From Salsipaludibacter albus (GTDB lineage Bacteria > Actinomycetota > Nitriliruptoria > Nitriliruptorales > Nitriliruptoraceae), in assembly GCF_019798055.1 (NCBI RefSeq), contig NZ_JAHOPH010000025.1, positions 1 through 56,493 of the forward strand: a DNA stretch of 56,493 nucleotides. The letters are read 5' to 3'. The notes under the pieces are model-generated. The model searched no databases and was not told the origin of the DNA. It saw only the letters and a list, made by a program, of their open reading frames with translations. Positions 1 to 56,493 of the stretch are shown in pieces; the first letter of the stretch is position 1, and every line of letters starts with the position of its first letter. The position numbers were made by a program, and so were the translations under genes.

Positions 1-869
1 CAGCCCGAGGACCGCCCGGCACCGCCCGGGTCGTCGTCGGGCATGCCCCCGGCCCGTACGCGGGCCACTTGGCGACGGAACACGTCGGCCGACGCCGGAC
101 GGTCCTCGGGCTGCTTGGCCAGCAGCCCGGCGACGAGCGCGTCGACCCCCGGGGGGACCTGGCGCCGGGCGCTCACGGCCGCGGGGGTGAGGTGGAGGTG
201 CTGGCCCAGGACGGCGGCCGACGTGTCCGCCACGAACGGCGGACGGCCGGTCAGGCACTCGAACAGCACGCACCCCAGGGCGTACAGGTCACTGCGGGGG
301 TCGGCGCCCGACGAGCCGTCGAGCTGTTCCGGTGCGACGTAGGGCACCGAGCCCATCACCACGGCGGTCTGGGTGGCCGCCGAGGCCACCGCGCGCGCGA
401 TCCCGAAGTCGGCGACCTTCACCAGGTCGTCGTCCGTGAGCAGGATGTTGGACGGCTTGACGTCGCGGTGGACCATGCCGGCGGCGTGGGCAGCGGCCAG
501 CGCCGCCCCGACCTGGTCCGCGAGCTCCAGCGTCGCGTCCACCCCCAGCGTCGTCTCGTCGCGCAGGCGCTCCGCCAGGGTCGTGCCGTCGATCAGCTCC
601 ATCACCAGGAAGTGGGTGTCGCCGTCGGAGGCGGCGTCGTGGACGGACACGACGTTGGGGTGGTTGAGCCGGGCGGCCGCACGGGCCTCGCGCTCGAAGC
701 GGTCGACCGCACGCGGGTCGTCGAGGAGGTGCTCGGCCAGGACCTTGACGGCGACGCGACGGTCCAGGACCTCGTCGTGTGCGGCGTAGACCACGGCCAT
801 GCCCCCACGACCGCGTCGCTCGACGATCCGGTAGCGATCGGCGAGCACGGCGTCGATCGGCAGGTCCAC
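1..869 (-). CDS. Ser/Thr protein kinase (PknB-like), C-terminus beyond left edge
   Basis: Reads leftward and stays open to the window edge; 289 codons are visible. The chosen GTG start follows an AGAGGGA ribosome site and gives a typical PknB-type beginning (DLPIDAVLADRYRIVERRG). Every catalytic landmark is present: glycine loop GRGGMAVVY (about 20-28), VAIK lysine K42, catalytic loop HRDVKPSNIL (134-143), DFG at 154-156, then VAPEQ, so the catalytic domain looks active. After the kinase domain a D/G/A-rich linker begins; actinobacterial homologues usually continue into a transmembrane helix and sensor domain, which cannot be seen here. Role inferred from the family: membrane-linked eukaryotic-type kinase phosphorylating Ser/Thr in cell-wall or signalling proteins. 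The next gene upstream in its reading direction is the acetyltransferase-synthetase. Confidence 0.88.
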   Translation of the reverse strand, partial: MDLPIDAVLADRYRIVERRGRGGMAVVYAAHDEVLDRRVAVKVLAEHLLDDPRAVDRFEREARAAARLNHPNVVSVHDAASDGDTHFLVMELIDGTTLAERLRDETTLGVDATLELADQVGAALAAAHAAGMVHRDVKPSNILLTDDDLVKVADFGIARAVASAATQTAVVMGSVPYVAPEQLDGSSGADPRSDLYALGCVLFECLTGRPPFVADTSAAVLGQHLHLTPAAVSARRQVPPGVDALVAGLLAKQPEDRPASADVFRRQVARVRAGGMPDDDPGGAGRSSG

Positions 870-1012
870 GACGTCCCTCTCGAACTGGCAGGATCCCGGC
901 CCCGGCCCGGATCACCGTCCGGGGGCGAGGCCGGACCGTCCCAAGGTAGGACACGCCCGGGCCGGCACCCCGAACGTCCGTCCCCGACCGGACCGGTGCG
1001 ACGGAGGAGGAC

Positions 1013-1056
1013 TACGCGGGGGCGACCCGGACCCTACGCAGGGGCGACCCGGACCC
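1013..1056. repeat. 22-bp tandem duplication over a stop codon
   Basis: Two adjacent 22-base copies (1013-1034 and 1035-1056) differ at one base. The minus-strand synthetase ends inside them: its last residues VRVAPA and TAG stop come from the right-hand copy, and the left-hand copy repeats the same tail and stop untranslated. The unit is not a multiple of three. Probably a recent slippage duplication. Confidence 0.8.
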
Positions 1057-3712
1057 GGACGTCGACCGCGACGACGCCCTCTCCCCGGGGCCGCACGAAC
1101 ACCGGGTTGCAGTCGAGCTCGGCGATCTCGGGCAGGTCCTCGACCATCGTGTTGACCCGGTGCACGAGGTCGGTGAGGGCGGGGACGTCCCCGGGTGGGC
1201 TGCCGCGGTACCCCTCCAGCAACGGCCTGGTCCGCAGGCCGTCGAGCATCTCCTCGACGTCCCGATCGGTGACGGGCGTGATCCGGACACTCACGTCGCG
1301 GACCAACTCGACCAGGGTCCCGCCGAGCCCGACCAGGATCAGCGGGCCGAACGACGGGTCGTGGTTGACGCCCACCACCATCTCGATGCCGTCCACCATC
1401 TCCTGGACCAGCCACGCGTCGGTGTGCTCACCCAGCCCGCCCTCGCGCAGCCGGTCGGCCATCGCCTCGACCGCGTCACGGACCGCGTCGGGCGTCGCCA
1501 GGTCCAGCGCGATCCCCCCGACGTCGGTCTTGTGGATCGCCGCCGCGACCTTGACGACCACCGGCGTGTCCCATGCCGCCTGCACCTCGGCAGCCTCGTC
1601 GGCGCTGGCGACGATCGCGGATCGCGGCCGGGTCACGCCGTAGGCGTCGAGCAGGGCCTCGGCGTCGGCCTGGCCGAGCCAGGTCCCGTCGGGTGCCTCC
1701 GCCAGCGCCCCCTCGACGATGGCTCGTCCGGCGTCCGGGTCGACGCCCTCCGGTTCGACCACCTCGCCCAGTGGCGTCCGGCGCCACGCGGCGTGCGCCG
1801 CCACCCGCCCCAGGGCGCGGGCGGCGTCCTCCGGGAAGGCGTAGGACGGGATCCGCGCCCGCTCGAGCGCGGCGGGCAGGCCGGTCGTGGACATGAACAC
1901 CGCCAGCACCGGGACGTCGTCGCCGAGGTCGGCGTGGGCCGCCACCATCGCCTCGGCGACGTCGTCGGTGCTGGTCGAGCCGGTGGGGATGAAGATCACC
2001 AGGACCACGTCGACCTCGCCCGACGCACCCAGTGCGCGGATGGTCTGTTCGTACCCGGCGGCACCGGCGGACGCGATCATGTCGACGGGGTTGGCCACGC
2101 CGGCGGCGGACGGCAGGAACTCCTCCAGGCGCGCCTGCAGGTCGGGACCCAGCGCCGGGACCTCCAACCCGTTGGACTCCAGCGCGTCCGCGGCCAAGAT
2201 CCCCGGGCCGCCCGCGTTGGTGACGATGCCGACCCGGCGGCCACCGGGCAGTGGCTGGCTCGACAGCAGCGTCGCGACGTCGAACAGCTCCTCGAGCGTG
2301 TCGGTGCGGATGATCCCGGCCTGGCGGAACAGCGCCTCGACCGCGACGTCGCCGGCCGAGATCGCCGCGGTGTGGGACGACGCGGCGCGCTCGCCGGCTC
2401 CCGTGCGACCGGACTTGACCGCCACGATCGGCTTGGAGCGCGACACCCGTCGTGCGATCCGCGAGAACTTCCGCGGGTTCCCGAACGACTCGAGGTAGAG
2501 CAGGATCACGTCGGTGTCGGGGTCCTCCTCCCAGTACAGGATGAGGTCGTTGCCGGACACGTCGGCCTTGTTACCCACCGAGACGAACGTCGACAGCCCC
2601 AGCCCGAGGTCGGCCACGTGGTCGATGACGGCCAGCCCCAGCGCACCCGACTGCGACGAGAACGCCACCCGGCCCGGCGCCGGGAAGGTGTCGCTGAACG
2701 TGGCGTTCATCCGCACGCCCTCGGTGGCGTTCATGACGCCCATGCAGTTGGGCCCGACCACGCGCATGCCCCAACTGGTGGCGATGGCCATCAGCTCGTC
2801 CTGGCGGTCCCGACCCTCCGGGCCGGTCTCGGAGAAGCCGGCCGAGACCACGGTGACCGCCCGGACGCCCAGTCGGCCGGCCTCGTCGACCACCTCGTTG
2901 ACGACCGGTGCCGGCACGCAGACCAGGACGTGCTCGGGGACCTCGGGGAGGTCCGACAGGGTGGGGTGGGCACGCACCGACTGGACCACCTCGGCGCGTG
3001 GGTTGACCGGGTACACGACCCCGGCGAACCCCCCGTGCAGGACGTGGCGGAAGACCATCCCGCCGATCGACGACGGGTCCCGGCTCGCACCCACCACGGC
3101 GATCGACGTGGGAGAGAAGAACCGGCGCAACGCGGCCTGGGCGGCCCGGCGGTCGGCGCGGTCCACCACCGACAGGAAGTCCTCGCCCAGGTCGAGGGTC
3201 ATGTCCGACCGGACGGTCTGGTGGTCGCGACGGTCGTCGTGGGCGAAGCCCAGTTCACGGATCAGCCGGAGCATCCGTGAGTTCTCGGCCAGCACGTCCC
3301 CGGTGAGGGTGCGGATCCCGTGTTCGTGGGCGGCGCGCGCCACCGCGCGCACCAACGCGGACCCGATCCCACGTCCCTGGTGGGCGTCCTCCACCAGCGC
3401 GGCGAACTCGGCATGGCCCCGGTCGTCCTCGTCCCGGGTGAAGCGGGAGACGGCCACGATGCGTTCGTCGTCGCCGCGGCCGAGGGTCGCGACGACCGCG
3501 TACTCGTCGTCGGGGTCAAGGTCCGTGAACCGGCCGACCGTCTCCTCGTTGAGGTCGAAGTGGCCGTGGAAGCGCAGCCGGCGCGACTCCGGGGAGGTGC
3601 GCTCCCACATCCCCAGCAGGCGCTCGCGATCGTCCGGCCGGATCTCGCGGACGTGGACGGTCGTGCCGTCCCGCAGGACCTGGTCGAAGCCGGTGCTGGC
3701 GTCCGGTGGCAT
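1034..3712 (-). CDS. GNAT acetyltransferase fused to NDP-forming acyl-CoA synthetase (Pat-like)
   Basis: 892 residues. The N-terminal GNAT domain (about 15-175) has the acetyl-CoA loop motif HQGRGIGSALV. It is followed by a CoA-binding Rossmann domain (starting FFSPTSIAVVGAS, about 195), two succinyl-CoA-synthetase-like domains (SSQSGAL; GERAASSHTAAI with the family's phosphohistidine region) and a C-terminal ATP-grasp subdomain (VVKVAAAIHKTDVGG, ending NPVFVRPRG). This is the architecture of bacterial Pat-type protein acetyltransferases, with the GNAT domain at the N-terminus as is common in actinomycetes. Whether the synthetase half is catalytic (acetyl-CoA + ADP + Pi interconversion) or only a sensor cannot be decided from sequence. 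It lies 32 bases downstream of the ankyrin gene on the same strand and may be co-transcribed. Start ATG chosen by the open frame and start of GNAT homology. Confidence 0.9.
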   Translation of the reverse strand: MPPDASTGFDQVLRDGTTVHVREIRPDDRERLLGMWERTSPESRRLRFHGHFDLNEETVGRFTDLDPDDEYAVVATLGRGDDERIVAVSRFTRDEDDRGHAEFAALVEDAHQGRGIGSALVRAVARAAHEHGIRTLTGDVLAENSRMLRLIRELGFAHDDRRDHQTVRSDMTLDLGEDFLSVVDRADRRAAQAALRRFFSPTSIAVVGASRDPSSIGGMVFRHVLHGGFAGVVYPVNPRAEVVQSVRAHPTLSDLPEVPEHVLVCVPAPVVNEVVDEAGRLGVRAVTVVSAGFSETGPEGRDRQDELMAIATSWGMRVVGPNCMGVMNATEGVRMNATFSDTFPAPGRVAFSSQSGALGLAVIDHVADLGLGLSTFVSVGNKADVSGNDLILYWEEDPDTDVILLYLESFGNPRKFSRIARRVSRSKPIVAVKSGRTGAGERAASSHTAAISAGDVAVEALFRQAGIIRTDTLEELFDVATLLSSQPLPGGRRVGIVTNAGGPGILAADALESNGLEVPALGPDLQARLEEFLPSAAGVANPVDMIASAGAAGYEQTIRALGASGEVDVVLVIFIPTGSTSTDDVAEAMVAAHADLGDDVPVLAVFMSTTGLPAALERARIPSYAFPEDAARALGRVAAHAAWRRTPLGEVVEPEGVDPDAGRAIVEGALAEAPDGTWLGQADAEALLDAYGVTRPRSAIVASADEAAEVQAAWDTPVVVKVAAAIHKTDVGGIALDLATPDAVRDAVEAMADRLREGGLGEHTDAWLVQEMVDGIEMVVGVNHDPSFGPLILVGLGGTLVELVRDVSVRITPVTDRDVEEMLDGLRTRPLLEGYRGSPPGDVPALTDLVHRVNTMVEDLPEIAELDCNPVFVRPRGEGVVAVDVRVRVAPA

Positions 3713-3744
3713 CGTCTCCCTCCCCGACGGGGTCGAGCGCCACC

Positions 3745-4203
3745 CTAGGTCGTGGTCGGCTCGGGGAAGTGGGCGGCGAGGTCGGGCCGCTCGAAGAAGT
3801 CGGCAGCGGCCCGGGCACTGGGCTCGCCCAGGTCCGGGTCCGCACCGCGCCGGGACAGCACCCGGACCACGTCCTCGAAGCCCTTGAAGACGGCGCCGGC
3901 CAGGGGGGACTGGCCACGGTCGTTGCAGCGATCGACGTCCCCGCCGCGGTCGGCGAGGTCGGCCACCAGGTCGGCGTGGCCGTGGTAGGCGGCCAGCATC
4001 AACAGCGTGTTCCCGTCGGGGTCGGTGAGGTTCACCGGGACGCCCTGGTCGACCCAGTCGAGGAGGGACGCGTCACCGTCCCGGGCCAGGTCGAGCAACC
4101 GGTGGGCCAGCTCCACGGCGCGGGCGCGGACGTCGCCATCGTCGGGCGGCGAGGCGGCGTCGCCGGTCGGCTGCTCCCGTGACGGGGTCGGGTCGTCGGG
4201 CAT
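3745..4203 (-). CDS. Small ankyrin-repeat protein
   Basis: 152 residues. After a polar N-terminus and a helical region (RARAVELAHRLLDLARDG) come about three ankyrin repeats: LLDWVDQGVPVNLTDPDGNT, LLMLAAYHGHADLVADLADR, then SPLAGAVFKGFEDVVRVLSR with the diagnostic GADPD. Ankyrin repeats bind partner proteins; no partner is evident. The frame extends further upstream, but those starts would run into the divergent LCP gene and its promoter, so MPDDPTPS is preferred. The 134-bp divergent gap to the LCP gene should carry both promoters. The family resembles small bacterial ankyrin proteins often paired with catalases or toxins, but nothing here supports such a pairing. Confidence 0.82.
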   Translation of the reverse strand: MPDDPTPSREQPTGDAASPPDDGDVRARAVELAHRLLDLARDGDASLLDWVDQGVPVNLTDPDGNTLLMLAAYHGHADLVADLADRGGDVDRCNDRGQSPLAGAVFKGFEDVVRVLSRRGADPDLGEPSARAAADFFERPDLAAHFPEPTTT

Positions 4204-4336
4204 GGTGGTGGCTCCGTCGGGGTGCAGTCCATGGAACCACGTCGCACGAAACGTGCCTCGATCGCCGACCCCGGTCGACCCGGGGTGGTGTAGGGTCGAA
4301 CGGCAGGACGGGGCGGCCTGGCACCACGGAGCAGGC

Positions 4337-5524
4337 ATGGACGATCGTCCGCAGGACCCGACGCAGGCCCCGGCCAGCGTGGCCGCCGACCCCGACGACG
4401 ACCCCGGGGCCGACCCCGACGCCGACGTGCGGGCCGGTGAGGACGTGGGCGGACCGTCCCGGCGATGGTGGTGGATCGGCGCGGCGGCCATCGCACTGGT
4501 CGCGATCGCGATCCCCGTGTGGTGGAGCCTCACGGCGCTGGAACGCGTGCCGGTCGACACCGACGCGGCACGACAGCGACTCGCCGACCGGGCCGTGACC
4601 GGTGTCGACGACCAGCCGCTCCCCGACGGCGGCGCGGCCACGGCGACCGGTGCGCCGGAGACCGGCGCTCCCGCGTCCCCGACACCCGCCGCCCTGCCCC
4701 CGCCGGGGTCGGACGCGGTGCGGTCGTTCCTGGTGATCGGCAGCGACGAGCGCGCGGCCATCGCGGGCTCGCGTGCCGACGTCCTGGTCGTCGGGCTGCT
4801 GCCCGCCGACGGCGGCGACCCGGTGATGTTCTCGCTGCCGCGTGACCTGTGGGTCGACGACCCGTGCCACGCCGGGCAGCAGCGGATCAACGCCGCCTAC
4901 AACGGCTGTCCGGGAGTCGCCAACGGCTTCGAGCTGACCTCGATCGTGGTGGAGGACTTCACCGGCGTCGAGATCGACAACGTCGTCGCGATCGACTTCG
5001 ACGGGTTCAAGGAGATCATCGACGCGGTCGGCGGCGTGGAGATCTGCGTCGACCATCCCGTCCGCGACCGCAGCGTCCGGGTGCTGTCGCTGCCGGCCGG
5101 CTGCAGCATGGCCGACGGCGCCACGGCGCTGGGGTGGGTCCGGGCCCGCAAGCTCCAGGAGCAGGTGGACGGCCAGTGGCGGGACATGGCCGGGGTCAAC
5201 GACCTGACCCGCAACCGTCACCAGCAGGACATCATGCTGCAGTTGCTGCGCCGGGTCGGCTCGTTCGAGACCGTCACGAACCTCTACGGGTTCGCGCGTG
5301 GGGTCAGCGACAGCGTGACCCTCGGGGCCGGGCTGAACCTGCTCGACGGCGCACGGCTGGCGTGGTCGATGCGGGGCCGGGCCGGTGACGTCGACCGCTT
5401 CGCGATCCCCATCGAGGACTTCACGACCGGCGGAGGTGCCCAGGTGCTGGTGGCGACCGAGCCGTTCGCGACCACCTTCGAGCGCGAGGTCGGGGAGTCC
5501 CTGTCGTCGTTCGTCGAGGGCTGA
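4337..5524 (+). CDS. LytR-CpsA-Psr (LCP) family cell-wall glycopolymer ligase
   Basis: 395 residues: an acidic cytoplasmic N-terminus, one membrane helix (about 47-66, starting WWWIGAAAIALVAIAI), a Pro/Ala/Thr-rich linker, then the extracellular LCP domain. Catalytic-site motifs are all recognisable: RADVLVVG (usually RSDT), SLPRDLWV, RINAAY, a VRARK segment and DLTRNRHQQDIM with the conserved Arg-x-x-x-Gln-Gln region. Known role of the family: transfer of polyprenyl-linked glycopolymers (arabinogalactan, teichoic acid, capsule) to peptidoglycan outside the membrane. That fits the exopolysaccharide/galactofuranose locus later in this window, though the distance makes a direct link only an inference. 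GGAG lies five bases before the ATG; a TAGGGT at 4291-4296 is a plausible -10 element. Confidence 0.9.
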   Translation: MDDRPQDPTQAPASVAADPDDDPGADPDADVRAGEDVGGPSRRWWWIGAAAIALVAIAIPVWWSLTALERVPVDTDAARQRLADRAVTGVDDQPLPDGGAATATGAPETGAPASPTPAALPPPGSDAVRSFLVIGSDERAAIAGSRADVLVVGLLPADGGDPVMFSLPRDLWVDDPCHAGQQRINAAYNGCPGVANGFELTSIVVEDFTGVEIDNVVAIDFDGFKEIIDAVGGVEICVDHPVRDRSVRVLSLPAGCSMADGATALGWVRARKLQEQVDGQWRDMAGVNDLTRNRHQQDIMLQLLRRVGSFETVTNLYGFARGVSDSVTLGAGLNLLDGARLAWSMRGRAGDVDRFAIPIEDFTTGGGAQVLVATEPFATTFEREVGESLSSFVEG

Positions 5525-5528
5525 GTCC

Positions 5529-6782
5529 TCATCCGTCCGTGGGGGCGGTGGCCGTCGCGGCGGGGGCGAGGAGCCGAGCCAGCGTCGCGCCGGCCAGCGC
5601 GATCGCGGCCACGACCATCAGGGCGATGCGCAGGCCGACGGCGTCGGCGACGACCCCGACCAGCGGTGGCCCGACCAGGAAGCCGAACCGGGAGAGCCAC
5701 GAGGCGATCGCGATGCCGTCCCCGCTGCGCACGCCGGGGATCTCGCCCGACGCGGCCATGACCAGCGGGTAGAGCGTCGAGACCCCCAGTCCACCCAGGG
5801 CGAATCCGACCAGCACGATCCACGGCTCGGGACCCATCGCCGCCGTCCCGACTCCCACCGCGCCGAGCACGAACCCGCCCCGGGCCACCGCCACCGGCCC
5901 GAGGGCGTCGACCACCCGGTCGCCCAGCGTGCGACCGACCACCATGCCGGACTGGGACAGCACGAAGCCCAGGCCCGCGACGAAGGCGGTGGACCCGACC
6001 GTCTCGCGGAGGTGGATCGCCGACCACGAGGCGGCGACGTCCTCGATCATCACCGCGGCCATCAGCATCACCCCGAGCCCGGCCAGGGTCACGAAGGCCG
6101 TCCGGATCGCCTGTCGCACGCCGGGAGTGCCGGCAGTCTCGGACGTGGCGACCTCGTCCGGGCGCTCGGTGTTCTCCGGCCCGGGCAGGAGCAGGCGATC
6201 CGCGATCACCACGACCACGGCCAGCACCCCGGCCGTCACGACCAGGTGCACGCTGCGCGCCACCCCCAGGCCCACCATGGCCGACGCCACCAGGCCGCCG
6301 AGCACCGCGCCGAGGCTCCACAGCGCGTGGAAGGAGTTGATGATGCTTCGCCCGTAGCGACGCTGGACCCGCATGCCGTGCGCGTTCATCGCCGCGTCGG
6401 TGATGGTGTCGGTCCCGCCCAGGACCACCATGCCCAGTGCCAGCACTGGCCATGCGCCGGCCAGTCCGATGATGGGCAGCGCGACCAGCTGGAGCAACGC
6501 GGTCAGCGTGGCCGTCCGTCCCGAGCCCAGTCGTCCGATCAGCGGCCCGGCCGCGGCCCCGATGGAGATCGCCGTCAGCGGCCCCATCGCGATGGCGAGC
6601 CCCAGTGCCGTGTTGGACAGGTCCAGGTCGGCCTTGATGGCCGGGTACCACGGGACCACGCTGCCCAGCACGACGGCGTTGGACAGGAACAGCGCCGCCA
6701 CGGCGCCCCGGGCCCGGCGGGTGGCGCGGTCGACGGGCCGGCGGGTGCGTGGTACCGCAACGGGGTCGTCGGGTGTGCTCAT
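5529..6782 (-). CDS. MFS transporter
   Basis: 417 residues with about twelve hydrophobic segments in two halves, e.g. GAVAALFLSNAVVLGSVVPW, LGLAIAMGPLTAISIGAAAG and, in the second half, LVGFALGGLGVSTLYPLVMA. The loop after the second helix (GRLGSGRT) matches the family's conserved cytoplasmic turn. It resembles the fucose-permease/YbjJ-like branch with no clear substrate. The frame stays open upstream across the tRNA, so the start MSTPDDP just after the tRNA promoter is chosen; no strong ribosome site is visible, so translation may be leaderless. Its end converges on the LCP gene with four bases between stops. Confidence 0.82.
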   Translation of the reverse strand: MSTPDDPVAVPRTRRPVDRATRRARGAVAALFLSNAVVLGSVVPWYPAIKADLDLSNTALGLAIAMGPLTAISIGAAAGPLIGRLGSGRTATLTALLQLVALPIIGLAGAWPVLALGMVVLGGTDTITDAAMNAHGMRVQRRYGRSIINSFHALWSLGAVLGGLVASAMVGLGVARSVHLVVTAGVLAVVVVIADRLLLPGPENTERPDEVATSETAGTPGVRQAIRTAFVTLAGLGVMLMAAVMIEDVAASWSAIHLRETVGSTAFVAGLGFVLSQSGMVVGRTLGDRVVDALGPVAVARGGFVLGAVGVGTAAMGPEPWIVLVGFALGGLGVSTLYPLVMAASGEIPGVRSGDGIAIASWLSRFGFLVGPPLVGVVADAVGLRIALMVVAAIALAGATLARLLAPAATATAPTDG

Positions 6783-6810
6783 GCCGGCGGAGGGTACGCC
6801 CGGCCCCGCG

Positions 6811-6839
6811 TTGCCCGTCGTCGTGCCGGCCCGTACCCT
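6811..6839 (+). promoter_or_regulatory. Putative promoter of tRNA-Ser
   Basis: TTGCCC and TACCCT hexamers are separated by 17 bases, and the -10 box ends 29 bases before the mature tRNA. Spacing and sequence fit a housekeeping sigma promoter of a GC-rich actinomycete. Confidence 0.5.
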
Positions 6840-6868
6840 TGCCGTTCGCCACGAACGTGGTGCACCAC

Positions 6869-6960
6869 GGAGGGTTCGCCTAGTCAGGCCTATGGCGCAC
6901 GGCTGGAATCCGTGTTGAGTCGCAAGACTCTCGGGGGTTCGAATCCCCCACCCTCCGCCA
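6869..6960 (+). tRNA. tRNA-Ser (anticodon GGA), CCA encoded
   Basis: The 92-base cloverleaf reads cleanly. Acceptor strand GGAGGGT pairs with ACCCTCC before G-CCA. The anticodon stem CACGG/CCGTG encloses CTGGAAT (anticodon GGA, codons UCC/UCU). A long class-II variable arm (GAGTCGCAAGACTC core) is diagnostic for serine, and the T arm is GGGGG-TTCGAAT-CCCCC. The 3' end is the classical attachment target for tyrosine integrases, and a decayed integrase lies just downstream, pointing towards it. Confidence 0.96.
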
Positions 6961-7006
6961 GGCGAAACTGCAGGATCCTTGCAGTAGAAGCCGTAGAACG
7001 CGCAAT

Positions 7007-7037
7007 GACGACCCCGGCAAAATGTGCCGGGGTCGTC
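7007..7037. terminator. Strong 13-bp hairpin downstream of tRNA-Ser
   Basis: Perfect 13-bp stem (GACGACCCCGGCA / TGCCGGGGTCGTC) with a five-base loop. There is no T-tract, as is common in actinomycete terminators. It sits between the tRNA and the convergent integrase remnant, so it could end transcription from both sides. Confidence 0.7.
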
Positions 7038-7124
7038 GCCGTGTGGGCCGAATCCGGGCAAACTGGTCACGAATTGGTCACAGGATTTTGCCCGAGGGGT
7101 GGTGAGGTACGGTCCGGCGCGTCT

Positions 7125-7919
7125 TCAGGCGTTGCCCGACGACCGTTCGGTTGCTTGCTCCGTGGCGAACAACTCGGCGGCGTGGGCGTCGACGGCGGCG
7201 CGGTCGGCGCCCTTGGGCATGTGGGTGTAGACCCTGGAGGTGACCGCGGTGGAGGCGTGCCCGAGCAGGGCACTGATCGTTGCCAGCCCGCTGCCGTTGG
7301 CGTCCAGGGCGGAGGCCAGCGAGTGCCGCAGGCCGTGCGGCCCGCCGATGTGGGGCAGTCCGCATTCGTGGGCGAGTCTCGAGAACTTGGTCGATACGTC
7401 GTCGGGGTAGAGGTAGCGCCCCATGCCGTTGGTGAACACGAGGTCGCTGTCCTGCCAGACGGGACCGAGGCGCCGTCGTTGCCCGTCCTGGCGGATTCGG
7501 TGCTCATGGAGGAGGTCGAGCAGCAGATCGCGATCGTGGACGTGGACAAGGAAGTGCGCCACCTCGGCGGCGGTCCAGGTCGGATGCTCGGCCTCGGTCG
7601 CACAGGGCTTGACGGCCCGGTCCGCGGGATTGGTGCGGAGCACGCCGTCCTGCACAGCGTCTTCGAGGATCCGGTGGGCGAGCCCGTGCACGTTGGCGAT
7701 GGTCTTGGGGGCGAGGTCGTCGAGCAGGGCGGTGTAGTGGCGGGTGAACGTGTTGCCGTCCAACTCCTGGACCGGGACGTCGGCAAGTTCTGGCAAGAGG
7801 TGGTTGCGGAGGTCGCGCTCGTAGATCGCGTAGGTGGTCTCGGCCAGCCGTCCGAGCCGGAGGCGCGCTCCTGCGCTGTCGTGGAGCCAGCGCCGTGGCC
7901 CAGCCGCCCCAGCAGACTG
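7125..7919 (-). pseudogene. Decayed phage/ICE-type tyrosine integrase
   Basis: The reading frame encodes the core-binding domain (WLHDSAGARLRLGRLAETTY, then YERDLRNHLLPELADVPVQEL) and the C-terminal catalytic part (GGPHGLRHSLAS, SALLGHASTAVTSRVYTHM with the nucleophilic Tyr). Between HFLVHVHDRDLL and the QDSDLVF segment, the stretch normally holding the first catalytic Arg (xxTGxRxGE) is missing. The N-terminal SAM-like/arm-binding part is cut by an in-frame TGA at 7920-7922. It is therefore an internally deleted and 5'-truncated gene, presumably inactive. Its position beside the tRNA-Ser 3' end, reading towards it, is the standard layout of an integrated element's attL end. Confidence 0.8.
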
Positions 7920-8080
7920 TCAATATCTCGGTCGCGGTGAGGATGGAAGGTCAAGTCAGCCGTGGGGAGATCGGCCAGTTCTCCTACGGTTCGCAAGGCC
8001 CCTCAAGGGTGGCGAGTGCGGGGGATACCGGACGCCGCGAGTATCCGTGGTTTGCGGGACATCGCTGGCGCGGAACGGCT

Positions 8081-8566
8081 TCAGTTGGCTTCCAGGATGT
8101 GCTTGAGGCGGTCGACCTCACGCCGGGCCATGCGGTCCTCGGCGAACTTCAGCGCTGGCCCGGTGAGTCGCATCAGCCACGAGTCCAACAGCAGCCGACC
8201 CTGCATGACGAACCGTGTGCCGGTGTTCTCCTGCGTGACGCGGTACTGGTTCTCGGTCGTGGCCGGTCCTTCGACGACCCGGTAGGCGAACAGCCCGGCC
8301 TTGGGGTCGAGGTGGGTCACCCGACAGGTCATGGTCACGTTGCGGTACCACAGCAGCGACGTCGTGACGTGGATGTCGCTGCCCATGCGCGGTGGGCCCG
8401 CGTCGGCCCAGGACACCGTGCCCAGATGGGTGCGCCAGGTCGGGGTCTGTTCGATGTCCAGCAGGAAGTCCCACACGTCGCCGACGGGTCGTCGAATGGT
8501 TGTGGCCACACGGGCGCCGTCGAGCCACCCAGCCACGTCGACCTGCGCGTCCGAGCTCTCTGACAT
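8081..8566 (-). CDS. SRPBCC (START-like) domain protein
   Basis: 161 residues. VATTIRRPVGDVWDFLLDIE and QTPTWRTHLGTVSWADAGPP form the typical first strand and helix pair of the SRPBCC/polyketide-cyclase-like helix-grip fold. A long C-terminal helix (LTGPALKFAEDRMARREVDR) closes the ligand cavity. These proteins bind hydrophobic ligands; the substrate is unknown here. AAGGGG lies six bases before the ATG, so the start is well supported. It stands alone within the accessory region. Confidence 0.75.
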   Translation of the reverse strand: MSESSDAQVDVAGWLDGARVATTIRRPVGDVWDFLLDIEQTPTWRTHLGTVSWADAGPPRMGSDIHVTTSLLWYRNVTMTCRVTHLDPKAGLFAYRVVEGPATTENQYRVTQENTGTRFVMQGRLLLDSWLMRLTGPALKFAEDRMARREVDRLKHILEAN

Positions 8567-8876
8567 CGGTGCCCCTTGTGTGGCCGATCATGTGGACGCA
8601 AGTGTGCCACCGACATCGTCCTGTTCGACAGGGTGTAGTCCCCCGACCACACCAGGAATTTGGCTGGACGCCCGGCTCCGGTGTCCAAGCGCCGTGGCCA
8701 GCAAACGGTCGCCTGGGCCAGTCACCGCCTGAGCGTCCCTCCATCTGAAGACGCCGACCCCGCATGCGAGAGTGTCGGGATCGGGTGCGCATTCAACGGC
8801 TGGCGCGCGCGGTTCAGGCCAGTGCAGAGGCGGGCCGCAGCCACACTTGATCGCGATTGTCAACGTCTGGGGTCCG
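8567..8876. other. Non-coding interval
   Basis: About 310 bases upstream of the SRPBCC gene and downstream of the membrane-protein gene. Short open frames on both strands lack ribosome sites and recognisable content. No repeat unit is clearly preserved. Confidence 0.5.
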
Positions 8877-9551
8877 TCAGGTCAGACCGGCAACGTCGCG
8901 GCGCCGTGATTCCCGCCAGACCGTGGCTCCCAGGACGATCGCGCCGATCGCGGCGAACAGCGGGAGCTGGGTCACGATGGTGGCGAGCCCGAGGATGCCG
9001 AAGACCACGCCCAGCCATGTCGGCCAGTGCCTGCTGCGGGCGAGGATCGTCGAGACGATCATCCATCCGACCAGGATGACCCCGGTCACCGCCAGTTGGA
9101 GTGCGCTCAGCCAGCCGGGCTCGGGTTCGTCACCGGCGGCGGCCCATTCGGCCGCGGTCAGGCTCCACGCCTCTGGCACCAGGTAGACCAGGGTCAGCAC
9201 CAGGAACGGCACCAGCAGCACGGTGCCGGTCACGCGCAGGACGGTGGCGGTCCAGTCGGACTCGAGTTCGGCGAGTCGACGACACAGCAGGAACAGTCCG
9301 ATGCCCATCAGCAGCCAGCCCAGGCTCAGCAGCACCGACCCGACCAGGTAGTTGGTGTAGTGCGCTTCCAACCCGGCGAGACGAGCGGCGGGGTCCTCCT
9401 CGAAGTTGGCGTGGATCCCGGGGAAGCCGATCACCGGGATCATGAAGGTCACGCCCCCGGCGGCCATCACGCCGGCGGCCCGGAGCACACCGCTCCGGTC
9501 GCCTGCTCCCGGTGTGGCGGTTCGGTTCGACGTCTGGGACTGGGTGGACAT
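8877..9551 (-). CDS. Hypothetical multi-pass membrane protein
   Basis: 224 residues. Hydrophobic segments lie at about 22-42, 67-90 (VGSVLLSLGWLLMGIGLFLL), 105-128 (TGTVLLVPFLVLTLVYLV), 150-172 and 182-208, with a basic C-terminus. It resembles unnamed actinobacterial membrane proteins of the DUF4386 style, but I do not recognise the family with confidence. AGGAG five bases upstream supports the ATG. It is divergent from the sensor-kinase gene (180 bp between starts), which often means a common regulatory region and a possible target of that two-component system. Confidence 0.7.
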   Translation of the reverse strand: MSTQSQTSNRTATPGAGDRSGVLRAAGVMAAGGVTFMIPVIGFPGIHANFEEDPAARLAGLEAHYTNYLVGSVLLSLGWLLMGIGLFLLCRRLAELESDWTATVLRVTGTVLLVPFLVLTLVYLVPEAWSLTAAEWAAAGDEPEPGWLSALQLAVTGVILVGWMIVSTILARSRHWPTWLGVVFGILGLATIVTQLPLFAAIGAIVLGATVWRESRRRDVAGLT

Positions 9552-9730
9552 GGTGGCTCCTGTCGGCTGCCTCGGTTCGGCGGCGGTCGCTGGCTCACCA
9601 CTCACGCTACGAACGCCCGGGGACCGGCCCCATCCCCCTGCCCGCCGACCTCGGCTCCGGCTCGCCCCACCCTGCGACTGCGGCCAGCACCGTGGCGGAA
9701 GCGCAGGGCATCGACGATGATGGGGACACG

Positions 9731-11914
9731 ATGACCGTCGACGGCCTGCAGGCGACGGGGAACGGCCGACCGTTGGCGTTCCTCCGCCGGGTGACGTCCC
9801 CGACGGTCGAACCCGCCCCGGCGGCACCCTCCGCCACGCTCCATCGCGTGGCGGTGTGGATGGTGGCCCTGGGAGCCGGCGCCGCGGTGGCGACGATCCT
9901 GCTCGACGCCCTCGGCGCCGCACTGCCCGGCTTTGCGCACACGTGGCGCGACTTCCTGGGGTCGACCGCGTGGTTCCTGGGCTACGGCATCCGGGTCGCC
10001 CTCGCGGTCGTCGTGCTGCGTCGCCGACGCCACAACGCCGCGGCGGCCTGGTTCGGCGTGGTCACCGGGCTCGAGCTGCTCGGCGAGCTCGCCGGCGCGC
10101 TGCCCGACGTCCTCGCTGCGGTTGGCAGTGGGCCGACTGGGATCGCGGCCACCACGCTCACCGAGTGGTGGTTGGCCGGCCTCACCGGGATCGTCGCCCT
10201 CCAACTGGTCGCCCGGTTGCCGTCCGGTGGGATCGAGGATCGGCTGCGTCGCTGGACCAACGCCGCGTGGATGCTCGTCGTCGTGCCCCCCCTCGCCTTC
10301 GCGACCAACCGGCTCGTGCCGGTGCCGTGGTACGCCGGCGAGCCGACCGTCACCAACCCGCTCCACCTGGACCTGTCCGAGGGGGTCGTCACCACGATCT
10401 CGGTGGCCCAGGGCGTCGTCGGGTCGCTGTTCCTCGTCGGGCTGGCCATCGTCGTCGTCCGCTACCTGCGGTCGGGGGCGACGACGCGACGGCAACTGCG
10501 GTGGATGCTGGGCGTCCCGGTCGTCGCGATCGGCATCACGGTGACGATCCAGCTCTTCCCCGACATGCCCTTCGGCGTGCTGTCGGTGGTGTCGGCCGCC
10601 GCCGTGGTCGCGGTGCCCGTGTTCGTGGCGCTGACCGTGCTCGGGCCCGGCGGCGTCGACGTCGACCAGGTGCTGCGCCGCTCGCTCGTGTACGGGGTCC
10701 TGTGGCTGGCGATCGCGACGCTGTACGTGGCGGTGGGAGCGGTCGTTGGCACGGCCGCGGGGCGCCGCCTCCCGGCGTTCGGCGCCGCCGTGCTGACCGT
10801 CGTCGCGACCCTGGCCTTCCAGCCCGCACGGCAGTGGCTCGAGCGTCTCGCCGACCGGTGGGTGTTCGGGAGCCGGGCCGATCCCGCCCACCTCGTGGCC
10901 GACCTCGGCTCGGCGCTGCAGGACACCTACGACGTCAACGAACTGCTGCCGACGATCGAGAGCACGCTCCGGCGTGGCCTGTCGATCGAGTGGGCCCGGG
11001 TCCGCCTCGACGCCGACGCCGAAGGACACGGCGACACCGATCCGGGCGACGCGGCGCTGCGCGTCCCGATCGTCCTGGGCGACGAGCGGCTGGGCGTCGT
11101 CGAGTGCGGTCCGCGACGCACCCGCCCACTGGGACCCGAGGACACGGCGGTGGTCGAGACCTTCGCACGGCAGGCGGCGCTGGCGATCGCCAACGTGCAG
11201 TTGACGACGGAGCTCACGACCAAGGCGACCCAGCTGATCGAGTCACGGGACCGGCTGGTCAGAGCCCAGGAGACCGAGCGGCGACGGATCGAGCGCAACA
11301 TCCACGACGGGGTCCAGCAGGAGCTGGTCTCGCTCATCCAGCACGTCGGCGAGATCGAGCACGGCCGGGCGGCCGGCAGCCCCGTCGCGGACGACCTGGC
11401 CGACCTGCGCGACGAGCTCACCCAGCTGTTGACGACGCTGCGCGAGCTCGCGGCGGGGATCCATCCGAGCCTGCTCACCGACCGTGGGCTGCTCCCGGCC
11501 GTCGAGGCGCTCGCCGCCCGCCACCCGGTCCCCGTGGCCGTCCGGGTCGACCGGACGTTGCGGGGTCGGCGCTTCGCCGAGGCCGTCGAGGGCGCCGGGT
11601 ACTTCACGGTCGCCGAGTGTCTCGCCAACAGCCTCAAGCACGGCGCTGCGAGCAGGGTCGAGGTGACCCTGGCACGCCGGGACGGGTCCCTGGTGATCGA
11701 GGTGGTCGACGACGGCGTCGGCCTCGCCACGACCCGTGTCGTGGGCAACGGCACCGGCAACGGCGTGCCCGACGGCACCGGCACCGGCCTGGGCAATCTG
11801 GCCGCTCGACTGGAGGCGCTGGACGGGGGCCTCACCGTGGAGTCCCGGACCGGGGCCGGCACGACGGTCCGGGCGACGGTGTCGCTCGTCGGCGAGCACG
11901 GCCAGTCGTCGTGA
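9731..11914 (+). CDS. NarL-type sensor histidine kinase with multi-helix membrane domain
   Basis: 727 residues. The first ~330 residues carry about nine hydrophobic helices with no large extracellular loop, so it probably senses the membrane or a small molecule. A GAF-like region (about 395-490) follows. The HisKA_3 dimerisation motif RRIERNIHDGVQQEL holds the phospho-accepting His near residue 524. The ATPase domain has CLANSLKHG (N-box variant), VVDDGVGL and GTGLGNLAARLEAL. It overlaps the response regulator by four bases, so the two are translationally coupled. GGGGA seven bases before ATG MTVDG fixes the start; the longer upstream frame would overlap the divergent membrane gene. Confidence 0.9.
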   Translation: MTVDGLQATGNGRPLAFLRRVTSPTVEPAPAAPSATLHRVAVWMVALGAGAAVATILLDALGAALPGFAHTWRDFLGSTAWFLGYGIRVALAVVVLRRRRHNAAAAWFGVVTGLELLGELAGALPDVLAAVGSGPTGIAATTLTEWWLAGLTGIVALQLVARLPSGGIEDRLRRWTNAAWMLVVVPPLAFATNRLVPVPWYAGEPTVTNPLHLDLSEGVVTTISVAQGVVGSLFLVGLAIVVVRYLRSGATTRRQLRWMLGVPVVAIGITVTIQLFPDMPFGVLSVVSAAAVVAVPVFVALTVLGPGGVDVDQVLRRSLVYGVLWLAIATLYVAVGAVVGTAAGRRLPAFGAAVLTVVATLAFQPARQWLERLADRWVFGSRADPAHLVADLGSALQDTYDVNELLPTIESTLRRGLSIEWARVRLDADAEGHGDTDPGDAALRVPIVLGDERLGVVECGPRRTRPLGPEDTAVVETFARQAALAIANVQLTTELTTKATQLIESRDRLVRAQETERRRIERNIHDGVQQELVSLIQHVGEIEHGRAAGSPVADDLADLRDELTQLLTTLRELAAGIHPSLLTDRGLLPAVEALAARHPVPVAVRVDRTLRGRRFAEAVEGAGYFTVAECLANSLKHGAASRVEVTLARRDGSLVIEVVDDGVGLATTRVVGNGTGNGVPDGTGTGLGNLAARLEALDGGLTVESRTGAGTTVRATVSLVGEHGQSS

Positions 11915-12597
11915 GCAGGACGTTGCGCGTCGCCATCGCCGAGGACCACTACCTCGTGCGCGAAGGTGTCCGTCGCGCGCTGACCGGGACGGGCGAACTG
12001 GAGGTGGTGGCCGCCGTCGGGACCGCCGACGAACTGGTCGAGGTCGTCGACCGCGAACGACCCGACGTGGTCGTCACCGACATCCGCATGCCGCCTGGCC
12101 ACCGGTCCGAGGGCATCGATGCTGCCCGCCGGATCCGCGCGCGGCACCCCGACACCGGCATCGTTGTGCTGTCGCAGTACGCGGATGCCAGCTACGCCGT
12201 CGAGCTCCTCCGCGACGGCAACGACGGGGTCGCCTACCTCCTGAAGGAGCGCGTCGGCGACCGCGTGAGCCTGGTGCAGGCCGTCCGCAGCGTCGCCGAC
12301 GGTGGCTCGATCGTCGACCCCACCGTGGTCGCCGCGCTCGTGGCACGGTCAAGCGTCCAGGAGTCCTCGGCCATCCAGCGGCTGACCCCGCGCGAACGCG
12401 AAGTCCTCGAACAGATGGCGCAGGGACGGACGAACGCCGGCATCGCCGAGCAGCTCAGCCTGTCGGAGTCGTCGATCGAGAAGTACTCCACGGCGATCTT
12501 CGCCACGCTCGGGCTGCGCGACGAGCCGATGGTGCATCGCCGTGTTGCGGCCGTGGTCGCCTACCTCGACGAACAGGGCCGCGCCACGGACTTCTAG
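11911..12597 (+). CDS. NarL/LuxR-family response regulator
   Basis: 228 residues starting at a GTG that overlaps the kinase stop (GTGA). The receiver domain has the acidic pair AEDH, phospho-acceptor Asp near residue 56 (VVVTDIRMP), and the Lys of YLLKERVGD. The C-terminal LuxR helix-turn-helix reads LTPREREVLEQMAQGRTNAG then IAEQLSLSESSIEKY. It is the cognate partner of the preceding HisKA_3 kinase. Receiver-domain text such as RMPPGHRSEGIDAAR matches the actinobacterial DesR/LiaR-like branch. Likely targets include the divergent membrane-protein gene (inference from context). Confidence 0.92.
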   Translation: MSRTLRVAIAEDHYLVREGVRRALTGTGELEVVAAVGTADELVEVVDRERPDVVVTDIRMPPGHRSEGIDAARRIRARHPDTGIVVLSQYADASYAVELLRDGNDGVAYLLKERVGDRVSLVQAVRSVADGGSIVDPTVVAALVARSSVQESSAIQRLTPREREVLEQMAQGRTNAGIAEQLSLSESSIEKYSTAIFATLGLRDEPMVHRRVAAVVAYLDEQGRATDF

Positions 12598-13468
12598 CTT
12601 CTTCATAGGCGATTCGTGTCGCTCCTCGGCCAGTCACAGAAAGCGGGCCCAGGAACGAGCCGCAGCAAGCCCAATGACCGCGTCGACGAACGTCGCTCAT
12701 CCCGGCCCCGATGTACGCCATGAGGTCGCCTCATCCGGCCCCGACGTTGGGACTTGAGTCAGAGTCCATACGACCTCGCGTCGCTCGCCACCCTCGATGC
12801 CGGCCGAGATCCCCCGCCTTCCGGAGTTCGACCGGCTCGCGAAGGTGTAGGTCTCCCGAGTTCTCCGAAGGCTTCGAGCACGGCCGCGGAAGTGGTGAGA
12901 TCCCGTAGCTCTCCGATGGTTCGCCCCGAGCCCCAAAGTGGCGATACCCCTTGGTTCTACGAGGGCTGTCGTCCGTCGACCGGGGTGTCTAGATCCCGCG
13001 GCTCCCCGACGGACCTCGTGACCCTGGCGGTAGCTTCGCTATCCCACGGACCGGACGTACACGCCGCCGGCGTCGAGTATCGGGATCGGGTTGATGGCAC
13101 ATGCGTCGTGCTCGCGACCTCTCGGCCGTCGCTGTGCTTCAACTCCCGGTGTGCGGATGGGAAGGACGGCCGGCACCGCGAACTCACCACCCCTATCTGC
13201 GCTGAGCCCCGACGTGGCCCGGGGTCGCGTCTCGCTTCTGGAGTAACGGGCACTGTGTGCGCGAATTGTGCTGCTCACAGCCGTCAAGGCTCGCGGTACT
13301 CGTCTCTGTCCTGAGGTCAGTTCTTCACGACGCCCTACAAGATTCTCTTGCCATGCCTCGATCTCTTTGCTAGAGATGGACGTGGGCGGCGACGCAAATC
13401 GGACTCGAAGGTCCAGACCCTCGAGATCCGCGACGGAGATGGGTTTAGTCGAGATCGGGGCAGTCGAC
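12598..13468. other. Long non-coding stretch with two kinds of repeats
   Basis: No convincing gene in about 870 bases. A pair of near-identical 23-base direct repeats lies at 12692-12714 and 12725-12747 (core catcccggccccg / catccggccccg). An array of degenerate 47-bp units follows (separate entry). From about 13080 to 13440 composition drops towards that of the following gene, which suggests imported DNA. Confidence 0.6.
12801..13062 (+). repeat. Degenerate 47-bp repeat array A (about six units)
   Basis: The anchor TCCC recurs at 12810, 12854, 12901, about 12947, 12994 and 13042, so spacings are 44-48 bases. The best-kept unit part is GTGtAGATCCCGTAGCT followed by CTCCGA ten bases after the anchor; the unit ends with a CGAAAGT-like stretch. 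Units diverge from one another more than in array C. Confidence 0.75.
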
Positions 13469-14614
13469 ATGGCCAAGGTACACAGCGGCGAAAATACTCG
13501 TAGCTTCAAGGAAGTGGTACGTCCGGATGCTGCAGCACCACGTGCACCAACGGTGGCGCACCGGGGAGCACCTTCCAAGCCCGAGGAAGTGGATCTTGGC
13601 CCCCTGACGAAACTGCTTGGTCGCTGGGAGGGAAAGGGAACCGGCTGGAACATGATCGCCCTTCCCTTCAAGGACTCGCCCGCACCACCGCCGCCTATGC
13701 CCGGCGGCTTCAACTTCCGCGTGCTGATGAACCAGTACGACGAGGAACTCGTCTTCGACTTCGTTGACGAGAACGTGCCAAACCGTGGACTTCTCCGGCC
13801 TCCGGAGACGGAGTTCGATCAGCTCGTCAGCACCCTTGACTACCAGCAGAAGATCGCGCAGGTTGCCGTTGAGGACAAGCCTCCGAGCAACGATGCCGGT
13901 GGGGTCAACGCCCCGATCCACCACGAGCCCGGACTCTGGCTGTATATGCGGAATCTGCGTTCGGGGGACATCCAGGGGGAGATCAATATCGCACGACTCG
14001 CGTCCATCCCGCATGGGAACTCCGTTCTGGCCCTCGGCTTCAGCGAGGAGCATGAGGGCATGCCAGAGATTCCGCCGGTCAGTGGGCTCCCGATCGGACG
14101 CTTTGAGGATCTGTCAAATGGTGGCCACGACGTCAACTCTCCAGACGCCACCGCATCGGGCACGACGGATCCAGCCCAGCCCGACCCTTACCTTGATCCG
14201 TTTCGTCACTACATCGACAACCCTTTCACTGGCAACGTCACGACCGCAGGGTTTCCGGGCTTCACCCCGGCTGACATGAACAACCTTCTCCGCGTGGCCA
14301 ACCAAGGTGTCCAAATCGAACGAACAACGGTTCTGACCATCGATACCACGCGACACAACGGAGGAGTTTCAAACGCACCATTCGCCGCACGCGAAGCGGA
14401 ACCCGTCAGCATGAAGTCGACGTTCTGGATCCAAGAGCTAAAGAAGCAGGGCCCGAAAGGGGAACCCCGAATGCGACTACAGTATTCACAAGTCGTGATG
14501 CTCGACTTCTTCAATCCTCGGGAAGATGAACTTCCGGGCCGTGCCCAGTGGCCACACATCAGCATCGCAACACTCGAGAAGACACCCGGCGGCTACGACA
14601 TGAAGCCCGGCTGA
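13469..14614 (+). CDS. Heme-binding beta-barrel-like (nitrobindin-like) protein
   Basis: 381 residues. The pattern LGPLTKLLGRWEGKGTGWNM, then VPNRGLLRPP, LDYQQKIAQV, HEPGLWLYMR and LASIPHGNSVLALG matches, from memory, a family of FABP/nitrobindin-like beta-barrels annotated as heme-binding in bacteria, fungi and plants. No signal peptide is visible. Function here is not established. GATCGGGG eight bases before MAKVHSG supports this start over upstream in-frame ATGs. Composition is clearly less GC-rich than neighbours (36 of 60 bases G or C in 14341-14400), with AAT, TTC/TTT and AAG codons mixed in, suggesting transfer. It is flanked on both sides by the 47-bp repeat. Confidence 0.65.
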   Translation: MAKVHSGENTRSFKEVVRPDAAAPRAPTVAHRGAPSKPEEVDLGPLTKLLGRWEGKGTGWNMIALPFKDSPAPPPPMPGGFNFRVLMNQYDEELVFDFVDENVPNRGLLRPPETEFDQLVSTLDYQQKIAQVAVEDKPPSNDAGGVNAPIHHEPGLWLYMRNLRSGDIQGEINIARLASIPHGNSVLALGFSEEHEGMPEIPPVSGLPIGRFEDLSNGGHDVNSPDATASGTTDPAQPDPYLDPFRHYIDNPFTGNVTTAGFPGFTPADMNNLLRVANQGVQIERTTVLTIDTTRHNGGVSNAPFAAREAEPVSMKSTFWIQELKKQGPKGEPRMRLQYSQVVMLDFFNPREDELPGRAQWPHISIATLEKTPGGYDMKPG

Positions 14615-14695
14615 GAGCGCCTAGAGTCCGCGCGCGGTCATCGCGGGGGCCGGTTGCCGGCGCTTCGCCCGGCCCAGGGCGCGATCCGTGCGAAC

Positions 14696-14775
14696 CTTTG
14701 AGATCCCGCAGCTCCCGACGGCTTCCACGTTGGCGGCCGGAGTGTCGATATCCCGCTGCCCGGAACTGATCACGC
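14696..14775 (+). repeat. 47-bp repeat array B (two units)
   Basis: GAGATCCCGCAGCTCCCGA begins one unit and GATATCCCGCTGCCCGGA the next, with TCCCG anchors exactly 47 bases apart (14704 and 14751). Same family and orientation as array A, on the other side of the beta-barrel gene. Confidence 0.75.
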
Positions 14776-14806
14776 CCGGCCGGGTCGAGCATGGGGATAG
14801 GGGCGG

Positions 14807-15307
14807 TCAGAGTGCGTGTTCTGCAGCGAAGGCTTGGAGTTCGCGGTCCGGGAATCCGTGTCGATCGCGCAGTGGACTGGTCGGGGTCTGGGCGAGTTCC
14901 AGTGACACGTCCAGCAGCTCCCGGGGGATCTGGGTGTCGCGCAGGTAGTGGCGGGCGAGGTAGGCGAACTCGTTCATCACCCCGAGCACGCTTCGGTTGG
15001 CTGTTGGTGCCAGGCGAAGCTCGTCGGCTGCGGCCAGCTCTCGGTCGATGAAGGCCCTGGGAAGGCGGTGGGCGGCCAGCAGCTCACCGAGTGCGGCGGG
15101 GAACCGGTCCAGCAGGCCGGCGGCCGGGGCCAGCGGTGTGAGCAGCGGCACCAGGGTCGTTTCGTTGACGAACAGGGCCAGTTGTGGGCGGACGAACAGC
15201 GCGTTGGCGTACCAGTTGCCGAGACGGCCCGTGGAGTCCTCGTCGGCGGTTGGCGGGTCGGCACGGACGCGGTCGCGCAGCTTCTTGGTTGCGTGGATGA
15301 CGATCAC
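14807..15307 (-). CDS. DUF6933-like protein
   Basis: 166 residues beginning VIVIHATKKLRDRVRA, then GRLGNWYANALFVRPQLALF and VNETTLVPLLTPLAPAAGLL, a pattern I associate with the DUF6933 family. GTG is chosen because homology begins here; the frame continues upstream without meaning. The middle is rich in Leu/Pro/Ala and the end has YLARHYLRDTQIPRELLDVS. No catalytic motif is evident and the function is unknown. It is divergent from the DUF6429 gene, with 63 bp between starts, so the two may share regulation. Confidence 0.6.
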   Translation of the reverse strand: MIVIHATKKLRDRVRADPPTADEDSTGRLGNWYANALFVRPQLALFVNETTLVPLLTPLAPAAGLLDRFPAALGELLAAHRLPRAFIDRELAAADELRLAPTANRSVLGVMNEFAYLARHYLRDTQIPRELLDVSLELAQTPTSPLRDRHGFPDRELQAFAAEHAL

Positions 15308-15370
15308 AGCGGCGGCCTCGGTGGCGGCGGGGCTGGCATGATGGGTCGTGTTCCGATCGGGGAGCTGGCG

Positions 15371-15610
15371 GTGGTCGACGAGGCGAAGATCGACGAGATG
15401 GTGTTGGCGCTGCTGTATCTGACCACCCACCAGCAGCACGGGCAACTTCGAGCATGGAAGGGCCACGACTGGGCGGTGCTGGCCCGCCTCCACGCTCAGG
15501 GGATGATCCTCGACCCGAAGTCCAAGGCCAAGTCGGTCGCCCTGACCGACGAAGGTGCCCGACGCTCCCGAGAACTGTTCCGACGCCACTTCGACGACGA
15601 CGAGCAGTAG
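15371..15610 (+). CDS. DUF6429-like small protein
   Basis: 79 residues: VDEAKIDEMVLALLYLTTH, then RAWKGHDWAVLARLHAQGMI, DPKSKAKSVALTDEGARRSR and ELFRRHF. This matches the DUF6429 pattern (a winged-helix-like layout with SKAKSV-LT-EG). GGGGAG precedes the GTG at good spacing, so this start is favoured over an ATG ten codons upstream. Function is unknown; a DNA-binding role is possible by shape only. It precedes the recombinase gene by 123 bp in the same direction. Confidence 0.7.
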   Translation: MVDEAKIDEMVLALLYLTTHQQHGQLRAWKGHDWAVLARLHAQGMILDPKSKAKSVALTDEGARRSRELFRRHFDDDEQ

Positions 15611-15733
15611 ATCCATCTTGCGCGCTGGGCGTTGTGGGACGGGCCGCCTCACGCTGCTGGCAGCGGCCAACCGCGCTGGACGACGCCTCTGGGGCGGGTG
15701 TAGGCCGATGGTGTACCCACCATCGGAGACACC

Positions 15734-16636
15734 ATGACCGTCAACACCGATCCGATCCCACTCGACGACGACCCCGAGGCCGTGCGGGTCGCCGGCGCGT
15801 TCCTGGCCGGCTACGCCTCACCTGCGACCCGCCGCGCCTACCGGGTGGACCTGCGCTACTGGTTTGCATTCTGCCACTGCCACCGCCTCCACCCCTACCA
15901 GGGCATCCGCCGCACCCACCTCGAGCTGTACCTGCGCGAACTCGAACAACTCACCCCCAAGCCGGCCAACACCACCCGCTACCGCCGCGTCGCGACCCTG
16001 TCCGCCTGGTTCGGATGGCTGGAAGACGAAGACCTCAACGTCGGCAACGCCGCCGCTCGCATCCGACGGCCACTGCGGCACCGTCGTCCGATGCCGTGGC
16101 TGGACCGCAACCAGCTCACCGATCTGCTCGCCGCTGCCGAGGTCGAAGGTGGTGCCGTCTACGCCACGGTGTGTCTGCTCGGACTCAACGGACTACGGGT
16201 CGCCGAAGCCTGCGCCGCCGACATCGAAGATCTCACCGGAACGGCCTACCAGCCGATGCTGCACATCATCGGCAAGGGCGACCGGCCCGCCGACATCGTG
16301 GTCAACCCGCGCACCCACCAGGCCCTCGACGCCGCCGTCGCCGGGCGCACCACCGGGCCGATCCTGGTCAACGCCTGGGGCAACCGGATGCGCCGCCACA
16401 ACGTGGCCGCGATGCTGGTCCGCCTCGCCAAGACCGCCGACATCGACGTGCACATCACCCCACACGCCCTACGACGGTCCTACATCACCATCGGCCTGCT
16501 CCAAGGCGTGTCCCTTCGGGACATGCAGCGTGCCGCACGGCACGCCAAGGCCGACACCACCGTCGGCTACGACCAGTCCGATCAGTCCTTCCACCGCGAC
16601 CCCACCTTCGTGCTCATGTCCGCCACCTCGCGATGA
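15734..16636 (+). CDS. Tyrosine recombinase (XerC/D-like integrase), intact
   Basis: 300 residues with an N-terminal SAM-like core-binding domain (SPATRRAYRVDLRYWFAFCH) and a full catalytic domain. Visible active-site residues are Arg in GLNGLRVAEA, Lys in IIGKGDRP, HALRRSY (H-x-x-R), the His of AARHAKADTT and the nucleophile Tyr in VGYDQS. It is short like XerD and lacks the arm-binding domain of phage integrases, so it could act on a transposon or small mobile unit. GGAG upstream supports the ATG. It is the only apparently functional recombinase in the window, 8 kb from the dead integrase. Confidence 0.9.
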   Translation: MTVNTDPIPLDDDPEAVRVAGAFLAGYASPATRRAYRVDLRYWFAFCHCHRLHPYQGIRRTHLELYLRELEQLTPKPANTTRYRRVATLSAWFGWLEDEDLNVGNAAARIRRPLRHRRPMPWLDRNQLTDLLAAAEVEGGAVYATVCLLGLNGLRVAEACAADIEDLTGTAYQPMLHIIGKGDRPADIVVNPRTHQALDAAVAGRTTGPILVNAWGNRMRRHNVAAMLVRLAKTADIDVHITPHALRRSYITIGLLQGVSLRDMQRAARHAKADTTVGYDQSDQSFHRDPTFVLMSATSR

Positions 16637-17177
16637 GTAGCGATGGCGGCGGATCCCACAGGTCCACGGCGACGGGGTGGAGGGGGCAAGGGGGCCGGGA
16701 TCGGCCTTCGATCAACCGCCGCTCGTCGGTGGTGCCGTAGCCGCAAAGCGGCTTGCATGGCATAAGGTTGTAGTCATGGGCCAGGAACGGAGGCTGTCAT
16801 CAAGGACGAGCCTGATGGCCAGCGAGGTTCCGGGCTCGGACCCGCCGGGGCTTGGGGTCGAACCGCTCGAGAATTGAAGTCGGAGCTCGATGAGTCCTAT
16901 CGGCGCTACCCCGATCAGGCATCCGTCCCTCGGGGAACTCGCGTCGTCGAGCTCGTGGCGGCGATCATGCTCGTGGCGGTCATCGTGACGGCTGCCTGGG
17001 TGGTCATCGCTGCCCTGTAGCCCGGCACCATGGCACCCACCACGCCCCGTTCAGCCATTGGAGATCGGTGGATACCAAACGGCGTGAAGGCCGCAGATCC
17101 GGTTGGCGCCGTTCGATTCGCGCCGGAGCAGAGCGGTAGGCGCGGCTCCCGATGCGGTTCGCCCGGGACGTGCCCTG
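16637..17177. other. Mostly non-coding interval with a palindrome
   Basis: No convincing conserved gene apart from a possible 48-residue membrane peptide listed separately. A perfect inverted repeat AGCCGC-AAA-GCGGCT lies at 16739-16753, about 100 bases downstream of the recombinase; it could be a recombination or operator site, or chance. The last 150 bases contain nothing recognisable. Confidence 0.45.
16874..17020 (+). CDS. Possible small single-helix membrane protein
   Basis: 48 residues from a TTG: a charged N-terminus (LKSELDESYRRYPDQ) followed by a clean hydrophobic helix (VVELVAAIMLVAVIVTAAWV) ending at the stop. The amphipathic-then-hydrophobic layout looks real, but no good ribosome site precedes the TTG. 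The same frame is open about 70 codons further upstream without an ATG or GTG, so this may be the tail of a truncated gene. Confidence 0.3.
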   Translation: MKSELDESYRRYPDQASVPRGTRVVELVAAIMLVAVIVTAAWVVIAAL

Positions 17178-17642
17178 ATGCTGACCGGCGGACAAGAGCT
17201 CGAAGCCCAGGTAGCCGGTCGGGCACGTCGAGAGCTGCATCCGCTGCTGGAACGTGCGCCGACCGTCGCCCACCGGAGGACCGGCGACGGCAGCTCGAAC
17301 GGGTTCCCGTCCACGAGGTCCCCGCCGGCGACGTGCTGGTCGTGCGACCGGGCGAGGTCGTGCCCGTCGACGGTGTGCTGGTGGACGACGTCGCAGGCCT
17401 CGACGAGTCCCAGCTCACCGGGGAGTCGCTGCCCGTCGACCCACGTCGCCGGCGACGACCTGTTGTCGGGCGCGATCAACGGCGCCGGTGCGCTCACGAT
17501 GCGTGCGACTGCCTCGGCGCGTGACAGCCAGTACCAACGGATCCTGGAGCTGGTGCGCGAGGCGGCCGAGTCCAAGGCGCCGGTTGTCCGCCTGGCCGAC
17601 CGGATCGCGGTCCCGTTCACCCTGTTCTCGGTGGCGCTGGCC
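17178..17642 (+). pseudogene. Frameshifted partial copy of heavy-metal P-type ATPase
   Basis: This 465-base stretch aligns end to end with 19064-19528 inside the intact ATPase, covering the actuator domain from MLTGGQELEAQ to FTLFSVALA. Relative to that gene it has lost one base near 17291 and gained one near 17443, so the TGES segment between is out of frame while both ends read in the same frame. It lacks the N-terminal helices, the CPx motif, the phosphorylation domain and a start. A dead fragment, probably left by tandem duplication or recombination with a related gene. Confidence 0.85.
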
Positions 17643-17948
17643 GCGCGGCTGTTCGTGGTCATCACCAGGACGCCAGTTTCCACCTGGCCGAAGACCGACC
17701 GGAGCGCGGCCAAGGCCACCCCCGGAGAAGTCAGCTTCCCGCTGCCTGGGTGGGGAGACGTGCCAGGGCCTTTGGAGCCGACCGGGACTCGACTTGGCGT
17801 GCGTTGAACGGAGACGGCAGCCCGCAGGCACGGCCCGTTGTCCAGATGCTGTCACCTGTGGTCAGCGCCGCGGCCCCGGCCGAGAGGGCAGGTTGCCCGG
17901 GACGCCATGCGACGAGGCCGTCAGCATCGGGCGACGTCCCAGGCTCGG
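17643..17948. other. Non-coding interval after ATPase fragment
   Basis: Similarity to the intact ATPase stops at 17642. The following 300 bases show no gene on either strand and no match elsewhere in the window that I can see. Confidence 0.45.
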
Positions 17949-18362
17949 TCACTCCACGCTCAGGGCGCCTTCCATGCCCTGACCGAAGTGTCCCGAGATG
18001 GCGCAGATGACCTGGTAGGTTCCGGGCTCGTCGATCGTGAAGGTGGCGGTCTCCGACTCGCCCGCAGGCAAAGCTTCGACCTCGAAGAGCACCTTGTCCT
18101 CGGCGAAGTCGGCTTCGGACTCGATGTCCTCGCCCAGCCTCAGGACCGCCCACTCGTGCTCGACGGTGCCGTCGTTGGTCAACTCGATCGTGAACGACTC
18201 GCCGGTCGGAACGGTCCAGGCCTCAGGCGTGAACTCGTATTCCCGGGCCGTGGCGTCGATCGACGCCGCGGCGTCGCTGGTCGGCTCTGACGCATCGTCG
18301 CCACACCCGCCAAGCACGACGGCCGCGGCCAGGACCATGGTCAAGATCTTGGATGATCGCAT
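17949..18362 (-). CDS. Cupredoxin-like lipoprotein (paralogue 1)
   Basis: 137 residues. Lipoprotein signal peptide MRSSKILTMVLAAAVVLGGC with lipobox LGGC, a short Ser/Ala/Asp linker, then a plastocyanin/sulfocyanin-type beta-sandwich. Type-1 copper ligands are apparent: His in VEHEW, then Cys-His-Met in QVICAISGHFGQGM. Likely an outward-facing, membrane-anchored blue copper protein for electron transfer or copper handling. A strong GAGGGGGGG ribosome site precedes the ATG. It is divergent from the P1B ATPase, so both may answer to metal stress. A close paralogue lies at 32.3-32.7 kb. Confidence 0.88.
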   Translation of the reverse strand: MRSSKILTMVLAAAVVLGGCGDDASEPTSDAAASIDATAREYEFTPEAWTVPTGESFTIELTNDGTVEHEWAVLRLGEDIESEADFAEDKVLFEVEALPAGESETATFTIDEPGTYQVICAISGHFGQGMEGALSVE

Positions 18363-18464
18363 GTCAGACCCCCCCTCGGATCAAGCCCCGGAGGCGGCCC
18401 CCGGCGCCTGCAACCGACCCTAGGTCCCCCCAGCATCGTTGCCAAGAGGAGTCGGGTGCGTTCA

Positions 18465-18672
18465 TGCGGCGCGTGTCGCGACCTGCACGATGTCATCCGC
18501 GATGGCCTCGTGGCAGTCTTCCTGCAGGAAGTGCTTGCGCGAGATCGCTCCAGGTCGGCCCGACCCCCGCATTCCGGGCTGTCAGACCGAGCCCCGGCAG
18601 GTCGTGGGAGATGCCACGGAACTCCCGAGCGGCCAGGTTGGGGAGCACCTTGCGGTACAGGAAGCTGCTGAG
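18465..18672 (-). pseudogene. Remnant of alpha/beta hydrolase (haloalkane dehalogenase-like)
   Basis: One frame reads LSSFLYRKVLPNLAAREFRG then ISHDLPGLGL, the region after the oxyanion loop of haloalkane-dehalogenase-like hydrolases. The next frame reads RKHFLQEDCHEAIADDIVQV, their extreme C-terminus. Everything between (nucleophile elbow, cap, catalytic acid) is deleted and the two parts are out of frame. Lies in the divergent gap between cupredoxin and ATPase. Confidence 0.6.
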
Positions 18673-18781
18673 GGGAGGCCTGGTTGGGCTGGGTCGCCCC
18701 GCGCTGGTGTCCTGTCGCTTCTTGGGAGGCGGGGCCCGTACAGGTAAGGGAAGCCTGACCGTCGTGGACTCGACGTGGGCA

Positions 18782-20764
18782 ATGCCGTACACCACCAGCA
18801 TGGACCGGTGGCGTTCGCTCGACCCCCTGCTGTTGGCCACGCTGGTCGTGGGCGGTTCGGCCCTGGCTGCCCAGCAGCTGGGCAGTCCTGACGTCGCAGC
18901 TGTCGTGCTGGTCGGCTTCACCGGGTTCATGGCAGCGCGCGAGGCTCGGGCGATGATGGCCAGCCTTCGGGCGGGCACGTGGGGCATCGACGTGCTGGCG
19001 GTGATGGCGATCGTGGCCACGCTCGCGGTGGGGGAGTACTGGGCGGCGTGGATCGTGGTCCTGATGCTGACTGGTGGACAGGAGCTCGAGGCGCAGGCAG
19101 CCGGCCGGGCACGTCGGGAGTTGCATGCGCTGCTGGAACGTGTGCCGACCGTCGCCCACCGGAGGACCGGCGACGGCCAGCTGGAGCAGGTTGCGGTCGA
19201 CGAGGTCGCCGTCGGCGACGTGCTGGTGGTGCGACCGGGCGAGGTCGTGGCCGTCGACGGTGTGCTGGTGGACGACGTCGCCGTCCTGGACGAGTCCCAG
19301 CTCACCGGGGAGTCGCTGCCAGTCGACCACGTTGCGGGTGACCACCTGTTGTCAGGGGCGATCAACGGCGCCGGTGCGCTCACGATGCGTGCGACTGCCT
19401 CGGCGCGTGACAGCCAGTACCAACGGATCGTGGAGCTGGTGCGCGAGGCGGCCGAGTCCAAGGCGCCGGTTGTCCGCCTGGCCGACCGGATCGCGGTCCC
19501 GTTCACCCTGTTCTCGGTGGCGCTGGCCGGTGGCGCATGGGCCGTGTCGGGCGATCCCACCCGCGTCGCCGAGGTGCTGGTGGTGGCCACGCCGTGCCCG
19601 CTGCTGATCGCGGCGCCGGTGGCCTTCCTGGCCGGGATGAGCCGATCATCACGCAACGGCATCATCGTCAAGGACGGCGGGACCCTCGAGCGGCTGTCCC
19701 GGCTGGCCACGGTCGCGTTCGACAAGACCGGGACCCTCACCCACGGGAGCCCGAGGCTGGCCCGGATCGTGCCGGGCCACGACACCGCCGCAGGCGTCGC
19801 GGGGGGCGGCCCGGGCAGTGAGGAGGTGCTGCAGCTGGCCGCCAGCGTGGAGCACCTGTCGACCCACGCCGTCGCCACCGCGATCGTGGCCACGGCCGAC
19901 CAACGGGGGGTGCCCCGTCGACCGGCCCACGATGCCCGCGAAGAGCTTGCGCACGGGATCTCGGCGACCGTCGATGGCCGCCGGGTCAGCGTCGGAAAGG
20001 CGTCCTGGATCGACCAGGTCTGCAGCGGGTTCCCGCACCCGGAGCTGGAGCCTGGCGAACTCGCGGTCCACGTCGCAGTCGACGACAGCTGGGCCGGTTC
20101 GCTGGTCCTGGCCGACGCCGTCCGCGCCGAGGCCGCTTCCGTGCTGTCCTGGCTGCGCGACACAGGTATCGCCCACCTGGTGGTGGTCACCGGAGACGGC
20201 GCCCGCACGGCCCACCACGTCGCCCGAGCCGTGGGAGTGGACGAGGTCCATGCCGACTGCCTACCCAGCGACAAGGTCGACCTGGTCTCCGGGATGGAAC
20301 ACCGCCCGGTGATGATGGTCGGGGACGGTGTCAACGACGCACCCGCCCTGGCGATGGCCGACGTCGGCGTCGCCATGGGCGCCCGCGGCTCCACGGCCTC
20401 CAGCGAGTCCGCCGACGTCGTGATCATGGTCGACGACCTGCGCCGGGTCGCCCTCGCCGTCTCGATCGGGCGGCACACCACCCGCGTGGCCCTGCAGGCC
20501 ATCGGACTGGGCGTGGCCCTGTCCGTCGCGCTCATGATCACGGCGGCATTCGGTCACCTGCCCGCCGTCGTCGGAGCCGCCCTGCAGGAAGTCGTGGACC
20601 TCGCCTGCATCCTGTGGGCCCTGCGCGCCACGCGGCCGGGCCGGCACGAGCCGCCGGCACAGCCCCGACCCGCGGAATCCCCTGGTCCATCGCCGTCCAG
20701 GCCACGGCGACGGACCATCGGGGACCAGGACGTGCCAGCCGACGGACGACCCGTCACGGAGTGA
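18782..20764 (+). CDS. P1B-type heavy-metal-transporting ATPase
   Basis: 660 residues. Four N-terminal membrane helices (about 10-110), actuator domain with LTGES, membrane pair with the metal-site motif ATPCPLLIAAP, phosphorylation site DKTGTLT, nucleotide-binding His in STHAVATA (where most P1B members have SEHP), hinge GDGVNDAPAL, and two C-terminal helices. The tail is Pro/Arg-rich. No N-terminal CxxC metal-binding domain is present. Exports a metal cation at ATP cost across the plasma membrane; metal specificity is uncertain because the motif is CPL and not CPC. Start is ambiguous: ATG MPYTT is taken, MDRW six codons later is possible. Divergent from a cupredoxin, which suggests copper. 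Confidence 0.88.
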   Translation: MPYTTSMDRWRSLDPLLLATLVVGGSALAAQQLGSPDVAAVVLVGFTGFMAAREARAMMASLRAGTWGIDVLAVMAIVATLAVGEYWAAWIVVLMLTGGQELEAQAAGRARRELHALLERVPTVAHRRTGDGQLEQVAVDEVAVGDVLVVRPGEVVAVDGVLVDDVAVLDESQLTGESLPVDHVAGDHLLSGAINGAGALTMRATASARDSQYQRIVELVREAAESKAPVVRLADRIAVPFTLFSVALAGGAWAVSGDPTRVAEVLVVATPCPLLIAAPVAFLAGMSRSSRNGIIVKDGGTLERLSRLATVAFDKTGTLTHGSPRLARIVPGHDTAAGVAGGGPGSEEVLQLAASVEHLSTHAVATAIVATADQRGVPRRPAHDAREELAHGISATVDGRRVSVGKASWIDQVCSGFPHPELEPGELAVHVAVDDSWAGSLVLADAVRAEAASVLSWLRDTGIAHLVVVTGDGARTAHHVARAVGVDEVHADCLPSDKVDLVSGMEHRPVMMVGDGVNDAPALAMADVGVAMGARGSTASSESADVVIMVDDLRRVALAVSIGRHTTRVALQAIGLGVALSVALMITAAFGHLPAVVGAALQEVVDLACILWALRATRPGRHEPPAQPRPAESPGPSPSRPRRRTIGDQDVPADGRPVTE

Positions 20765-20944
20765 CTCGCGCGAACGCCACGGGCCGTCGCTGGATGGGCC
20801 GATCGGGTCGGGCTCCCCCCACTTCGACCCGTGGTCAACCGGGTCTGCTCGACCCGGGCTCCGGCGTGCCGGCATGCACCTGCCCGGGCGCTCGGGGCCC
20901 GTGCGGCGACCTGCCCGCCTAGTCGCAGGACCGCAGCGCTGCGG

Positions 20945-21580
20945 TCAAGGTGTCTCGGCGGTGGCGGTCGGACTCCTGGGCATGTCGGGAGAGCCAGTGC
21001 CGGAGCGCCGTCGCAGGGCTCTGCGAGGACGGTCGGACCGGGTGCGCCGCGTGCGGCGACGGGGCCGGAGGATTCGTACGAGCACGAGGGTGGCCACGGC
21101 CATGGTGATGGCCAGGACCGACCACGCCAGCCACGGGTTGCCAGTGTCGGTGCCTGCCGTGAGCAGGTGTGCGGTGGCCAAGGCCCACAGCAGGAGGCTG
21201 GCCGCATGGATGCGTCGCCACAAGGTGACCCCGATCCGACGGCGCGCAAGGGACGTTGCCTCCACGGCGACCAGCAACCAGAACGCGACCACGCCGGCCG
21301 CCACCGGCAGCGATCGCCACTCGCTCACCAGCGGCACGAGCACGTCGGCCAGGTCGAAGTGCACCCATGTGTCGGCAACGAGCGCCGCCAGGTGGACGGC
21401 GGTGAAGGTGATCGAGAGCCCGCCGGTGGCGCGGTGCAGGTCCTGCAGCCACGCCGGGGTCGGTCGCCGCCCCAGGGCCCGGGTCGACAGGGCCAGGCCC
21501 AGCACGACCGACAGGCTGAGGACGGCCCACGCAACGATCCCGGTCGAGCGGGCCGTGAGCCACCAGATCTGGGGATTCAT
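20945..21580 (-). CDS. Ferric-reductase-like transmembrane (heme b) protein
   Basis: 211 residues, about six hydrophobic helices (first: STGIVAWAVLSLSVVLGLAL). Histidines in LHRATGG, TAVHLAAL, RRIHAASLLLW and ATAHLL are placed as in ferric-reductase-like/YedZ-type domains that hold two b hemes. The C-terminus is strongly basic and Arg-rich. Its ATG overlaps the stop of apbE (ATGA), so it is the last gene of a four-gene operon. Likely moves electrons across the membrane to or from a flavinylated partner made by ApbE (inference from the known association of these families). Confidence 0.82.
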   Translation of the reverse strand: MNPQIWWLTARSTGIVAWAVLSLSVVLGLALSTRALGRRPTPAWLQDLHRATGGLSITFTAVHLAALVADTWVHFDLADVLVPLVSEWRSLPVAAGVVAFWLLVAVEATSLARRRIGVTLWRRIHAASLLLWALATAHLLTAGTDTGNPWLAWSVLAITMAVATLVLVRILRPRRRTRRTRSDRPRRALRRRSGTGSPDMPRSPTATAETP

Positions 21581-22575
21581 CGTCGATACTCCTCGAGTCC
21601 GGGCTGGGAGACGATCTGGTCGTCGACGACGACGAACCCGGTGGCCCCCACCGACCGCAGGGGACGGTGGTCCCCCATGGCCAGTGACGTGGCCAACACC
21701 TCTGCCAGCCAGCCGGCACCGGCGACGACCGTGGCAGACCAGGGCGGGTCTTCAGCCGGTTGGCCCGTGACCGGGTCGAGCAGGTGGTGGACCAGGCGAC
21801 CGTCGTGCTGCCAGCACCGGTACGCCGGGGTCGACGTGGCGATGCCGGCGTCCGCGACGACCAGCGTCACAGTGGTCGCGCTTGCAGGAACAGCGACCTC
21901 GATGCCCCAGCCACCCGGTGCAGGAGGCTGGCCCGCAGCCCGGAGGTCACCGCCCACGTTGACCATGGCCCCGCCGGCCCCGTGTTCGAGCAACCACTCC
22001 ACCACCAGGTCGGCGGCCAGGCCCTTGCCGATCGCTCCCGGGTCGAGGGCCACGCCGGCCGGGAGCCGAGCCCGACGACGACGGGGATCCAACTCCAACC
22101 CGGCGAGTCCGGGGGCGGACGTCGCGACTGGACCGGCGCGCGCGGGAGTGCTCGTCGCGTCGGGCGCGGTGCCCTCCGCTGCCACCCGTGCCGCCACCGC
22201 GGTGAAGGTCTCGTCGTACCCGGCAGCAAGCAGCGCCGGCAGCACGGTCGGGTCGAAGCGACCCGCCGTGAGCTCCCAGCCGACCCGGCAGCGCTCCAGC
22301 AGCACGTGGGTGTCCGCATGGACCGACACCCAGGAACCCTCGGCGCGCGCCAGTCGTGACACGTCGCTGTCCGGTCGGAACCGACTCCAGTGCGCCTCCA
22401 GTCGCCCCACGAGATCGCGAGCCACCGCGAGTAGACCGGGAGGCGCATCGACCACGACGACATGGGCGTCGCTGCCCATGGCCGGGAACACCATCTCCGC
22501 CGCACCCCGCCCGGGCAGAAGACCCGTGTCGAGGGGTCGGCGGGTCGGGGCGGGCGCATCCGTCATGGCGAGCAT
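21577..22575 (-). CDS. apbE: FAD:protein FMN transferase (ApbE)
   Basis: 332 residues. Recognisable ApbE motifs: RFRPDSDVSRL, ELTAGRFDPTVLPAL, LDPGAIGKGLAADL (the DxGxxxKG Mg/FAD site), AMVNVGGDLRAAG and HHLLDPVTGQPA. Known reaction: transfers FMN from FAD to Thr/Ser of an acceptor with a flavinylation motif, outside the membrane. No signal peptide or lipobox is obvious at the proposed start, which is unusual since most ApbE proteins are exported. Start ATG MLAM lies two bases after the previous stop; MTDAP three codons on is an alternative. Confidence 0.9.
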   Translation of the reverse strand: MLAMTDAPAPTRRPLDTGLLPGRGAAEMVFPAMGSDAHVVVVDAPPGLLAVARDLVGRLEAHWSRFRPDSDVSRLARAEGSWVSVHADTHVLLERCRVGWELTAGRFDPTVLPALLAAGYDETFTAVAARVAAEGTAPDATSTPARAGPVATSAPGLAGLELDPRRRRARLPAGVALDPGAIGKGLAADLVVEWLLEHGAGGAMVNVGGDLRAAGQPPAPGGWGIEVAVPASATTVTLVVADAGIATSTPAYRCWQHDGRLVHHLLDPVTGQPAEDPPWSATVVAGAGWLAEVLATSLAMGDHRPLRSVGATGFVVVDDQIVSQPGLEEYRR

Positions 22576-22579
22576 CCGG

Positions 22580-22894
22580 TCAGCTGCCGTCTGAGCGAGT
22601 CACCGGTGCTGGCGTCGCACCACCGGGCGCGGCGCTCGGTCGGGGCAGTGGCACCGGCGTGCCCTGGGTGCGACGGATCACCACGACGACCGGGTCGGGC
22701 GTGACGCCCGACGCCCGTTCGGACGAAGTCGCCGCCGGCGAGGATGCCCCCACCGGGGCCAGGACGGCCTCGTCCCGGGGGGCCGGGCGCTCGACGGCCA
22801 TGCCGGCGACCAGTGCGAACGCCGTTGCCGTCGACATCCCGGCGGCCACGACTCGGCTGGCGGCGGCCGGGTGGGAGGCACGACGGTCAGTCAT
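22580..22894 (-). CDS. Small membrane-anchored protein of ApbE operon
   Basis: 104 residues. A basic start, one hydrophobic helix (AASRVVAAGMSTATAFALVA), then a Pro/Ala/Ser-rich outside segment containing DPVVVVIRRTQGTPVPLP. No known domain. It overlaps the preceding gene by eight bases (ATGACTGA) and ends four bases before apbE, so it is firmly in the operon. With no FMN-binding domain protein nearby, its Thr/Ser-rich exterior is one candidate ApbE substrate, but this is speculation. Confidence 0.65.
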   Translation of the reverse strand: MTDRRASHPAAASRVVAAGMSTATAFALVAGMAVERPAPRDEAVLAPVGASSPAATSSERASGVTPDPVVVVIRRTQGTPVPLPRPSAAPGGATPAPVTRSDGS

Positions 22895-23315
22895 CGTCGT
22901 CTCGTCCCTCGCGGTCTTCGTCGTCCCCGTCCTCGTCGTGCTCGTCGTCCTCGTGCTCGTCGTCCTCGTGCTCGCGGTCGTCGTCGTCCCCGGACTCCTC
23001 GTCCTCGCGCCCTTCGTCCTCCTCGGCCCCGTCGTCGCGTCCGTCGGCCGAGGCGCTGGCCGGACCTCGTTCCGCCCCGTTCGGTGGCGCGTGGTCGGGG
23101 CCAGCCAGCACGTTGCCGTCCTCGTCGACATAGATCGTGGGTGCGTTGGTCGGGACGACCGGCTCGCCGCCGACCGCGGGAACCGAGACCGGGGCGAGTT
23201 GACCGACCGGCGCCTCGTCGGTGAGCATGCCGAGGTTCGCGGCGACGGCGAGCGATGCCGTGACGATGGTCAGGACCACGCCCAGAGCCGTGGCGAGAGC
23301 GGTCTTGCGAGTCAT
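22887..23315 (-). CDS. Secreted/anchored protein with highly acidic C-terminal tail
   Basis: 142 residues. N-terminal signal or anchor helix (ALATALGVVLTIVTASLAVA), a central region with PTIYVDEDGNVLAGPDHAP, then about 50 residues almost wholly Asp/Glu with scattered His (for example HEDDEHEDDEHDEDGDDEDR). The tail could bind cations such as Ca or Fe outside the cell. First gene of the ApbE/ferric-reductase operon and divergent (189 bp) from the OmpR-type two-component pair, which probably controls it. Family not recognised. Confidence 0.7.
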   Translation of the reverse strand: MTRKTALATALGVVLTIVTASLAVAANLGMLTDEAPVGQLAPVSVPAVGGEPVVPTNAPTIYVDEDGNVLAGPDHAPPNGAERGPASASADGRDDGAEEDEGREDEESGDDDDREHEDDEHEDDEHDEDGDDEDREGRDDDD

Positions 23316-23504
23316 GGCGTGTCTCCGGCTGGTGGGCTCCTGCGTGCATCCATCACGCTACGAGTCGGCCCGTGAGGATCCGTCGTGGGCAACGCGGGGA
23401 TCGCGTTCGCGATGTGCAAAGATCGTGCAAGGAGCGTCGTGGCGGCCCGCTCCCGCGAGCGTGCGGCCATAGCCTTGCCACGTGCCGGTCCGAAGGCTCC
23501 ACTG

Positions 23505-24188
23505 ATGCAGGTCCTGGTCGTAGAGGACGATCCCGCCATCGCCGCTCCGCTGGTCGGCGTCCTCGAACGCGCCGGCTTCTCCACGACGCACGTCAGCACG
23601 GGGCGTGAGGCGCTCACGACCGACCCGGGCGACCTCGTCCTGCTCGATCTCGGCCTGCCGGACATGGACGGGCTCGACGTGTGTCGCCGGCTGCGAGAAC
23701 GCTCCGACGTGCCGATCATCGTGGTGACCGCGCGCGGCGACGAGGTCGACCGCGTCGTCGGGCTGGAGGTCGGGGCGGACGACTACGTCGTCAAGCCGTT
23801 CGGCAAGCGCGAGCTGGTGGCCAGGATCCGGGCCGTCCTGCGTCGCAGCGGCTCGGCACCGAACACCGGCCACGGCGACCATGCAGACCGCAGCGTGCTC
23901 GGTGGGCTGGTCGTGGACCGGCGCAGCCACCGGGTGCTGCTGCACGGCGACGAAATCGCCCTCACACCCACGGAGTTCGACCTGCTGGAGTTGCTGGCAC
24001 GTGATCCCGGCGCGGTGGTCCGGCGCAGCGAGATCCTCGACGAGGTGTGGGACCAGGAGTGGTACGGGCCCACGCGCACCATCGACGTACACGTGGCGGC
24101 ACTGCGGCGGAAGTTGGGGGACTCGGGCTGGGTGGAGACGGTGCGCGGGGTCGGCTTCCGGCTGGCCGAACCCGTCGCCGCCCCGTGA
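23505..24188 (+). CDS. OmpR/PhoB-family response regulator
   Basis: 227 residues. Receiver domain: VVEDDPAIAAPL, phospho-acceptor Asp about 48 (LLDLGLPDMDG), VVTARGDEVD and VKPFGKRELVAR. C-terminal winged helix: LTPTEFDLLELLARDPG then VVRRSEILDEVWDQEW and IDVHVAALRRKLG. Start MQVLVVEDD is chosen by the receiver fold, with GAAGG nine bases upstream; a longer frame exists but adds a non-conserved Arg-rich leader. The stop overlaps the kinase GTG. Likely regulates the divergent ApbE operon. Confidence 0.92.
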   Translation: MQVLVVEDDPAIAAPLVGVLERAGFSTTHVSTGREALTTDPGDLVLLDLGLPDMDGLDVCRRLRERSDVPIIVVTARGDEVDRVVGLEVGADDYVVKPFGKRELVARIRAVLRRSGSAPNTGHGDHADRSVLGGLVVDRRSHRVLLHGDEIALTPTEFDLLELLARDPGAVVRRSEILDEVWDQEWYGPTRTIDVHVAALRRKLGDSGWVETVRGVGFRLAEPVAAP

Positions 24189-25561
24189 CGCGACGACTCG
24201 TCCTCAGCTACGTGGCCATCGTGGCCGTCGTCCTGGCGGTCCTCGAGATCCCGCTGGGCATCAACTACGCGCGCAGCGAGCGCGACGCCCTCGTGACCAA
24301 CCTCGAGCGCGACGCGGTCGTGGTCGCCGGCCTGGTGGAGGACCAGCTGCAGGGCGGGACCCGCCCGGTCGAGGCCGACCTGGGCGCATACGTCGAACGC
24401 ACCGGGATCCGCGTGGTCATCACCGATGCCGACGGAATCTCCGTGATCGACACCGACGGGGACTTCGCAGTCGGCCGCGACTACTCCACCCGGCCCGAGA
24501 TCGCCGACGCGCTGGCCGGAGGTCGCGCATCCGGAAGTCGCTGGTCGGCGACCCTCGCCGGTGATCTCGTCTACGTCGCCGTCCCGGTGGCGTCCGGGGG
24601 GCAGATCCACGGCGCCGTGCGCATCACCTACCCCGGCGCCGAGGTCGACGCCCGGATCCGCCGCAACTGGCTGCTGCTGGCCGGCGTCGCCGTCGGGGTC
24701 CTGGCCACGACCGCCGCAGTCGGCGTGGTGCTGGCCAGGTGGATGACCGGGCCGACACGCGAGCTCGGGGACGTCGTCGCGGAGGTGGCCGGGGGCCGCC
24801 TCGACCGCCGCGCACGAGGGGACTCCGGACCTCCCGAGATCCGTGACCTGGCGCGACGGTTCAACCTCATGGCTGACCGACTCGAGGAACTCATCCAGTC
24901 CCAACGCGCCTTCGTGGCGGATGCGTCGCACCAACTGCGCAGCCCCCTCACCGCGCTGCGCCTCGAGCTGGAGAACCTCGCGGACACCCCGGCCGACGAG
25001 CTCGAGCCCACGAGCTTGGACCGCGCCGTCGACGAGACCCGGAGGCTGAGCAGGATCCTCGACGGACTGCTGCTGTTGACGCGCGCCGAGGGCGTGCGGC
25101 CGGAGCCAGCCGTCGTCGACGTCGCGGCGATAGTCGATGACCGCGTCCGAGCCTGGCGACCTGTCGCCGAGGAATACGGCGTCACCCTGTCCTCCCCCCC
25201 GTCCGACCCCACGGCTGCGCTGGCCGTTCCGGGTCACCTGGACCAGGTGCTCGACAACCTCGTGGACAACGCGATCGAGGCCACCCCGATCGGCGGACGT
25301 GTGCAACTCACGATTCATGCCCTCGGTCAACTGGTCGTGGTACGGGTCGAGGACGACGGACCGGGCATGACCGACGCTGATCGGGAGCACGCCTTCGATC
25401 GGTTCTGGCGTGCCAGCTCCGCCCGACCAGGCGAAGGATCCGGGCTTGGGCTGTCGATCGCCAGGCAACTCTCCCGAGCGAGCGGCGGAGACCTGGTGCT
25501 GGGGCCTTCCGAGATGGGCGGCCTGCTCGCCACGCTCACGCTTCCTGCCGCCCTGGTTTGA
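24185..25561 (+). CDS. Sensor histidine kinase (HAMP, HisKA, HATPase)
   Basis: 458 residues. Membrane helix 1 (about 5-22), an extracytoplasmic sensor loop of about 130 residues containing VVITDADGISVIDTDGDFAV (a PAS/dCache-like fold), helix 2 (about 158-180), HAMP linker, HisKA with ADASHQLRSPLTALRLE (phospho-His about 249), and the ATPase domain with NLVDNAIEATP, VEDDGPGM and GSGLGLSIARQL. Starts at a GTG inside the response regulator stop (GTGA), so the two are coupled. The loop type is like Streptomyces CutS-group sensors; the ligand is unknown. Confidence 0.9.
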   Translation: MTRRLVLSYVAIVAVVLAVLEIPLGINYARSERDALVTNLERDAVVVAGLVEDQLQGGTRPVEADLGAYVERTGIRVVITDADGISVIDTDGDFAVGRDYSTRPEIADALAGGRASGSRWSATLAGDLVYVAVPVASGGQIHGAVRITYPGAEVDARIRRNWLLLAGVAVGVLATTAAVGVVLARWMTGPTRELGDVVAEVAGGRLDRRARGDSGPPEIRDLARRFNLMADRLEELIQSQRAFVADASHQLRSPLTALRLELENLADTPADELEPTSLDRAVDETRRLSRILDGLLLLTRAEGVRPEPAVVDVAAIVDDRVRAWRPVAEEYGVTLSSPPSDPTAALAVPGHLDQVLDNLVDNAIEATPIGGRVQLTIHALGQLVVVRVEDDGPGMTDADREHAFDRFWRASSARPGEGSGLGLSIARQLSRASGGDLVLGPSEMGGLLATLTLPAALV

Positions 25562-26263
25562 CAAGGCGGGAGGCAAAGGACGAGCGACGGCGGTAAGACT
25601 GCGACCCGGCTCCTCCAACGCGATGTGAATGTCACAGCATCGCTGTCCAACAAGTGGCGGGTCCGAGGCTTCGTAGGTACCTCAGGAACGTGCTTGTCCA
25701 GTAGCTGTCCGAGGTACCCCGCCGGTCCTGGAAAGGGTGCAGATCCCGCGCTCTCCGAAGGCTCCGGGGTCCGTGGCGAAAGTGTGTAGATCCCGTAGCT
25801 CTCCGAGTCCTCGCGGTCCGTCGCGAGAGTGTGTAGATCCCCCAGCTCTCACAGGTTTCAGCAACGTCATCCAAGGTTGCGATATCCGCGTCCTCAGAAG
25901 CGACCTGGGCGGGCCGAGGTCACGCCAGCGAAGCCGACCTCAACGCCGGCGAGCAGCACGGACGGGTGGTCTGCTGGCTCGGAGTTGCCTGACGAGGCGG
26001 ATCTGGCGGATCGTGTTGGTCGATTGGGCTGCTGCCTTGCGCCACTGGGTGTGTTCGCGGGCGGCATGTTCGAGGCAGGCGGCTGACCAGCCCAGCGACG
26101 ACAGCTCTTTGGAACCGCAGCGGCCTCGACGCCACTGAGGCGTCGAAGATCGGTGGGCCGCTCCTGCTGAGTTCGGTGACTCGCCGTGGCGGACAAGGCA
26201 CGCGGTGAAGGGCCCTGCGAGATCCGGGGGGATCTACACACTTCGGCGCGAAGGAGCCTCCCC
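25562..26263. other. Non-coding region with repeats and a possible gene remnant
   Basis: Begins with array C (separate entry). Between 25,900 and 26,140 one minus-strand frame gives a helical stretch (LSSLGWSAACLEHAAREHTQ, then WRKAAAQSTNTIRQIRLVRQ) with no start and early stops; this looks like debris of a small protein I cannot name. Near 26231-26254 a single inverted copy of the repeat's best-kept part (GTGTAGATC on the minus strand) closes the region before the toxin gene. Confidence 0.5.
25654..25860 (+). repeat. 47-bp repeat array C (four to five units)
   Basis: The best preserved array of the family. GATCCC occurs at 25742, 25789 and 25836, exactly 47 bases apart, and the GTAGCT(C/G)TCCGA part occurs in register at 25701, 25748 and 25795. 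A weaker unit lies further left at about 25660. Consensus: CGAAAGTGTGTAGATCCCGT followed by AGCTCTCCGA and about 17 less conserved bases. Confidence 0.85.
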
Positions 26264-26563
26264 TCACGTCAGACCTGATCCCTCGGCGTGGGACCGAGCG
26301 GCGTGGAGGATCCGCAGGACGTCAATCCAGTCCGGACGGTGCCGGTAGAACACGACGTGGGGGAACCCCCGGACAACGGCACGGCGGACGTCGGTGTAGC
26401 CGGCAACCAGCGGAGCGCTCCGAGGAAAGGCCTCCAGCCGGCTGAACACTTCGTCCAAGGCGTCGTCGAGGCGCCTGCCGAGTCCGTGCCTGGCCGAGTC
26501 GTGGTGGTCGCGAGCTGCGCGCAGGTCGGCCACCGCCCTGGGGCCGAGGGCAACCTCGGTCAC
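26264..26563 (-). CDS. RelE/ParE-superfamily toxin
   Basis: 99 residues. The layout LGPRAVADLRAARDHHDS, then LDDALDEVFSRLEAFPRSAP, VRRAVVRGFPHVVFYRHRP and DWIDVLRILHAARS follows the ParE/RelE fold (two N-terminal helices, then a beta sheet with the R-x-F-P-y-x-V-x-Y pattern). ParE members poison DNA gyrase; RelE members cut mRNA at the ribosome; this one looks nearer ParE. GTG overlaps the antitoxin stop by four bases, so it is made only with its antidote. Confidence 0.85.
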   Translation of the reverse strand: MTEVALGPRAVADLRAARDHHDSARHGLGRRLDDALDEVFSRLEAFPRSAPLVAGYTDVRRAVVRGFPHVVFYRHRPDWIDVLRILHAARSHAEGSGLT

Positions 26564-26811
26564 TCCGGCCACAGATCGGTGCGAACCTCGTCCCACGACC
26601 GACTCGCGTCCGGCTCACGATCCACGTCCGCGAGCGCCTCGTCGAGGAGGCGACGTTCTTCCTCGCTGGGCTCGTAGACCGGTTCACCGAAGTAGCGCCG
26701 CAACGCTTCCTGGAAGACCTCTGATCGGGATCGATGCTCGATCTCCCGCAGCCGCTCGACCATGTCGAACAACTCCTCGGGCAGGGTGACGGCGACCTTC
26801 TTCACGGCCAT
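26560..26811 (-). CDS. Ribbon-helix-helix antitoxin
   Basis: 83 residues. MAVKKVAVTLPEELFDMVER forms the DNA-binding ribbon and first helix, then RSRSEVFQEALRRYFGEP, then an acidic tail (YEPSEEERRLLDEALADVDR) that should wrap the toxin. GGAG six bases before the ATG. First gene of the pair, with a near-perfect palindrome just upstream as probable autoregulatory operator. Confidence 0.87.
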   Translation of the reverse strand: MAVKKVAVTLPEELFDMVERLREIEHRSRSEVFQEALRRYFGEPVYEPSEEERRLLDEALADVDREPDASRSWDEVRTDLWPE

Positions 26812-26831
26812 CGGCTCACTCCGTCGGACGA

Positions 26832-26848
26832 GTATGACAAGATCATAC
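26832..26848. promoter_or_regulatory. Probable operator of the toxin-antitoxin pair
   Basis: Inverted repeat GTATGA-CAAGA-TCATAC, 17 bases, centred about 29 bases upstream of the antitoxin ATG. Its AT-rich arms stand out from the surrounding GC-rich sequence and could overlap the -10 box. RHH antitoxins usually repress at such sites. Confidence 0.6.
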
Positions 26849-27083
26849 CTGCAGGCTGAGCGCGATCGTGGACACCCGAGGAGGTGCACCCGGTCGGTCC
26901 CGTCGGACATGTCGGGCCAGCTGGCCGGCCAAGCACGTGCGTTTGGGGTGTCATTGATCGCGGCCCTTTCCAGCCGTCCGCTGCAACGGCCCCGGGTGTA
27001 GGGTTGCCACGCAACTGCCACGGGGTGCCCGCAGTCTGGCACTGGACCGCAACACGGGTGCAACCGGGGCAAGGGGCGGCAGG

Positions 27084-30000
27084 ATGCTCGCGTACCGCGT
27101 ACTGGGAGCACTGGAGGTCCTCGACGAGGGCGAGGGCCTGCATGTCGGTGGCGCACGGCAGCGCCGCCTGCTGGCGATGCTGCTGGTGCACCGCAACGAG
27201 ACGGTCTCGACCGATCGGCTCGCGGAGGCCGTCTTCGCCGGCGATCCGACGCCGGCCGCGGACACGACCCTGCGCAGCTACGTCGCTCGCCTCCGTCGCG
27301 TGCTCCGTGACCACGTCGACCAGTCCGTGCTGGACACGCGGGCCCCCGGATACGTGCTCTGGGTGGGCGACGACTCGATCGATGCCGGCGTCTTCGAGCA
27401 ACTCGTCACCGAGGGGCGCGCCCTGCGAGCGGCCGACGACCCGATCGGCGCGGCGGCTGCCCTGCGACAGGCCATGGGGGCCTGGGGCGGAGATCCCTAC
27501 CCGGAGTTCGCCGACGAGGGCTGGGTGCGTCCCGAGGTCCAGCGACTCGACCGGCTTCGCCTCGCCGCCGAGGAGCACCTCCTGGACGCCGAGCTCGAAT
27601 GTGGCCTGGACGCGGAGCTGGTCGCACGACTGGAGACGCTGGTCGCACGGGATCCACTGGCGGAGTCGTTCCGGTCCAAGCTGATGGTGGCGCTGTATCG
27701 CAGCGGACGACAGGTCGACGCCCTTGGCGTCATGCACGAGTATCGCGAGGTCCTGGCCGACGGTGTCGGGCTGGACCCGTCCCCGGAGCTGGTCGAGTTG
27801 GAGCACCAGATCCTGGTCCATGACCAGGACCTGCAGCGGCCAGCGCCGCCCGGACGGGTGCTGCGCGGCTACCACCTCGGCGAACGGCTCGGAACCGGCC
27901 GTGACGGCACGGTCCACGCGGCCCGACTCCCCGGTGTCGACCGAGACCTGGCCATCCGGATCGTGCCGTCCGAGCTCGCCGACCGGCCCGATGTCGTCCG
28001 CTCGTTCGACGCGACCATGCGGCGGGTGGCGGCACTCCACCACGAGGCGGTCGTGCCGATCCACGACCACTGGCGCGAGCCCGGTGCCGCCTACGTGGTG
28101 ATGCGCCGCATGGAGGGAGGGTCGCTGCGCGATCGGCTCGAGCACGGTCCGTTGTCCGTTGCGGAGGCTGCGGCGCTCGCGAGGCGCGTGGGCCTGGCAC
28201 TCATGGCGGCCCACGAGCGCGGCGTCGTCCACGGACGGCTGGTCCCGGAGAGTGTCCTGCTGGACGGCGCGGGGACGCCCTACCTGTCCGACTTCCCGCT
28301 GGGTGATGTCGACCACGCCAGCGATGACGACGCCCGAGCCCTCGTTGCACTGGTGCTCCGGGCGCTCACGGGGGAGCCTGGTGTTGGCGGGCCTCGAACC
28401 GGGACCGCGGCCCTGCTCGAGGAGCTCCGAGCGCTTGCCTCGGAGCCTTCGAGGCCGTCGCTCGACGTCGTGGTCCCGATGCTGGTCGACCGGCTCGACC
28501 GAGCGGCAGGTCGGGCGCCGGACGGCGAGGCGGCTCGACGAGTCAACCCCTACAAGGGCCTGCGCGCGTTCGACGAGTCCGACGCGGCGGACTTCTTCGG
28601 ACGCGGCGACCTGGTCGAGGACCTCGTGCAGCGCCTGGCCGGCCACGGGCTCGCAGCTCGGCTCGCGCTGCTGGTGGGCGCGTCCGGCAGCGGCAAGTCC
28701 AGCGTCGTCCGCGCGGGGCTCCTGCCTCGCGTGCGTGCCGGTGCCGTCCCGCACTCCCAGGACTGGCTGGTCACCACGATCACGCCCGGCGCCCAGCCGT
28801 TCAAGGAGCTCGGACAAGGCCTGGCCCGGGTCGCCACCGCGTCCGCCAGCGGCCGGGACCGACGAACCACCGCCGACCTGGCGGATGAGCTCGCCCGTGA
28901 CGGGCTCGGGATCGACACCACGCTGCGACGCATCCTCCCGGACGAGGGACAGCTGCTCCTGGTGGTCGACCAGTTCGAGGAACTGTTCACGCTGGCCGGC
29001 GAGGACGAGCAGCGGCAGTTCCTCGACGGCCTCGTGCACGCCCTGGAGACGCCGGACAGCCGGTTGCGCCTCGTCACCACCCTCCGGGCCGACTTCTACG
29101 ATCGTCCCCTTCGCTTCCATCGCTTCGGAGCGATGGTTCGCGAGGCGACGGTCACGGTTCCCGCGATGCAGGCTGCGGACCTCGAGGCGACGATCGTCGG
29201 ACCGGCCCGGCGGGCGGGGCTGGACGTCGAGGCGCCGCTCGTCGCCGAGTTGGTCGCGGCCGTGATCGACCAGCCCGCCGCGATGCCGGCCCTGCAGTTC
29301 ACCCTGTACGAGTTGGCGCAACGGGCCGGCGGGGCCGGGCTGACCCTGGCCGGCTACCGAGAGATCGGCGGCGTCGGCGGCGCCATCGCGACCCGTGCGG
29401 AGGGCCTGTACCGCTCGCTCGACGACGACCGGGTGGAGGTCCGGCACCTGTTCGAGCACCTGGTGGTCATCGGCACCGAGGGCGAGCCGACACGTCGCCG
29501 CACCCCGCGCTCGGAGCTGGCGGCGCTCGTGCGTGGGAGGCCGGTCGACGAGGTGGTCGAACCGTGGGCACAGGCCCGGCTGCTCACCCATGACCGGCAT
29601 CCGCAGACTCGCGAGCCGACCGTCGAGGTGGCCCACGAGGCACTGGTGCGGGAATGGCCCCGCCTGCGGGACTGGATCGAGGAGGGCCGGGGTGCCATCG
29701 TGGCGTCGGGCCAACTCCGCATGGCCGCCGCCGAGTGGGAGGCCCTGCAACGAGACCCCGGAGCCCTGTACCGGGGTTCACGGCTCGACGGGGCCCTGGC
29801 CCAGCTCACCGGGAGTGAGGACCGGCTGCCGGCCGAGGCGCGAGAGTTCCTGGCTGCCAGCCGAGCCGCCCGGCACGAGGAGCAGCACCGGGAGGCCGAC
29901 CGAGTCGCCCGCCAGGCACGGACCAATCGGCGGCTGCGCCTCCAGCTCGGCGGCCTCGCCGTGGCCCTCGTGGTGGCGCTGGTCGGCGGATGGCTCGCCC

Positions 30001-32159
30001 TGGACCAGCGCCAGCGAGCACAGGGCGAGGAGCGCACGGCGGTGGCCCGGGAGCTGGCCGCGGCCTCCGTCGCCACCCTCGACGAGGACCCCGAGCTCAG
30101 CATCCTGCTGGCGCTGGCGGGCCTGGACCACACCCGGGCGGTCGACGGCACCGTGGTGCCCGAGGCGCATTCCGCGCTGCACGAGGCGGTCACCTCGTCA
30201 CGCGCCGTGCTGTCGGTGCCCGACCTCGGTGGTCCCGTGGACTGGAGCGCGGACGGCAGCACGTTCGTCACCGAGGGCCCCGAGGAGACCGGACTGGTCG
30301 ACATCCGCGACGCGGAGACCGGCGAGTCCGTCCTGGCGTTCACCGGTCACGACGTCGACATCAACGACGTGGTGTTCAGCGCGGACGGTGCGCTCGTGGC
30401 CACGGCGGGCGACGACGGCGCCGCCAAGGTCTGGGACGTCGACACCGGCCAGCAGGTGGCGTCGTTCTCCTACGACGGCGTCGTGCTGGGGCTGTCCTTC
30501 GACCCCGACGGCAGCCTGCTCGCGGCGTCCTGGCGGGACGAAGGACTGGTCCGGGTCCACGACCTCGAGCGGCAGGAGCTCGTGTCCGAGGTCGAGCTGG
30601 ACGCCAGCGGCACGTCGTTCGGCCCCGAGGGTCGGCTGGTGATCGCGGCCGGCCGCCAGGCGGTGGTCGTCGACACGACCACCGGTCAACGGCTCCTGGA
30701 GGTCACCCACCCGCGCGACGTCCCGAACCCACTCGGCTTCACCCCCGTCACGGCCGTGGCGTGGAGCCCGGACGGTCGCTGGATCGCGACCGGTGGCACG
30801 GATCGCGTGGCACGCGTGTGGAACGCCGACACCGGCGAACTGCGCGCGGCCCTGTCGGGGCACGGCGGCGGGATCGTCGACCTCGACTGGGCACACGACT
30901 CCGTCCACTTGGCGAGCGGGAGCGAGGACGGCTCGGCTCGTGTCTGGGCAGTGGCCGACGGGGGTGGCACGGAGCTGGTCCGTGTCGCGGCGCGCGAGAC
31001 GCAGGGCATCGTCACCGGGGTCGCCTTCTCCCCGAACGGCGATCGGCTCCTGACCGGGGACGGGGGGATCCGTGCGGCCAGGATCTGGGACGTGTCCACG
31101 TCGGGTGGCGCCGAGCACCGCAACCTGCCCGGCTCGCCGAACATCCCCGGGGCCGTTGACGTGGGCCCCGACGGCCGCACCCTCGTCGCGACCGGTGAGG
31201 GCGTGGCCGGGATCGTGTGGGACCTCGCCACCGGCGAGCAGCGCGCCACCCTCGGCCCGCAGGACCCGGACGCCACCGACCGGGAATCCTGGGAGATCGA
31301 CCTGAGTCCCGACGGGGAACTCGTCGCCACCGCACCCTTCGCGGGCCCGGTCCGGGTCTGGGACGTCCTGTCCGGCGACGAGGTGTTCACCGGCGACGAG
31401 TCCGTGTACATGGCCGACGCCGCGTGGACTGCCGACGGACGGCTGCTGGCGGCCACGGGCAGCACCCGCGACGCCGGCTGGACGACGATCTTCGACCGCT
31501 CCGGGGCCGTCGTCGCCCGGATCGACGAGGAGCCCGGCTTCACGCCGATCGGCGTCGACTTCGACCCCGAGGGCGACCGGCTGGTGACGACCCGCAGGCC
31601 GATCGGCCGGCTGCTCACGACGGTCGACGGGCTGGTCGTGCGGGACGTGGCCACCGGTGCGATCGTCCAACGCATGGCCGTGCCGTCCGGAGGCGCGATG
31701 TTCGATCCGACGGGTGACCGACTCGTGGCCGACGAGTTGGGCGCCGCGGCCGTCTGGGACCCGGAGACCGGGGAGGTCCTGGCGCGCCTCGAAGGCCACA
31801 CCGGCCAGGTCACGGACGCCGTGTTCCACCCCCGGGGACACACCGTGGCAACGGCCAGCCTCGACGGGACCATCCGGCTGTGGTCGAGCGAGACCGGTGC
31901 GCCCACGCTCGCGCTCCGTGGGCACGGCGGCCCCGCCGGGGGAGTGGCCTTCGGGCCCGACGGTGACCTCCTGGCGTCGAGCGGCGAGGGCGAGATCCGC
32001 GTCTGGACGCTCGACCTCGACGAACTGGTCGCGATCGCGACCAGTCGACTCACCCGTGGCTTCACCGACGTCGAGTGCCGCCAGTTCCTCCATGTCGAGC
32101 AGTGCCCGGACGAGGCGACGGATCCACGTCCATCCCCCGCGGCCTCGACTGCCACGTGA
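27084..32159 (+). CDS. SARP/BTAD-pseudokinase-STAND NTPase-WD40 giant regulator
   Basis: 1691 residues. Domains in order: OmpR-like winged helix (about 1-95, with LRSYVARLRRVLRD and APGYVLWV), BTAD helical repeats (about 100-250), a protein-kinase-like domain (about 263-450), an nSTAND1 NTPase (about 490-900; Walker A GASGSGKSS near 530, Walker B LLLVVDQFEEL near 622), a membrane helix (about 953-973, GGLAVALVVALVGGWLAL), and a C-terminal propeller with about fourteen WD40-like blades (for example ARVWNADTGEL, TIRLWSSETG). The kinase domain looks dead: VAIK Lys is Arg (LAIRIV), HRD is HGR and DFG is DFP. The membrane helix would place the propeller outside and the DNA-binding part inside if it is real. 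GGCAGG precedes the ATG. Confidence 0.88.
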   Translation: MLAYRVLGALEVLDEGEGLHVGGARQRRLLAMLLVHRNETVSTDRLAEAVFAGDPTPAADTTLRSYVARLRRVLRDHVDQSVLDTRAPGYVLWVGDDSIDAGVFEQLVTEGRALRAADDPIGAAAALRQAMGAWGGDPYPEFADEGWVRPEVQRLDRLRLAAEEHLLDAELECGLDAELVARLETLVARDPLAESFRSKLMVALYRSGRQVDALGVMHEYREVLADGVGLDPSPELVELEHQILVHDQDLQRPAPPGRVLRGYHLGERLGTGRDGTVHAARLPGVDRDLAIRIVPSELADRPDVVRSFDATMRRVAALHHEAVVPIHDHWREPGAAYVVMRRMEGGSLRDRLEHGPLSVAEAAALARRVGLALMAAHERGVVHGRLVPESVLLDGAGTPYLSDFPLGDVDHASDDDARALVALVLRALTGEPGVGGPRTGTAALLEELRALASEPSRPSLDVVVPMLVDRLDRAAGRAPDGEAARRVNPYKGLRAFDESDAADFFGRGDLVEDLVQRLAGHGLAARLALLVGASGSGKSSVVRAGLLPRVRAGAVPHSQDWLVTTITPGAQPFKELGQGLARVATASASGRDRRTTADLADELARDGLGIDTTLRRILPDEGQLLLVVDQFEELFTLAGEDEQRQFLDGLVHALETPDSRLRLVTTLRADFYDRPLRFHRFGAMVREATVTVPAMQAADLEATIVGPARRAGLDVEAPLVAELVAAVIDQPAAMPALQFTLYELAQRAGGAGLTLAGYREIGGVGGAIATRAEGLYRSLDDDRVEVRHLFEHLVVIGTEGEPTRRRTPRSELAALVRGRPVDEVVEPWAQARLLTHDRHPQTREPTVEVAHEALVREWPRLRDWIEEGRGAIVASGQLRMAAAEWEALQRDPGALYRGSRLDGALAQLTGSEDRLPAEAREFLAASRAARHEEQHREADRVARQARTNRRLRLQLGGLAVALVVALVGGWLALDQRQRAQGEERTAVARELAAASVATLDEDPELSILLALAGLDHTRAVDGTVVPEAHSALHEAVTSSRAVLSVPDLGGPVDWSADGSTFVTEGPEETGLVDIRDAETGESVLAFTGHDVDINDVVFSADGALVATAGDDGAAKVWDVDTGQQVASFSYDGVVLGLSFDPDGSLLAASWRDEGLVRVHDLERQELVSEVELDASGTSFGPEGRLVIAAGRQAVVVDTTTGQRLLEVTHPRDVPNPLGFTPVTAVAWSPDGRWIATGGTDRVARVWNADTGELRAALSGHGGGIVDLDWAHDSVHLASGSEDGSARVWAVADGGGTELVRVAARETQGIVTGVAFSPNGDRLLTGDGGIRAARIWDVSTSGGAEHRNLPGSPNIPGAVDVGPDGRTLVATGEGVAGIVWDLATGEQRATLGPQDPDATDRESWEIDLSPDGELVATAPFAGPVRVWDVLSGDEVFTGDESVYMADAAWTADGRLLAATGSTRDAGWTTIFDRSGAVVARIDEEPGFTPIGVDFDPEGDRLVTTRRPIGRLLTTVDGLVVRDVATGAIVQRMAVPSGGAMFDPTGDRLVADELGAAAVWDPETGEVLARLEGHTGQVTDAVFHPRGHTVATASLDGTIRLWSSETGAPTLALRGHGGPAGGVAFGPDGDLLASSGEGEIRVWTLDLDELVAIATSRLTRGFTDVECRQFLHVEQCPDEATDPRPSPAASTAT

Positions 32160-32272
32160 TTGCCACACCACGATCGCATACTCGCGCCCTGGGTCGTCGT
32201 GGTGGCGGGACGCCGGCACGGTCCTCGAGGTCGACCACACACGGTGCCCGTTCGCGACGTGAGGAAGCGCAC

Positions 32273-32743
32273 ATGCGATCATCGACGGTTCAGCTCATCA
32301 CCCTTGCCACGGTCGTCGCGTTGGTGGCCTGCGGGGACGCCAGCCCGGGAGCCGCGTCGACGCCTGACGCCACGTCGGCAACGCCCGTGGCCACGGCGGA
32401 CTCACCGACCAGCGAGGCCGCGGCCGTCGCGATCGAGGCGAAGGCCCTCGAGTGGCACTACACGCCCGATGCATGGACGGTTGCTGCCGGAGAAGCATTC
32501 ACCCTCGAGTTCAACAACGCCGGGGGCGTCGAACACGACTGGACGGCCCTGAAGTTGGAGGAGGACATCGAGAAGTTGGCCGAATTCGAGGAGAGCAAGG
32601 TGTTGTTGGAGGTTGCGGAGGTGCCGAGCCACGAATCGCGGACCGAGACCTTCACGATCGAAGAGCCAGGCACCTATCAGGTGATCTGCACGGTCTCGGG
32701 CCATTTCAACACGGGCATGGCAGGAACCCTGACGGTCGAGTAG
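32273..32743 (+). CDS. Cupredoxin-like lipoprotein (paralogue 2)
   Basis: 156 residues. Lipoprotein signal MRSSTVQLITLATVVALVAC (lipobox LVAC), a long Ala/Thr/Ser linker, then the same fold as the protein at 17.9-18.4 kb: WHYTPDAWTVAAGEAFTLEF, His in VEHDW, and QVICTVSGHFNTGM for Cys, His and Met copper ligands. The two mature domains share most motifs, e.g. ESxTxTFTIxEPGTYQVIC. GAGGAAG precedes the ATG. It is 113 bp downstream of the STAND giant in the same direction and may be co-transcribed. Confidence 0.88.
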   Translation: MRSSTVQLITLATVVALVACGDASPGAASTPDATSATPVATADSPTSEAAAVAIEAKALEWHYTPDAWTVAAGEAFTLEFNNAGGVEHDWTALKLEEDIEKLAEFEESKVLLEVAEVPSHESRTETFTIEEPGTYQVICTVSGHFNTGMAGTLTVE

Positions 32744-33088
32744 TCCGAGGTGGAGGAGGCATCCCGCACGTGGCGCCACCTTTCAGGAACCATGGTGGTT
32801 GCGGACGCAATTACCATGGTCCGTCGATCCGTCAGAGGAACTTGCTGCATGGAGTACGCGGCAGCGACAGGAATCGGTGAGATGAAAACGTCAATGGATC
32901 CGATGGATTCTGACCCAAGTCTCTGCATCAATGGGACGTGGATCCCTTGACAGTCGCCCAGGAATCCCTAGAGTGATGCGTGACCGAACCCACGTGGGGC
33001 ACTGCAGTGGGGCGGTTTCTGGGGCGGCGGGATCTGCGCGGCTGCGCCTGCAGTGGGACGGTGACGAAACCGGACCATTGGAGCAGTC
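32744..33088. other. Intergenic region with paired palindromes and a promoter
   Basis: No convincing gene in 345 bases. The palindrome ACCATGGT occurs twice on the same strand at 32789-32796 and 32813-32820, starts 24 bases apart, which could be a two-site operator. Near the right end lies a good promoter (separate entry). Confidence 0.5.
32947..32974 (+). promoter_or_regulatory. Putative sigma-70-type promoter
   Basis: TTGACA and TAGAGT are 16 bases apart, a near-consensus housekeeping promoter. It leads into the secreted choice-of-anchor protein whose GTG lies 114 bases further on, leaving a long 5' leader. Confidence 0.6.
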
Positions 33089-34333
33089 GTGACCAAGGCA
33101 ATCCCACGCCGAACAGCCTTCTCGCTGGTATTCGGCCTCATCCTCGTGGCATCGATGCTGGTGGCTCCGCCCCCTGCCGACGCCGCCCAATTCATCTCGC
33201 ACAGTTCACACGCCTGGGGCAGTCATGCTCGGGTGCTCGGGGGCACCGTCCTCAGCGGAACGACCGCGCGTGTCGGTCTCACTGGATGCGCGGAGACCGG
33301 CGCATCGCAGGACAATGCCGTTGCGTCCGCGGACCTGGGTGTCGGTTCCGTCGACGCCGTCTCATCCGAGACCTACTCCTACGCCGAGGACGGCGTCGAG
33401 GGGGTGTACAGCCACAACGAGATCGCCGGCGTGAGCCTGTTGGGCGGTGAGATCGAGATCGGCGCGATCGAGTCCACCGTCGAGGTCAGGCAACTCAGTG
33501 ACGGGACGTTCGAGACCGAGGCCGACACGTCGGTCGCGAGCCTGACCATCGGCGACGACGAGATCGAGATTCTCGGTGGCCCACAGGTCCTGCGCATCGC
33601 CGGCCTCGCCACGATCTCGCTCAACCGCACCGTCGAGACGACGGAGGACGACTTCGGTCGGGCGGCCGCGACCGCCGTGACCATCCGCCTGGCCGACGGC
33701 ACCGACACCGTGGTGCGCCTCGGACGGTCCTACGCCCGTACCGATTCCGTGGAGGTCGACCGCCTGCTGGGTGGCTGGGCCAACGGCAGCGTGGTCCGCG
33801 CCTTCGACGGCACGATCGACTCGGGCCCGACCGCCAACAGCGGCGTGCCGTGCATCGGCAGCGAGGGCAACCCGCTCACGACCTCGATCGCAAGCGTCGA
33901 CGTGGGCGTGGCGGAGCTGGACACCGTCGTCTCGACGACCACCAGCGACGTCAGCCCGTCCTACGTCACGGCCACCAACACCATCGAGTCGGTCTCGCTG
34001 CTCAACGACCTGGTGACGCTCGAGGCCATCTCGGTCGAGGTCCACGCCGAGGTCAACGAGTCCGGTGAGCTGGAGAAGACGTCGACGGCGAGCCTCGGCA
34101 GCATCACGCTCAACGCCGGGCCGATCCCGGTGGACATCCCGGTCCCCGAGCTGGGTGGCTCCGTCGACATCCCCGGTGTCGGCACGCTGACACTCCACGA
34201 GGAGATCAACAACCCGAACGGCATCCGGATCGAGGCCTACGCGGTGTCGATCGACCTGCTCGAGGCGGTCGGTGGGGGGGTGACCATCGAGCTCGCTCGC
34301 GCCCGCGCAGTCCTGCGGGACCCGCCCGCCTGA
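33089..34333 (+). CDS. Secreted choice-of-anchor P-like protein with internal duplication
   Basis: 414 residues with a signal peptide (RRTAFSLVFGLILVASMLVA, cleavage near ADAAQF). The mature part is beta-rich and duplicated: the first copy has SADLGVGSVDAVSSETYSYA and VSLLGGEIEIGAIESTVEVR, the second SVDVGVAELDTVVSTTTSDV and VSLLNDLVTLEAISVEVHAE, each followed by a long strand-rich extension. This resembles actinobacterial choice-of-anchor P proteins, which are surface or sporulation-linked; no sorting motif is visible. GGAG precedes the GTG start. Its last 97 bases overlap the end of the convergent BY-kinase gene. It sits at the edge of the exopolysaccharide locus. Confidence 0.7.
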   Translation: MTKAIPRRTAFSLVFGLILVASMLVAPPPADAAQFISHSSHAWGSHARVLGGTVLSGTTARVGLTGCAETGASQDNAVASADLGVGSVDAVSSETYSYAEDGVEGVYSHNEIAGVSLLGGEIEIGAIESTVEVRQLSDGTFETEADTSVASLTIGDDEIEILGGPQVLRIAGLATISLNRTVETTEDDFGRAAATAVTIRLADGTDTVVRLGRSYARTDSVEVDRLLGGWANGSVVRAFDGTIDSGPTANSGVPCIGSEGNPLTTSIASVDVGVAELDTVVSTTTSDVSPSYVTATNTIESVSLLNDLVTLEAISVEVHAEVNESGELEKTSTASLGSITLNAGPIPVDIPVPELGGSVDIPGVGTLTLHEEINNPNGIRIEAYAVSIDLLEAVGGGVTIELARARAVLRDPPA

Positions 34334-36189
34334 TCCTCGCGACCCCCGGACGGGGCCAGTTCCTCGTCCATCGCCGGGTCGTCCGACGCCACCCCGTCGC
34401 CATCCCCGGCCCCCGGCAGCCCGGCGCCACGCCGGATCTCCGGTGACTCGGACTGGTCGTCGGCGTTCCGGCGCGATCGACGTGACCGGCGCGAGCGTCG
34501 GCCACCCTCGTCCTGCGGCTGGGCCCGGTACTCGTAGGCCCGCTGGTAGTAGTGGTAGGCGTTGGACGTCTGGTCCAGGTCGTTGACCACCAGGCCGGAC
34601 ACCACGGCGCGGACCGAGTCGAGCCGCTCGAGGGCGTCGTGCAGGGCCCGGCGACGGGACGTGCCGGCCCGGACCACCATCAGCACCGCGCTGACCTTCG
34701 GCGCCATCTCGAGGGCGTCCGAGACGGCCAGGACGGGTGGTCCGTCCAGGACGACCAGGTCGGTGCGCTCGCACAGGAACCGGACCAGCGAACGCATCCG
34801 GCCCGAGGCCAGCAGGTCGGACGGGTTCGGCGGGAGGGTCCCTGCCGGGAGCACCCGCAGGTTGTCCACCCCGATGTCGACCAGGACGTCGTCCACCTCG
34901 ACGTCGCCCGCGATGACGTCGGACAGCCCCATGCCCGCCGGGATGCCGAAGCGGTCGTGGATCGTCGGACGACGCATCTCGGCGTCGACCATGACGACCC
35001 GCATGCCCGCCCGGGCCGCCGACACGGCGAGGTTGCCCGCGGTCGTGCTCTTGCCGTCGCCGGGGTCGGGCGACGTCAGCAGGACGGCCCGACCGATGCC
35101 GTCGGTGTCGTGCTCGGACCAGGGGTCGTCGGGTTCGTCGCCGTCGTCGCGCCCGTGGGCGGCGAGCAGGAAACGGACCCCGGCCGAGAGCGCGCGGTAG
35201 GCCTCGGCGGGCGGACCCTGGGGGTCGACGATGGTCGCCAGGCGACGGCCCTCGTCGCTGTGGGGGATGCGGCCGAGCACCGGGAGCTGGCGGCCGGCGC
35301 GGCGCGCGTCGTCCTCGTCACGGATGACGTCGTCGAGGTGGTCGCGCAGGAAGGCCAGCCCGATCCCGAGCATCAGGCCGAGCAGGAGGGCGAGGATCGC
35401 GTTGCGCACGGGCCGCGGTGAGGCGGGTGTGTCGGGCACCTGCGCGGCATTGAGGACCTGCCCACCACCCTTGAGGAGTCGGGCGCCGACCTCGGCCTGG
35501 GCGGACTGGTTCGCCACGTCGCTCATCTGGGCGAGGAGGGAGGCTCGTTCGGCCGCCAGCGCTGCCACGGCGGGGTCCGCGCTGGGCGCCGGCTCGATCC
35601 CGACGTCCTCCAGCGGGTTGGACTCCGACACCAGCTCGGCCAGCTCCTCCTCGATCTCGGTGAGCCGCTCGGCCATCGCCTCGCGCCGGTCGCCCAGCGT
35701 GCGCTGGGCCGCCAGCAAGGAGGCGACCGCCTCGTCCCGGCGGTGGGCGAGGTAGTTGGCGGCGAAGGCGTCGGCGAGCTCGGCTGCCATCTCGGGATCG
35801 GGATCGCTGACCCGCACCTGCAGGACGCGGGTGTCGGGGACGACGGTCACCCGCACCTGGTCGAGCAGGTCGTCGGCGGACCGATCGAGCTCCAGCTCGT
35901 CGACGACCCGGTCGCTGACGGTGCGGGACGCGAGCACCCGTCGTTCGGTGTTGACGGTGGTGTCGCCCAGGACGATCTCCTCCAGGGACGCGTCGGAGGC
36001 CTGCTGGAACGGCTCGACCACCACCTCGGTCGTCGCCTCGTACACCGGCACGGTGTATCGGGTCGCGGCCAGGCCCAGCACGAACACCAGCGCAGTGACG
36101 GCCAGGACCGTCCACGTGCGGCGCCGGAGGACCTGCAGGACGTGTCCCAGCTCGAGCAGGGGTTCGTCGGGGGGCGCGGACGTCGTCAT
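34237..36189 (-). CDS. Wzz-type chain-length regulator fused to BY-kinase
   Basis: 650 residues. Wzz domain: helix 1 (VLAVTALVFVLGLAATRYTV), a long coiled periplasmic-type loop, and helix 2 (NAILALLLGLMLGIGLAFLR, about 270). Then a tyrosine autokinase: Walker A SPDPGDGKSTTAGNLA, Walker A' VVMVDAEMRRP, Walker B DLVVLDGPP. A tyrosine cluster follows (NAYHYYQRAYEYRAQ), then an unusual 90-residue tail rich in Arg, Ser, Asp and Gly. In known systems cycles of Tyr phosphorylation set polymer length together with Wzy. ATG shares one base with the stop of the polymerase (TGATG). The start is preferred because the Wzz helix follows directly. Confidence 0.9.
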   Translation of the reverse strand: MTTSAPPDEPLLELGHVLQVLRRRTWTVLAVTALVFVLGLAATRYTVPVYEATTEVVVEPFQQASDASLEEIVLGDTTVNTERRVLASRTVSDRVVDELELDRSADDLLDQVRVTVVPDTRVLQVRVSDPDPEMAAELADAFAANYLAHRRDEAVASLLAAQRTLGDRREAMAERLTEIEEELAELVSESNPLEDVGIEPAPSADPAVAALAAERASLLAQMSDVANQSAQAEVGARLLKGGGQVLNAAQVPDTPASPRPVRNAILALLLGLMLGIGLAFLRDHLDDVIRDEDDARRAGRQLPVLGRIPHSDEGRRLATIVDPQGPPAEAYRALSAGVRFLLAAHGRDDGDEPDDPWSEHDTDGIGRAVLLTSPDPGDGKSTTAGNLAVSAARAGMRVVMVDAEMRRPTIHDRFGIPAGMGLSDVIAGDVEVDDVLVDIGVDNLRVLPAGTLPPNPSDLLASGRMRSLVRFLCERTDLVVLDGPPVLAVSDALEMAPKVSAVLMVVRAGTSRRRALHDALERLDSVRAVVSGLVVNDLDQTSNAYHYYQRAYEYRAQPQDEGGRRSRRSRRSRRNADDQSESPEIRRGAGLPGAGDGDGVASDDPAMDEELAPSGGREDQAGGSRRTARARASSMVTPPPTASSRSIDTA

Positions 36190-37763
36190 CAGGGCCTCCG
36201 GGGGGTGGACGAGGCTGGTCGGTCGGTCGTTTCGGCTGTCGGCACGTCCGTCCGATCCGCTCGGACGAGCAGCAGGAGGACCACGACGAGCACCCCCTCC
36301 TGGAGCACGGAGGCGACCGCGTCGGTGACCTCCGAGAACGGCAGGCGGACGACGACGGCGGTCGTCCCGATCGCGTAGCACAGTGCCGCGATGCCGGCGG
36401 CGCGGCCCCGCTCGGTCCGCCAGTCGTCGATCGTGCGGATGGCCAGCCCCCACACGAGCGCGCCGACGCCGACGCCCAGGACGCCGAAGTTGATCCACAG
36501 CTCACCGAGGATCCCGGGTGGCACGCCCGTCCGGCGCTCCTCGCTCTGCCCGAAGACCGGTGCCCCGAGCTGCGGGCCGAGGCGCACCGGCGGCTTGTCC
36601 TCCCACAGTGTCCGTGGCACGGCGGCGTAGGTCCACGACACCATCGAGCGCCCGTACTGGTACGGGAACTGCTCGGGGACACGTTGCACGACCATGCCCG
36701 TGACCCCCACCGACAGGGACTTGCCGGACGCGACGGCGGTGCTGATCGACCGCCCGAGGCCCAGTGGATCGGCCGCCAGGTCGACCCCGCGCTGGTTGGC
36801 CGCGCGCACACCCTGGAGCGCAACGGCGGCCACGAAGCCCAGGACGAAGACCGTCACCAGCGTCTTGACCGAGGGCTCGCGCCGGCGCAGCGCGACCCAC
36901 ACCAGCAGGGCCCAGACGACCGGGACCATGATGGTGGTGCGCGAACTGAGGAAGTAGCCCTGGTAGGCCACGAGGAGGAACGACAGCAGGGTCACGGCGG
37001 CCAGTGGCGAGCGCCACGACAGGTGCCAGCGCTGGAGCGTGAACCACCCCAGGAGGAAGGCAGCCGACGACACCGACATCCCCAGCCGGTGGACGCCCAG
37101 GACGGTGAACTCGCTCGCACCCAGGTCGACCACCCGCTTGCGGGACGCCAGCAGGTCGGCCACCGACAGCGAGTTCGTGCGCTCGGCCAGCAGCAGCGTG
37201 AACAGCAGGCTGAGCAGGCACGCGACCAGGACCACGACGACGACCCGCCGTGGGGCCGGATCCCCGAGCCCGGTGCGTGCAACCCGCCTGATCACCCGCG
37301 TGCCGAACCGCTGGGCCGGGTCCCGCCGCGGCCACAGCCATCCCACCAGCAGGAGCAGCACGGCACCGGCGACCACGACCAGGCCGAGCGTGATCATGCC
37401 CACGGTGAGGTCGGGGAGGAAGTCCGAGCTCCCGGCGAGGTCGGGTGCGTACTGGGCCCACACGGTCTGGCCGAGCACGCCCATGACCATCAGCACGGTC
37501 AGCACGAACAGCGGGTGGGACAGGCGTCGGGACCCCTGCACCACCATGACCGAGACCGGCATCGCGGTGGTCGCGGCGGCCACGGCGAGGTTGAGCTCGG
37601 TGATGGACCGGGTTACGAGGAAGGCCGCGACGGCCGCGACGGCCACCATGCCCAGGACGGCCGCGACGCCCGCGACCAGCAACCCGGCGCCGTCGTGGCG
37701 ACCGCCTCGGAGGCCGGGTGCGTCACCGAGGCGTGGCGTGGTGGCCAGGACACCGCCACTCAT
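36189..37763 (-). CDS. O-antigen/exopolysaccharide polymerase (Wzy-like)
   Basis: 524 residues with about twelve hydrophobic helices and one large hydrophilic loop (about 330-420) containing QYGRSMVSWTYAAVPRTLWE and DKPPVRLGP. This pattern (the loop with RE/RT-LWxxKPP) is seen in Wzy-type and oligosaccharide repeat unit polymerases. It should join repeat units on the outer face of the membrane. It overlaps the chain-length regulator by one base, so the two form one operon. Sequence alone does not exclude an O-antigen ligase. Confidence 0.78.
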   Translation of the reverse strand: MSGGVLATTPRLGDAPGLRGGRHDGAGLLVAGVAAVLGMVAVAAVAAFLVTRSITELNLAVAAATTAMPVSVMVVQGSRRLSHPLFVLTVLMVMGVLGQTVWAQYAPDLAGSSDFLPDLTVGMITLGLVVVAGAVLLLLVGWLWPRRDPAQRFGTRVIRRVARTGLGDPAPRRVVVVVLVACLLSLLFTLLLAERTNSLSVADLLASRKRVVDLGASEFTVLGVHRLGMSVSSAAFLLGWFTLQRWHLSWRSPLAAVTLLSFLLVAYQGYFLSSRTTIMVPVVWALLVWVALRRREPSVKTLVTVFVLGFVAAVALQGVRAANQRGVDLAADPLGLGRSISTAVASGKSLSVGVTGMVVQRVPEQFPYQYGRSMVSWTYAAVPRTLWEDKPPVRLGPQLGAPVFGQSEERRTGVPPGILGELWINFGVLGVGVGALVWGLAIRTIDDWRTERGRAAGIAALCYAIGTTAVVVRLPFSEVTDAVASVLQEGVLVVVLLLLVRADRTDVPTAETTDRPASSTPRRP

Positions 37764-37995
37764 GTCGGCGTGCCCGCGGCCGGGGGCTGGACGCGTCGCG
37801 ATCCCACACGATCCTCCGCAGGGTCGTCGGCATCGACGCCGTGCCCGCCCGCGGGTCGTCGACGACTGGTGCGCCAGTCATCCTAGGCACCATCGGGGGC
37901 GGCGTCGCGGCTACGGTCGTGACGAGGCGGTCCTGCGCCCGGGACGGGGGTGACCACACACCGCCCCTGCCGTCGTGGGAACGGAAGGGGTTCGC

Positions 37996-38850
37996 ATGGC
38001 GAATCCGGCGCTGGCCAAGTTCGTGCTCGACACGTTGCTGGCCCGAGGGCACCTCCAACGCGACCACCGGGTCCTGGCCGTGTGTGCCGGCCAGTTCGAC
38101 CGTCGCCTGTTCGAGGTCGTCGGGATGCCGGCCGTGACCCTGACCAACCTCGACGTCGAGGTCGGGTCCCGCCGCGAGGGCGAGCAGGCCGGTGGCGACG
38201 CCCCCTGGCTCCAGGCAGACGCCCACGACCTGCCCTTCGCCGACGGCGAGTTCGACGTCGCGTGGGTCAGCGACGGCCTGCACCACTGCCACTCGCCCCA
38301 CCGGGCCCTGGCCGAGATGCATCGGGTGAGCCGTCGGTGCGTCATCGCGCTGGAGAGTCGGGACTCGGTGGCCATGCGGGTCGCGACCCGGCTCGGGGTC
38401 GTGCACGACTACGAGGCGAACCAGCGCCTGCTCGCCACGCGCGAGCACGGCGGCAAGGACTTCGGCCCGGTGCCGAACTTCGTGTACCGCTGGACCGAGC
38501 GGGAGTTCACCAAGACGATGCTGGCGCTCGCTCCCGAACGGCGCATGGCCTTCGACTACTTCCACGCCCTGCGGCTGCCGGCCCGGTCCGGCCGGGTCGT
38601 GCGGACGGTCGGGGAGGCGGTGTTCCGCATGGCCCCGGGCCAGGGCAACAGCCTGGGGATGGTCGCGCGGCGGGGCGACCACCAGCCTTGGCTGGCCACC
38701 GGCGACGGCGGCCTGCGCCTGGCCGACGACGTCACGACCCGGGCTGACGTGGTCGGCCCGCGGCCCCGGGTGCACCACCACGTGCTGCGCGGGACGGACC
38801 GCTGGCACGGGTGGCCGCCGGGGCAGCGGGTCGACGTGGACGACCACTGA
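37996..38850 (+). CDS. SAM-dependent methyltransferase (class I)
   Basis: 284 residues. The Rossmann core shows VLAVCAGQFDRRLFEV (motif I variant lacking the usual GxGxG), LQADAHDLPFADGEFDVAWV and SDGLHHCHSPHRALAEMHRV, the ubiE-like order. The C-terminal half (VPNFVYRWTEREFTKTMLAL) is specific to sugar or lipid methyltransferases of polysaccharide loci. GGAAGGGG precedes MANPAL, so this start is preferred over one seven codons upstream. It ends directly against the flippase start; substrate unknown, likely a sugar of the repeat unit. Confidence 0.82.
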   Translation: MANPALAKFVLDTLLARGHLQRDHRVLAVCAGQFDRRLFEVVGMPAVTLTNLDVEVGSRREGEQAGGDAPWLQADAHDLPFADGEFDVAWVSDGLHHCHSPHRALAEMHRVSRRCVIALESRDSVAMRVATRLGVVHDYEANQRLLATREHGGKDFGPVPNFVYRWTEREFTKTMLALAPERRMAFDYFHALRLPARSGRVVRTVGEAVFRMAPGQGNSLGMVARRGDHQPWLATGDGGLRLADDVTTRADVVGPRPRVHHHVLRGTDRWHGWPPGQRVDVDDH

Positions 38851-40119
38851 ATGGGGAGCACCCGGTCGAGCTGGCGTGACCGCCTGCGGCAGGCACGGAC
38901 CCGGCGGGTCGCGTGGGGCATCGCGGACCAGGGCCTCTTCACGCTCACCAACTTCGTGATGACCGTGGTGGTCGCGCGCCTCGTGTCGTCGCGCGCCTTC
39001 GGTGCCTATGCCCTGGTGATCTCGATCTCGGTGATGCTCCAGGGCGGGACCCAGAGCCTGGTGGCCGAGCCACTGGCCGTGCGATTCAGCCGACCGGACG
39101 GGCGCGAGGTGCGCGCCGCCGTCCGGGGTGCGACCGGCCTGGCCCTGGCGATCGGCGTGGTGGGGTCGGTCGGGATGACCGCGTGGGGGTTGGGATTCCC
39201 CTCGACGGCGACCGGTGCCCTGCTGGGCATGAGCCTGGTCCTGCCCGCGGTCCTGGTCCAGAACGTGTTCCGGTACTCGCTCGTCGCCCAGGGGCGGGCC
39301 CGCGAGGCCTTCCTCAACGACGTCGCCTGGGCGGTCACCCAGGCGATCGCCACGGTCGTGGTCCTGCTGGTCGTCGGACCGCGGGTGGGCCCGCTGGTCG
39401 TGGCGTGGGGGATCGGTGGGCTGGTCGGCGCGATCGTCGGGGCGTGGCAGGTCCGGGTCGTTCCGGCCCCGACCGCGGGCCTGGCGTGGTTCCGCTCCCA
39501 TCGCGACCTCGGGCTGCCCTACCTCGGGGAGTACCTGGCGACCAACGGGTCGGGACAGGCCACCATGTGGATCGTCGGGCTGGCCGCCGGACTGTCCGAG
39601 CTGGCCTGGTTCCGGGGCGGCTGGACACTGCTCGGCCCCGTGATGGTGCTCACGGCAGGCCTGCGCATGGTGCTCGTCCCCGAGGCGGCGAGGGTGGCCG
39701 GGCGGCGTCCCGCCGGGCTCGAGCGCCTGGCCCGGATGGCGTCGGCGGGTGCGGGACTCGCGACGCTGGCATGGGGGGCGATCTTCCTGGTCGTCCCGGA
39801 CGCGGTCGGCGTGCAGCTGCTGGGGGCCACGTGGGCCGGCGCGAGCCTGGTGGTGGCCCCCCTGCTCGTCCAGCGGCTCGGACTGTCGCTGGCGCTCGGT
39901 CCGTTCGTGGGCCTGCGGGGCCTGGCCGATGCACGACGCACGATGGTGACCCGGACCGGGGTCGGGGTGCTGTCCCTGGCACTCGGCGCGATCGGGGCCG
40001 TGGTGGGCGGGGCCGTCGGTGCCGCGACCGGTCTGGCCGTCGCGCAGGTGCTCGCGCTGCCCGCGTGGTGGCACCTGTTCCGGGTGAGCCGTCGCGAGGC
40101 GGCAGTGGCGGTCGGCTGA
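38851..40119 (+). CDS. Polysaccharide flippase (Wzx-like)
   Basis: 422 residues with about twelve hydrophobic helices. The N-terminal pattern AWGIADQGLFTLTNFVMTVV then ARLVSSRAFGAYALVIS is typical of the MOP-superfamily PST/Wzx exporters. Role in the pathway: flips lipid-linked repeat units across the membrane to the polymerase. Starts immediately after the methyltransferase stop (TGA-ATG), so it is co-transcribed with it. With Wzy and Wzz in the neighbourhood it completes the Wzx/Wzy-dependent set. Confidence 0.87.
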   Translation: MGSTRSSWRDRLRQARTRRVAWGIADQGLFTLTNFVMTVVVARLVSSRAFGAYALVISISVMLQGGTQSLVAEPLAVRFSRPDGREVRAAVRGATGLALAIGVVGSVGMTAWGLGFPSTATGALLGMSLVLPAVLVQNVFRYSLVAQGRAREAFLNDVAWAVTQAIATVVVLLVVGPRVGPLVVAWGIGGLVGAIVGAWQVRVVPAPTAGLAWFRSHRDLGLPYLGEYLATNGSGQATMWIVGLAAGLSELAWFRGGWTLLGPVMVLTAGLRMVLVPEAARVAGRRPAGLERLARMASAGAGLATLAWGAIFLVVPDAVGVQLLGATWAGASLVVAPLLVQRLGLSLALGPFVGLRGLADARRTMVTRTGVGVLSLALGAIGAVVGGAVGAATGLAVAQVLALPAWWHLFRVSRREAAVAVG

Positions 40120-40164
40120 CCACGTCGGTCGTGGTCACGCTGGCGCCGGTTGCGGGCAGAGCCG

Positions 40165-41010
40165 TCAGGCGGACTCCCCGACCCACCGGTGGAGTCGGTC
40201 CGCCCCGAACACCTCGGCCAGGTGGCGTGCGAGGTCGTCGTCGACCTCGGCCCGCCACCCCACGGCACTGCCGCGCCGCATGGTCGGGGATCCCGTCCAG
40301 CCGATCCAGGTCCCTGCCTCGGCCACGAAGACCTCGTCGTCGGGCGGGGTGAGCCCGAGCAGGGTCGCGACCCGGGCCAGGGCCTCGTCCGCACGCTCGG
40401 CCGACGCGACCAGGTCCTCGAACCGCAGGGTCAGGTCGGCCCCGGAGAGCCAGCCCTCGTGGTGGTCGTAGCGATCGGCCAACGGCTCGAGCCCCCTGTC
40501 CCCGTCACGTGCGGCGACCCCGGTCATCGAGGCAAGGATCGCGTCGGGCAGCGACATCGCCTGCCAGCGTCGGTGCAGCCGATGGCGGGGCAGCCGACGG
40601 ACGTAGTGCGCATGGCTGACCGCGACGGCCCGGGGGTCCCGGTGGATGAACAGGGTGTGCACGTCGTGCGTCGCGAACGTGTCCCGCAGTCGGGGCGACC
40701 AGGGGTGGTGCAGGGTCATGAACTGCCCGGGGCGCAGCGTCGCGAGCGCCCGGTCCAGAGCGGACAGGTCCGGACCACTGCGGTCGTCCGCGAGGTCGCC
40801 GGGGACCAGGTGGACGTGGGCGTCCGCCACCTGGCCGGTCCCGGCGAGCACGCTGGTCAGCAGGTGGGTCCCTGCCTTCGGGATGCTGATGATGGCGACC
40901 CGGCAGTCGGCTCGGCCGGTCCGCCAGCGGCTGGCCAGCGCGAGCAGGCGGCGGCCGAGCCGGTGCAGGGTCGGGGACCGGGCGACGAGCCGGTAGGAGA
41001 GCCGGGCCAC
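40165..41010 (-). CDS. Sulfotransferase 1
   Basis: 281 residues. The 5'-phosphosulfate loop SIPKAGTHLL (about 42-51) and the 3'-phosphate motif HRDPRAVAVSHA mark a PAPS-dependent sulfotransferase. LRFEDLVAS and a terminal catalytic-domain helix follow. Known chemistry: moves sulfate from PAPS to a hydroxyl, here probably of the polysaccharide. Begins one base after the stop of sulfotransferase 2, so three minus-strand genes (glycosyltransferase and the two sulfotransferases) form one operon. Confidence 0.85.
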   Translation of the reverse strand: MARLSYRLVARSPTLHRLGRRLLALASRWRTGRADCRVAIISIPKAGTHLLTSVLAGTGQVADAHVHLVPGDLADDRSGPDLSALDRALATLRPGQFMTLHHPWSPRLRDTFATHDVHTLFIHRDPRAVAVSHAHYVRRLPRHRLHRRWQAMSLPDAILASMTGVAARDGDRGLEPLADRYDHHEGWLSGADLTLRFEDLVASAERADEALARVATLLGLTPPDDEVFVAEAGTWIGWTGSPTMRRGSAVGWRAEVDDDLARHLAEVFGADRLHRWVGESA

Positions 41011-41011
41011 C

Positions 41012-41836
41012 TCAGCGACCCTCCGCGCCCAGGTCGTAGCCGACGCGCGCGGCCACCCGGCCGAACGTGTCGGCCATGGCCTCGGACTGCGCGGTCGTGG
41101 CGAGGTCGGGCCAGCGGTCGTCGTCGCGTCCCCGGACGAACGAGCCGGGACCGTCGCCTCCGGTCACGATGGTGTGCTCCTTCGCCCGCATCCGCCGCCG
41201 GGAGCTGGCCTCGACGGCCGGGGCCAGCTGCTCGTGGTCCGACGGCAGCCCGAGCCAGGCGGCGACGCGCGCCAGGGTCGTCCGGGTGTCGGCCAGCAGG
41301 TCCTCGTAGCGCAGCACGACGAGGTCCCGGTCGTCGCCCAGGGCGAGCCCGGACCGGGCGTGTGCCGCCCACGACCCCCAGTTGCCGACCTCGCCAGCGA
41401 GGAACAGCCGGAGGAACCGGTCGAAGCCGCCGGACCAGCCGTCACGACGTGCATGGAAGAAGTACGACACGCAGACGTCCCGGGGGTCCCGGACGAGGTA
41501 CAGCACGCGCCGCGTCCGAACGATCCGCGGTCCGGGCAGTTCGTGACTGTGCACGAACCGACCGCCGTCCGGCAGGACCAGGCCGCGCCCCGGGTTGGTG
41601 ACCGGGGGCAGGAGGTCACGGACGACGGCGAAGTCCGGCTGGGCGTCGGGTCGGGCCAGGGTCACCAGGAGGAACCGCAGCCAGGTGGACCCGGACTTCG
41701 GGTAGTGGGCCAGGTAGACGTCGTCGCGTTCGACGTGTCGATGTCGCCACCACACGACCGGCAGCCGCAGCGAGCGCCGGACGTCGCTCGGCAGCCGTCC
41801 GAGCCCGGGCGTCGAGACCAGGGGACTGGCGGTCAC
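41012..41836 (-). CDS. Sulfotransferase 2
   Basis: 274 residues. DDVYLAHYPKSGSTWLRFLL holds the PSB loop (YPKSGSTW) and LYLVRDPRDVCVSYFFHARR the 3'-phosphate site; VVLRYEDLLAD, LGLPSDHEQL and the C-terminal loop RGRDDDRWPDL (RKG-like) complete the classic Sulfotransfer_1 family. The GTG start overlaps the glycosyltransferase stop by four bases. This type is closest to cytosolic-style sulfotransferases acting on small hydroxyl or sugar acceptors. Probably sulfates a lipid-linked intermediate inside the cell. Confidence 0.88.
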   Translation of the reverse strand: MTASPLVSTPGLGRLPSDVRRSLRLPVVWWRHRHVERDDVYLAHYPKSGSTWLRFLLVTLARPDAQPDFAVVRDLLPPVTNPGRGLVLPDGGRFVHSHELPGPRIVRTRRVLYLVRDPRDVCVSYFFHARRDGWSGGFDRFLRLFLAGEVGNWGSWAAHARSGLALGDDRDLVVLRYEDLLADTRTTLARVAAWLGLPSDHEQLAPAVEASSRRRMRAKEHTIVTGGDGPGSFVRGRDDDRWPDLATTAQSEAMADTFGRVAARVGYDLGAEGR

Positions 41837-42945
41837 GGCAGGCTCCTCGTGCACGATCCGGCTCCGGCCGCCTGCTCGAGGATCGCCCGGAACCGCGTGG
41901 CCCAGGGCTGCCGGGCCCGCGTCGCCCGGGCGATCGCGGCACGGCGTGGTGCCAGGCGCGAGGGTTGTCGGAGGATCTCGGCCAGCACCCGTGCCAGGTC
42001 GGCCCCGTCCGACACGATCCAGCCCCGGTCCCCGACCTGGCCCGGGATGCAGCCGCGGTCGGTCGCCACGACCGGGACGCCGGCGTGGAGCGCCTCGTGG
42101 ATGACCAGCGGCTCGGCCTCGTTGTCGTAGCGCGTGGGCAGCACGAACACGTCCAGCGCCGCGAAGAACCTCCGCTTGGCCACGCCGTGCACCGGCCCGA
42201 GGTGGTCCACGGCGTCCGGGTGGCGCTGGCGCAGCGTCGCGACCGCCTCGGTCGATGCGCGGTCGGCGGTCGGCCCGGCGATGACGGCGCGGAGCCGGTG
42301 GCCCTCGGTCAGCAGGTCGTCCATGACGGCACAGAAGGTGTCGGTGCCCTTGTCGGCGGTGAGGTTGCCCAGCATGCCGAGCGTCAGGACGTCGTCGTCC
42401 GTCTCGTGGTGGCGCCGTCTCGTGGGTGCTTCCTCGTCCTCGCCGACCCAGTCGTTGTGCAGGACGACCGTCCGTGGGGCCGGGTAGCGGGCCGCGAACC
42501 CGGCGCGCAGCCGCTCGCACAGCAGGACGTGGGTGACCGTGTCGCCACCGACCCGGGTGATCGCGGCCATCAGCCTCGACGGGGCGTTGACGTAGCGGGC
42601 GACGTGGTGGTGCAGCACCACCGGCACGCCCAGCGACCGGCACATCGCGACCTGGGCCAGCACGCGTGGCAGGCCGAAGCGCGAGTCCGACACCAGGTAG
42701 ACCACGTCGAGGCCGCGCAGCCGCGCCCGGGTCAGGCCCAGTCCGTGGACCAGGAACCGCGCCTGTCGCTCGAGCCGCCACGACCACGCGGACTGGCCGT
42801 CGCGTGCACCGATCGTGGCGACGTGCACGCCGGCGAACTCGGCATGGAGCACGTCGACCGCCCGGGCGGTCACCAGGGTCATCCCGTCGATCGGGGGTGG
42901 CACCGCCACGACGGCGGCGACACGCGTGCGCGACCTGCCCGGCAC
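41833..42945 (-). CDS. Glycosyltransferase family 4
   Basis: 370 residues of GT-B type. N-terminal domain with PPPIDGMTLVTARAV and a switch LVSDSRFGLPRVLAQ; C-terminal domain with LGMLGNLTADKGTDTFCAVM, VIAGPTAD, VHGVAKRRFFAALDVFVLPT and the GT4 signature RYDNEAEPLVIHEALHAGVP. GGGAG precedes the chosen GTG; the longer open frame upstream would run into the divergent sulfotransferase. Substrate unknown; it should add one sugar to the lipid-linked repeat unit and is co-transcribed with two sulfotransferases. Confidence 0.88.
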   Translation of the reverse strand: MPGRSRTRVAAVVAVPPPIDGMTLVTARAVDVLHAEFAGVHVATIGARDGQSAWSWRLERQARFLVHGLGLTRARLRGLDVVYLVSDSRFGLPRVLAQVAMCRSLGVPVVLHHHVARYVNAPSRLMAAITRVGGDTVTHVLLCERLRAGFAARYPAPRTVVLHNDWVGEDEEAPTRRRHHETDDDVLTLGMLGNLTADKGTDTFCAVMDDLLTEGHRLRAVIAGPTADRASTEAVATLRQRHPDAVDHLGPVHGVAKRRFFAALDVFVLPTRYDNEAEPLVIHEALHAGVPVVATDRGCIPGQVGDRGWIVSDGADLARVLAEILRQPSRLAPRRAAIARATRARQPWATRFRAILEQAAGAGSCTRSLP

Positions 42946-43083
42946 GTCGTTGCTCCCGTCGTCGTCGACCCGCGTCGCGAGCCTACGCGTGCGTGTCGTG
43001 GTGGCGGCCGTGCACGGCCGGGAACGAAACCCCCCGGCGCTAGGATCACGGGCCGCGCCCACCCCTCGTCGTCGGAGTCGACC

Positions 43084-44040
43084 ATCGCGCCGTCGCCCGT
43101 CCCGCGGCTGGACTTCGCGATCGTCGGTGCCCCGAAGTCGGCGACCACCGCGCTGGCGAGCTACCTGGGCCACCATCCGCGGATCGCGATGTCCCGCCCC
43201 AAGGAGCCCTACACCTACGGCGCGGACCTCGCGCCACTGCGCGCCCTGGTCGGCACCCGTCGGCCGAGCGGCGCCGACGGGGGCCGGGTCGCAGCGACCG
43301 TGGACGCCGGCCGACTGGTCGGCGAGGCGTCGACCCTCTACGCCAGTTCGCCCACCGCCGTCTCCGAGCTGCTCGCCGACCATCCGCACGCCCGGCTGGT
43401 CCTGATGGTCCGGGACCCGGTGCGGCTGGCCCGGTCGTTCCACGGCGAGATGCGCTTCCGCGGCTACGAGGACGAGCCGTCGTTCACCCGTGCCTGGGCG
43501 CTCCAGGAGGCCCGTCGCGAGGACCCCGGTCTCGTGCCCCGGCGCTGCCCGCTCCCGCGGCTCCTGCAGTACGGCGACGTGGCCGCGCTGGGCACCCAGC
43601 TGCAGCGCCTGCACGACCAGGCCGGCCCCGACCGCGTGCTCGTGCTGTTCCAGGAGGACCTGGCCGCGGACCCCCGGGGGACCTACCGGGCGGCGCTGGA
43701 CTTCCTGGGAGTCGCCGACGACGGCCGCGAGACCTTCCCGGCGGTCAACGTGGCCAAGCGTCCGCGCTGGCCATGGCTGAACCGCGTCCTGCTGTCGGCC
43801 CCGGTCGTGCGATCGGGCCGGTGGGCGCGGTCGATGTTGCCCGACGCGCTCCACGGTCCGGTCGGTCGTGCGTTCCGGTCCGTGACCAGGCGACCCGCCG
43901 ACACCGCCACGACCGACGCGGTCGTCGACCTGCAGCGGATCGCCGCCGAGCTCGCCGTCGAGGTGGACCTGCTCGGCGCCTTGACCGGTCGTGACCTCGG
44001 CCACTGGGGCCGGGTCGAGCCGCCGCCGCGTTCCTCCTGA
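43084..44040 (+). CDS. Sulfotransferase 3 (start codon uncertain)
   Basis: About 318 residues. RLDFAIVGAPKSATTALASY is the PSB-loop start of Sulfotransfer_3/heparan-type enzymes and VLMVRDPVRLARSFHGEMRF the 3'-phosphate motif; LVLFQEDLAADP follows. No ATG, GTG or TTG occurs in frame between the upstream stop-free region and the conserved loop. The best guess is an ATC codon with GGAG seven bases upstream; CTG at 43108 is another. A TAGGAT box at 43040-43045 may be its -10. This enzyme class typically sulfates polysaccharides. Confidence 0.78.
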   Translation: MAPSPVPRLDFAIVGAPKSATTALASYLGHHPRIAMSRPKEPYTYGADLAPLRALVGTRRPSGADGGRVAATVDAGRLVGEASTLYASSPTAVSELLADHPHARLVLMVRDPVRLARSFHGEMRFRGYEDEPSFTRAWALQEARREDPGLVPRRCPLPRLLQYGDVAALGTQLQRLHDQAGPDRVLVLFQEDLAADPRGTYRAALDFLGVADDGRETFPAVNVAKRPRWPWLNRVLLSAPVVRSGRWARSMLPDALHGPVGRAFRSVTRRPADTATTDAVVDLQRIAAELAVEVDLLGALTGRDLGHWGRVEPPPRSS

Positions 44041-44092
44041 GTCGGGTTATCGTTGCGCACGCCACCACGACGGCGTCGCAGGGGGATCGGCC

Positions 44093-44860
44093 ATGGACTC
44101 GCCACCCGACGACGCTCGGGACCCGCTCGGTGCCATCGCCCCGGAGCTGGGCGCCGGAGGCTTCACACGCCACGACGGGACCATCGAGTTCTACACCCGG
44201 GTGCGGGCCCTGCTCGACGCGGACAGCCGGGTCCTGGACTACGGGGCTGGCCGTGGCAGCTGGGTGGCCGAGGATCACGCGCCGGCGCGCCGCGACCTCC
44301 AACTCCTGCGGGGCGACGTCGCCCGGGTGGTCGGCGCCGACGTCGACCCGGTCGTGCAGGACAACCCCGCGCTCGACGAGGCCGTGGTCATCACCCCCGG
44401 CGCGCCCCTGCCCTTCGACGACGCCTCGTTCGACCTGGTGGTCGCCGACTGGGTCTTCGAGCACCTCGACGACCCGGCGACCGCATGCCCCGAACTGGCC
44501 CGCGTCGTGCGTCCCGGCGGCTGGGTGTGCGCACGGACCCCCAACCGGCGGGGCCTGATCGCCGCCGGCGCACGGCTGGTGCCCAATCGCCTGCACACCC
44601 GCGTGCTCTCCCGACTCCAACCCGATCGCCAGCCGGAGGACGTCTTCCCGACGGTGTACGCCCTCAACACCCCGGCCGACCTCCGGAGGAACTTCCCGGA
44701 CTTCGACCACCACACGTACGGCTGGCGCGGTGACGCGACCTACTTCGGCACGAGCCCGGCGATGGTCCGGGTCGGGCGGGTCCTCCACCACGTCAGCCCC
44801 CCGGGGCTCGAGCCGGTGTGGCACGTCTTCCTGCGACGGCGACCCACCGGCGCGAGCTGA
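44093..44860 (+). CDS. SAM-dependent methyltransferase
   Basis: 255 residues. SAM motif I VLDYGAGRGSWVAED, then PLPFDDASFDLVVADWVFEH, LARVVRPGGWVCARTPN, all standard class I signatures. C-terminal text (FPTVYALNTPADLRRNFPDF) is typical of sugar-locus methyltransferases. GGGGGATC precedes the ATG MDSPPDD; 52 bp after sulfotransferase 3, in the same direction, likely the same operon. Substrate not evident. Confidence 0.87.
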   Translation: MDSPPDDARDPLGAIAPELGAGGFTRHDGTIEFYTRVRALLDADSRVLDYGAGRGSWVAEDHAPARRDLQLLRGDVARVVGADVDPVVQDNPALDEAVVITPGAPLPFDDASFDLVVADWVFEHLDDPATACPELARVVRPGGWVCARTPNRRGLIAAGARLVPNRLHTRVLSRLQPDRQPEDVFPTVYALNTPADLRRNFPDFDHHTYGWRGDATYFGTSPAMVRVGRVLHHVSPPGLEPVWHVFLRRRPTGAS

Positions 44861-44877
44861 CCGGGGCGGGCCGGTCG

Positions 44878-45711
44878 TCAGTCCCGGGTCGGGAGGCGGC
44901 GGGTGGCGACGACCCCGAAGTCGGTCCGCATGGAGGTCGCCTCGCCCAGGCGCTGGAACAGCGGGGCCTGGCTGGCCCAGTAGCGGAACACCTCCACCTC
45001 GCCGAAGTGGTCGTCGAGGAGCCGGGCCACGGCCGTCTCGTCGACCCCGTCGCGGACGACGTGGTACTCGACCAGGTCCGACGGCTCGGTGTCGTCGTGG
45101 ATCCCCCGCAGGCGCCGGACCCGGGTCGCCAGCCCCCGGGCGTAGTCCCCCTGCAACAGCCGCCACGCCAGGTAGGCGCCGCGGTCCGCCCAGTGGTCGC
45201 GCGCGGGCATGTCGGGGTAGTGCAGGGGGTCGGCGGCGGTGAACAGGGAGCCGCCGGGCGCGACCAGCGGCACCAGGCGGTCCAGGAACGACAGGTAGTC
45301 GGGGATGTGGTGGAGCACGGCAGTCATGACCGCGAGGTCCCACTGCCGGTCCGCGGCGAGGACGTCCTCGCCCGTCCGGTCGTGCAGGACCTCGACCCGA
45401 CCGGTCGAGCCGAGCTCGGACCGCAGCCGTGCCGCGCTGGCCGCGCTGGTCTCGGTCACCGTGACGTGCGCCCCGGCGTCGAGCAGGCAGCGGGTGAACG
45501 TGCCGTGGCCGCCCCCGACCTCCAGCACGTCGCAGCCCCCGGTGCTCGCGCGGCGACCCGCGACCAGCCCGCGGAGTCGTGCCTCCAGCATCGACCGGAG
45601 CGATCGGTGGCGCAGGTGGGGCGAGCCCTTCTCGTAGTCGTGGGCCGTGCCGTGACCGGTGTCCTGGGCCGCGACGACGGCGGCGACGTGGTGCTCGTCG
45701 GAAGGGGCCAT
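44878..45711 (-). CDS. SAM-dependent methyltransferase (divergent orientation)
   Basis: 277 residues. Opens with a helical region ([20 protein letters not shown]), then motif [38 protein letters not shown] and [21 protein letters not shown] methyltransferase of the class seen for O-methylation in antibiotic or surface-glycan loci. It points against gmd, 149 bp from its start, and converges with the previous methyltransferase 17 bp away. Function in the locus is inferred only from position. Confidence 0.85.
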
Positions 45712-45860
45712 GCCCCGACCCTAGCCCCGGGACCGGGCCCGTCGGCGCTCGTCTGGTGGGTCGCACCACCCCCCGGCGATGGCCGGCGCCGATGACCCCA
45801 CTGCTAGCCTCGGCCGCACGGACCTCCGTTCGTCTCGGGGGACAGGAGAGGTCGCCAGGG

Positions 45861-46907
45861 ATGCCGCTCGCACTGGTCACGGGCATCACGGGACAGGACG
45901 GGTCGTACCTGGCCGAGCTGTTGCTGGCGAAGGGCTACGAGGTCCACGGGGTCATCCGGCGGGCATCGACGTTCAACACCGAGCGCATCGACCACGTCTA
46001 CCAGGACCCCCACGAGCCGGACGTGCGGCTCCACCTCCACTACGGCGACCTCACCGACGGCTCCCAGCTCGCCCGCCTGGTCCGGACCATCGAGCCCGAC
46101 GAGATCTACAACCTGGCGGCGCAGTCCCACGTCGGGGTCAGCTTCCAGCAGCCGGAGTACACCGGCAACGTGGACGCCCTGGGGACCATCCGGCTGCTCG
46201 AGGCGATCCGCGAGGCCGGCGTCGACACCCGGTTCTACCAGGCTGCCACGTCGGAGATGTTCGGCGACGCCCCCGCCCCACAGTCCGAGGACAGCCCGTT
46301 CCGACCACGCTCCCCGTACGCGGCGGCGAAGCTGTACGCCTACTGGGCGACCGCCAACTACCGCGAGGCCTACGACCTGTTCGCGGTCAGCGGGATCCTG
46401 TTCAACCACGAGGGCGAGCGACGCGGCAAGACCTTCGTGACCCGCAAGATCACCCATGGCGTGGCGCGGATCGTCGCCGGTCTCGACGACGCCCTGTACC
46501 TCGGCAACCTCGACGCGGTCCGTGACTGGGGGCACGCCCAGGACTACGTCCGTGCCATGTGGATGATGCTGCAGGCCGACGCCCCGGTCGACTACGTCAT
46601 CGGCACCGGCGAGACCCACACGGTGCGCGAGTTCTGCGACGCGGCCTTCTCCCACGTCGGGCTGGACTGGCGGGACTGGGTCCGCATCGACCCCGCCTAC
46701 TACCGCCCGACCGAGGTCGACTTCCTGCAGGCCGACGCCACCCGTGCCCGGCGCGACCTCGGCTGGAAGCCCGAGATCGGCTTCGACGAGATGGTCCACC
46801 GGATGGTCGTGCACGACCTCGACGCCGAGGCGGGGCTCGACCTCGAGCGGGCACGGGAGCAGGCGACGCGGTTGCGGCCGTCCGCCCCGCCACGACCCAC
46901 CCCATGA
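45861..46907 (+). CDS. gmd: GDP-mannose 4,6-dehydratase
   Basis: 348 residues. NADP site [47 protein letters not shown], catalytic SEMFG with the Tyr-x3-Lys in [13 protein letters not shown], and [17 protein letters not shown] are all diagnostic. Converts GDP-D-mannose to GDP-4-keto-6-deoxymannose. Stop overlaps the next gene (ATGA), the usual gmd-fcl arrangement. AGGG precedes the ATG closely, with GGAGAGG slightly further up. Confidence 0.97.
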
Positions 46908-47848
46908 CCGACGTCGACTTCGACCTGGCCGGTCGGCGGGTCTGGGTGGCGGGCCACACCGGGCTGGTCGGCCGGGCGCTGCTACGTCGGCTCGCGGACG
47001 AGCCGGTCGAATTGGTGACCGCCCGCTCCGCCGAGGTCGACCTCACCCGCCAGGACGAGACCGAGGAGTTCGTGGCCCGGACCCGACCGGACGTGTGCAT
47101 CATGGCGGCCGCCCGGGTCGGCGGGGTCCACGCGAACCGGTCCGCGCAGGCGACCTTCCTCTACGACAACCTGGTCATGGCGGCCAACACCGTCGAGGCC
47201 TGCCGGCGCAACGACGTGGCCAAGACCGTGCTGCTGGGCTCGACCTGCATCTATCCCCGTGAGGCACCCCAGCCGATGCCGGAGTCGTCCCTGCTGACCG
47301 GCCCGCTCGAGGAGACCAACGAGGGCTACGCCATCGCCAAGATCGCGGCCCTGGAGCTGGCGAAGATGTACCGGCGCCAGCACGGCATGGACGCCATCGC
47401 GCTGATGCCGACCAACCTGTACGGGCCGGGCGACGACTTCGACCCCCAGACCTCCCACGTCCTGCCGGCCCTGCTCCGCAAGGTCCACGAGGCCCACGAG
47501 TCGGGAGCGGAGACGGTCGAGCTGTGGGGGACCGGCACGCCGCGACGGGAGTTCCTGCACGTCGACGACCTGGCGGACGCGGTCGTGTTCGCCCTGCGAC
47601 ACGTCAGCCGCGAGCAACACGTCAACGTGGGGGTGGGTCGCGACATCGCCATCGCCGACCTGGCCCGGCTCATCGCCGACGTCGTGGGGTGGGACGGCGA
47701 CTTCACCTTCGATCCGGACATGCCGGACGGCACGCCCCGGAAGCTGGTCGACGTCTCGGTCCTGTCCGGACTCGGCTGGACGGCGTCGATCGGCCTCGAG
47801 GAGGGGATCCGCAGCACGCTCGCGTGGTATCGGGACCATGGTGGCTGA
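46904..47848 (+). CDS. fcl: GDP-L-fucose synthase
   Basis: 314 residues. Nucleotide site [36 protein letters not shown], catalytic Tyr-x3-Lys in [15 protein letters not shown], then [20 protein letters not shown], matching the epimerase/reductase WcaG family nearly end to end. Makes GDP-L-fucose from the Gmd product using NADPH. Overlaps gmd by four bases and the next glycosyltransferase by eleven, so the three are one translational unit. Confidence 0.97.
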
Positions 47849-49097
47849 CGGGCCGACCATCGTCACCCCGACGTTCCATCCCGAGCGCATCGGGACCCCG
47901 CACTATGTGACCGACCTGGTGGACGAACTCGACGCACGCGGCGTCGCCGTGGAGGTCGTGACCGGTCAGCCCCACTACCCGGCGTTCGAACGCTTCGAGG
48001 GGTACGGCCGTGGGACCCGGCGCGATGTCCACGGCCGGGTTCCCGTCCACCGGATGCCCACCGTCGTGCCCCGGGGTGGGAAGGTCGCCTGGCGGCTGGC
48101 GAGCGAGGCCAACTTCCTGGTCCAGGTCGCCTGGGCCCGCCTGCGTGGCCGGCTGCCCTCGAGTCAGCAGGTCCTGGCGGTCAGCCCGGGCAGTCCGTTG
48201 TCGATCCTGGCCGGTCGGCTCGTCGCAGGTCGCGACGGGCGGCTGGTCGCGCTGGTGCACGACGTCGCCTTCGGCCTGGCAGCGGCCACGGCCGGCCCAC
48301 GGGCGCGCCGCATGGTCGGTGCGCTGCGGCGGTTGGAGGTGTGGTCACTCGACCGCGCAGACGCGGCAGCGGTGCTGTCGGAACGGATGGCCGACGAACT
48401 GCGCGCCGCCGGGGTGACGACGCCGATGGTCGAGGTGCCGCTCTGGACGACGGTCGAGGTGGCGACGCCGATCGCGGAGGTTCCCATGGTCGTGCAGTAC
48501 AGCGGCAACCTGGGACGCAAGCAGGGGGTCGCCGACCTGGTCGTGCTGGCCACGTGGCTCGCCGAGCACCTGCCGGCAGCGCGGCTGGTCATCCGTGGCA
48601 GCGGGAGCCAGCGAGGCGTGCTGGAGCGCGACGTCGTGGCGCGGGGGCTCGACAACGTCACCTTCGAGGACCTCGTGGCCCGCGACCAGCTCGCCGCCGC
48701 GCTGGCCGACTGCAGTCTCCACGTCGTGCCGCAGCTGCCCGAGGGGGCGGCCTACGCCGTGCCCTCCAAGATCTTCAACGTGCTGGCCGTCGGGCGGCCC
48801 GTCGTGGTCACGGCCGAACCGGACACGCCCGTCGCCGACCTCGCGTCGGCGACCCCGGCCGTGGTCCGAGTGGCCCCCGGGGACGTCGCCGCCATGGGGC
48901 GAGCCGTCCGGGACCTGTTGCTCGACGATCCGCACCGCCGGGAGCTCGGCGAGCTCGGACGTCGTTTCGTGGCGACCGAGGCCACCCGCGACGCCGCGGC
49001 CGACCGCCTGGTGGGGCTGCTGGCCGTCACCGGCTCGCCGCCGGTCAGGACGCGAGCCCGCCGAGCCCGTCGGGTTCCGCTCCGAACTCGCCGCTGA
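47838..49097 (+). CDS. Glycosyltransferase family 4 (WcaI/WbuB-like)
   Basis: 419 residues. N-terminal TPTFHPERIGTPHYVTDLVD and VEVVTGQPHYPAFERFEGYG recall the WcaI/WbuB subgroup used in colanic-acid and O-antigen loci; the C-terminal GT4 part has VVQYSGNLGRKQGVADLVVL, LVIRGSGSQRGVLERDV, LPEGAAYAVPSKIFNVLAVG and RPVVVTAEPDTP. Its tight overlap with fcl makes fucosyl transfer a reasonable guess. The last 53 bases overlap the convergent sugar transferase. A GTG one codon downstream of the ATG is an equally possible start. Confidence 0.87.
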   Translation: MVADGPTIVTPTFHPERIGTPHYVTDLVDELDARGVAVEVVTGQPHYPAFERFEGYGRGTRRDVHGRVPVHRMPTVVPRGGKVAWRLASEANFLVQVAWARLRGRLPSSQQVLAVSPGSPLSILAGRLVAGRDGRLVALVHDVAFGLAAATAGPRARRMVGALRRLEVWSLDRADAAAVLSERMADELRAAGVTTPMVEVPLWTTVEVATPIAEVPMVVQYSGNLGRKQGVADLVVLATWLAEHLPAARLVIRGSGSQRGVLERDVVARGLDNVTFEDLVARDQLAAALADCSLHVVPQLPEGAAYAVPSKIFNVLAVGRPVVVTAEPDTPVADLASATPAVVRVAPGDVAAMGRAVRDLLLDDPHRRELGELGRRFVATEATRDAAADRLVGLLAVTGSPPVRTRARRARRVPLRTRR

Positions 49098-49920
49098 CCG
49101 GTGCCGTCCCGACCTCGGGGTCGGGGGGACCGGCCACGACCTCGACGGGTCCCGACCCGACCGTGCCCGGGTCGCCGGACCCGGCCTGCTCCGTCCGGCA
49201 GCGGAGCCAGCCGCGGCTCTGGAAGGGCCGGGGGACGTCGCGCAGGCCCTTGGGCTCGGCGAGCCCGATCATCACCAGTGCCGTCCAGAAGAGGATCCAC
49301 AGGTCCAGCCGGATGCCGCCGTGGCGCAGGTACCACAGGTCGTACTCCGGGGCCTGGCTCGGGAGCCCACCCGTGTGGTCGCCGATCTGCCACAGGCAGG
49401 TGCACCCCTGCGGCACGCGGGTCCGTGCGTCGTCGTAGATCGAGGAGACGGGTTCGAACTCGTCCGGCATCCGGGGACGGGGTCCGACCAGCGACATCCG
49501 GCCACGAAGGACCAGCCAAAGTTGGGGCAACTCGTCCAGGTGGAGGCGCCGGAGGAGCTGCATGATCGGTGGGATGGCGGACGCGTCGAGGTCGTGCTTG
49601 AGCGCGTAGGGGTTGGCGGAGCTCGGCATGGTGCGGATCTTCACCATGGTGAAGGGGTCGCCATGACGCCCGAGGCGACGCTGGGTGAAGAAGGGCCACT
49701 CTCGGTACGTCACCCACGAGATGGCCGCGAGGACGACGACGATCGGCGTGGTGGCAACGACGGCGAGTGCCCCGACAATCACGTCGAAACATCGTTTGTA
49801 GACCAGCCGGCGATCCACGCTCCGGACACTTGCGTCCCAGAACACGTGGAGGATCCGCTGACGCTCATTGACCCAGCGTCGCGGCAGGACGAGTGGTTGT
49901 GATGACAACGGACGTGACAA
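49045..49920 (-). CDS. Initiating sugar-1-phosphate transferase (WcaJ/PglC-like)
   Basis: 291 residues. One membrane segment (KRCFDVIVGALAVVATTPIV) is followed by the catalytic domain: FFTQRRLGRHGDPFTMVKIRTM, DLDASAIPPIMQLLRRLHLD ELPQL and MSLVGPRPRMPDEFE, matching the bacterial sugar transferase family that loads the first sugar phosphate onto undecaprenyl phosphate. The usual PGxTGLWQ segment is CTCLWQIGDHTG, an unusual variant. A long Gly/Pro/Asp-rich tail (about 60 residues) follows. It starts the repeat unit. The divergent promoter region is shared with the phosphatase. Confidence 0.88.
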   Translation of the reverse strand: MSRPLSSQPLVLPRRWVNERQRILHVFWDASVRSVDRRLVYKRCFDVIVGALAVVATTPIVVVLAAISWVTYREWPFFTQRRLGRHGDPFTMVKIRTMPSSANPYALKHDLDASAIPPIMQLLRRLHLDELPQLWLVLRGRMSLVGPRPRMPDEFEPVSSIYDDARTRVPQGCTCLWQIGDHTGGLPSQAPEYDLWYLRHGGIRLDLWILFWTALVMIGLAEPKGLRDVPRPFQSRGWLRCRTEQAGSGDPGTVGSGPVEVVAGPPDPEVGTAPVSGEFGAEPDGLGGLAS

Positions 49921-50091
49921 GGCGGTCCCGCACCCGCCCCGTGTCGGTGCGCCCCGTCACGTGATACCCCTGGTGCCTTCACCATAGATCATTGGCGAGG
50001 ATTGGTACAGGACTTTGGCCCTGTTTTTGGCAAGTATGTCATTGCCACGAGTAGAGTGATCCTCAATCTGTCGATATCGAGTCACCCCCCG

Positions 50092-50697
50092 ATGTCCCCA
50101 TGCATTCTCGTTGTATGCACCGCAAACCAATGCCGAAGCCCGGTCGGGCAGGCCCTGTTGTCGACGATGCCGGACGGTCGCTCGTGGCCGGACCCCGGCT
50201 GGCGCGTGGCCAGTGCCGGGGTGGCGGCGCGGGACGGCGCTCCGGCCGTCAACGACTCCGTCCGCATCGCGTCGGACTGGGGGGTCGACCTCTCGACACA
50301 CCGGGCGCGCCGCCTGGACCGTGACCTCGTCGACGCGGCGGACCTGGTGGTGACGATGGAGACCGGCCACCTGGCGGACGTCCTGCGGCTGGTGCCGAGC
50401 GCGTTGCCACGGTCGTTCGCCTGGCTCGAGCTGGCACGGCTGGCCACCTCCATGCGGGTCGACGACGCCACGTGGGACGACGAGGACGTCGCGGACGCGA
50501 CGAGCCGTCTGCACGTGGCCACGCGGGCGTTGCACCACGCCAGGCCCCTGACCCCGGGTGCGGAGGGACCCGAGGACGTCGCCGACCCGATCGGGCGTCC
50601 CTCGACGGCCTTCGACGCGATGGCGGACACGCTCGTCAGGGCCGCGGAGCAGTTCGCCCCCCTGCTGGTGGGTGCGGAGGGGCCGTCCCCGGACTGA
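50092..50697 (+). CDS. Low-molecular-weight protein-tyrosine phosphatase
   Basis: 201 residues. The P-loop is VCTANQCRSP (C-x5-R-S) at the N-terminus, and the acid loop with conserved Asp-Pro is DPIGRP near residue 175. Between them lies a longer helical insert than in classic LMW-PTPs. Such phosphatases (Wzb/PtpA) dephosphorylate BY-kinases, so this is the natural partner of the Wzz-kinase at 34-36 kb. Upstream, an AT-richer stretch (about 49970-50091) separates it from the divergent sugar transferase; a small hairpin GGCAA/TTGCC lies at 50029-50046. The chosen ATG is the last before the P-loop. Confidence 0.88.
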   Translation: MSPCILVVCTANQCRSPVGQALLSTMPDGRSWPDPGWRVASAGVAARDGAPAVNDSVRIASDWGVDLSTHRARRLDRDLVDAADLVVTMETGHLADVLRLVPSALPRSFAWLELARLATSMRVDDATWDDEDVADATSRLHVATRALHHARPLTPGAEGPEDVADPIGRPSTAFDAMADTLVRAAEQFAPLLVGAEGPSPD

Positions 50698-50710
50698 CGG
50701 GGTGGGAGCG

Positions 50711-50737
50711 GCCGGCTCAGGCCGGCTCAGGCCGGCT
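50711..50737. repeat. 10-bp tandem repeat at end of galE
   Basis: GCCGGCTCAG occurs twice and is followed by GCCGGCT, covering the galE stop codon (50727-50729). The GCCGGC core is self-complementary. It lies in the 29-bp gap and tail between two convergent genes. Confidence 0.7.
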
Positions 50738-51725
50738 GGTCGGCGTGGCTGCTGAACCACTCCCAGGCACTGCGGATGATGTCGTCGAGGTCGTGCTCGG
50801 GCGTGAAGCCCAGCAGCTCGCGGGCGCGGTCGTTGGACGCCCAGGTCGCCGCGGGATCCCCGGGCCGGCGACCGACCTCCTCGTGCGGGACCGGCCGACC
50901 GGCGACGGCCTCGGTGGCCGCGAGGACCTCGCGCACGGTCGACCCCACCCCGGTGCCGACGTTGACCACGGTGGTCGCCCCGCCGTCGGCGAGGTGGTCC
51001 AGGGCCAGCACGTGGGCCCGGGCGAGGTCGTCGACGTGGATGTAGTCGCGGATGCAGGTCCCGTCCCGGGTCGGGTAATCGGTGCCGTAGACCTGCAGGG
51101 TCGGGGAGCCCGTGATCGTGGCGCGCATGACCAGGGGGACCAGGTTCGTGGTCGACGACCAGTCCTCGCCCAGCGTGCCGTCCATGGCGGCCCCGGCGGC
51201 GTTGAAGTAGCGCAGGGTCACCGACTGCAGGTCGCTGGTCCGGCCGGTCCAGTCCAGCACACGCTCGACCATGGCCTTGGTCTCGGCGTAGACGCTCTCG
51301 GGCGCGATCGGCGCCTCCTCGTCCACGGGCACGGTCGGGGGGTTGCCCACCACCGAGCAGGACGACGAGAACACCAGCGCGGTCACGCCGGCGTCCCGCG
51401 CCGCCTCGACCAGGGCGATCGAGCCGGCGACGTTGTTGGTGAAGTACATGCCCGGCTCGTCCATGGACTCGGGCACCGACTTGTACGCGGCGAAGTGGAC
51501 CACCTCGCGGATGCCGTGGCGCTCGACCAGCTCGGTCACCAGCGCCCGGTCGGCGACGTCGCCGACGACCAGCTCGGCGTCGACGACCGCGTCGCGCCGA
51601 CCACGTTCGAGGGTGTCGAGCACGACGACCCGGCGGCCGGCCCGTCGCAGGGCCGCGACGGTGTGGGAACCGATGTAGCCGGCTCCCCCGGTCACCAGCA
51701 CGGGTGGGCGGGACGACTCGGTCAT
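50727..51725 (-). CDS. galE: UDP-glucose 4-epimerase
   Basis: 332 residues. NAD site VTGGAGYIGSHTVAALRRAG, then GDVADRALV, HFAAYKSVPESMDEPGMY, catalytic Ser in FSSSCSVVG with Tyr-x3-Lys in ESVYAETKAMV, RYFNAAGA and RDYIHVDDLA: typical GalE throughout. Interconverts UDP-glucose and UDP-galactose, giving the substrate for UDP-galactopyranose mutase encoded 1.2 kb further on. A TAGGGT box on the minus strand at 51803-51808 may be its -10. Confidence 0.96.
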   Translation of the reverse strand: MTESSRPPVLVTGGAGYIGSHTVAALRRAGRRVVVLDTLERGRRDAVVDAELVVGDVADRALVTELVERHGIREVVHFAAYKSVPESMDEPGMYFTNNVAGSIALVEAARDAGVTALVFSSSCSVVGNPPTVPVDEEAPIAPESVYAETKAMVERVLDWTGRTSDLQSVTLRYFNAAGAAMDGTLGEDWSSTTNLVPLVMRATITGSPTLQVYGTDYPTRDGTCIRDYIHVDDLARAHVLALDHLADGGATTVVNVGTGVGSTVREVLAATEAVAGRPVPHEEVGRRPGDPAATWASNDRARELLGFTPEHDLDDIIRSAWEWFSSHADQPA

Positions 51726-51957
51726 GGCCTGGCCTCGATCACGCTCGGGTGCTCGTCAGGGTCCGCACCAGTCGGCGGACGGGCGGAGACGTTCGGTGTC
51801 GGACCCTAGTCCGACCGTTGCCCGTGGCCGGTGGGCGGGATGGCCGAACGAACACGGTTCGGCGGTCGTGGGAGGTGAGGCGGGAGACCGCAGCAATCCG
51901 AGGGCCTGTCGGCTGCGTACCACCGACCGGGGCATCACCGACCAAGGATCTGCACAC

Positions 51958-52605
51958 ATGAAGAAGTTGCTCACCGTCGCCGTGGCCGCCGTTGCGGCCC
52001 TGACGTTCTCGACCGCCGCATCGGCGAACCACGACATCGCCAAGGGGGACCCCGTGTCGATCTACAAGTACGACCTCGACACGGTGCAGCCCGACGACGC
52101 CACGACCGTGGACGACGGCCTGAGCGGTCGCGCCATGGTCAAGGTCAAGGGTGACCAGGTCACCGTCATGGTGAAGGCACGTGGCTTCGAGCCCGGCCAA
52201 CTGGTCCACGCCCAGCACCTCCACGGCGACCTCGCCGGTGGCAACGAGTGCCCGACCGTCGCCGACGACGCGGACATGGACGGGCTGATCTCGACCGTCG
52301 AGGGGATCCCCTCCTACGGCGGCGTCAAGGTCTCGCTGACCACGTCCGGTGACACCTCGAGCGCCTCCGCCCTGGCCGTCGATCGCTTCCCGGTCGCCGA
52401 CGCCGACGGCGAGATCGACTACAAGCGCACCTTCACCGCCGAGGGCGACCTGCTCGCCGGCATCGGCAACCTCCACGTCGTCCTGCACGGACTCGACCTC
52501 AACGACTCGGGGGCCTACGACTTCGAGGCCGGCACGTCCTCGCTGAACCCCGAGTTGCCGCTCGAGGCCACGATCCCCGCGCTGTGCGGCGGCCCCCTGG
52601 GCTGA
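51958..52605 (+). CDS. Secreted CHRD/superoxide-dismutase-like protein
   Basis: 215 residues. Signal peptide MKKLLTVAVAAVAALTFSTA, cleavage near ASANHD. The mature part has QLVHAQHLHGDLAGGNECPT, DADMDGLISTVEGIPSYGGV and NLHVVLHGLDLNDSGAYDFE, a His-rich beta arrangement close to CHRD domains, which resemble Cu/Zn superoxide dismutase; the His of HAQHLHG could bind metal. Role unknown. AAGGA lies eight bases before the ATG. Not obviously tied to the polysaccharide genes. Two Cys residues could form a disulfide. Confidence 0.75.
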   Translation: MKKLLTVAVAAVAALTFSTAASANHDIAKGDPVSIYKYDLDTVQPDDATTVDDGLSGRAMVKVKGDQVTVMVKARGFEPGQLVHAQHLHGDLAGGNECPTVADDADMDGLISTVEGIPSYGGVKVSLTTSGDTSSASALAVDRFPVADADGEIDYKRTFTAEGDLLAGIGNLHVVLHGLDLNDSGAYDFEAGTSSLNPELPLEATIPALCGGPLG

Positions 52606-52811
52606 CCGAACGGTTCGACGGGGGCGGCGCGGCATCATCTTCGACAGTGGGTGGTAGCGCGTCGTCACGGGCCAGTCCGGTGGGGGCCGGACTGGCCCGA
52701 ACCATGTCCGCACGACCCGGGGGTCGTCCGCCCCCGGCTCGACGGTCGGCTCGCCACGACGGGGAGCCGGCCGTTACCATGGGAGCCACCACGCGACGGG
52801 CAGGTCCCGTG

Positions 52812-52920
52812 CGAGATGTGGTCGCCGCCGGTGACGTCCTCCGGTGAACCGGGTCAGGGCCGGAAGGCAGCAGCCCTAAGCCGTTCTCGGGCGGGTGCCG
52901 ATCACGGCGACCACATCTCG
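52812..52920 (+). ncRNA. ffs: Signal recognition particle RNA (small bacterial type)
   Basis: A long closing stem (CGAGATGTGGTCGCCG with CGGCGACCACATCTCG) encloses the diagnostic SRP domain IV: GGTCAGGGCCGGAAGGCAGC followed by AGCCCTAA. The RNA binds Ffh for membrane-protein targeting. A possible -10 box TACCAT at 52775-52780 lies upstream. It sits between the CHRD protein and the convergent glf. Confidence 0.94.
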
Positions 52921-52968
52921 GACCGGATCACCCGTCGCGTCGTGCGTCCGGCCCCGCGACCTTCGTCG

Positions 52969-56493
<3,525 letters not shown>

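Follow-up and report, generated by a model that had tools for sequence, protein, structure and literature searches.

The window is the whole stretch of 56,493 nucleotides analysed here, and it comprises an entire contig of a draft genome that totals 4.25 Mb in 79 contigs. An open reading frame at 27084-32159 on the forward strand, with its ATG at 27084 and its stop codon at 32157-32159, encodes a protein of 1691 amino acids; the GC content of this frame by codon position is 0.80/0.51/0.89. From the N to the C terminus, the protein consists of a SARP region, a kinase-like domain, an nSTAND1 NTPase, one membrane helix and two WD40 propellers. Pfam matches include BTAD at residues 99-244 (E 6e-39), Pkinase at 263-406 (a weak match, E 5e-13), nSTAND1 (PF20703) at 489-892 (E 3.7e-108) and WD40 repeats. 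Both these matches and relatives with the same domain order confirm the reading of the first-pass annotation, made from the letters of the window alone, that the frame encodes a single fusion protein. A chance open reading frame can be excluded, because the same order recurs in relatives from many genomes and dN/dS is well below 1 in every domain. The closest named relative of the genome is a Nitriliruptorales metagenome assembly, which places the host in this actinobacterial group and contains a congeneric orthologue (L083, the same locus as L060). At L060 6598-12627 this orthologue is split by two frameshifts in the assembly, and dN/dS is well below 1 in all of its parts.

The nSTAND1 NTPase (28548-29759) is modelled with confidence and, as had been noted earlier, has intact Walker motifs: Walker A, GASGSGKS, lies at residues 532-539 (28677-28700) and the end of Walker B, DQFEELF, at 629-635 (28968-28988).

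Downstream, at 32273-32743 on the forward strand, lies a gene for a cupredoxin-domain lipoprotein of 156 amino acids (Pfam Cupredoxin_1 and Copper-bind; lipobox VALVACG). This is the sole neighbour that is kept in the congeneric genome, where the protein is 76% identical. Around this locus, similarity to the congeneric genome spans only 26997 to about 32750, leaving aside a cross-match of the two cupredoxin copies. No cupredoxin gene was found as a neighbour at the other loci of the family, save for a weak, non-adjacent match at one of them (L132). The second cupredoxin lipoprotein copy of the window, at 17949-18362 on the reverse strand, is divergent from a P-type metal ATPase gene with a TPC motif (18353-20764, forward strand).

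Several other genes of the window may be noted. A ParE-type toxin gene (PF05016; 26264-26596, reverse strand) is divergent from the SARP gene, and just upstream of it is a gene for an 83-residue protein resembling a ribbon-helix-helix antitoxin (26560-26811, reverse strand); this toxin-antitoxin pair (26264-26811) was not found beside the congeneric orthologue. A phage-type integrase gene at 15734-16636 on the forward strand suggests a past insertion nearby. The cluster at 34237-45711, which encodes a Wzz-like protein, a sulfotransferase, a glycosyltransferase and methyltransferases, is perhaps involved in surface polysaccharide synthesis. Elsewhere in the same genome (G000), there are at least six more SARP-STAND paralogues (contigs C10, C11, C16, C32 and C54), one with a pseudokinase and the others without a kinase domain.

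Degradation and retention of the kinase-like domain

The kinase-like domain occupies residues 258-486 (27855-28541). Alignment with relatives confirms all three motif changes that had been read from the sequence at first: the ATP-anchoring Lys is replaced by R292 (within LAIR; 27957-27959), HRD has become H383-G384-R385 in the catalytic loop HGRLVPES (383-390; 28230-28253), and DFG has become D403-F404-P405 (28290-28298). The degradation is, however, greater than was listed then. The alphaC Glu is T311, the catalytic-loop Asn is S390, and the activation segment and the APE motif are deleted after DFP, leaving 13 residues from the DFG Asp to the alphaF Asp, where nearly all intact relatives have 34-51. 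All residues expected of an active Hanks-type kinase are thus altered or missing, save the Asp and Phe of DFG.

In a survey of 92 related kinase domains, a domain was scored as intact when the Lys, Asp, Asn and DFG-Asp were all kept. Among the 49 SARP-fused kinases (order SARP-kinase-STAND), 37 are catalytically intact and 12 are degraded in differing ways, whereas all 43 SARP-less kinases are intact (Fisher p = 3e-4); this contrast is confounded by lineage, in that the SARP-less STAND-bearing kinases are nearly all from Chloroflexota and the degraded ones all from Actinomycetota. The Lys-to-Arg change, the HGR motif and the loop deletion are common to the 1691-residue protein, its congeneric orthologue, a same-genome paralogue and one further relative. 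In a quick tree of the STAND domains, a supported group unites the 1691-residue protein with its orthologue and the paralogue L029, and the pseudokinase label needs six changes, two of which are forced by well-supported branches. An active kinase is thus widespread in the SARP-kinase-STAND family, where degradation has probably occurred more than once. The first-pass annotation had reckoned with intact homologues that would make this protein a lone decayed copy. Intact homologues are indeed common, but the changes themselves are shared; on this comparison, the degradation in the 1691-residue protein is inherited and no private accident. The protein is therefore not a lone decayed copy, and the family as a whole is not one of pseudokinases.

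It had also been suggested that the dead kinase is retained as a structural part, and the data agree with this. When the two congeneric genomes are compared, the kinase core (residues 258-404) is 77% identical with a dN/dS of 0.22 (NG86) or 0.12 (YN00), like the SARP region (0.20/0.10) and the STAND domain (0.21/0.10), which indicates purifying selection. The end of the C-lobe (405-486) drifts faster, at 54% identity. In an AlphaFold model of residues 250-892 (mean pLDDT 91.4, pTM 0.89), the kinase-like domain is folded, with pLDDT mostly above 90. The best Foldseek matches of the pseudokinase are structures of Mycobacterium tuberculosis PknI (5m09 and 5m06; about 22% identity), which, in contrast to the domain studied here, is a separate kinase fused to neither SARP nor STAND. 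A WRE/WRG motif, here DHWREPG (328-334), is present in 12 of 12 STAND-linked kinases, which were found without use of that motif, and in none of 16 other kinases. Active and dead kinases alike, including every pseudokinase of the family examined, have retained the motif, which suggests a structural or coupling surface that is independent of catalysis.

Alternatively, the pseudokinase could be debris that no longer has a function itself and is on its way to being deleted. The kinase losses are scattered over the tree, and the same-genome paralogues L027, L028, L030 and L031 are without a kinase domain entirely, as this explanation would predict. It is nevertheless quite unlikely, as the core is under purifying selection equal to that of the neighbouring domains, the predicted fold is confident and the WRE/WRG motif is kept in the pseudokinases of the family. 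Retention as a folded part is the reading that we follow below; pseudokinases are known in other bacterial multidomain systems (PMC7159879).

The membrane helix and the location of the propellers

The hydrophobic helix at residues 955-973 (29946-30002) has a Kyte-Doolittle value of 2.33 and is the sole region of the protein above 1.5. In an AlphaFold model of the helix and propeller part (pLDDT 89.6, pTM 0.82), it sits within one continuous 81-residue helix (917-997; 29832-30074; pLDDT of its blocks 81-94), a long rod that, judging by its pattern, appears not to be packed in a soluble fold. Among the relatives whose sequences are of sufficient length, all but two have the same helix about 50-95 residues past the STAND domain. 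The membrane helix that had been thought probable is thus supported, and the pattern of the model does not suggest the burial that might have spoken against it.

Three features bear on the topology. First, the N-terminal flank of the helix is at least as positively charged as the C-terminal flank in all 65 relatives that have the helix, with mean net charges of +3.6 and +0.1, respectively (Wilcoxon p 6e-12, the relatives not being independent). Second, C1665 and C1674, a candidate disulfide pair in CRQFLHVEQC (32076-32105), are the only cysteines after the helix; at least two cysteines occur in the last 70 residues of 45 of 60 complete relatives, against 3.1 expected from random placement, and the number of cysteines after the helix is even in 45 of the 60 (p 7e-5, again among relatives that are not independent). 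In the two relatives that lack the helix, the cysteine pair is also absent. Third, and most telling, an extracellular solute-binding domain (SBP_bac_1) stands in the place of the WD40 part after the same helix in two relatives, L107 and L123, and in L030, a paralogue from the same genome. Because of the charge asymmetry, the cysteine pair and these swaps, we infer that the SARP, kinase and STAND domains lie inside and the propellers outside (N-in/C-out). The subfamily of the SBP domains in L107, L123 and L030 could also hint at ligands.

The WD40 part, at residues of about 1041-1642 (30204-32009) and predicted to be extracytoplasmic, had been taken for one propeller; in the structure search it turns out to be two in tandem, with 2ymu and Apaf-1 (3shf, 3sfz) as the best Foldseek matches. 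Apaf-1, the best STAND protein among the matches of the propeller part, resembles the protein in combining a STAND NTPase with tandem WD40 propellers, but it is soluble, acts in apoptosis, has a CARD effector and lacks both a membrane helix and a DNA-binding head.

WD40 propellers are mostly cytoplasmic, which counts against an outside location, and Apaf-1, the best-known STAND protein with tandem propellers, is soluble. It is therefore conceivable that the helix is interfacial or buried, that the propellers are cytoplasmic and that the protein works as an AfsR-like switch that is soluble or peripheral. We regard this as highly unlikely in view of the hydrophobic core, which is uniform over 19 residues and has no second of its kind in the protein, the charge asymmetry without exception, the cysteine pair, the SBP domain at the same place in relatives and the long helical rod of the model. 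The earlier idea of a membrane-bound sensor is accordingly upheld as regards the predicted helix and the signs of topology, and sensing would probably take place outside.

The DNA-binding head and its candidate operators

The SARP region (residues 1-250; 27084-27833), made up of an OmpR-type winged helix and BTAD, aligns over residues 2-250 to the structures of AfsR and EmbR, and AfsR (8hvr) is matched with an E value of 8e-32 over residues 1-256. As read off the alignment, R87, R92 and R94 in the recognition helix of AfsR correspond to R64, R69 and R71 here, while K95, T88 and W74 correspond to R72, S65 and F51. The BTAD match, this alignment and the conserved DNA-contacting arginines all agree with the original description of a DNA-binding/BTAD regulator, which the protein is predicted to be.

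SARP sites are direct repeats at a pitch of 11 or 22 bp (PMC4393881; PMC10936776). Such a repeat, TGCCACGCAACTGCCACG, lies at 27005-27022 on the forward strand, 61 bp before the ATG, and consists of the heptamer TGCCACG twice at an 11-bp pitch, with CAAC in between (candidate operator 1). Nowhere else does the 4.25 Mb genome contain the exact pattern TGCCACG-N4-TGCCACG. Upstream of the congeneric orthologue the repeat is identical, although as inherited DNA the two genomes do not count as independent for this site. Candidate operator 2 (TGCCACG-TGAT-TGCCACA, forward strand), at 32150-32167, overlaps the stop codon and lies 105 bp before the lipoprotein gene. It has one mismatch here and is exact at the corresponding position of the congeneric genome, which contains just two exact matches, one before the orthologue and the other before its cupredoxin gene. 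With up to one mismatch, the pattern occurs 16 and 11 times in the two genomes; since a reversed control pattern gives 9 and 8, single-mismatch sites elsewhere are probably mostly due to chance.

A -10-like TAGGGT/TAGGAT is found just upstream of the repeat at site 1 and a weak -10-like CATACT/CACACT just downstream of the repeat at site 2; across the operators of the family, no consistent -10 element (TANNNT) was found 8 bp past the 3' repeat. A third operator target was sought in shared DNA, ten loci being compared per genome; the one other match of the pattern falls inside a long coding frame and was rejected. There is no Rfam match that would indicate a structured RNA near the gene.

The same spacing recurs in the group. 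An exact heptamer repeat at an 11-bp pitch is present in the 300 bp upstream of 19 of 51 SARP genes, compared with 0-2 for pitches of 8-10 and 12-20 bp, 1.35 (maximum 5) for shuffled sequences, 1 of 51 for the first 300 coding bases and 2 of 37 for SARP-less relatives. The other 32 genes have no exact repeat of this kind, and the method misses degenerate sites. The heptamers differ among most SARP loci, as is expected of protein-specific sites. We read the repeats as candidate operators of the present gene and as a sign of autoregulation throughout the SARP family of this group. Moreover, the cupredoxin gene is the best candidate target of the SARP-STAND regulator, because it has candidate operator 2 in front of it and is the only conserved neighbour; no operator-like repeat was found upstream of the second cupredoxin copy. 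As a separate observation, heptamer repeats at a 12-bp pitch occur upstream of 8 of 37 SARP-less kinase-STAND genes of Chloroflexota, where they are perhaps operators of HTH_31-type heads or chance similarities among close relatives.

The first-pass annotation had doubted whether the SARP part could bind DNA while tethered. The candidate operators largely answer this doubt, as does the precedent of CadC and ToxR, CadC being a tethered winged-helix regulator that locates its site by diffusion and capture (PMC6320335). A different solution would be proteolytic release, in which an outside signal would cause the protein to be cut close to the membrane, so that the SARP-pseudokinase-STAND part is set free and regulates in soluble form. 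The hydrophobic helix beside a long helical rod could serve as a cleavage site, and proteolysis controls other membrane regulators, TcpP among them (PMC11323476). However, CadC and ToxR bind DNA while tethered, and neither a cleavage motif nor a conserved protease neighbour was seen, the cupredoxin gene alone being conserved. We consider release unlikely and favour tethered binding.

STAND NTPases, propellers and degraded kinases recur in bacterial conflict systems (PMC7159879), and the first-pass annotation had mentioned immunity and signalling as the fields in which STAND proteins act as ligand-triggered switches. In an immune role, the protein would be an NLR/Avs-like switch that responds to invasion by killing or arresting the cell, the SARP being a side module. 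This is hardly probable, and nothing in the analysis speaks for phage defence. Pfam detects no toxic effector domain in the protein, and the N-terminal effector position is taken by a DNA-binding activator with operator-like repeats of its own. The PADLOC matches of the protein are to kinase models only, and its neighbours have no convincing match to a defence model, the one marginal case being an SduA match to a response regulator (E 3.5e-4). Conserved defence neighbours are likewise absent between the congeneric genomes, where only the cupredoxin gene is kept.

Proposed mechanism and relation to known regulators

Our preferred explanation, which we consider likely, is a ToxR/CadC-like single-pass, membrane-bound one-component regulator whose SARP-STAND core resembles that of AfsR. 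Outside the cell membrane, the tandem propellers would sense a ligand or a state, and the signal would cross the membrane via the long helix to the cytoplasmic nSTAND1 domain. This domain would switch from a closed state to one that has ATP bound and is probably oligomeric. In AfsR, the SARP is freed from autoinhibition when the NOD binds ATP (PMC10936776). Clustering of the STAND domains could then pair the SARP winged helices on the direct repeats spaced by 11 bp, and the paired heads would contact RNA polymerase as in AfsR. The pseudokinase would not phosphorylate but may serve as a folded rigid coupler or interaction surface derived from an active ancestor. Two promoters are the proposed targets, one belonging to the gene itself and the other to the adjacent gene for the extracytoplasmic cupredoxin lipoprotein; for the latter, activation and repression are alike conceivable.

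AfsR of Streptomyces coelicolor, a large SARP with the order SARP-NOD-TPR, shares with the protein an N-terminal SARP (E about 1e-30), a STAND-type switch, a C-terminal repeat sensor and direct repeats at an 11-bp pitch (PMC10936776). It differs in having an NB-ARC-type NOD and TPRs, which are absent here and replaced by nSTAND1, the membrane helix and WD40, and it has neither a kinase domain nor, as described, a membrane helix. AfsR is phosphorylated by a separate membrane-associated kinase, AfsK (PMC1262709), whereas here the kinase module is in the same chain as the SARP and is dead in this branch. ToxR and CadC likewise have an OmpR-type winged helix inside, one membrane helix and a sensor outside, as is predicted here, and CadC contains a periplasmic disulfide (PMC3096576) and binds DNA in the membrane (PMC6320335). 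However, a STAND NTPase, BTAD, a kinase-like domain and a propeller are all missing from ToxR and CadC, and signs of common ancestry are seen at most in the winged-helix fold. The kinase-nSTAND1-TM-WD40 proteins of Chloroflexota (many loci, L085-L160) have the same kinase-STAND-helix-propeller order, but their catalytic residues are intact in all those sampled and their N-terminal part is HTH_3/HTH_31 or absent. As HTH_3/HTH_31 takes the place of the SARP in these relatives (checked in two), a DNA-binding head recurs.

Each domain of the protein is already known, and the combined architecture is apparently undescribed. No paper joining BTAD/SARP, nSTAND1, WD40 and a membrane helix was found in a search that covered few subscription journals, and the SARP review PMC10972967 makes no mention of a membrane-bound or kinase-containing SARP class. 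For the broader proposition, we see about an even chance: that these proteins form an apparently undescribed class of transmembrane STAND receptors, widespread in Actinomycetota and Chloroflexota, with tandem propellers or a solute-binding domain as an interchangeable outside sensor, a cytoplasmic STAND switch, a SARP or HTH as an interchangeable DNA-binding head acting on its own promoter and a built-in kinase, repeatedly a pseudokinase in the SARP branch, as a coupler.

If the proposed mechanism is true, an AfsR-type STAND activator and a ToxR/CadC-type membrane regulator would be joined in one molecule, and a STAND switch would operate across the membrane with its sensor outside, an arrangement of which the papers searched gave us no description. 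Within one architecture the kinase is active, dead or absent, a natural series that allows the role of a pseudokinase to be tested by comparison. In addition, the operator sequence and the cupredoxin neighbour make the proposal directly testable, and with it a possible link of the regulator to the extracytoplasmic copper or redox state.

Follow-up and report, generated by a model that had tools for sequence, protein, structure and literature searches.

A Wzx/Wzy-type polysaccharide locus of Salsipaludibacter albus with three sulfotransferases of separate lineages and a predicted sulfated exopolysaccharide product

Three sulfotransferase (ST) genes crowd around a glycosyltransferase gene in Salsipaludibacter albus, and the question is whether they serve one pathway and what that pathway makes. 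The window analysed here is the whole 56,493-nucleotide stretch of contig NZ_JAHOPH010000025.1. An earlier note had placed three STs and one GT4 gene within 40165-44040; all four were located there, at 40168-44037, with Pfam support, and the STs carry the loop motifs it reported (SIPKAGTH in ST1, YPKSGSTW in ST2 and VGAPKSATT in ST3). Its gene arrangement was also borne out: GT4a, ST2 and ST1 are tightly coupled in one minus-strand operon, with a GTGA overlap at the GT4a/ST2 junction and a single base between the ST2 stop and the GTG of ST1, and ST3 is divergent. The mention of one glycosyltransferase holds among the STs, but the whole locus contains two GT4s, a priming transferase and a Wzx/Wzy apparatus. 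The setting is a near-complete Wzx/Wzy polysaccharide locus of about 34.2-51.7 kb, in which Wzx, Wzy, Wzz, a priming transferase and glycosyltransferases occur together (Wzx and Wzy just below Pfam cut-offs) with GDP-fucose synthesis, GalE and three methyltransferases. The features, by window position, are:

4007-5521, LytR-CpsA-Psr (LCP) protein
27084-32156, SARP/nSTAND1/WD40 gene
34240-36195, minus strand, fusion of a Wzz chain-length co-polymerase with a tyrosine-kinase-like domain (Pfam Wzz 47 bits; AAA_31 26 bits, cut-off 27); true start near 36195, within a longer open reading frame
36192-37763, minus strand, Wzy-type polymerase, strongly hydrophobic (weak O-ag_pol_Wzy match, 22.1 bits, cut-off 26.6)
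37996-38847, plus strand, SAM methyltransferase 1 (Methyltransf_11, 50.5 bits)
38851-40116, plus strand, Wzx-type flippase, strongly hydrophobic (weak Polysacc_synt_3 match, 21.4 bits, cut-off 23)
40168-41010, minus strand, ST1, SULT-type, of a widespread bacterial subfamily (PF00685, 27.1 bits, cut-off 22)
41015-41836, minus strand, ST2, SULT-type (PF00685, 93 bits)
41836-42945, minus strand, GT4a glycosyltransferase (Glyco_trans_1_4, PF13692, 70.6 bits)
43084-44037, plus strand, ST3, heparan-sulfate-type, noncanonical start (PF13469, 51 bits, cut-off 27)
44093-44857, plus strand, SAM methyltransferase 2 (Pfam scan)
44881-45711, minus strand, SAM methyltransferase 3 (Pfam scan)
45867-46904, start approximate, plus strand, GDP-mannose 4,6-dehydratase, Gmd (PF16363, 468 bits)
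46922-47845, start approximate, plus strand, GDP-L-fucose synthase-like epimerase (Epimerase, 210 bits), probably Fcl from its adjacency to Gmd and its sequence type
47838-49094, plus strand, GT4b glycosyltransferase (Pfam scan)
49048-49920, minus strand, priming sugar-phosphate transferase, PGT (Bac_transf, 147 bits)
50092-50694, plus strand, low-molecular-weight tyrosine phosphatase, Wzb-like (LMWPc, 65.5 bits)
50730-51725, minus strand, UDP-glucose 4-epimerase-like protein for UDP-galactose supply, which we take to be GalE (sequence reading; profile match as an SDR sugar enzyme)

Two genome-wide Pfam searches and the window scan gave six STs in the genome; since the genome-wide searches missed ST3, there may be more. 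Uniform placement in simulation would bring three of six within 4 kb with a probability of about 5.5e-5, a figure that says little, since genes of related function commonly cluster. A comparison of four divergent intergenic stretches for a common regulatory motif counted 44 shared 8-mers versus 34 in shuffles, 18 versus 10 9-mers and 6 versus 3 10-mers; as the shuffles preserved base composition only and the stretches are mostly GC-rich, these counts do not establish a motif.

We consider it likely that all three STs work in the cytosol as PAPS-dependent carbohydrate enzymes of a single Wzx/Wzy pathway yielding a sulfated exopolysaccharide, so that a sulfated sugar polymer probably forms a coat around the bacterium. 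This reading draws on the observed gene content and coupling, three ST lineages, intact motifs, the ST folds modelled for ST1 and ST3, a recurrent gene context and a genomic PAPS supply. According to the model, the priming transferase and the two GT4s would build a short undecaprenyl-diphosphate-linked repeat containing fucose, which all three STs, together with as many as three methyltransferases, would decorate on the cytosolic face. Wzx would flip the repeat after its sulfation, and Wzy would polymerize it under the control of Wzz, leaving the cell with a sulfated exopolysaccharide. The acceptor would thus be the lipid-linked repeat, each ST would have its own position on it, and fucose would be among the sulfated sugars.

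The predicted location of the STs fits this order of events. None of the three has a transmembrane-type segment (no 19-residue window above 1.6, compared with 56 such windows in Wzx and 77 in Wzy), and they should therefore act where PAPS is. Genes for a CysD-like protein, a CysN-like protein and an APS kinase stand in a row in the genome, the names of the first two being based on their Pfam domains and gene order. The genome search for APS kinase found contigs C56 and, weakly, C31 but not C18, which puts the PAPS genes on another contig, outside the cluster. CysH has the motif CC...CxxC, which we take to mark an APS reductase, so that cysteine could be made without drawing on PAPS. On C56, a flippase-like gene next to the APS kinase (L035:6896-8095) was set aside, as it matched no Pfam family and none of three Wzx profiles.

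The same enzymes could instead produce an anchored product, a sulfated cell-wall-linked glycan or glycolipid that is not released, with ST action unchanged. The LytR-CpsA-Psr family ligates glycans to the wall, and the window encodes an LCP protein; its gene, however, lies about 29 kb from the locus. Rhizobia and mycobacteria are known to have sulfated lipo-oligosaccharides (PMC8205485), whereas Wzz and Wzy point to a long polymer, although wall-linked polymers can be long too. We regard an anchored product as a minority possibility.

If the STs belong to a polysaccharide pathway, their relatives might be found in similar company. Relatives of ST1 and ST3 do turn up repeatedly in polysaccharide loci, frequently alongside STs of other classes, and the support for ST2 is weaker. 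Among 80 GTDB loci of the ST1 family, 52 contain at least one polysaccharide marker class, 37 at least two, 29 a Wzx and 23 an ST of another class; locus contigs were often cut, and the ST classes are labels given by profiles that do not stand for proven families. Thinning the set to 62 loci, by collapsing eight Mesorhizobium loci to one and dropping loci below 10 kb, gave 50, 36, 29 and 23, respectively. In 20 regularly spaced 20-kb control stretches from three related genomes, a marker was found in three, and neither Wzx nor ST in any; the marker and ST profiles were built from ST1 loci and a few relatives before being applied to these controls, so their sensitivity is biased towards ST1 loci. 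Open reading frames below 120 residues, matches with E above 1e-5 and overlapping weaker matches were dropped before counting. The 28 loci without a marker include the eight from Mesorhizobium, one of which (L103), read gene by gene, had no evident polysaccharide neighbours. KpsS, a fucosyl sulfotransferase named in PMC11625862, was considered as an identity for the Mesorhizobium ST1 homologues; the L103 neighbourhood does not resemble a polysaccharide locus. Of the four ST1 places found in relatives, three (L024, L025 and L027) are the same records as GTDB loci L038, L041 and L085 and are thus not independent.

All three STs were also searched against plasmids. For ST3, 14 of 15 stretches centred on relatives contained a marker; these 15 represent 17 of 24 places other than its own, in 13 of 16 genomes, and exclude two Wzz-centred stretches with ST3-type genes (L142 and L179) in which a marker is present by choice. 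ST3 relatives lie in polysaccharide loci on P. psychrophila pQS-1 and in S. pontiacus, the latter with a sulfate adenylyltransferase/APS kinase.

ST2 is the enzyme most open to doubt, and it is conceivable that only some of the STs, ST3 and perhaps ST1, act on the polysaccharide, with ST2 modifying a glycolipid or small molecule and standing in the operon by chance. By sequence its nearest PDB entries are cytosolic SULTs (SULT2B1, E 1.3e-18), and polysaccharide markers were found at only three of the seven places of its relatives other than its own (all seven examined), two of those three in stretches originally fetched for ST1 or Wzz. Against this, the ST2 start codon overlaps the stop codon of GT4a, and a locus of the same class (L138) has an ST2-type gene adjoining Wzy, an XssA-type ST and Wzx. 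Relatives also sit in polysaccharide loci in Bradyrhizobium and in D. shibae, where the gene on pDSHI04 lies between GDP-fucose synthase and gmd. Weighing both sides, we find an off-pathway ST2 unlikely.

All three STs contain catalytic and PAPS-binding motifs. SULT-type enzymes are marked by a His base and a C-terminal RKGxxGDW-like motif. ST2, whose fold is assigned from sequence alone, has P-loop K47, the 3'-phosphate-site motif RDPRDVCVS and a presumed base, H98 in VHSHELP, aligned with the His of SULT2B1; its C-terminal motif, RGRDDDRW, diverges from the pattern. ST1 has P-loop K45, R124 and S132 at the 3'-phosphate site, a presumed base, H101, that is invariant across 41 aligned sequences, and near the C-terminus R245, G247 and W252 in the motif RRGSAVGW. 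Its model has a sulfotransferase fold and is most like small-molecule SULTs in the PDB, although by fold alone it is near tyrosylprotein STs too (Z 14.2 versus 15.8); no 3-OST or NDST chain is among the 50 structural matches listed. A relative of ST1 was not found in the single same-genus genome searched (87% complete). Because the nearest PDB entries of ST1 and ST2 are small-molecule SULTs, it is gene context that provides the grounds for assigning these two to carbohydrates, good grounds in the case of ST1 and weaker ones in that of ST2.

ST3 is of another catalytic type. It has P-loop K18, R110 and S118 at the 3'-phosphate site and a presumed base, E41 in KEP, that is invariant in 16 aligned sequences and aligns, as a matter of residue presence, with the Glu of EPHF in 3-OST-3, which we take to be the catalytic base in 3-OST. 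HS3ST1 and NST1 use Glu (PMC11625862). Profile matches favour heparan sulfate 3-OST (E 4.7e-40) and NDST1 (5.6e-34) over the best SULT (4.7e-9), and the model gives Z 22.7 to 3-OST-3 versus 12.9 for the best SULT. The likeness to 3-OST/NDST covers fold, profile and the Glu of the E-P motif at the base position; identity to 3-OST-3 is 20% in the structural alignment, and where 3-OST and NDST are eukaryotic Golgi enzymes, ST3 is bacterial and has no membrane segment.

A partly decayed locus, in which ST3 or ST1 no longer works and fewer than three sulfates are added, might be suspected from several peculiarities. Between 42844, which falls within the oppositely oriented GT4a, and 43189, past the P-loop, the ST3 frame has no ATG, GTG or TTG; its start is likely ATC 43084, 6 bases behind GGAG, or CTG 43108. 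The ST3 P-loop has Ala at a nearly invariant Gly position, and ST1 combines a weak Pfam score with an altered loop that lacks the GGGS common in its family. However, both frames are open and retain the lysine, base and phosphate-site residues, and both models are confident (pLDDT 88.8 for ST1 and 85.1 for ST3). XssA of the synechan pathway shares the Lys-x-Ala-Thr P-loop of ST3, and when XssA is deleted, blooms no longer form and EPS accumulation is suppressed (PMC8205485). Decay of either gene thus seems quite improbable.

To place the STs relative to one another, a tree was built from 138 sequences, which remained of 148 after removal of identical ones; ST stretches below 170 or above 420 residues were left out, and the set was built without NodH and NoeE anchors. 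The three STs fall into three separate clades of two catalytic types, ST1 and ST2 as separate clades of the SULT-type (His-base) group and ST3 in the heparan-sulfate-type (Glu-base) group with synechan XssA (clade support 0.999) and human 3-OST/NDST. The claim of the earlier note that they are not recent duplicates therefore stands. The phylogeny it proposed, with carbohydrate and small-molecule STs, gave no single duplicated clade and put ST3 clearly with carbohydrate STs, while for ST1 and ST2 the closest PDB matches are small-molecule SULTs. Pairwise alignment gave 32% identity over 245 aligned residues for ST1-ST2 (Z 7.2), 33% over 239 for ST2-ST3 (Z 6.9) and Z -1.1 for ST1-ST3; the Z score, not identity, is the guide, as gapped-column identity is high in these GC-rich proteins even near Z 0. 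Sequence comparison thus points to a distant superfamily ancestry. Recent tandem duplication of one ST, for which the adjacency of ST1 and ST2 and their distant relationship might speak, is ruled out for practical purposes by the separate clades, and the BLASTP E values in a 15-protein set are weak (0.002 for ST1-ST2, 2.6 for ST1-ST3 and 2.6e-4 for ST2-ST3).

It is plausible that the STs differ in the positions or sugars that they modify. The repeat may be very short, about three sugars, given one priming transferase and two GT4s. That each ST places a single sulfate at a separate site of such a fucose-containing repeat, giving roughly one sulfate per sugar, is a tentative proposal that we would sooner doubt than assert. 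If true, the product would be an actinobacterial fucoidan- or heparin-like polyanion, far denser in sulfate than synechan (two per eight sugars), and SULT-type and heparan-sulfate-type enzymes would be combined in one pathway.

Precedents for sulfated-polysaccharide loci exist in synechan, Actinoplanes wps-1 and Vibrio and Cobetia capsules. The synechan xss cluster of Synechocystis PCC 6803 (PMC8205485; L183) likewise has Wzx, Wzy and a co-polymerase, priming and further glycosyltransferases, and STs of distinct subfamilies (XssA and XssE) inside the locus, as the tree finds here. In both cases a STAND-type regulator and a two-component pair are encoded close by; xss is controlled by the XssQ-type STAND activator, and the present window has the SARP/nSTAND1/WD40 gene. 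In contrast, xss is on a cyanobacterial plasmid with two STs per eight glycosyltransferases, whereas the present locus has three per two GT4s and a priming transferase and, unlike xss as described, GDP-fucose genes and methyltransferases. ST1 and ST2 group with neither XssA nor XssE, labels assigned to the tree proteins by gene order in PMC8205485. The wps-1 cluster of Actinoplanes missouriensis (PMC13390465, 2026) is an actinomycete Wzx/Wzy locus with a methyltransferase and two STs of different families; a sulfated EPS is predicted, and both STs are required for normal sporangium formation. Compared by description, wps-1 differs in having two STs (Gal/GlcNAc/GalNAc type and heparan sulfate type), a GH26 enzyme and an adjacent APS kinase family gene. 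Vibrio sp. KMM 8419 and Cobetia marina KMM 1449 have established sulfated capsules with ST genes in polysaccharide clusters, three being reported in KMM 8419, one of them assigned to O-antigen (PMC11641403, PMC11766843). These are marine Gram-negatives with rhamnose-containing, ABC-transporter capsules and PAPS genes inside the cluster; no ABC transporter is among the locus genes Pfam-scanned here, which include Wzx and Wzy instead.

Sulfated exopolysaccharide in bacteria has been called exclusive to cyanobacteria (PMC8205485; PMC13390465), although PMC13390465 raises actinomycetes as possible makers and sulfated capsules are reported in marine bacteria (PMC11641403, PMC11766843). Together with the Wzx/Wzy-type loci with STs that recur across Actinomycetota and other phyla, the present locus suggests that the capacity to make such polymers is much wider. 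The predicted single-domain cytosolic carbohydrate STs, of two catalytic types, would be a useful set for producing sulfated glycans with no need of animal tissue, and the number of sulfates per repeat is a clear, checkable prediction from the locus.

Gene calls and Pfam placed the three sulfotransferases and one GT4 glycosyltransferase gene where the earlier note had put them, and its operon of two sulfotransferase genes with the GT4 gene, the third being divergent, was borne out by a GTGA overlap, a one-base gap and the opposite strand of ST3:

41836-42945, minus strand: GT4a, glycosyltransferase, first of the row GT4a, ST2, ST1
41015-41836, minus strand: ST2, sulfotransferase, GTGA overlap with GT4a
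40168-41010, minus strand: ST1, sulfotransferase, after ST2 with a one-base gap
end at 44037, plus strand: ST3, sulfotransferase, opposite in orientation to GT4a-ST2-ST1
52972-54378, minus strand: UDP-galactopyranose mutase, adjoining GalE
23385-25558, plus strand: response regulator/histidine kinase pair, preceding the polysaccharide locus
27084-32156, plus strand: SARP-type regulator of 1691 residues (winged helix, BTAD, nSTAND1, WD40), preceding the polysaccharide locus

The ST3 frame contains no ATG, GTG or TTG between 42844 and the P-loop. Candidate starts are ATC at 43084, with GGAG ahead of it, or CTG at 43108; lacking a canonical start (43084-43110), ST3 would need one of these noncanonical codons, or else a base call would have to be wrong.

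The sulfotransferases are embedded in a near-complete Wzx/Wzy exopolysaccharide locus, in the order Wzz/kinase, Wzy, methyltransferase, Wzx, ST1/ST2/GT4a/ST3, two further methyltransferases, Gmd, Fcl, GT4b (the second GT4 glycosyltransferase), priming transferase, phosphatase and GalE. Wzx and Wzy score slightly under their Pfam cut-offs, and both have numerous hydrophobic segments. Because the mutase adjoins GalE, galactofuranose may be a component of a polymer. A SARP/nSTAND1 regulator and a response regulator/kinase pair precede the locus here; in synechan, a STAND activator together with a two-component pair controls the cluster (PMC8205485).

The earlier note had argued that the three enzymes are not recent duplicates, and in a phylogeny of 138 sequences (238 columns, FastTree, midpoint root) they indeed occupied three clades. 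ST1 fell in a 60-tip clade of its own family (support 0.883), ST2 in a five-tip clade with the D. shibae sulfotransferase and L024-type genes, L024 being a locus of a related genome (0.815), and ST3 in a 30-tip clade including XssA, a sulfotransferase of the synechan cluster (0.999). Pairwise BLASTP within a 15-protein set was weak (E 0.002 for ST1-ST2, 2.6 for ST1-ST3, 2.6e-4 for ST2-ST3), and global-type alignment gave Z 7.2 for ST1-ST2 and 6.9 for ST2-ST3, as would be expected for members of one superfamily.

The ST3 profile matched heparan sulfate 3-OST (E 4.7e-40) and NDST1 (5.6e-34), against 4.7e-9 for the best SULT. Its model (pLDDT 85.1) superposed on the bacterial sulfotransferase 3rnl (Z 27.6, rmsd 2.2, 235 residues) and 3-OST-3 (Z 22.7, rmsd 2.5, 223 residues), with Z 12.9 for the best SULT. 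The ST1 model (pLDDT 88.8) matched SULT7A1 (Z 15.8, rmsd 3.7, 218 residues), other SULTs (Z 14 to 15) and a tyrosylprotein sulfotransferase (Z 14.2), so that its fold by itself discriminates poorly; its profile favours SULTs (1.2e-17 versus 3.6e-5). ST2 matched SULT2B1 in sequence (E 1.3e-18). Across 41 sequences, K45, H101 and R124 of ST1 are invariant and S132 almost so; the glutamate of the ST3 KEP motif is invariant in 16 sequences, and in its P-loop Ala replaces an almost invariant Gly, as in XssA. The catalytic base is described as His or Glu depending on the sulfotransferase group (PMC11625862). Judged from the tree, profiles, models and motifs, the three enzymes represent three lineages with two predicted catalytic chemistries.

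Occurrence among 100 related genomes is scattered (E 1e-10): ST1 relatives in 4, ST2 in 5 and ST3 in 16. At L024, L026 and L027, three of the ST1 places, Wzz is close by and other types of sulfotransferase are present; L025, the fourth, shows neither. When GTDB was scanned with the ST1 alignment, 80 of 82 loci from many phyla were retained, with at least one polysaccharide marker class in 52/80 and at least two in 37/80. Wzx was present in 29/80 (within 1.5 kb in 15), an other-class sulfotransferase in 23/80 and a heparan-sulfate-type one in 13/80; 28/80 had no polysaccharide marker. Control stretches (20 regularly spaced, 20 kb, three genomes) held a marker in 3/20, and Wzx and sulfotransferases in 0/20 each. 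Mesorhizobium ST1-family genes (L097-L104) have no polysaccharide markers by marker profiles, with a gene-by-gene reading for L103 alone; their proteins perhaps act on a different substrate.

Among 47 Wzz-centred loci, one per relative having Wzz, sulfotransferases are uncommon (10/47) yet usually accompanied by another (at least two in 7, at least three in 2), with at least two different classes in 6/47. Markers were found in 14 of 15 ST3-centred stretches and at 3 of 7 ST2 places in relatives. Locus L138, from a same-class genome, unites three sulfotransferase classes with Wzz, GT4, Wzy and Wzx, a close parallel to the window locus.

Named neighbours elsewhere point the same way, towards a probable polysaccharide role. 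On D. shibae pDSHI04, GDP-L-fucose synthase and gmd flank an ST2 relative (30% identity); NodZ is close by, and another sulfotransferase lies ~9 kb away. Of the ST3 relatives on plasmids, the closest one found (P. psychrophila pQS-1, 43% over 234 residues) has glycosyltransferases and an export protein as neighbours and another sulfotransferase ~12 kb off; an S. pontiacus ST3 relative is accompanied by EpsG and a bifunctional sulfate adenylyltransferase/APS kinase. A Bradyrhizobium plasmid carries two ST2 relatives side by side amid polysaccharide genes. The relative on Sinorhizobium pSymB, in a record without annotation, counts neither for nor against.

Genes for a CysD-like protein, for a CysN-like GTPase and for a separate APS kinase follow one another in the genome. 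Its sole further PF01507 protein has CC and CxxC, the signature of APS reductases, so the sulfate donor PAPS is probably intended for sulfation. A second polysaccharide locus, on contig C34 (L033), combines Wzz, Wzx, a priming transferase and GT4 with one sulfotransferase of the clade resembling XssE of synechan.

PAPS is cytosolic, and a hydrophobicity scan found no transmembrane-type segment in ST1, ST2 or ST3. Amphipathic N-terminal stretches (moment 0.64 in ST1, 0.61 in ST2) may, weakly, suggest that these two are held at the membrane. In the simplest model, the lipid-linked repeat would be sulfated before the Wzx step. In synechan, two sulfotransferases accompany two sulfates per eight sugars (PMC8205485); by analogy, three sulfotransferases for one priming transferase and two GT4 enzymes would predict a densely sulfated polymer.

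The locus has precedents in synechan (2021; PMC8205485), Actinoplanes missouriensis wps-1 (2026; two sulfotransferases of different families, predicted product; PMC13390465) and the sulfated capsules of Vibrio and Cobetia (2024, 2025; PMC11641403, PMC11766843). No account of a three-sulfotransferase actinobacterial Wzx/Wzy locus was found in searches of open-licence papers.

The window makes up the whole of C18, one of the 79 contigs in a genome of 4.25 Mb. Its left half carries two phage-integrase-type recombinase genes (7128-7919, minus strand; 15704-16633, plus strand), and dnaX starts at its right edge.
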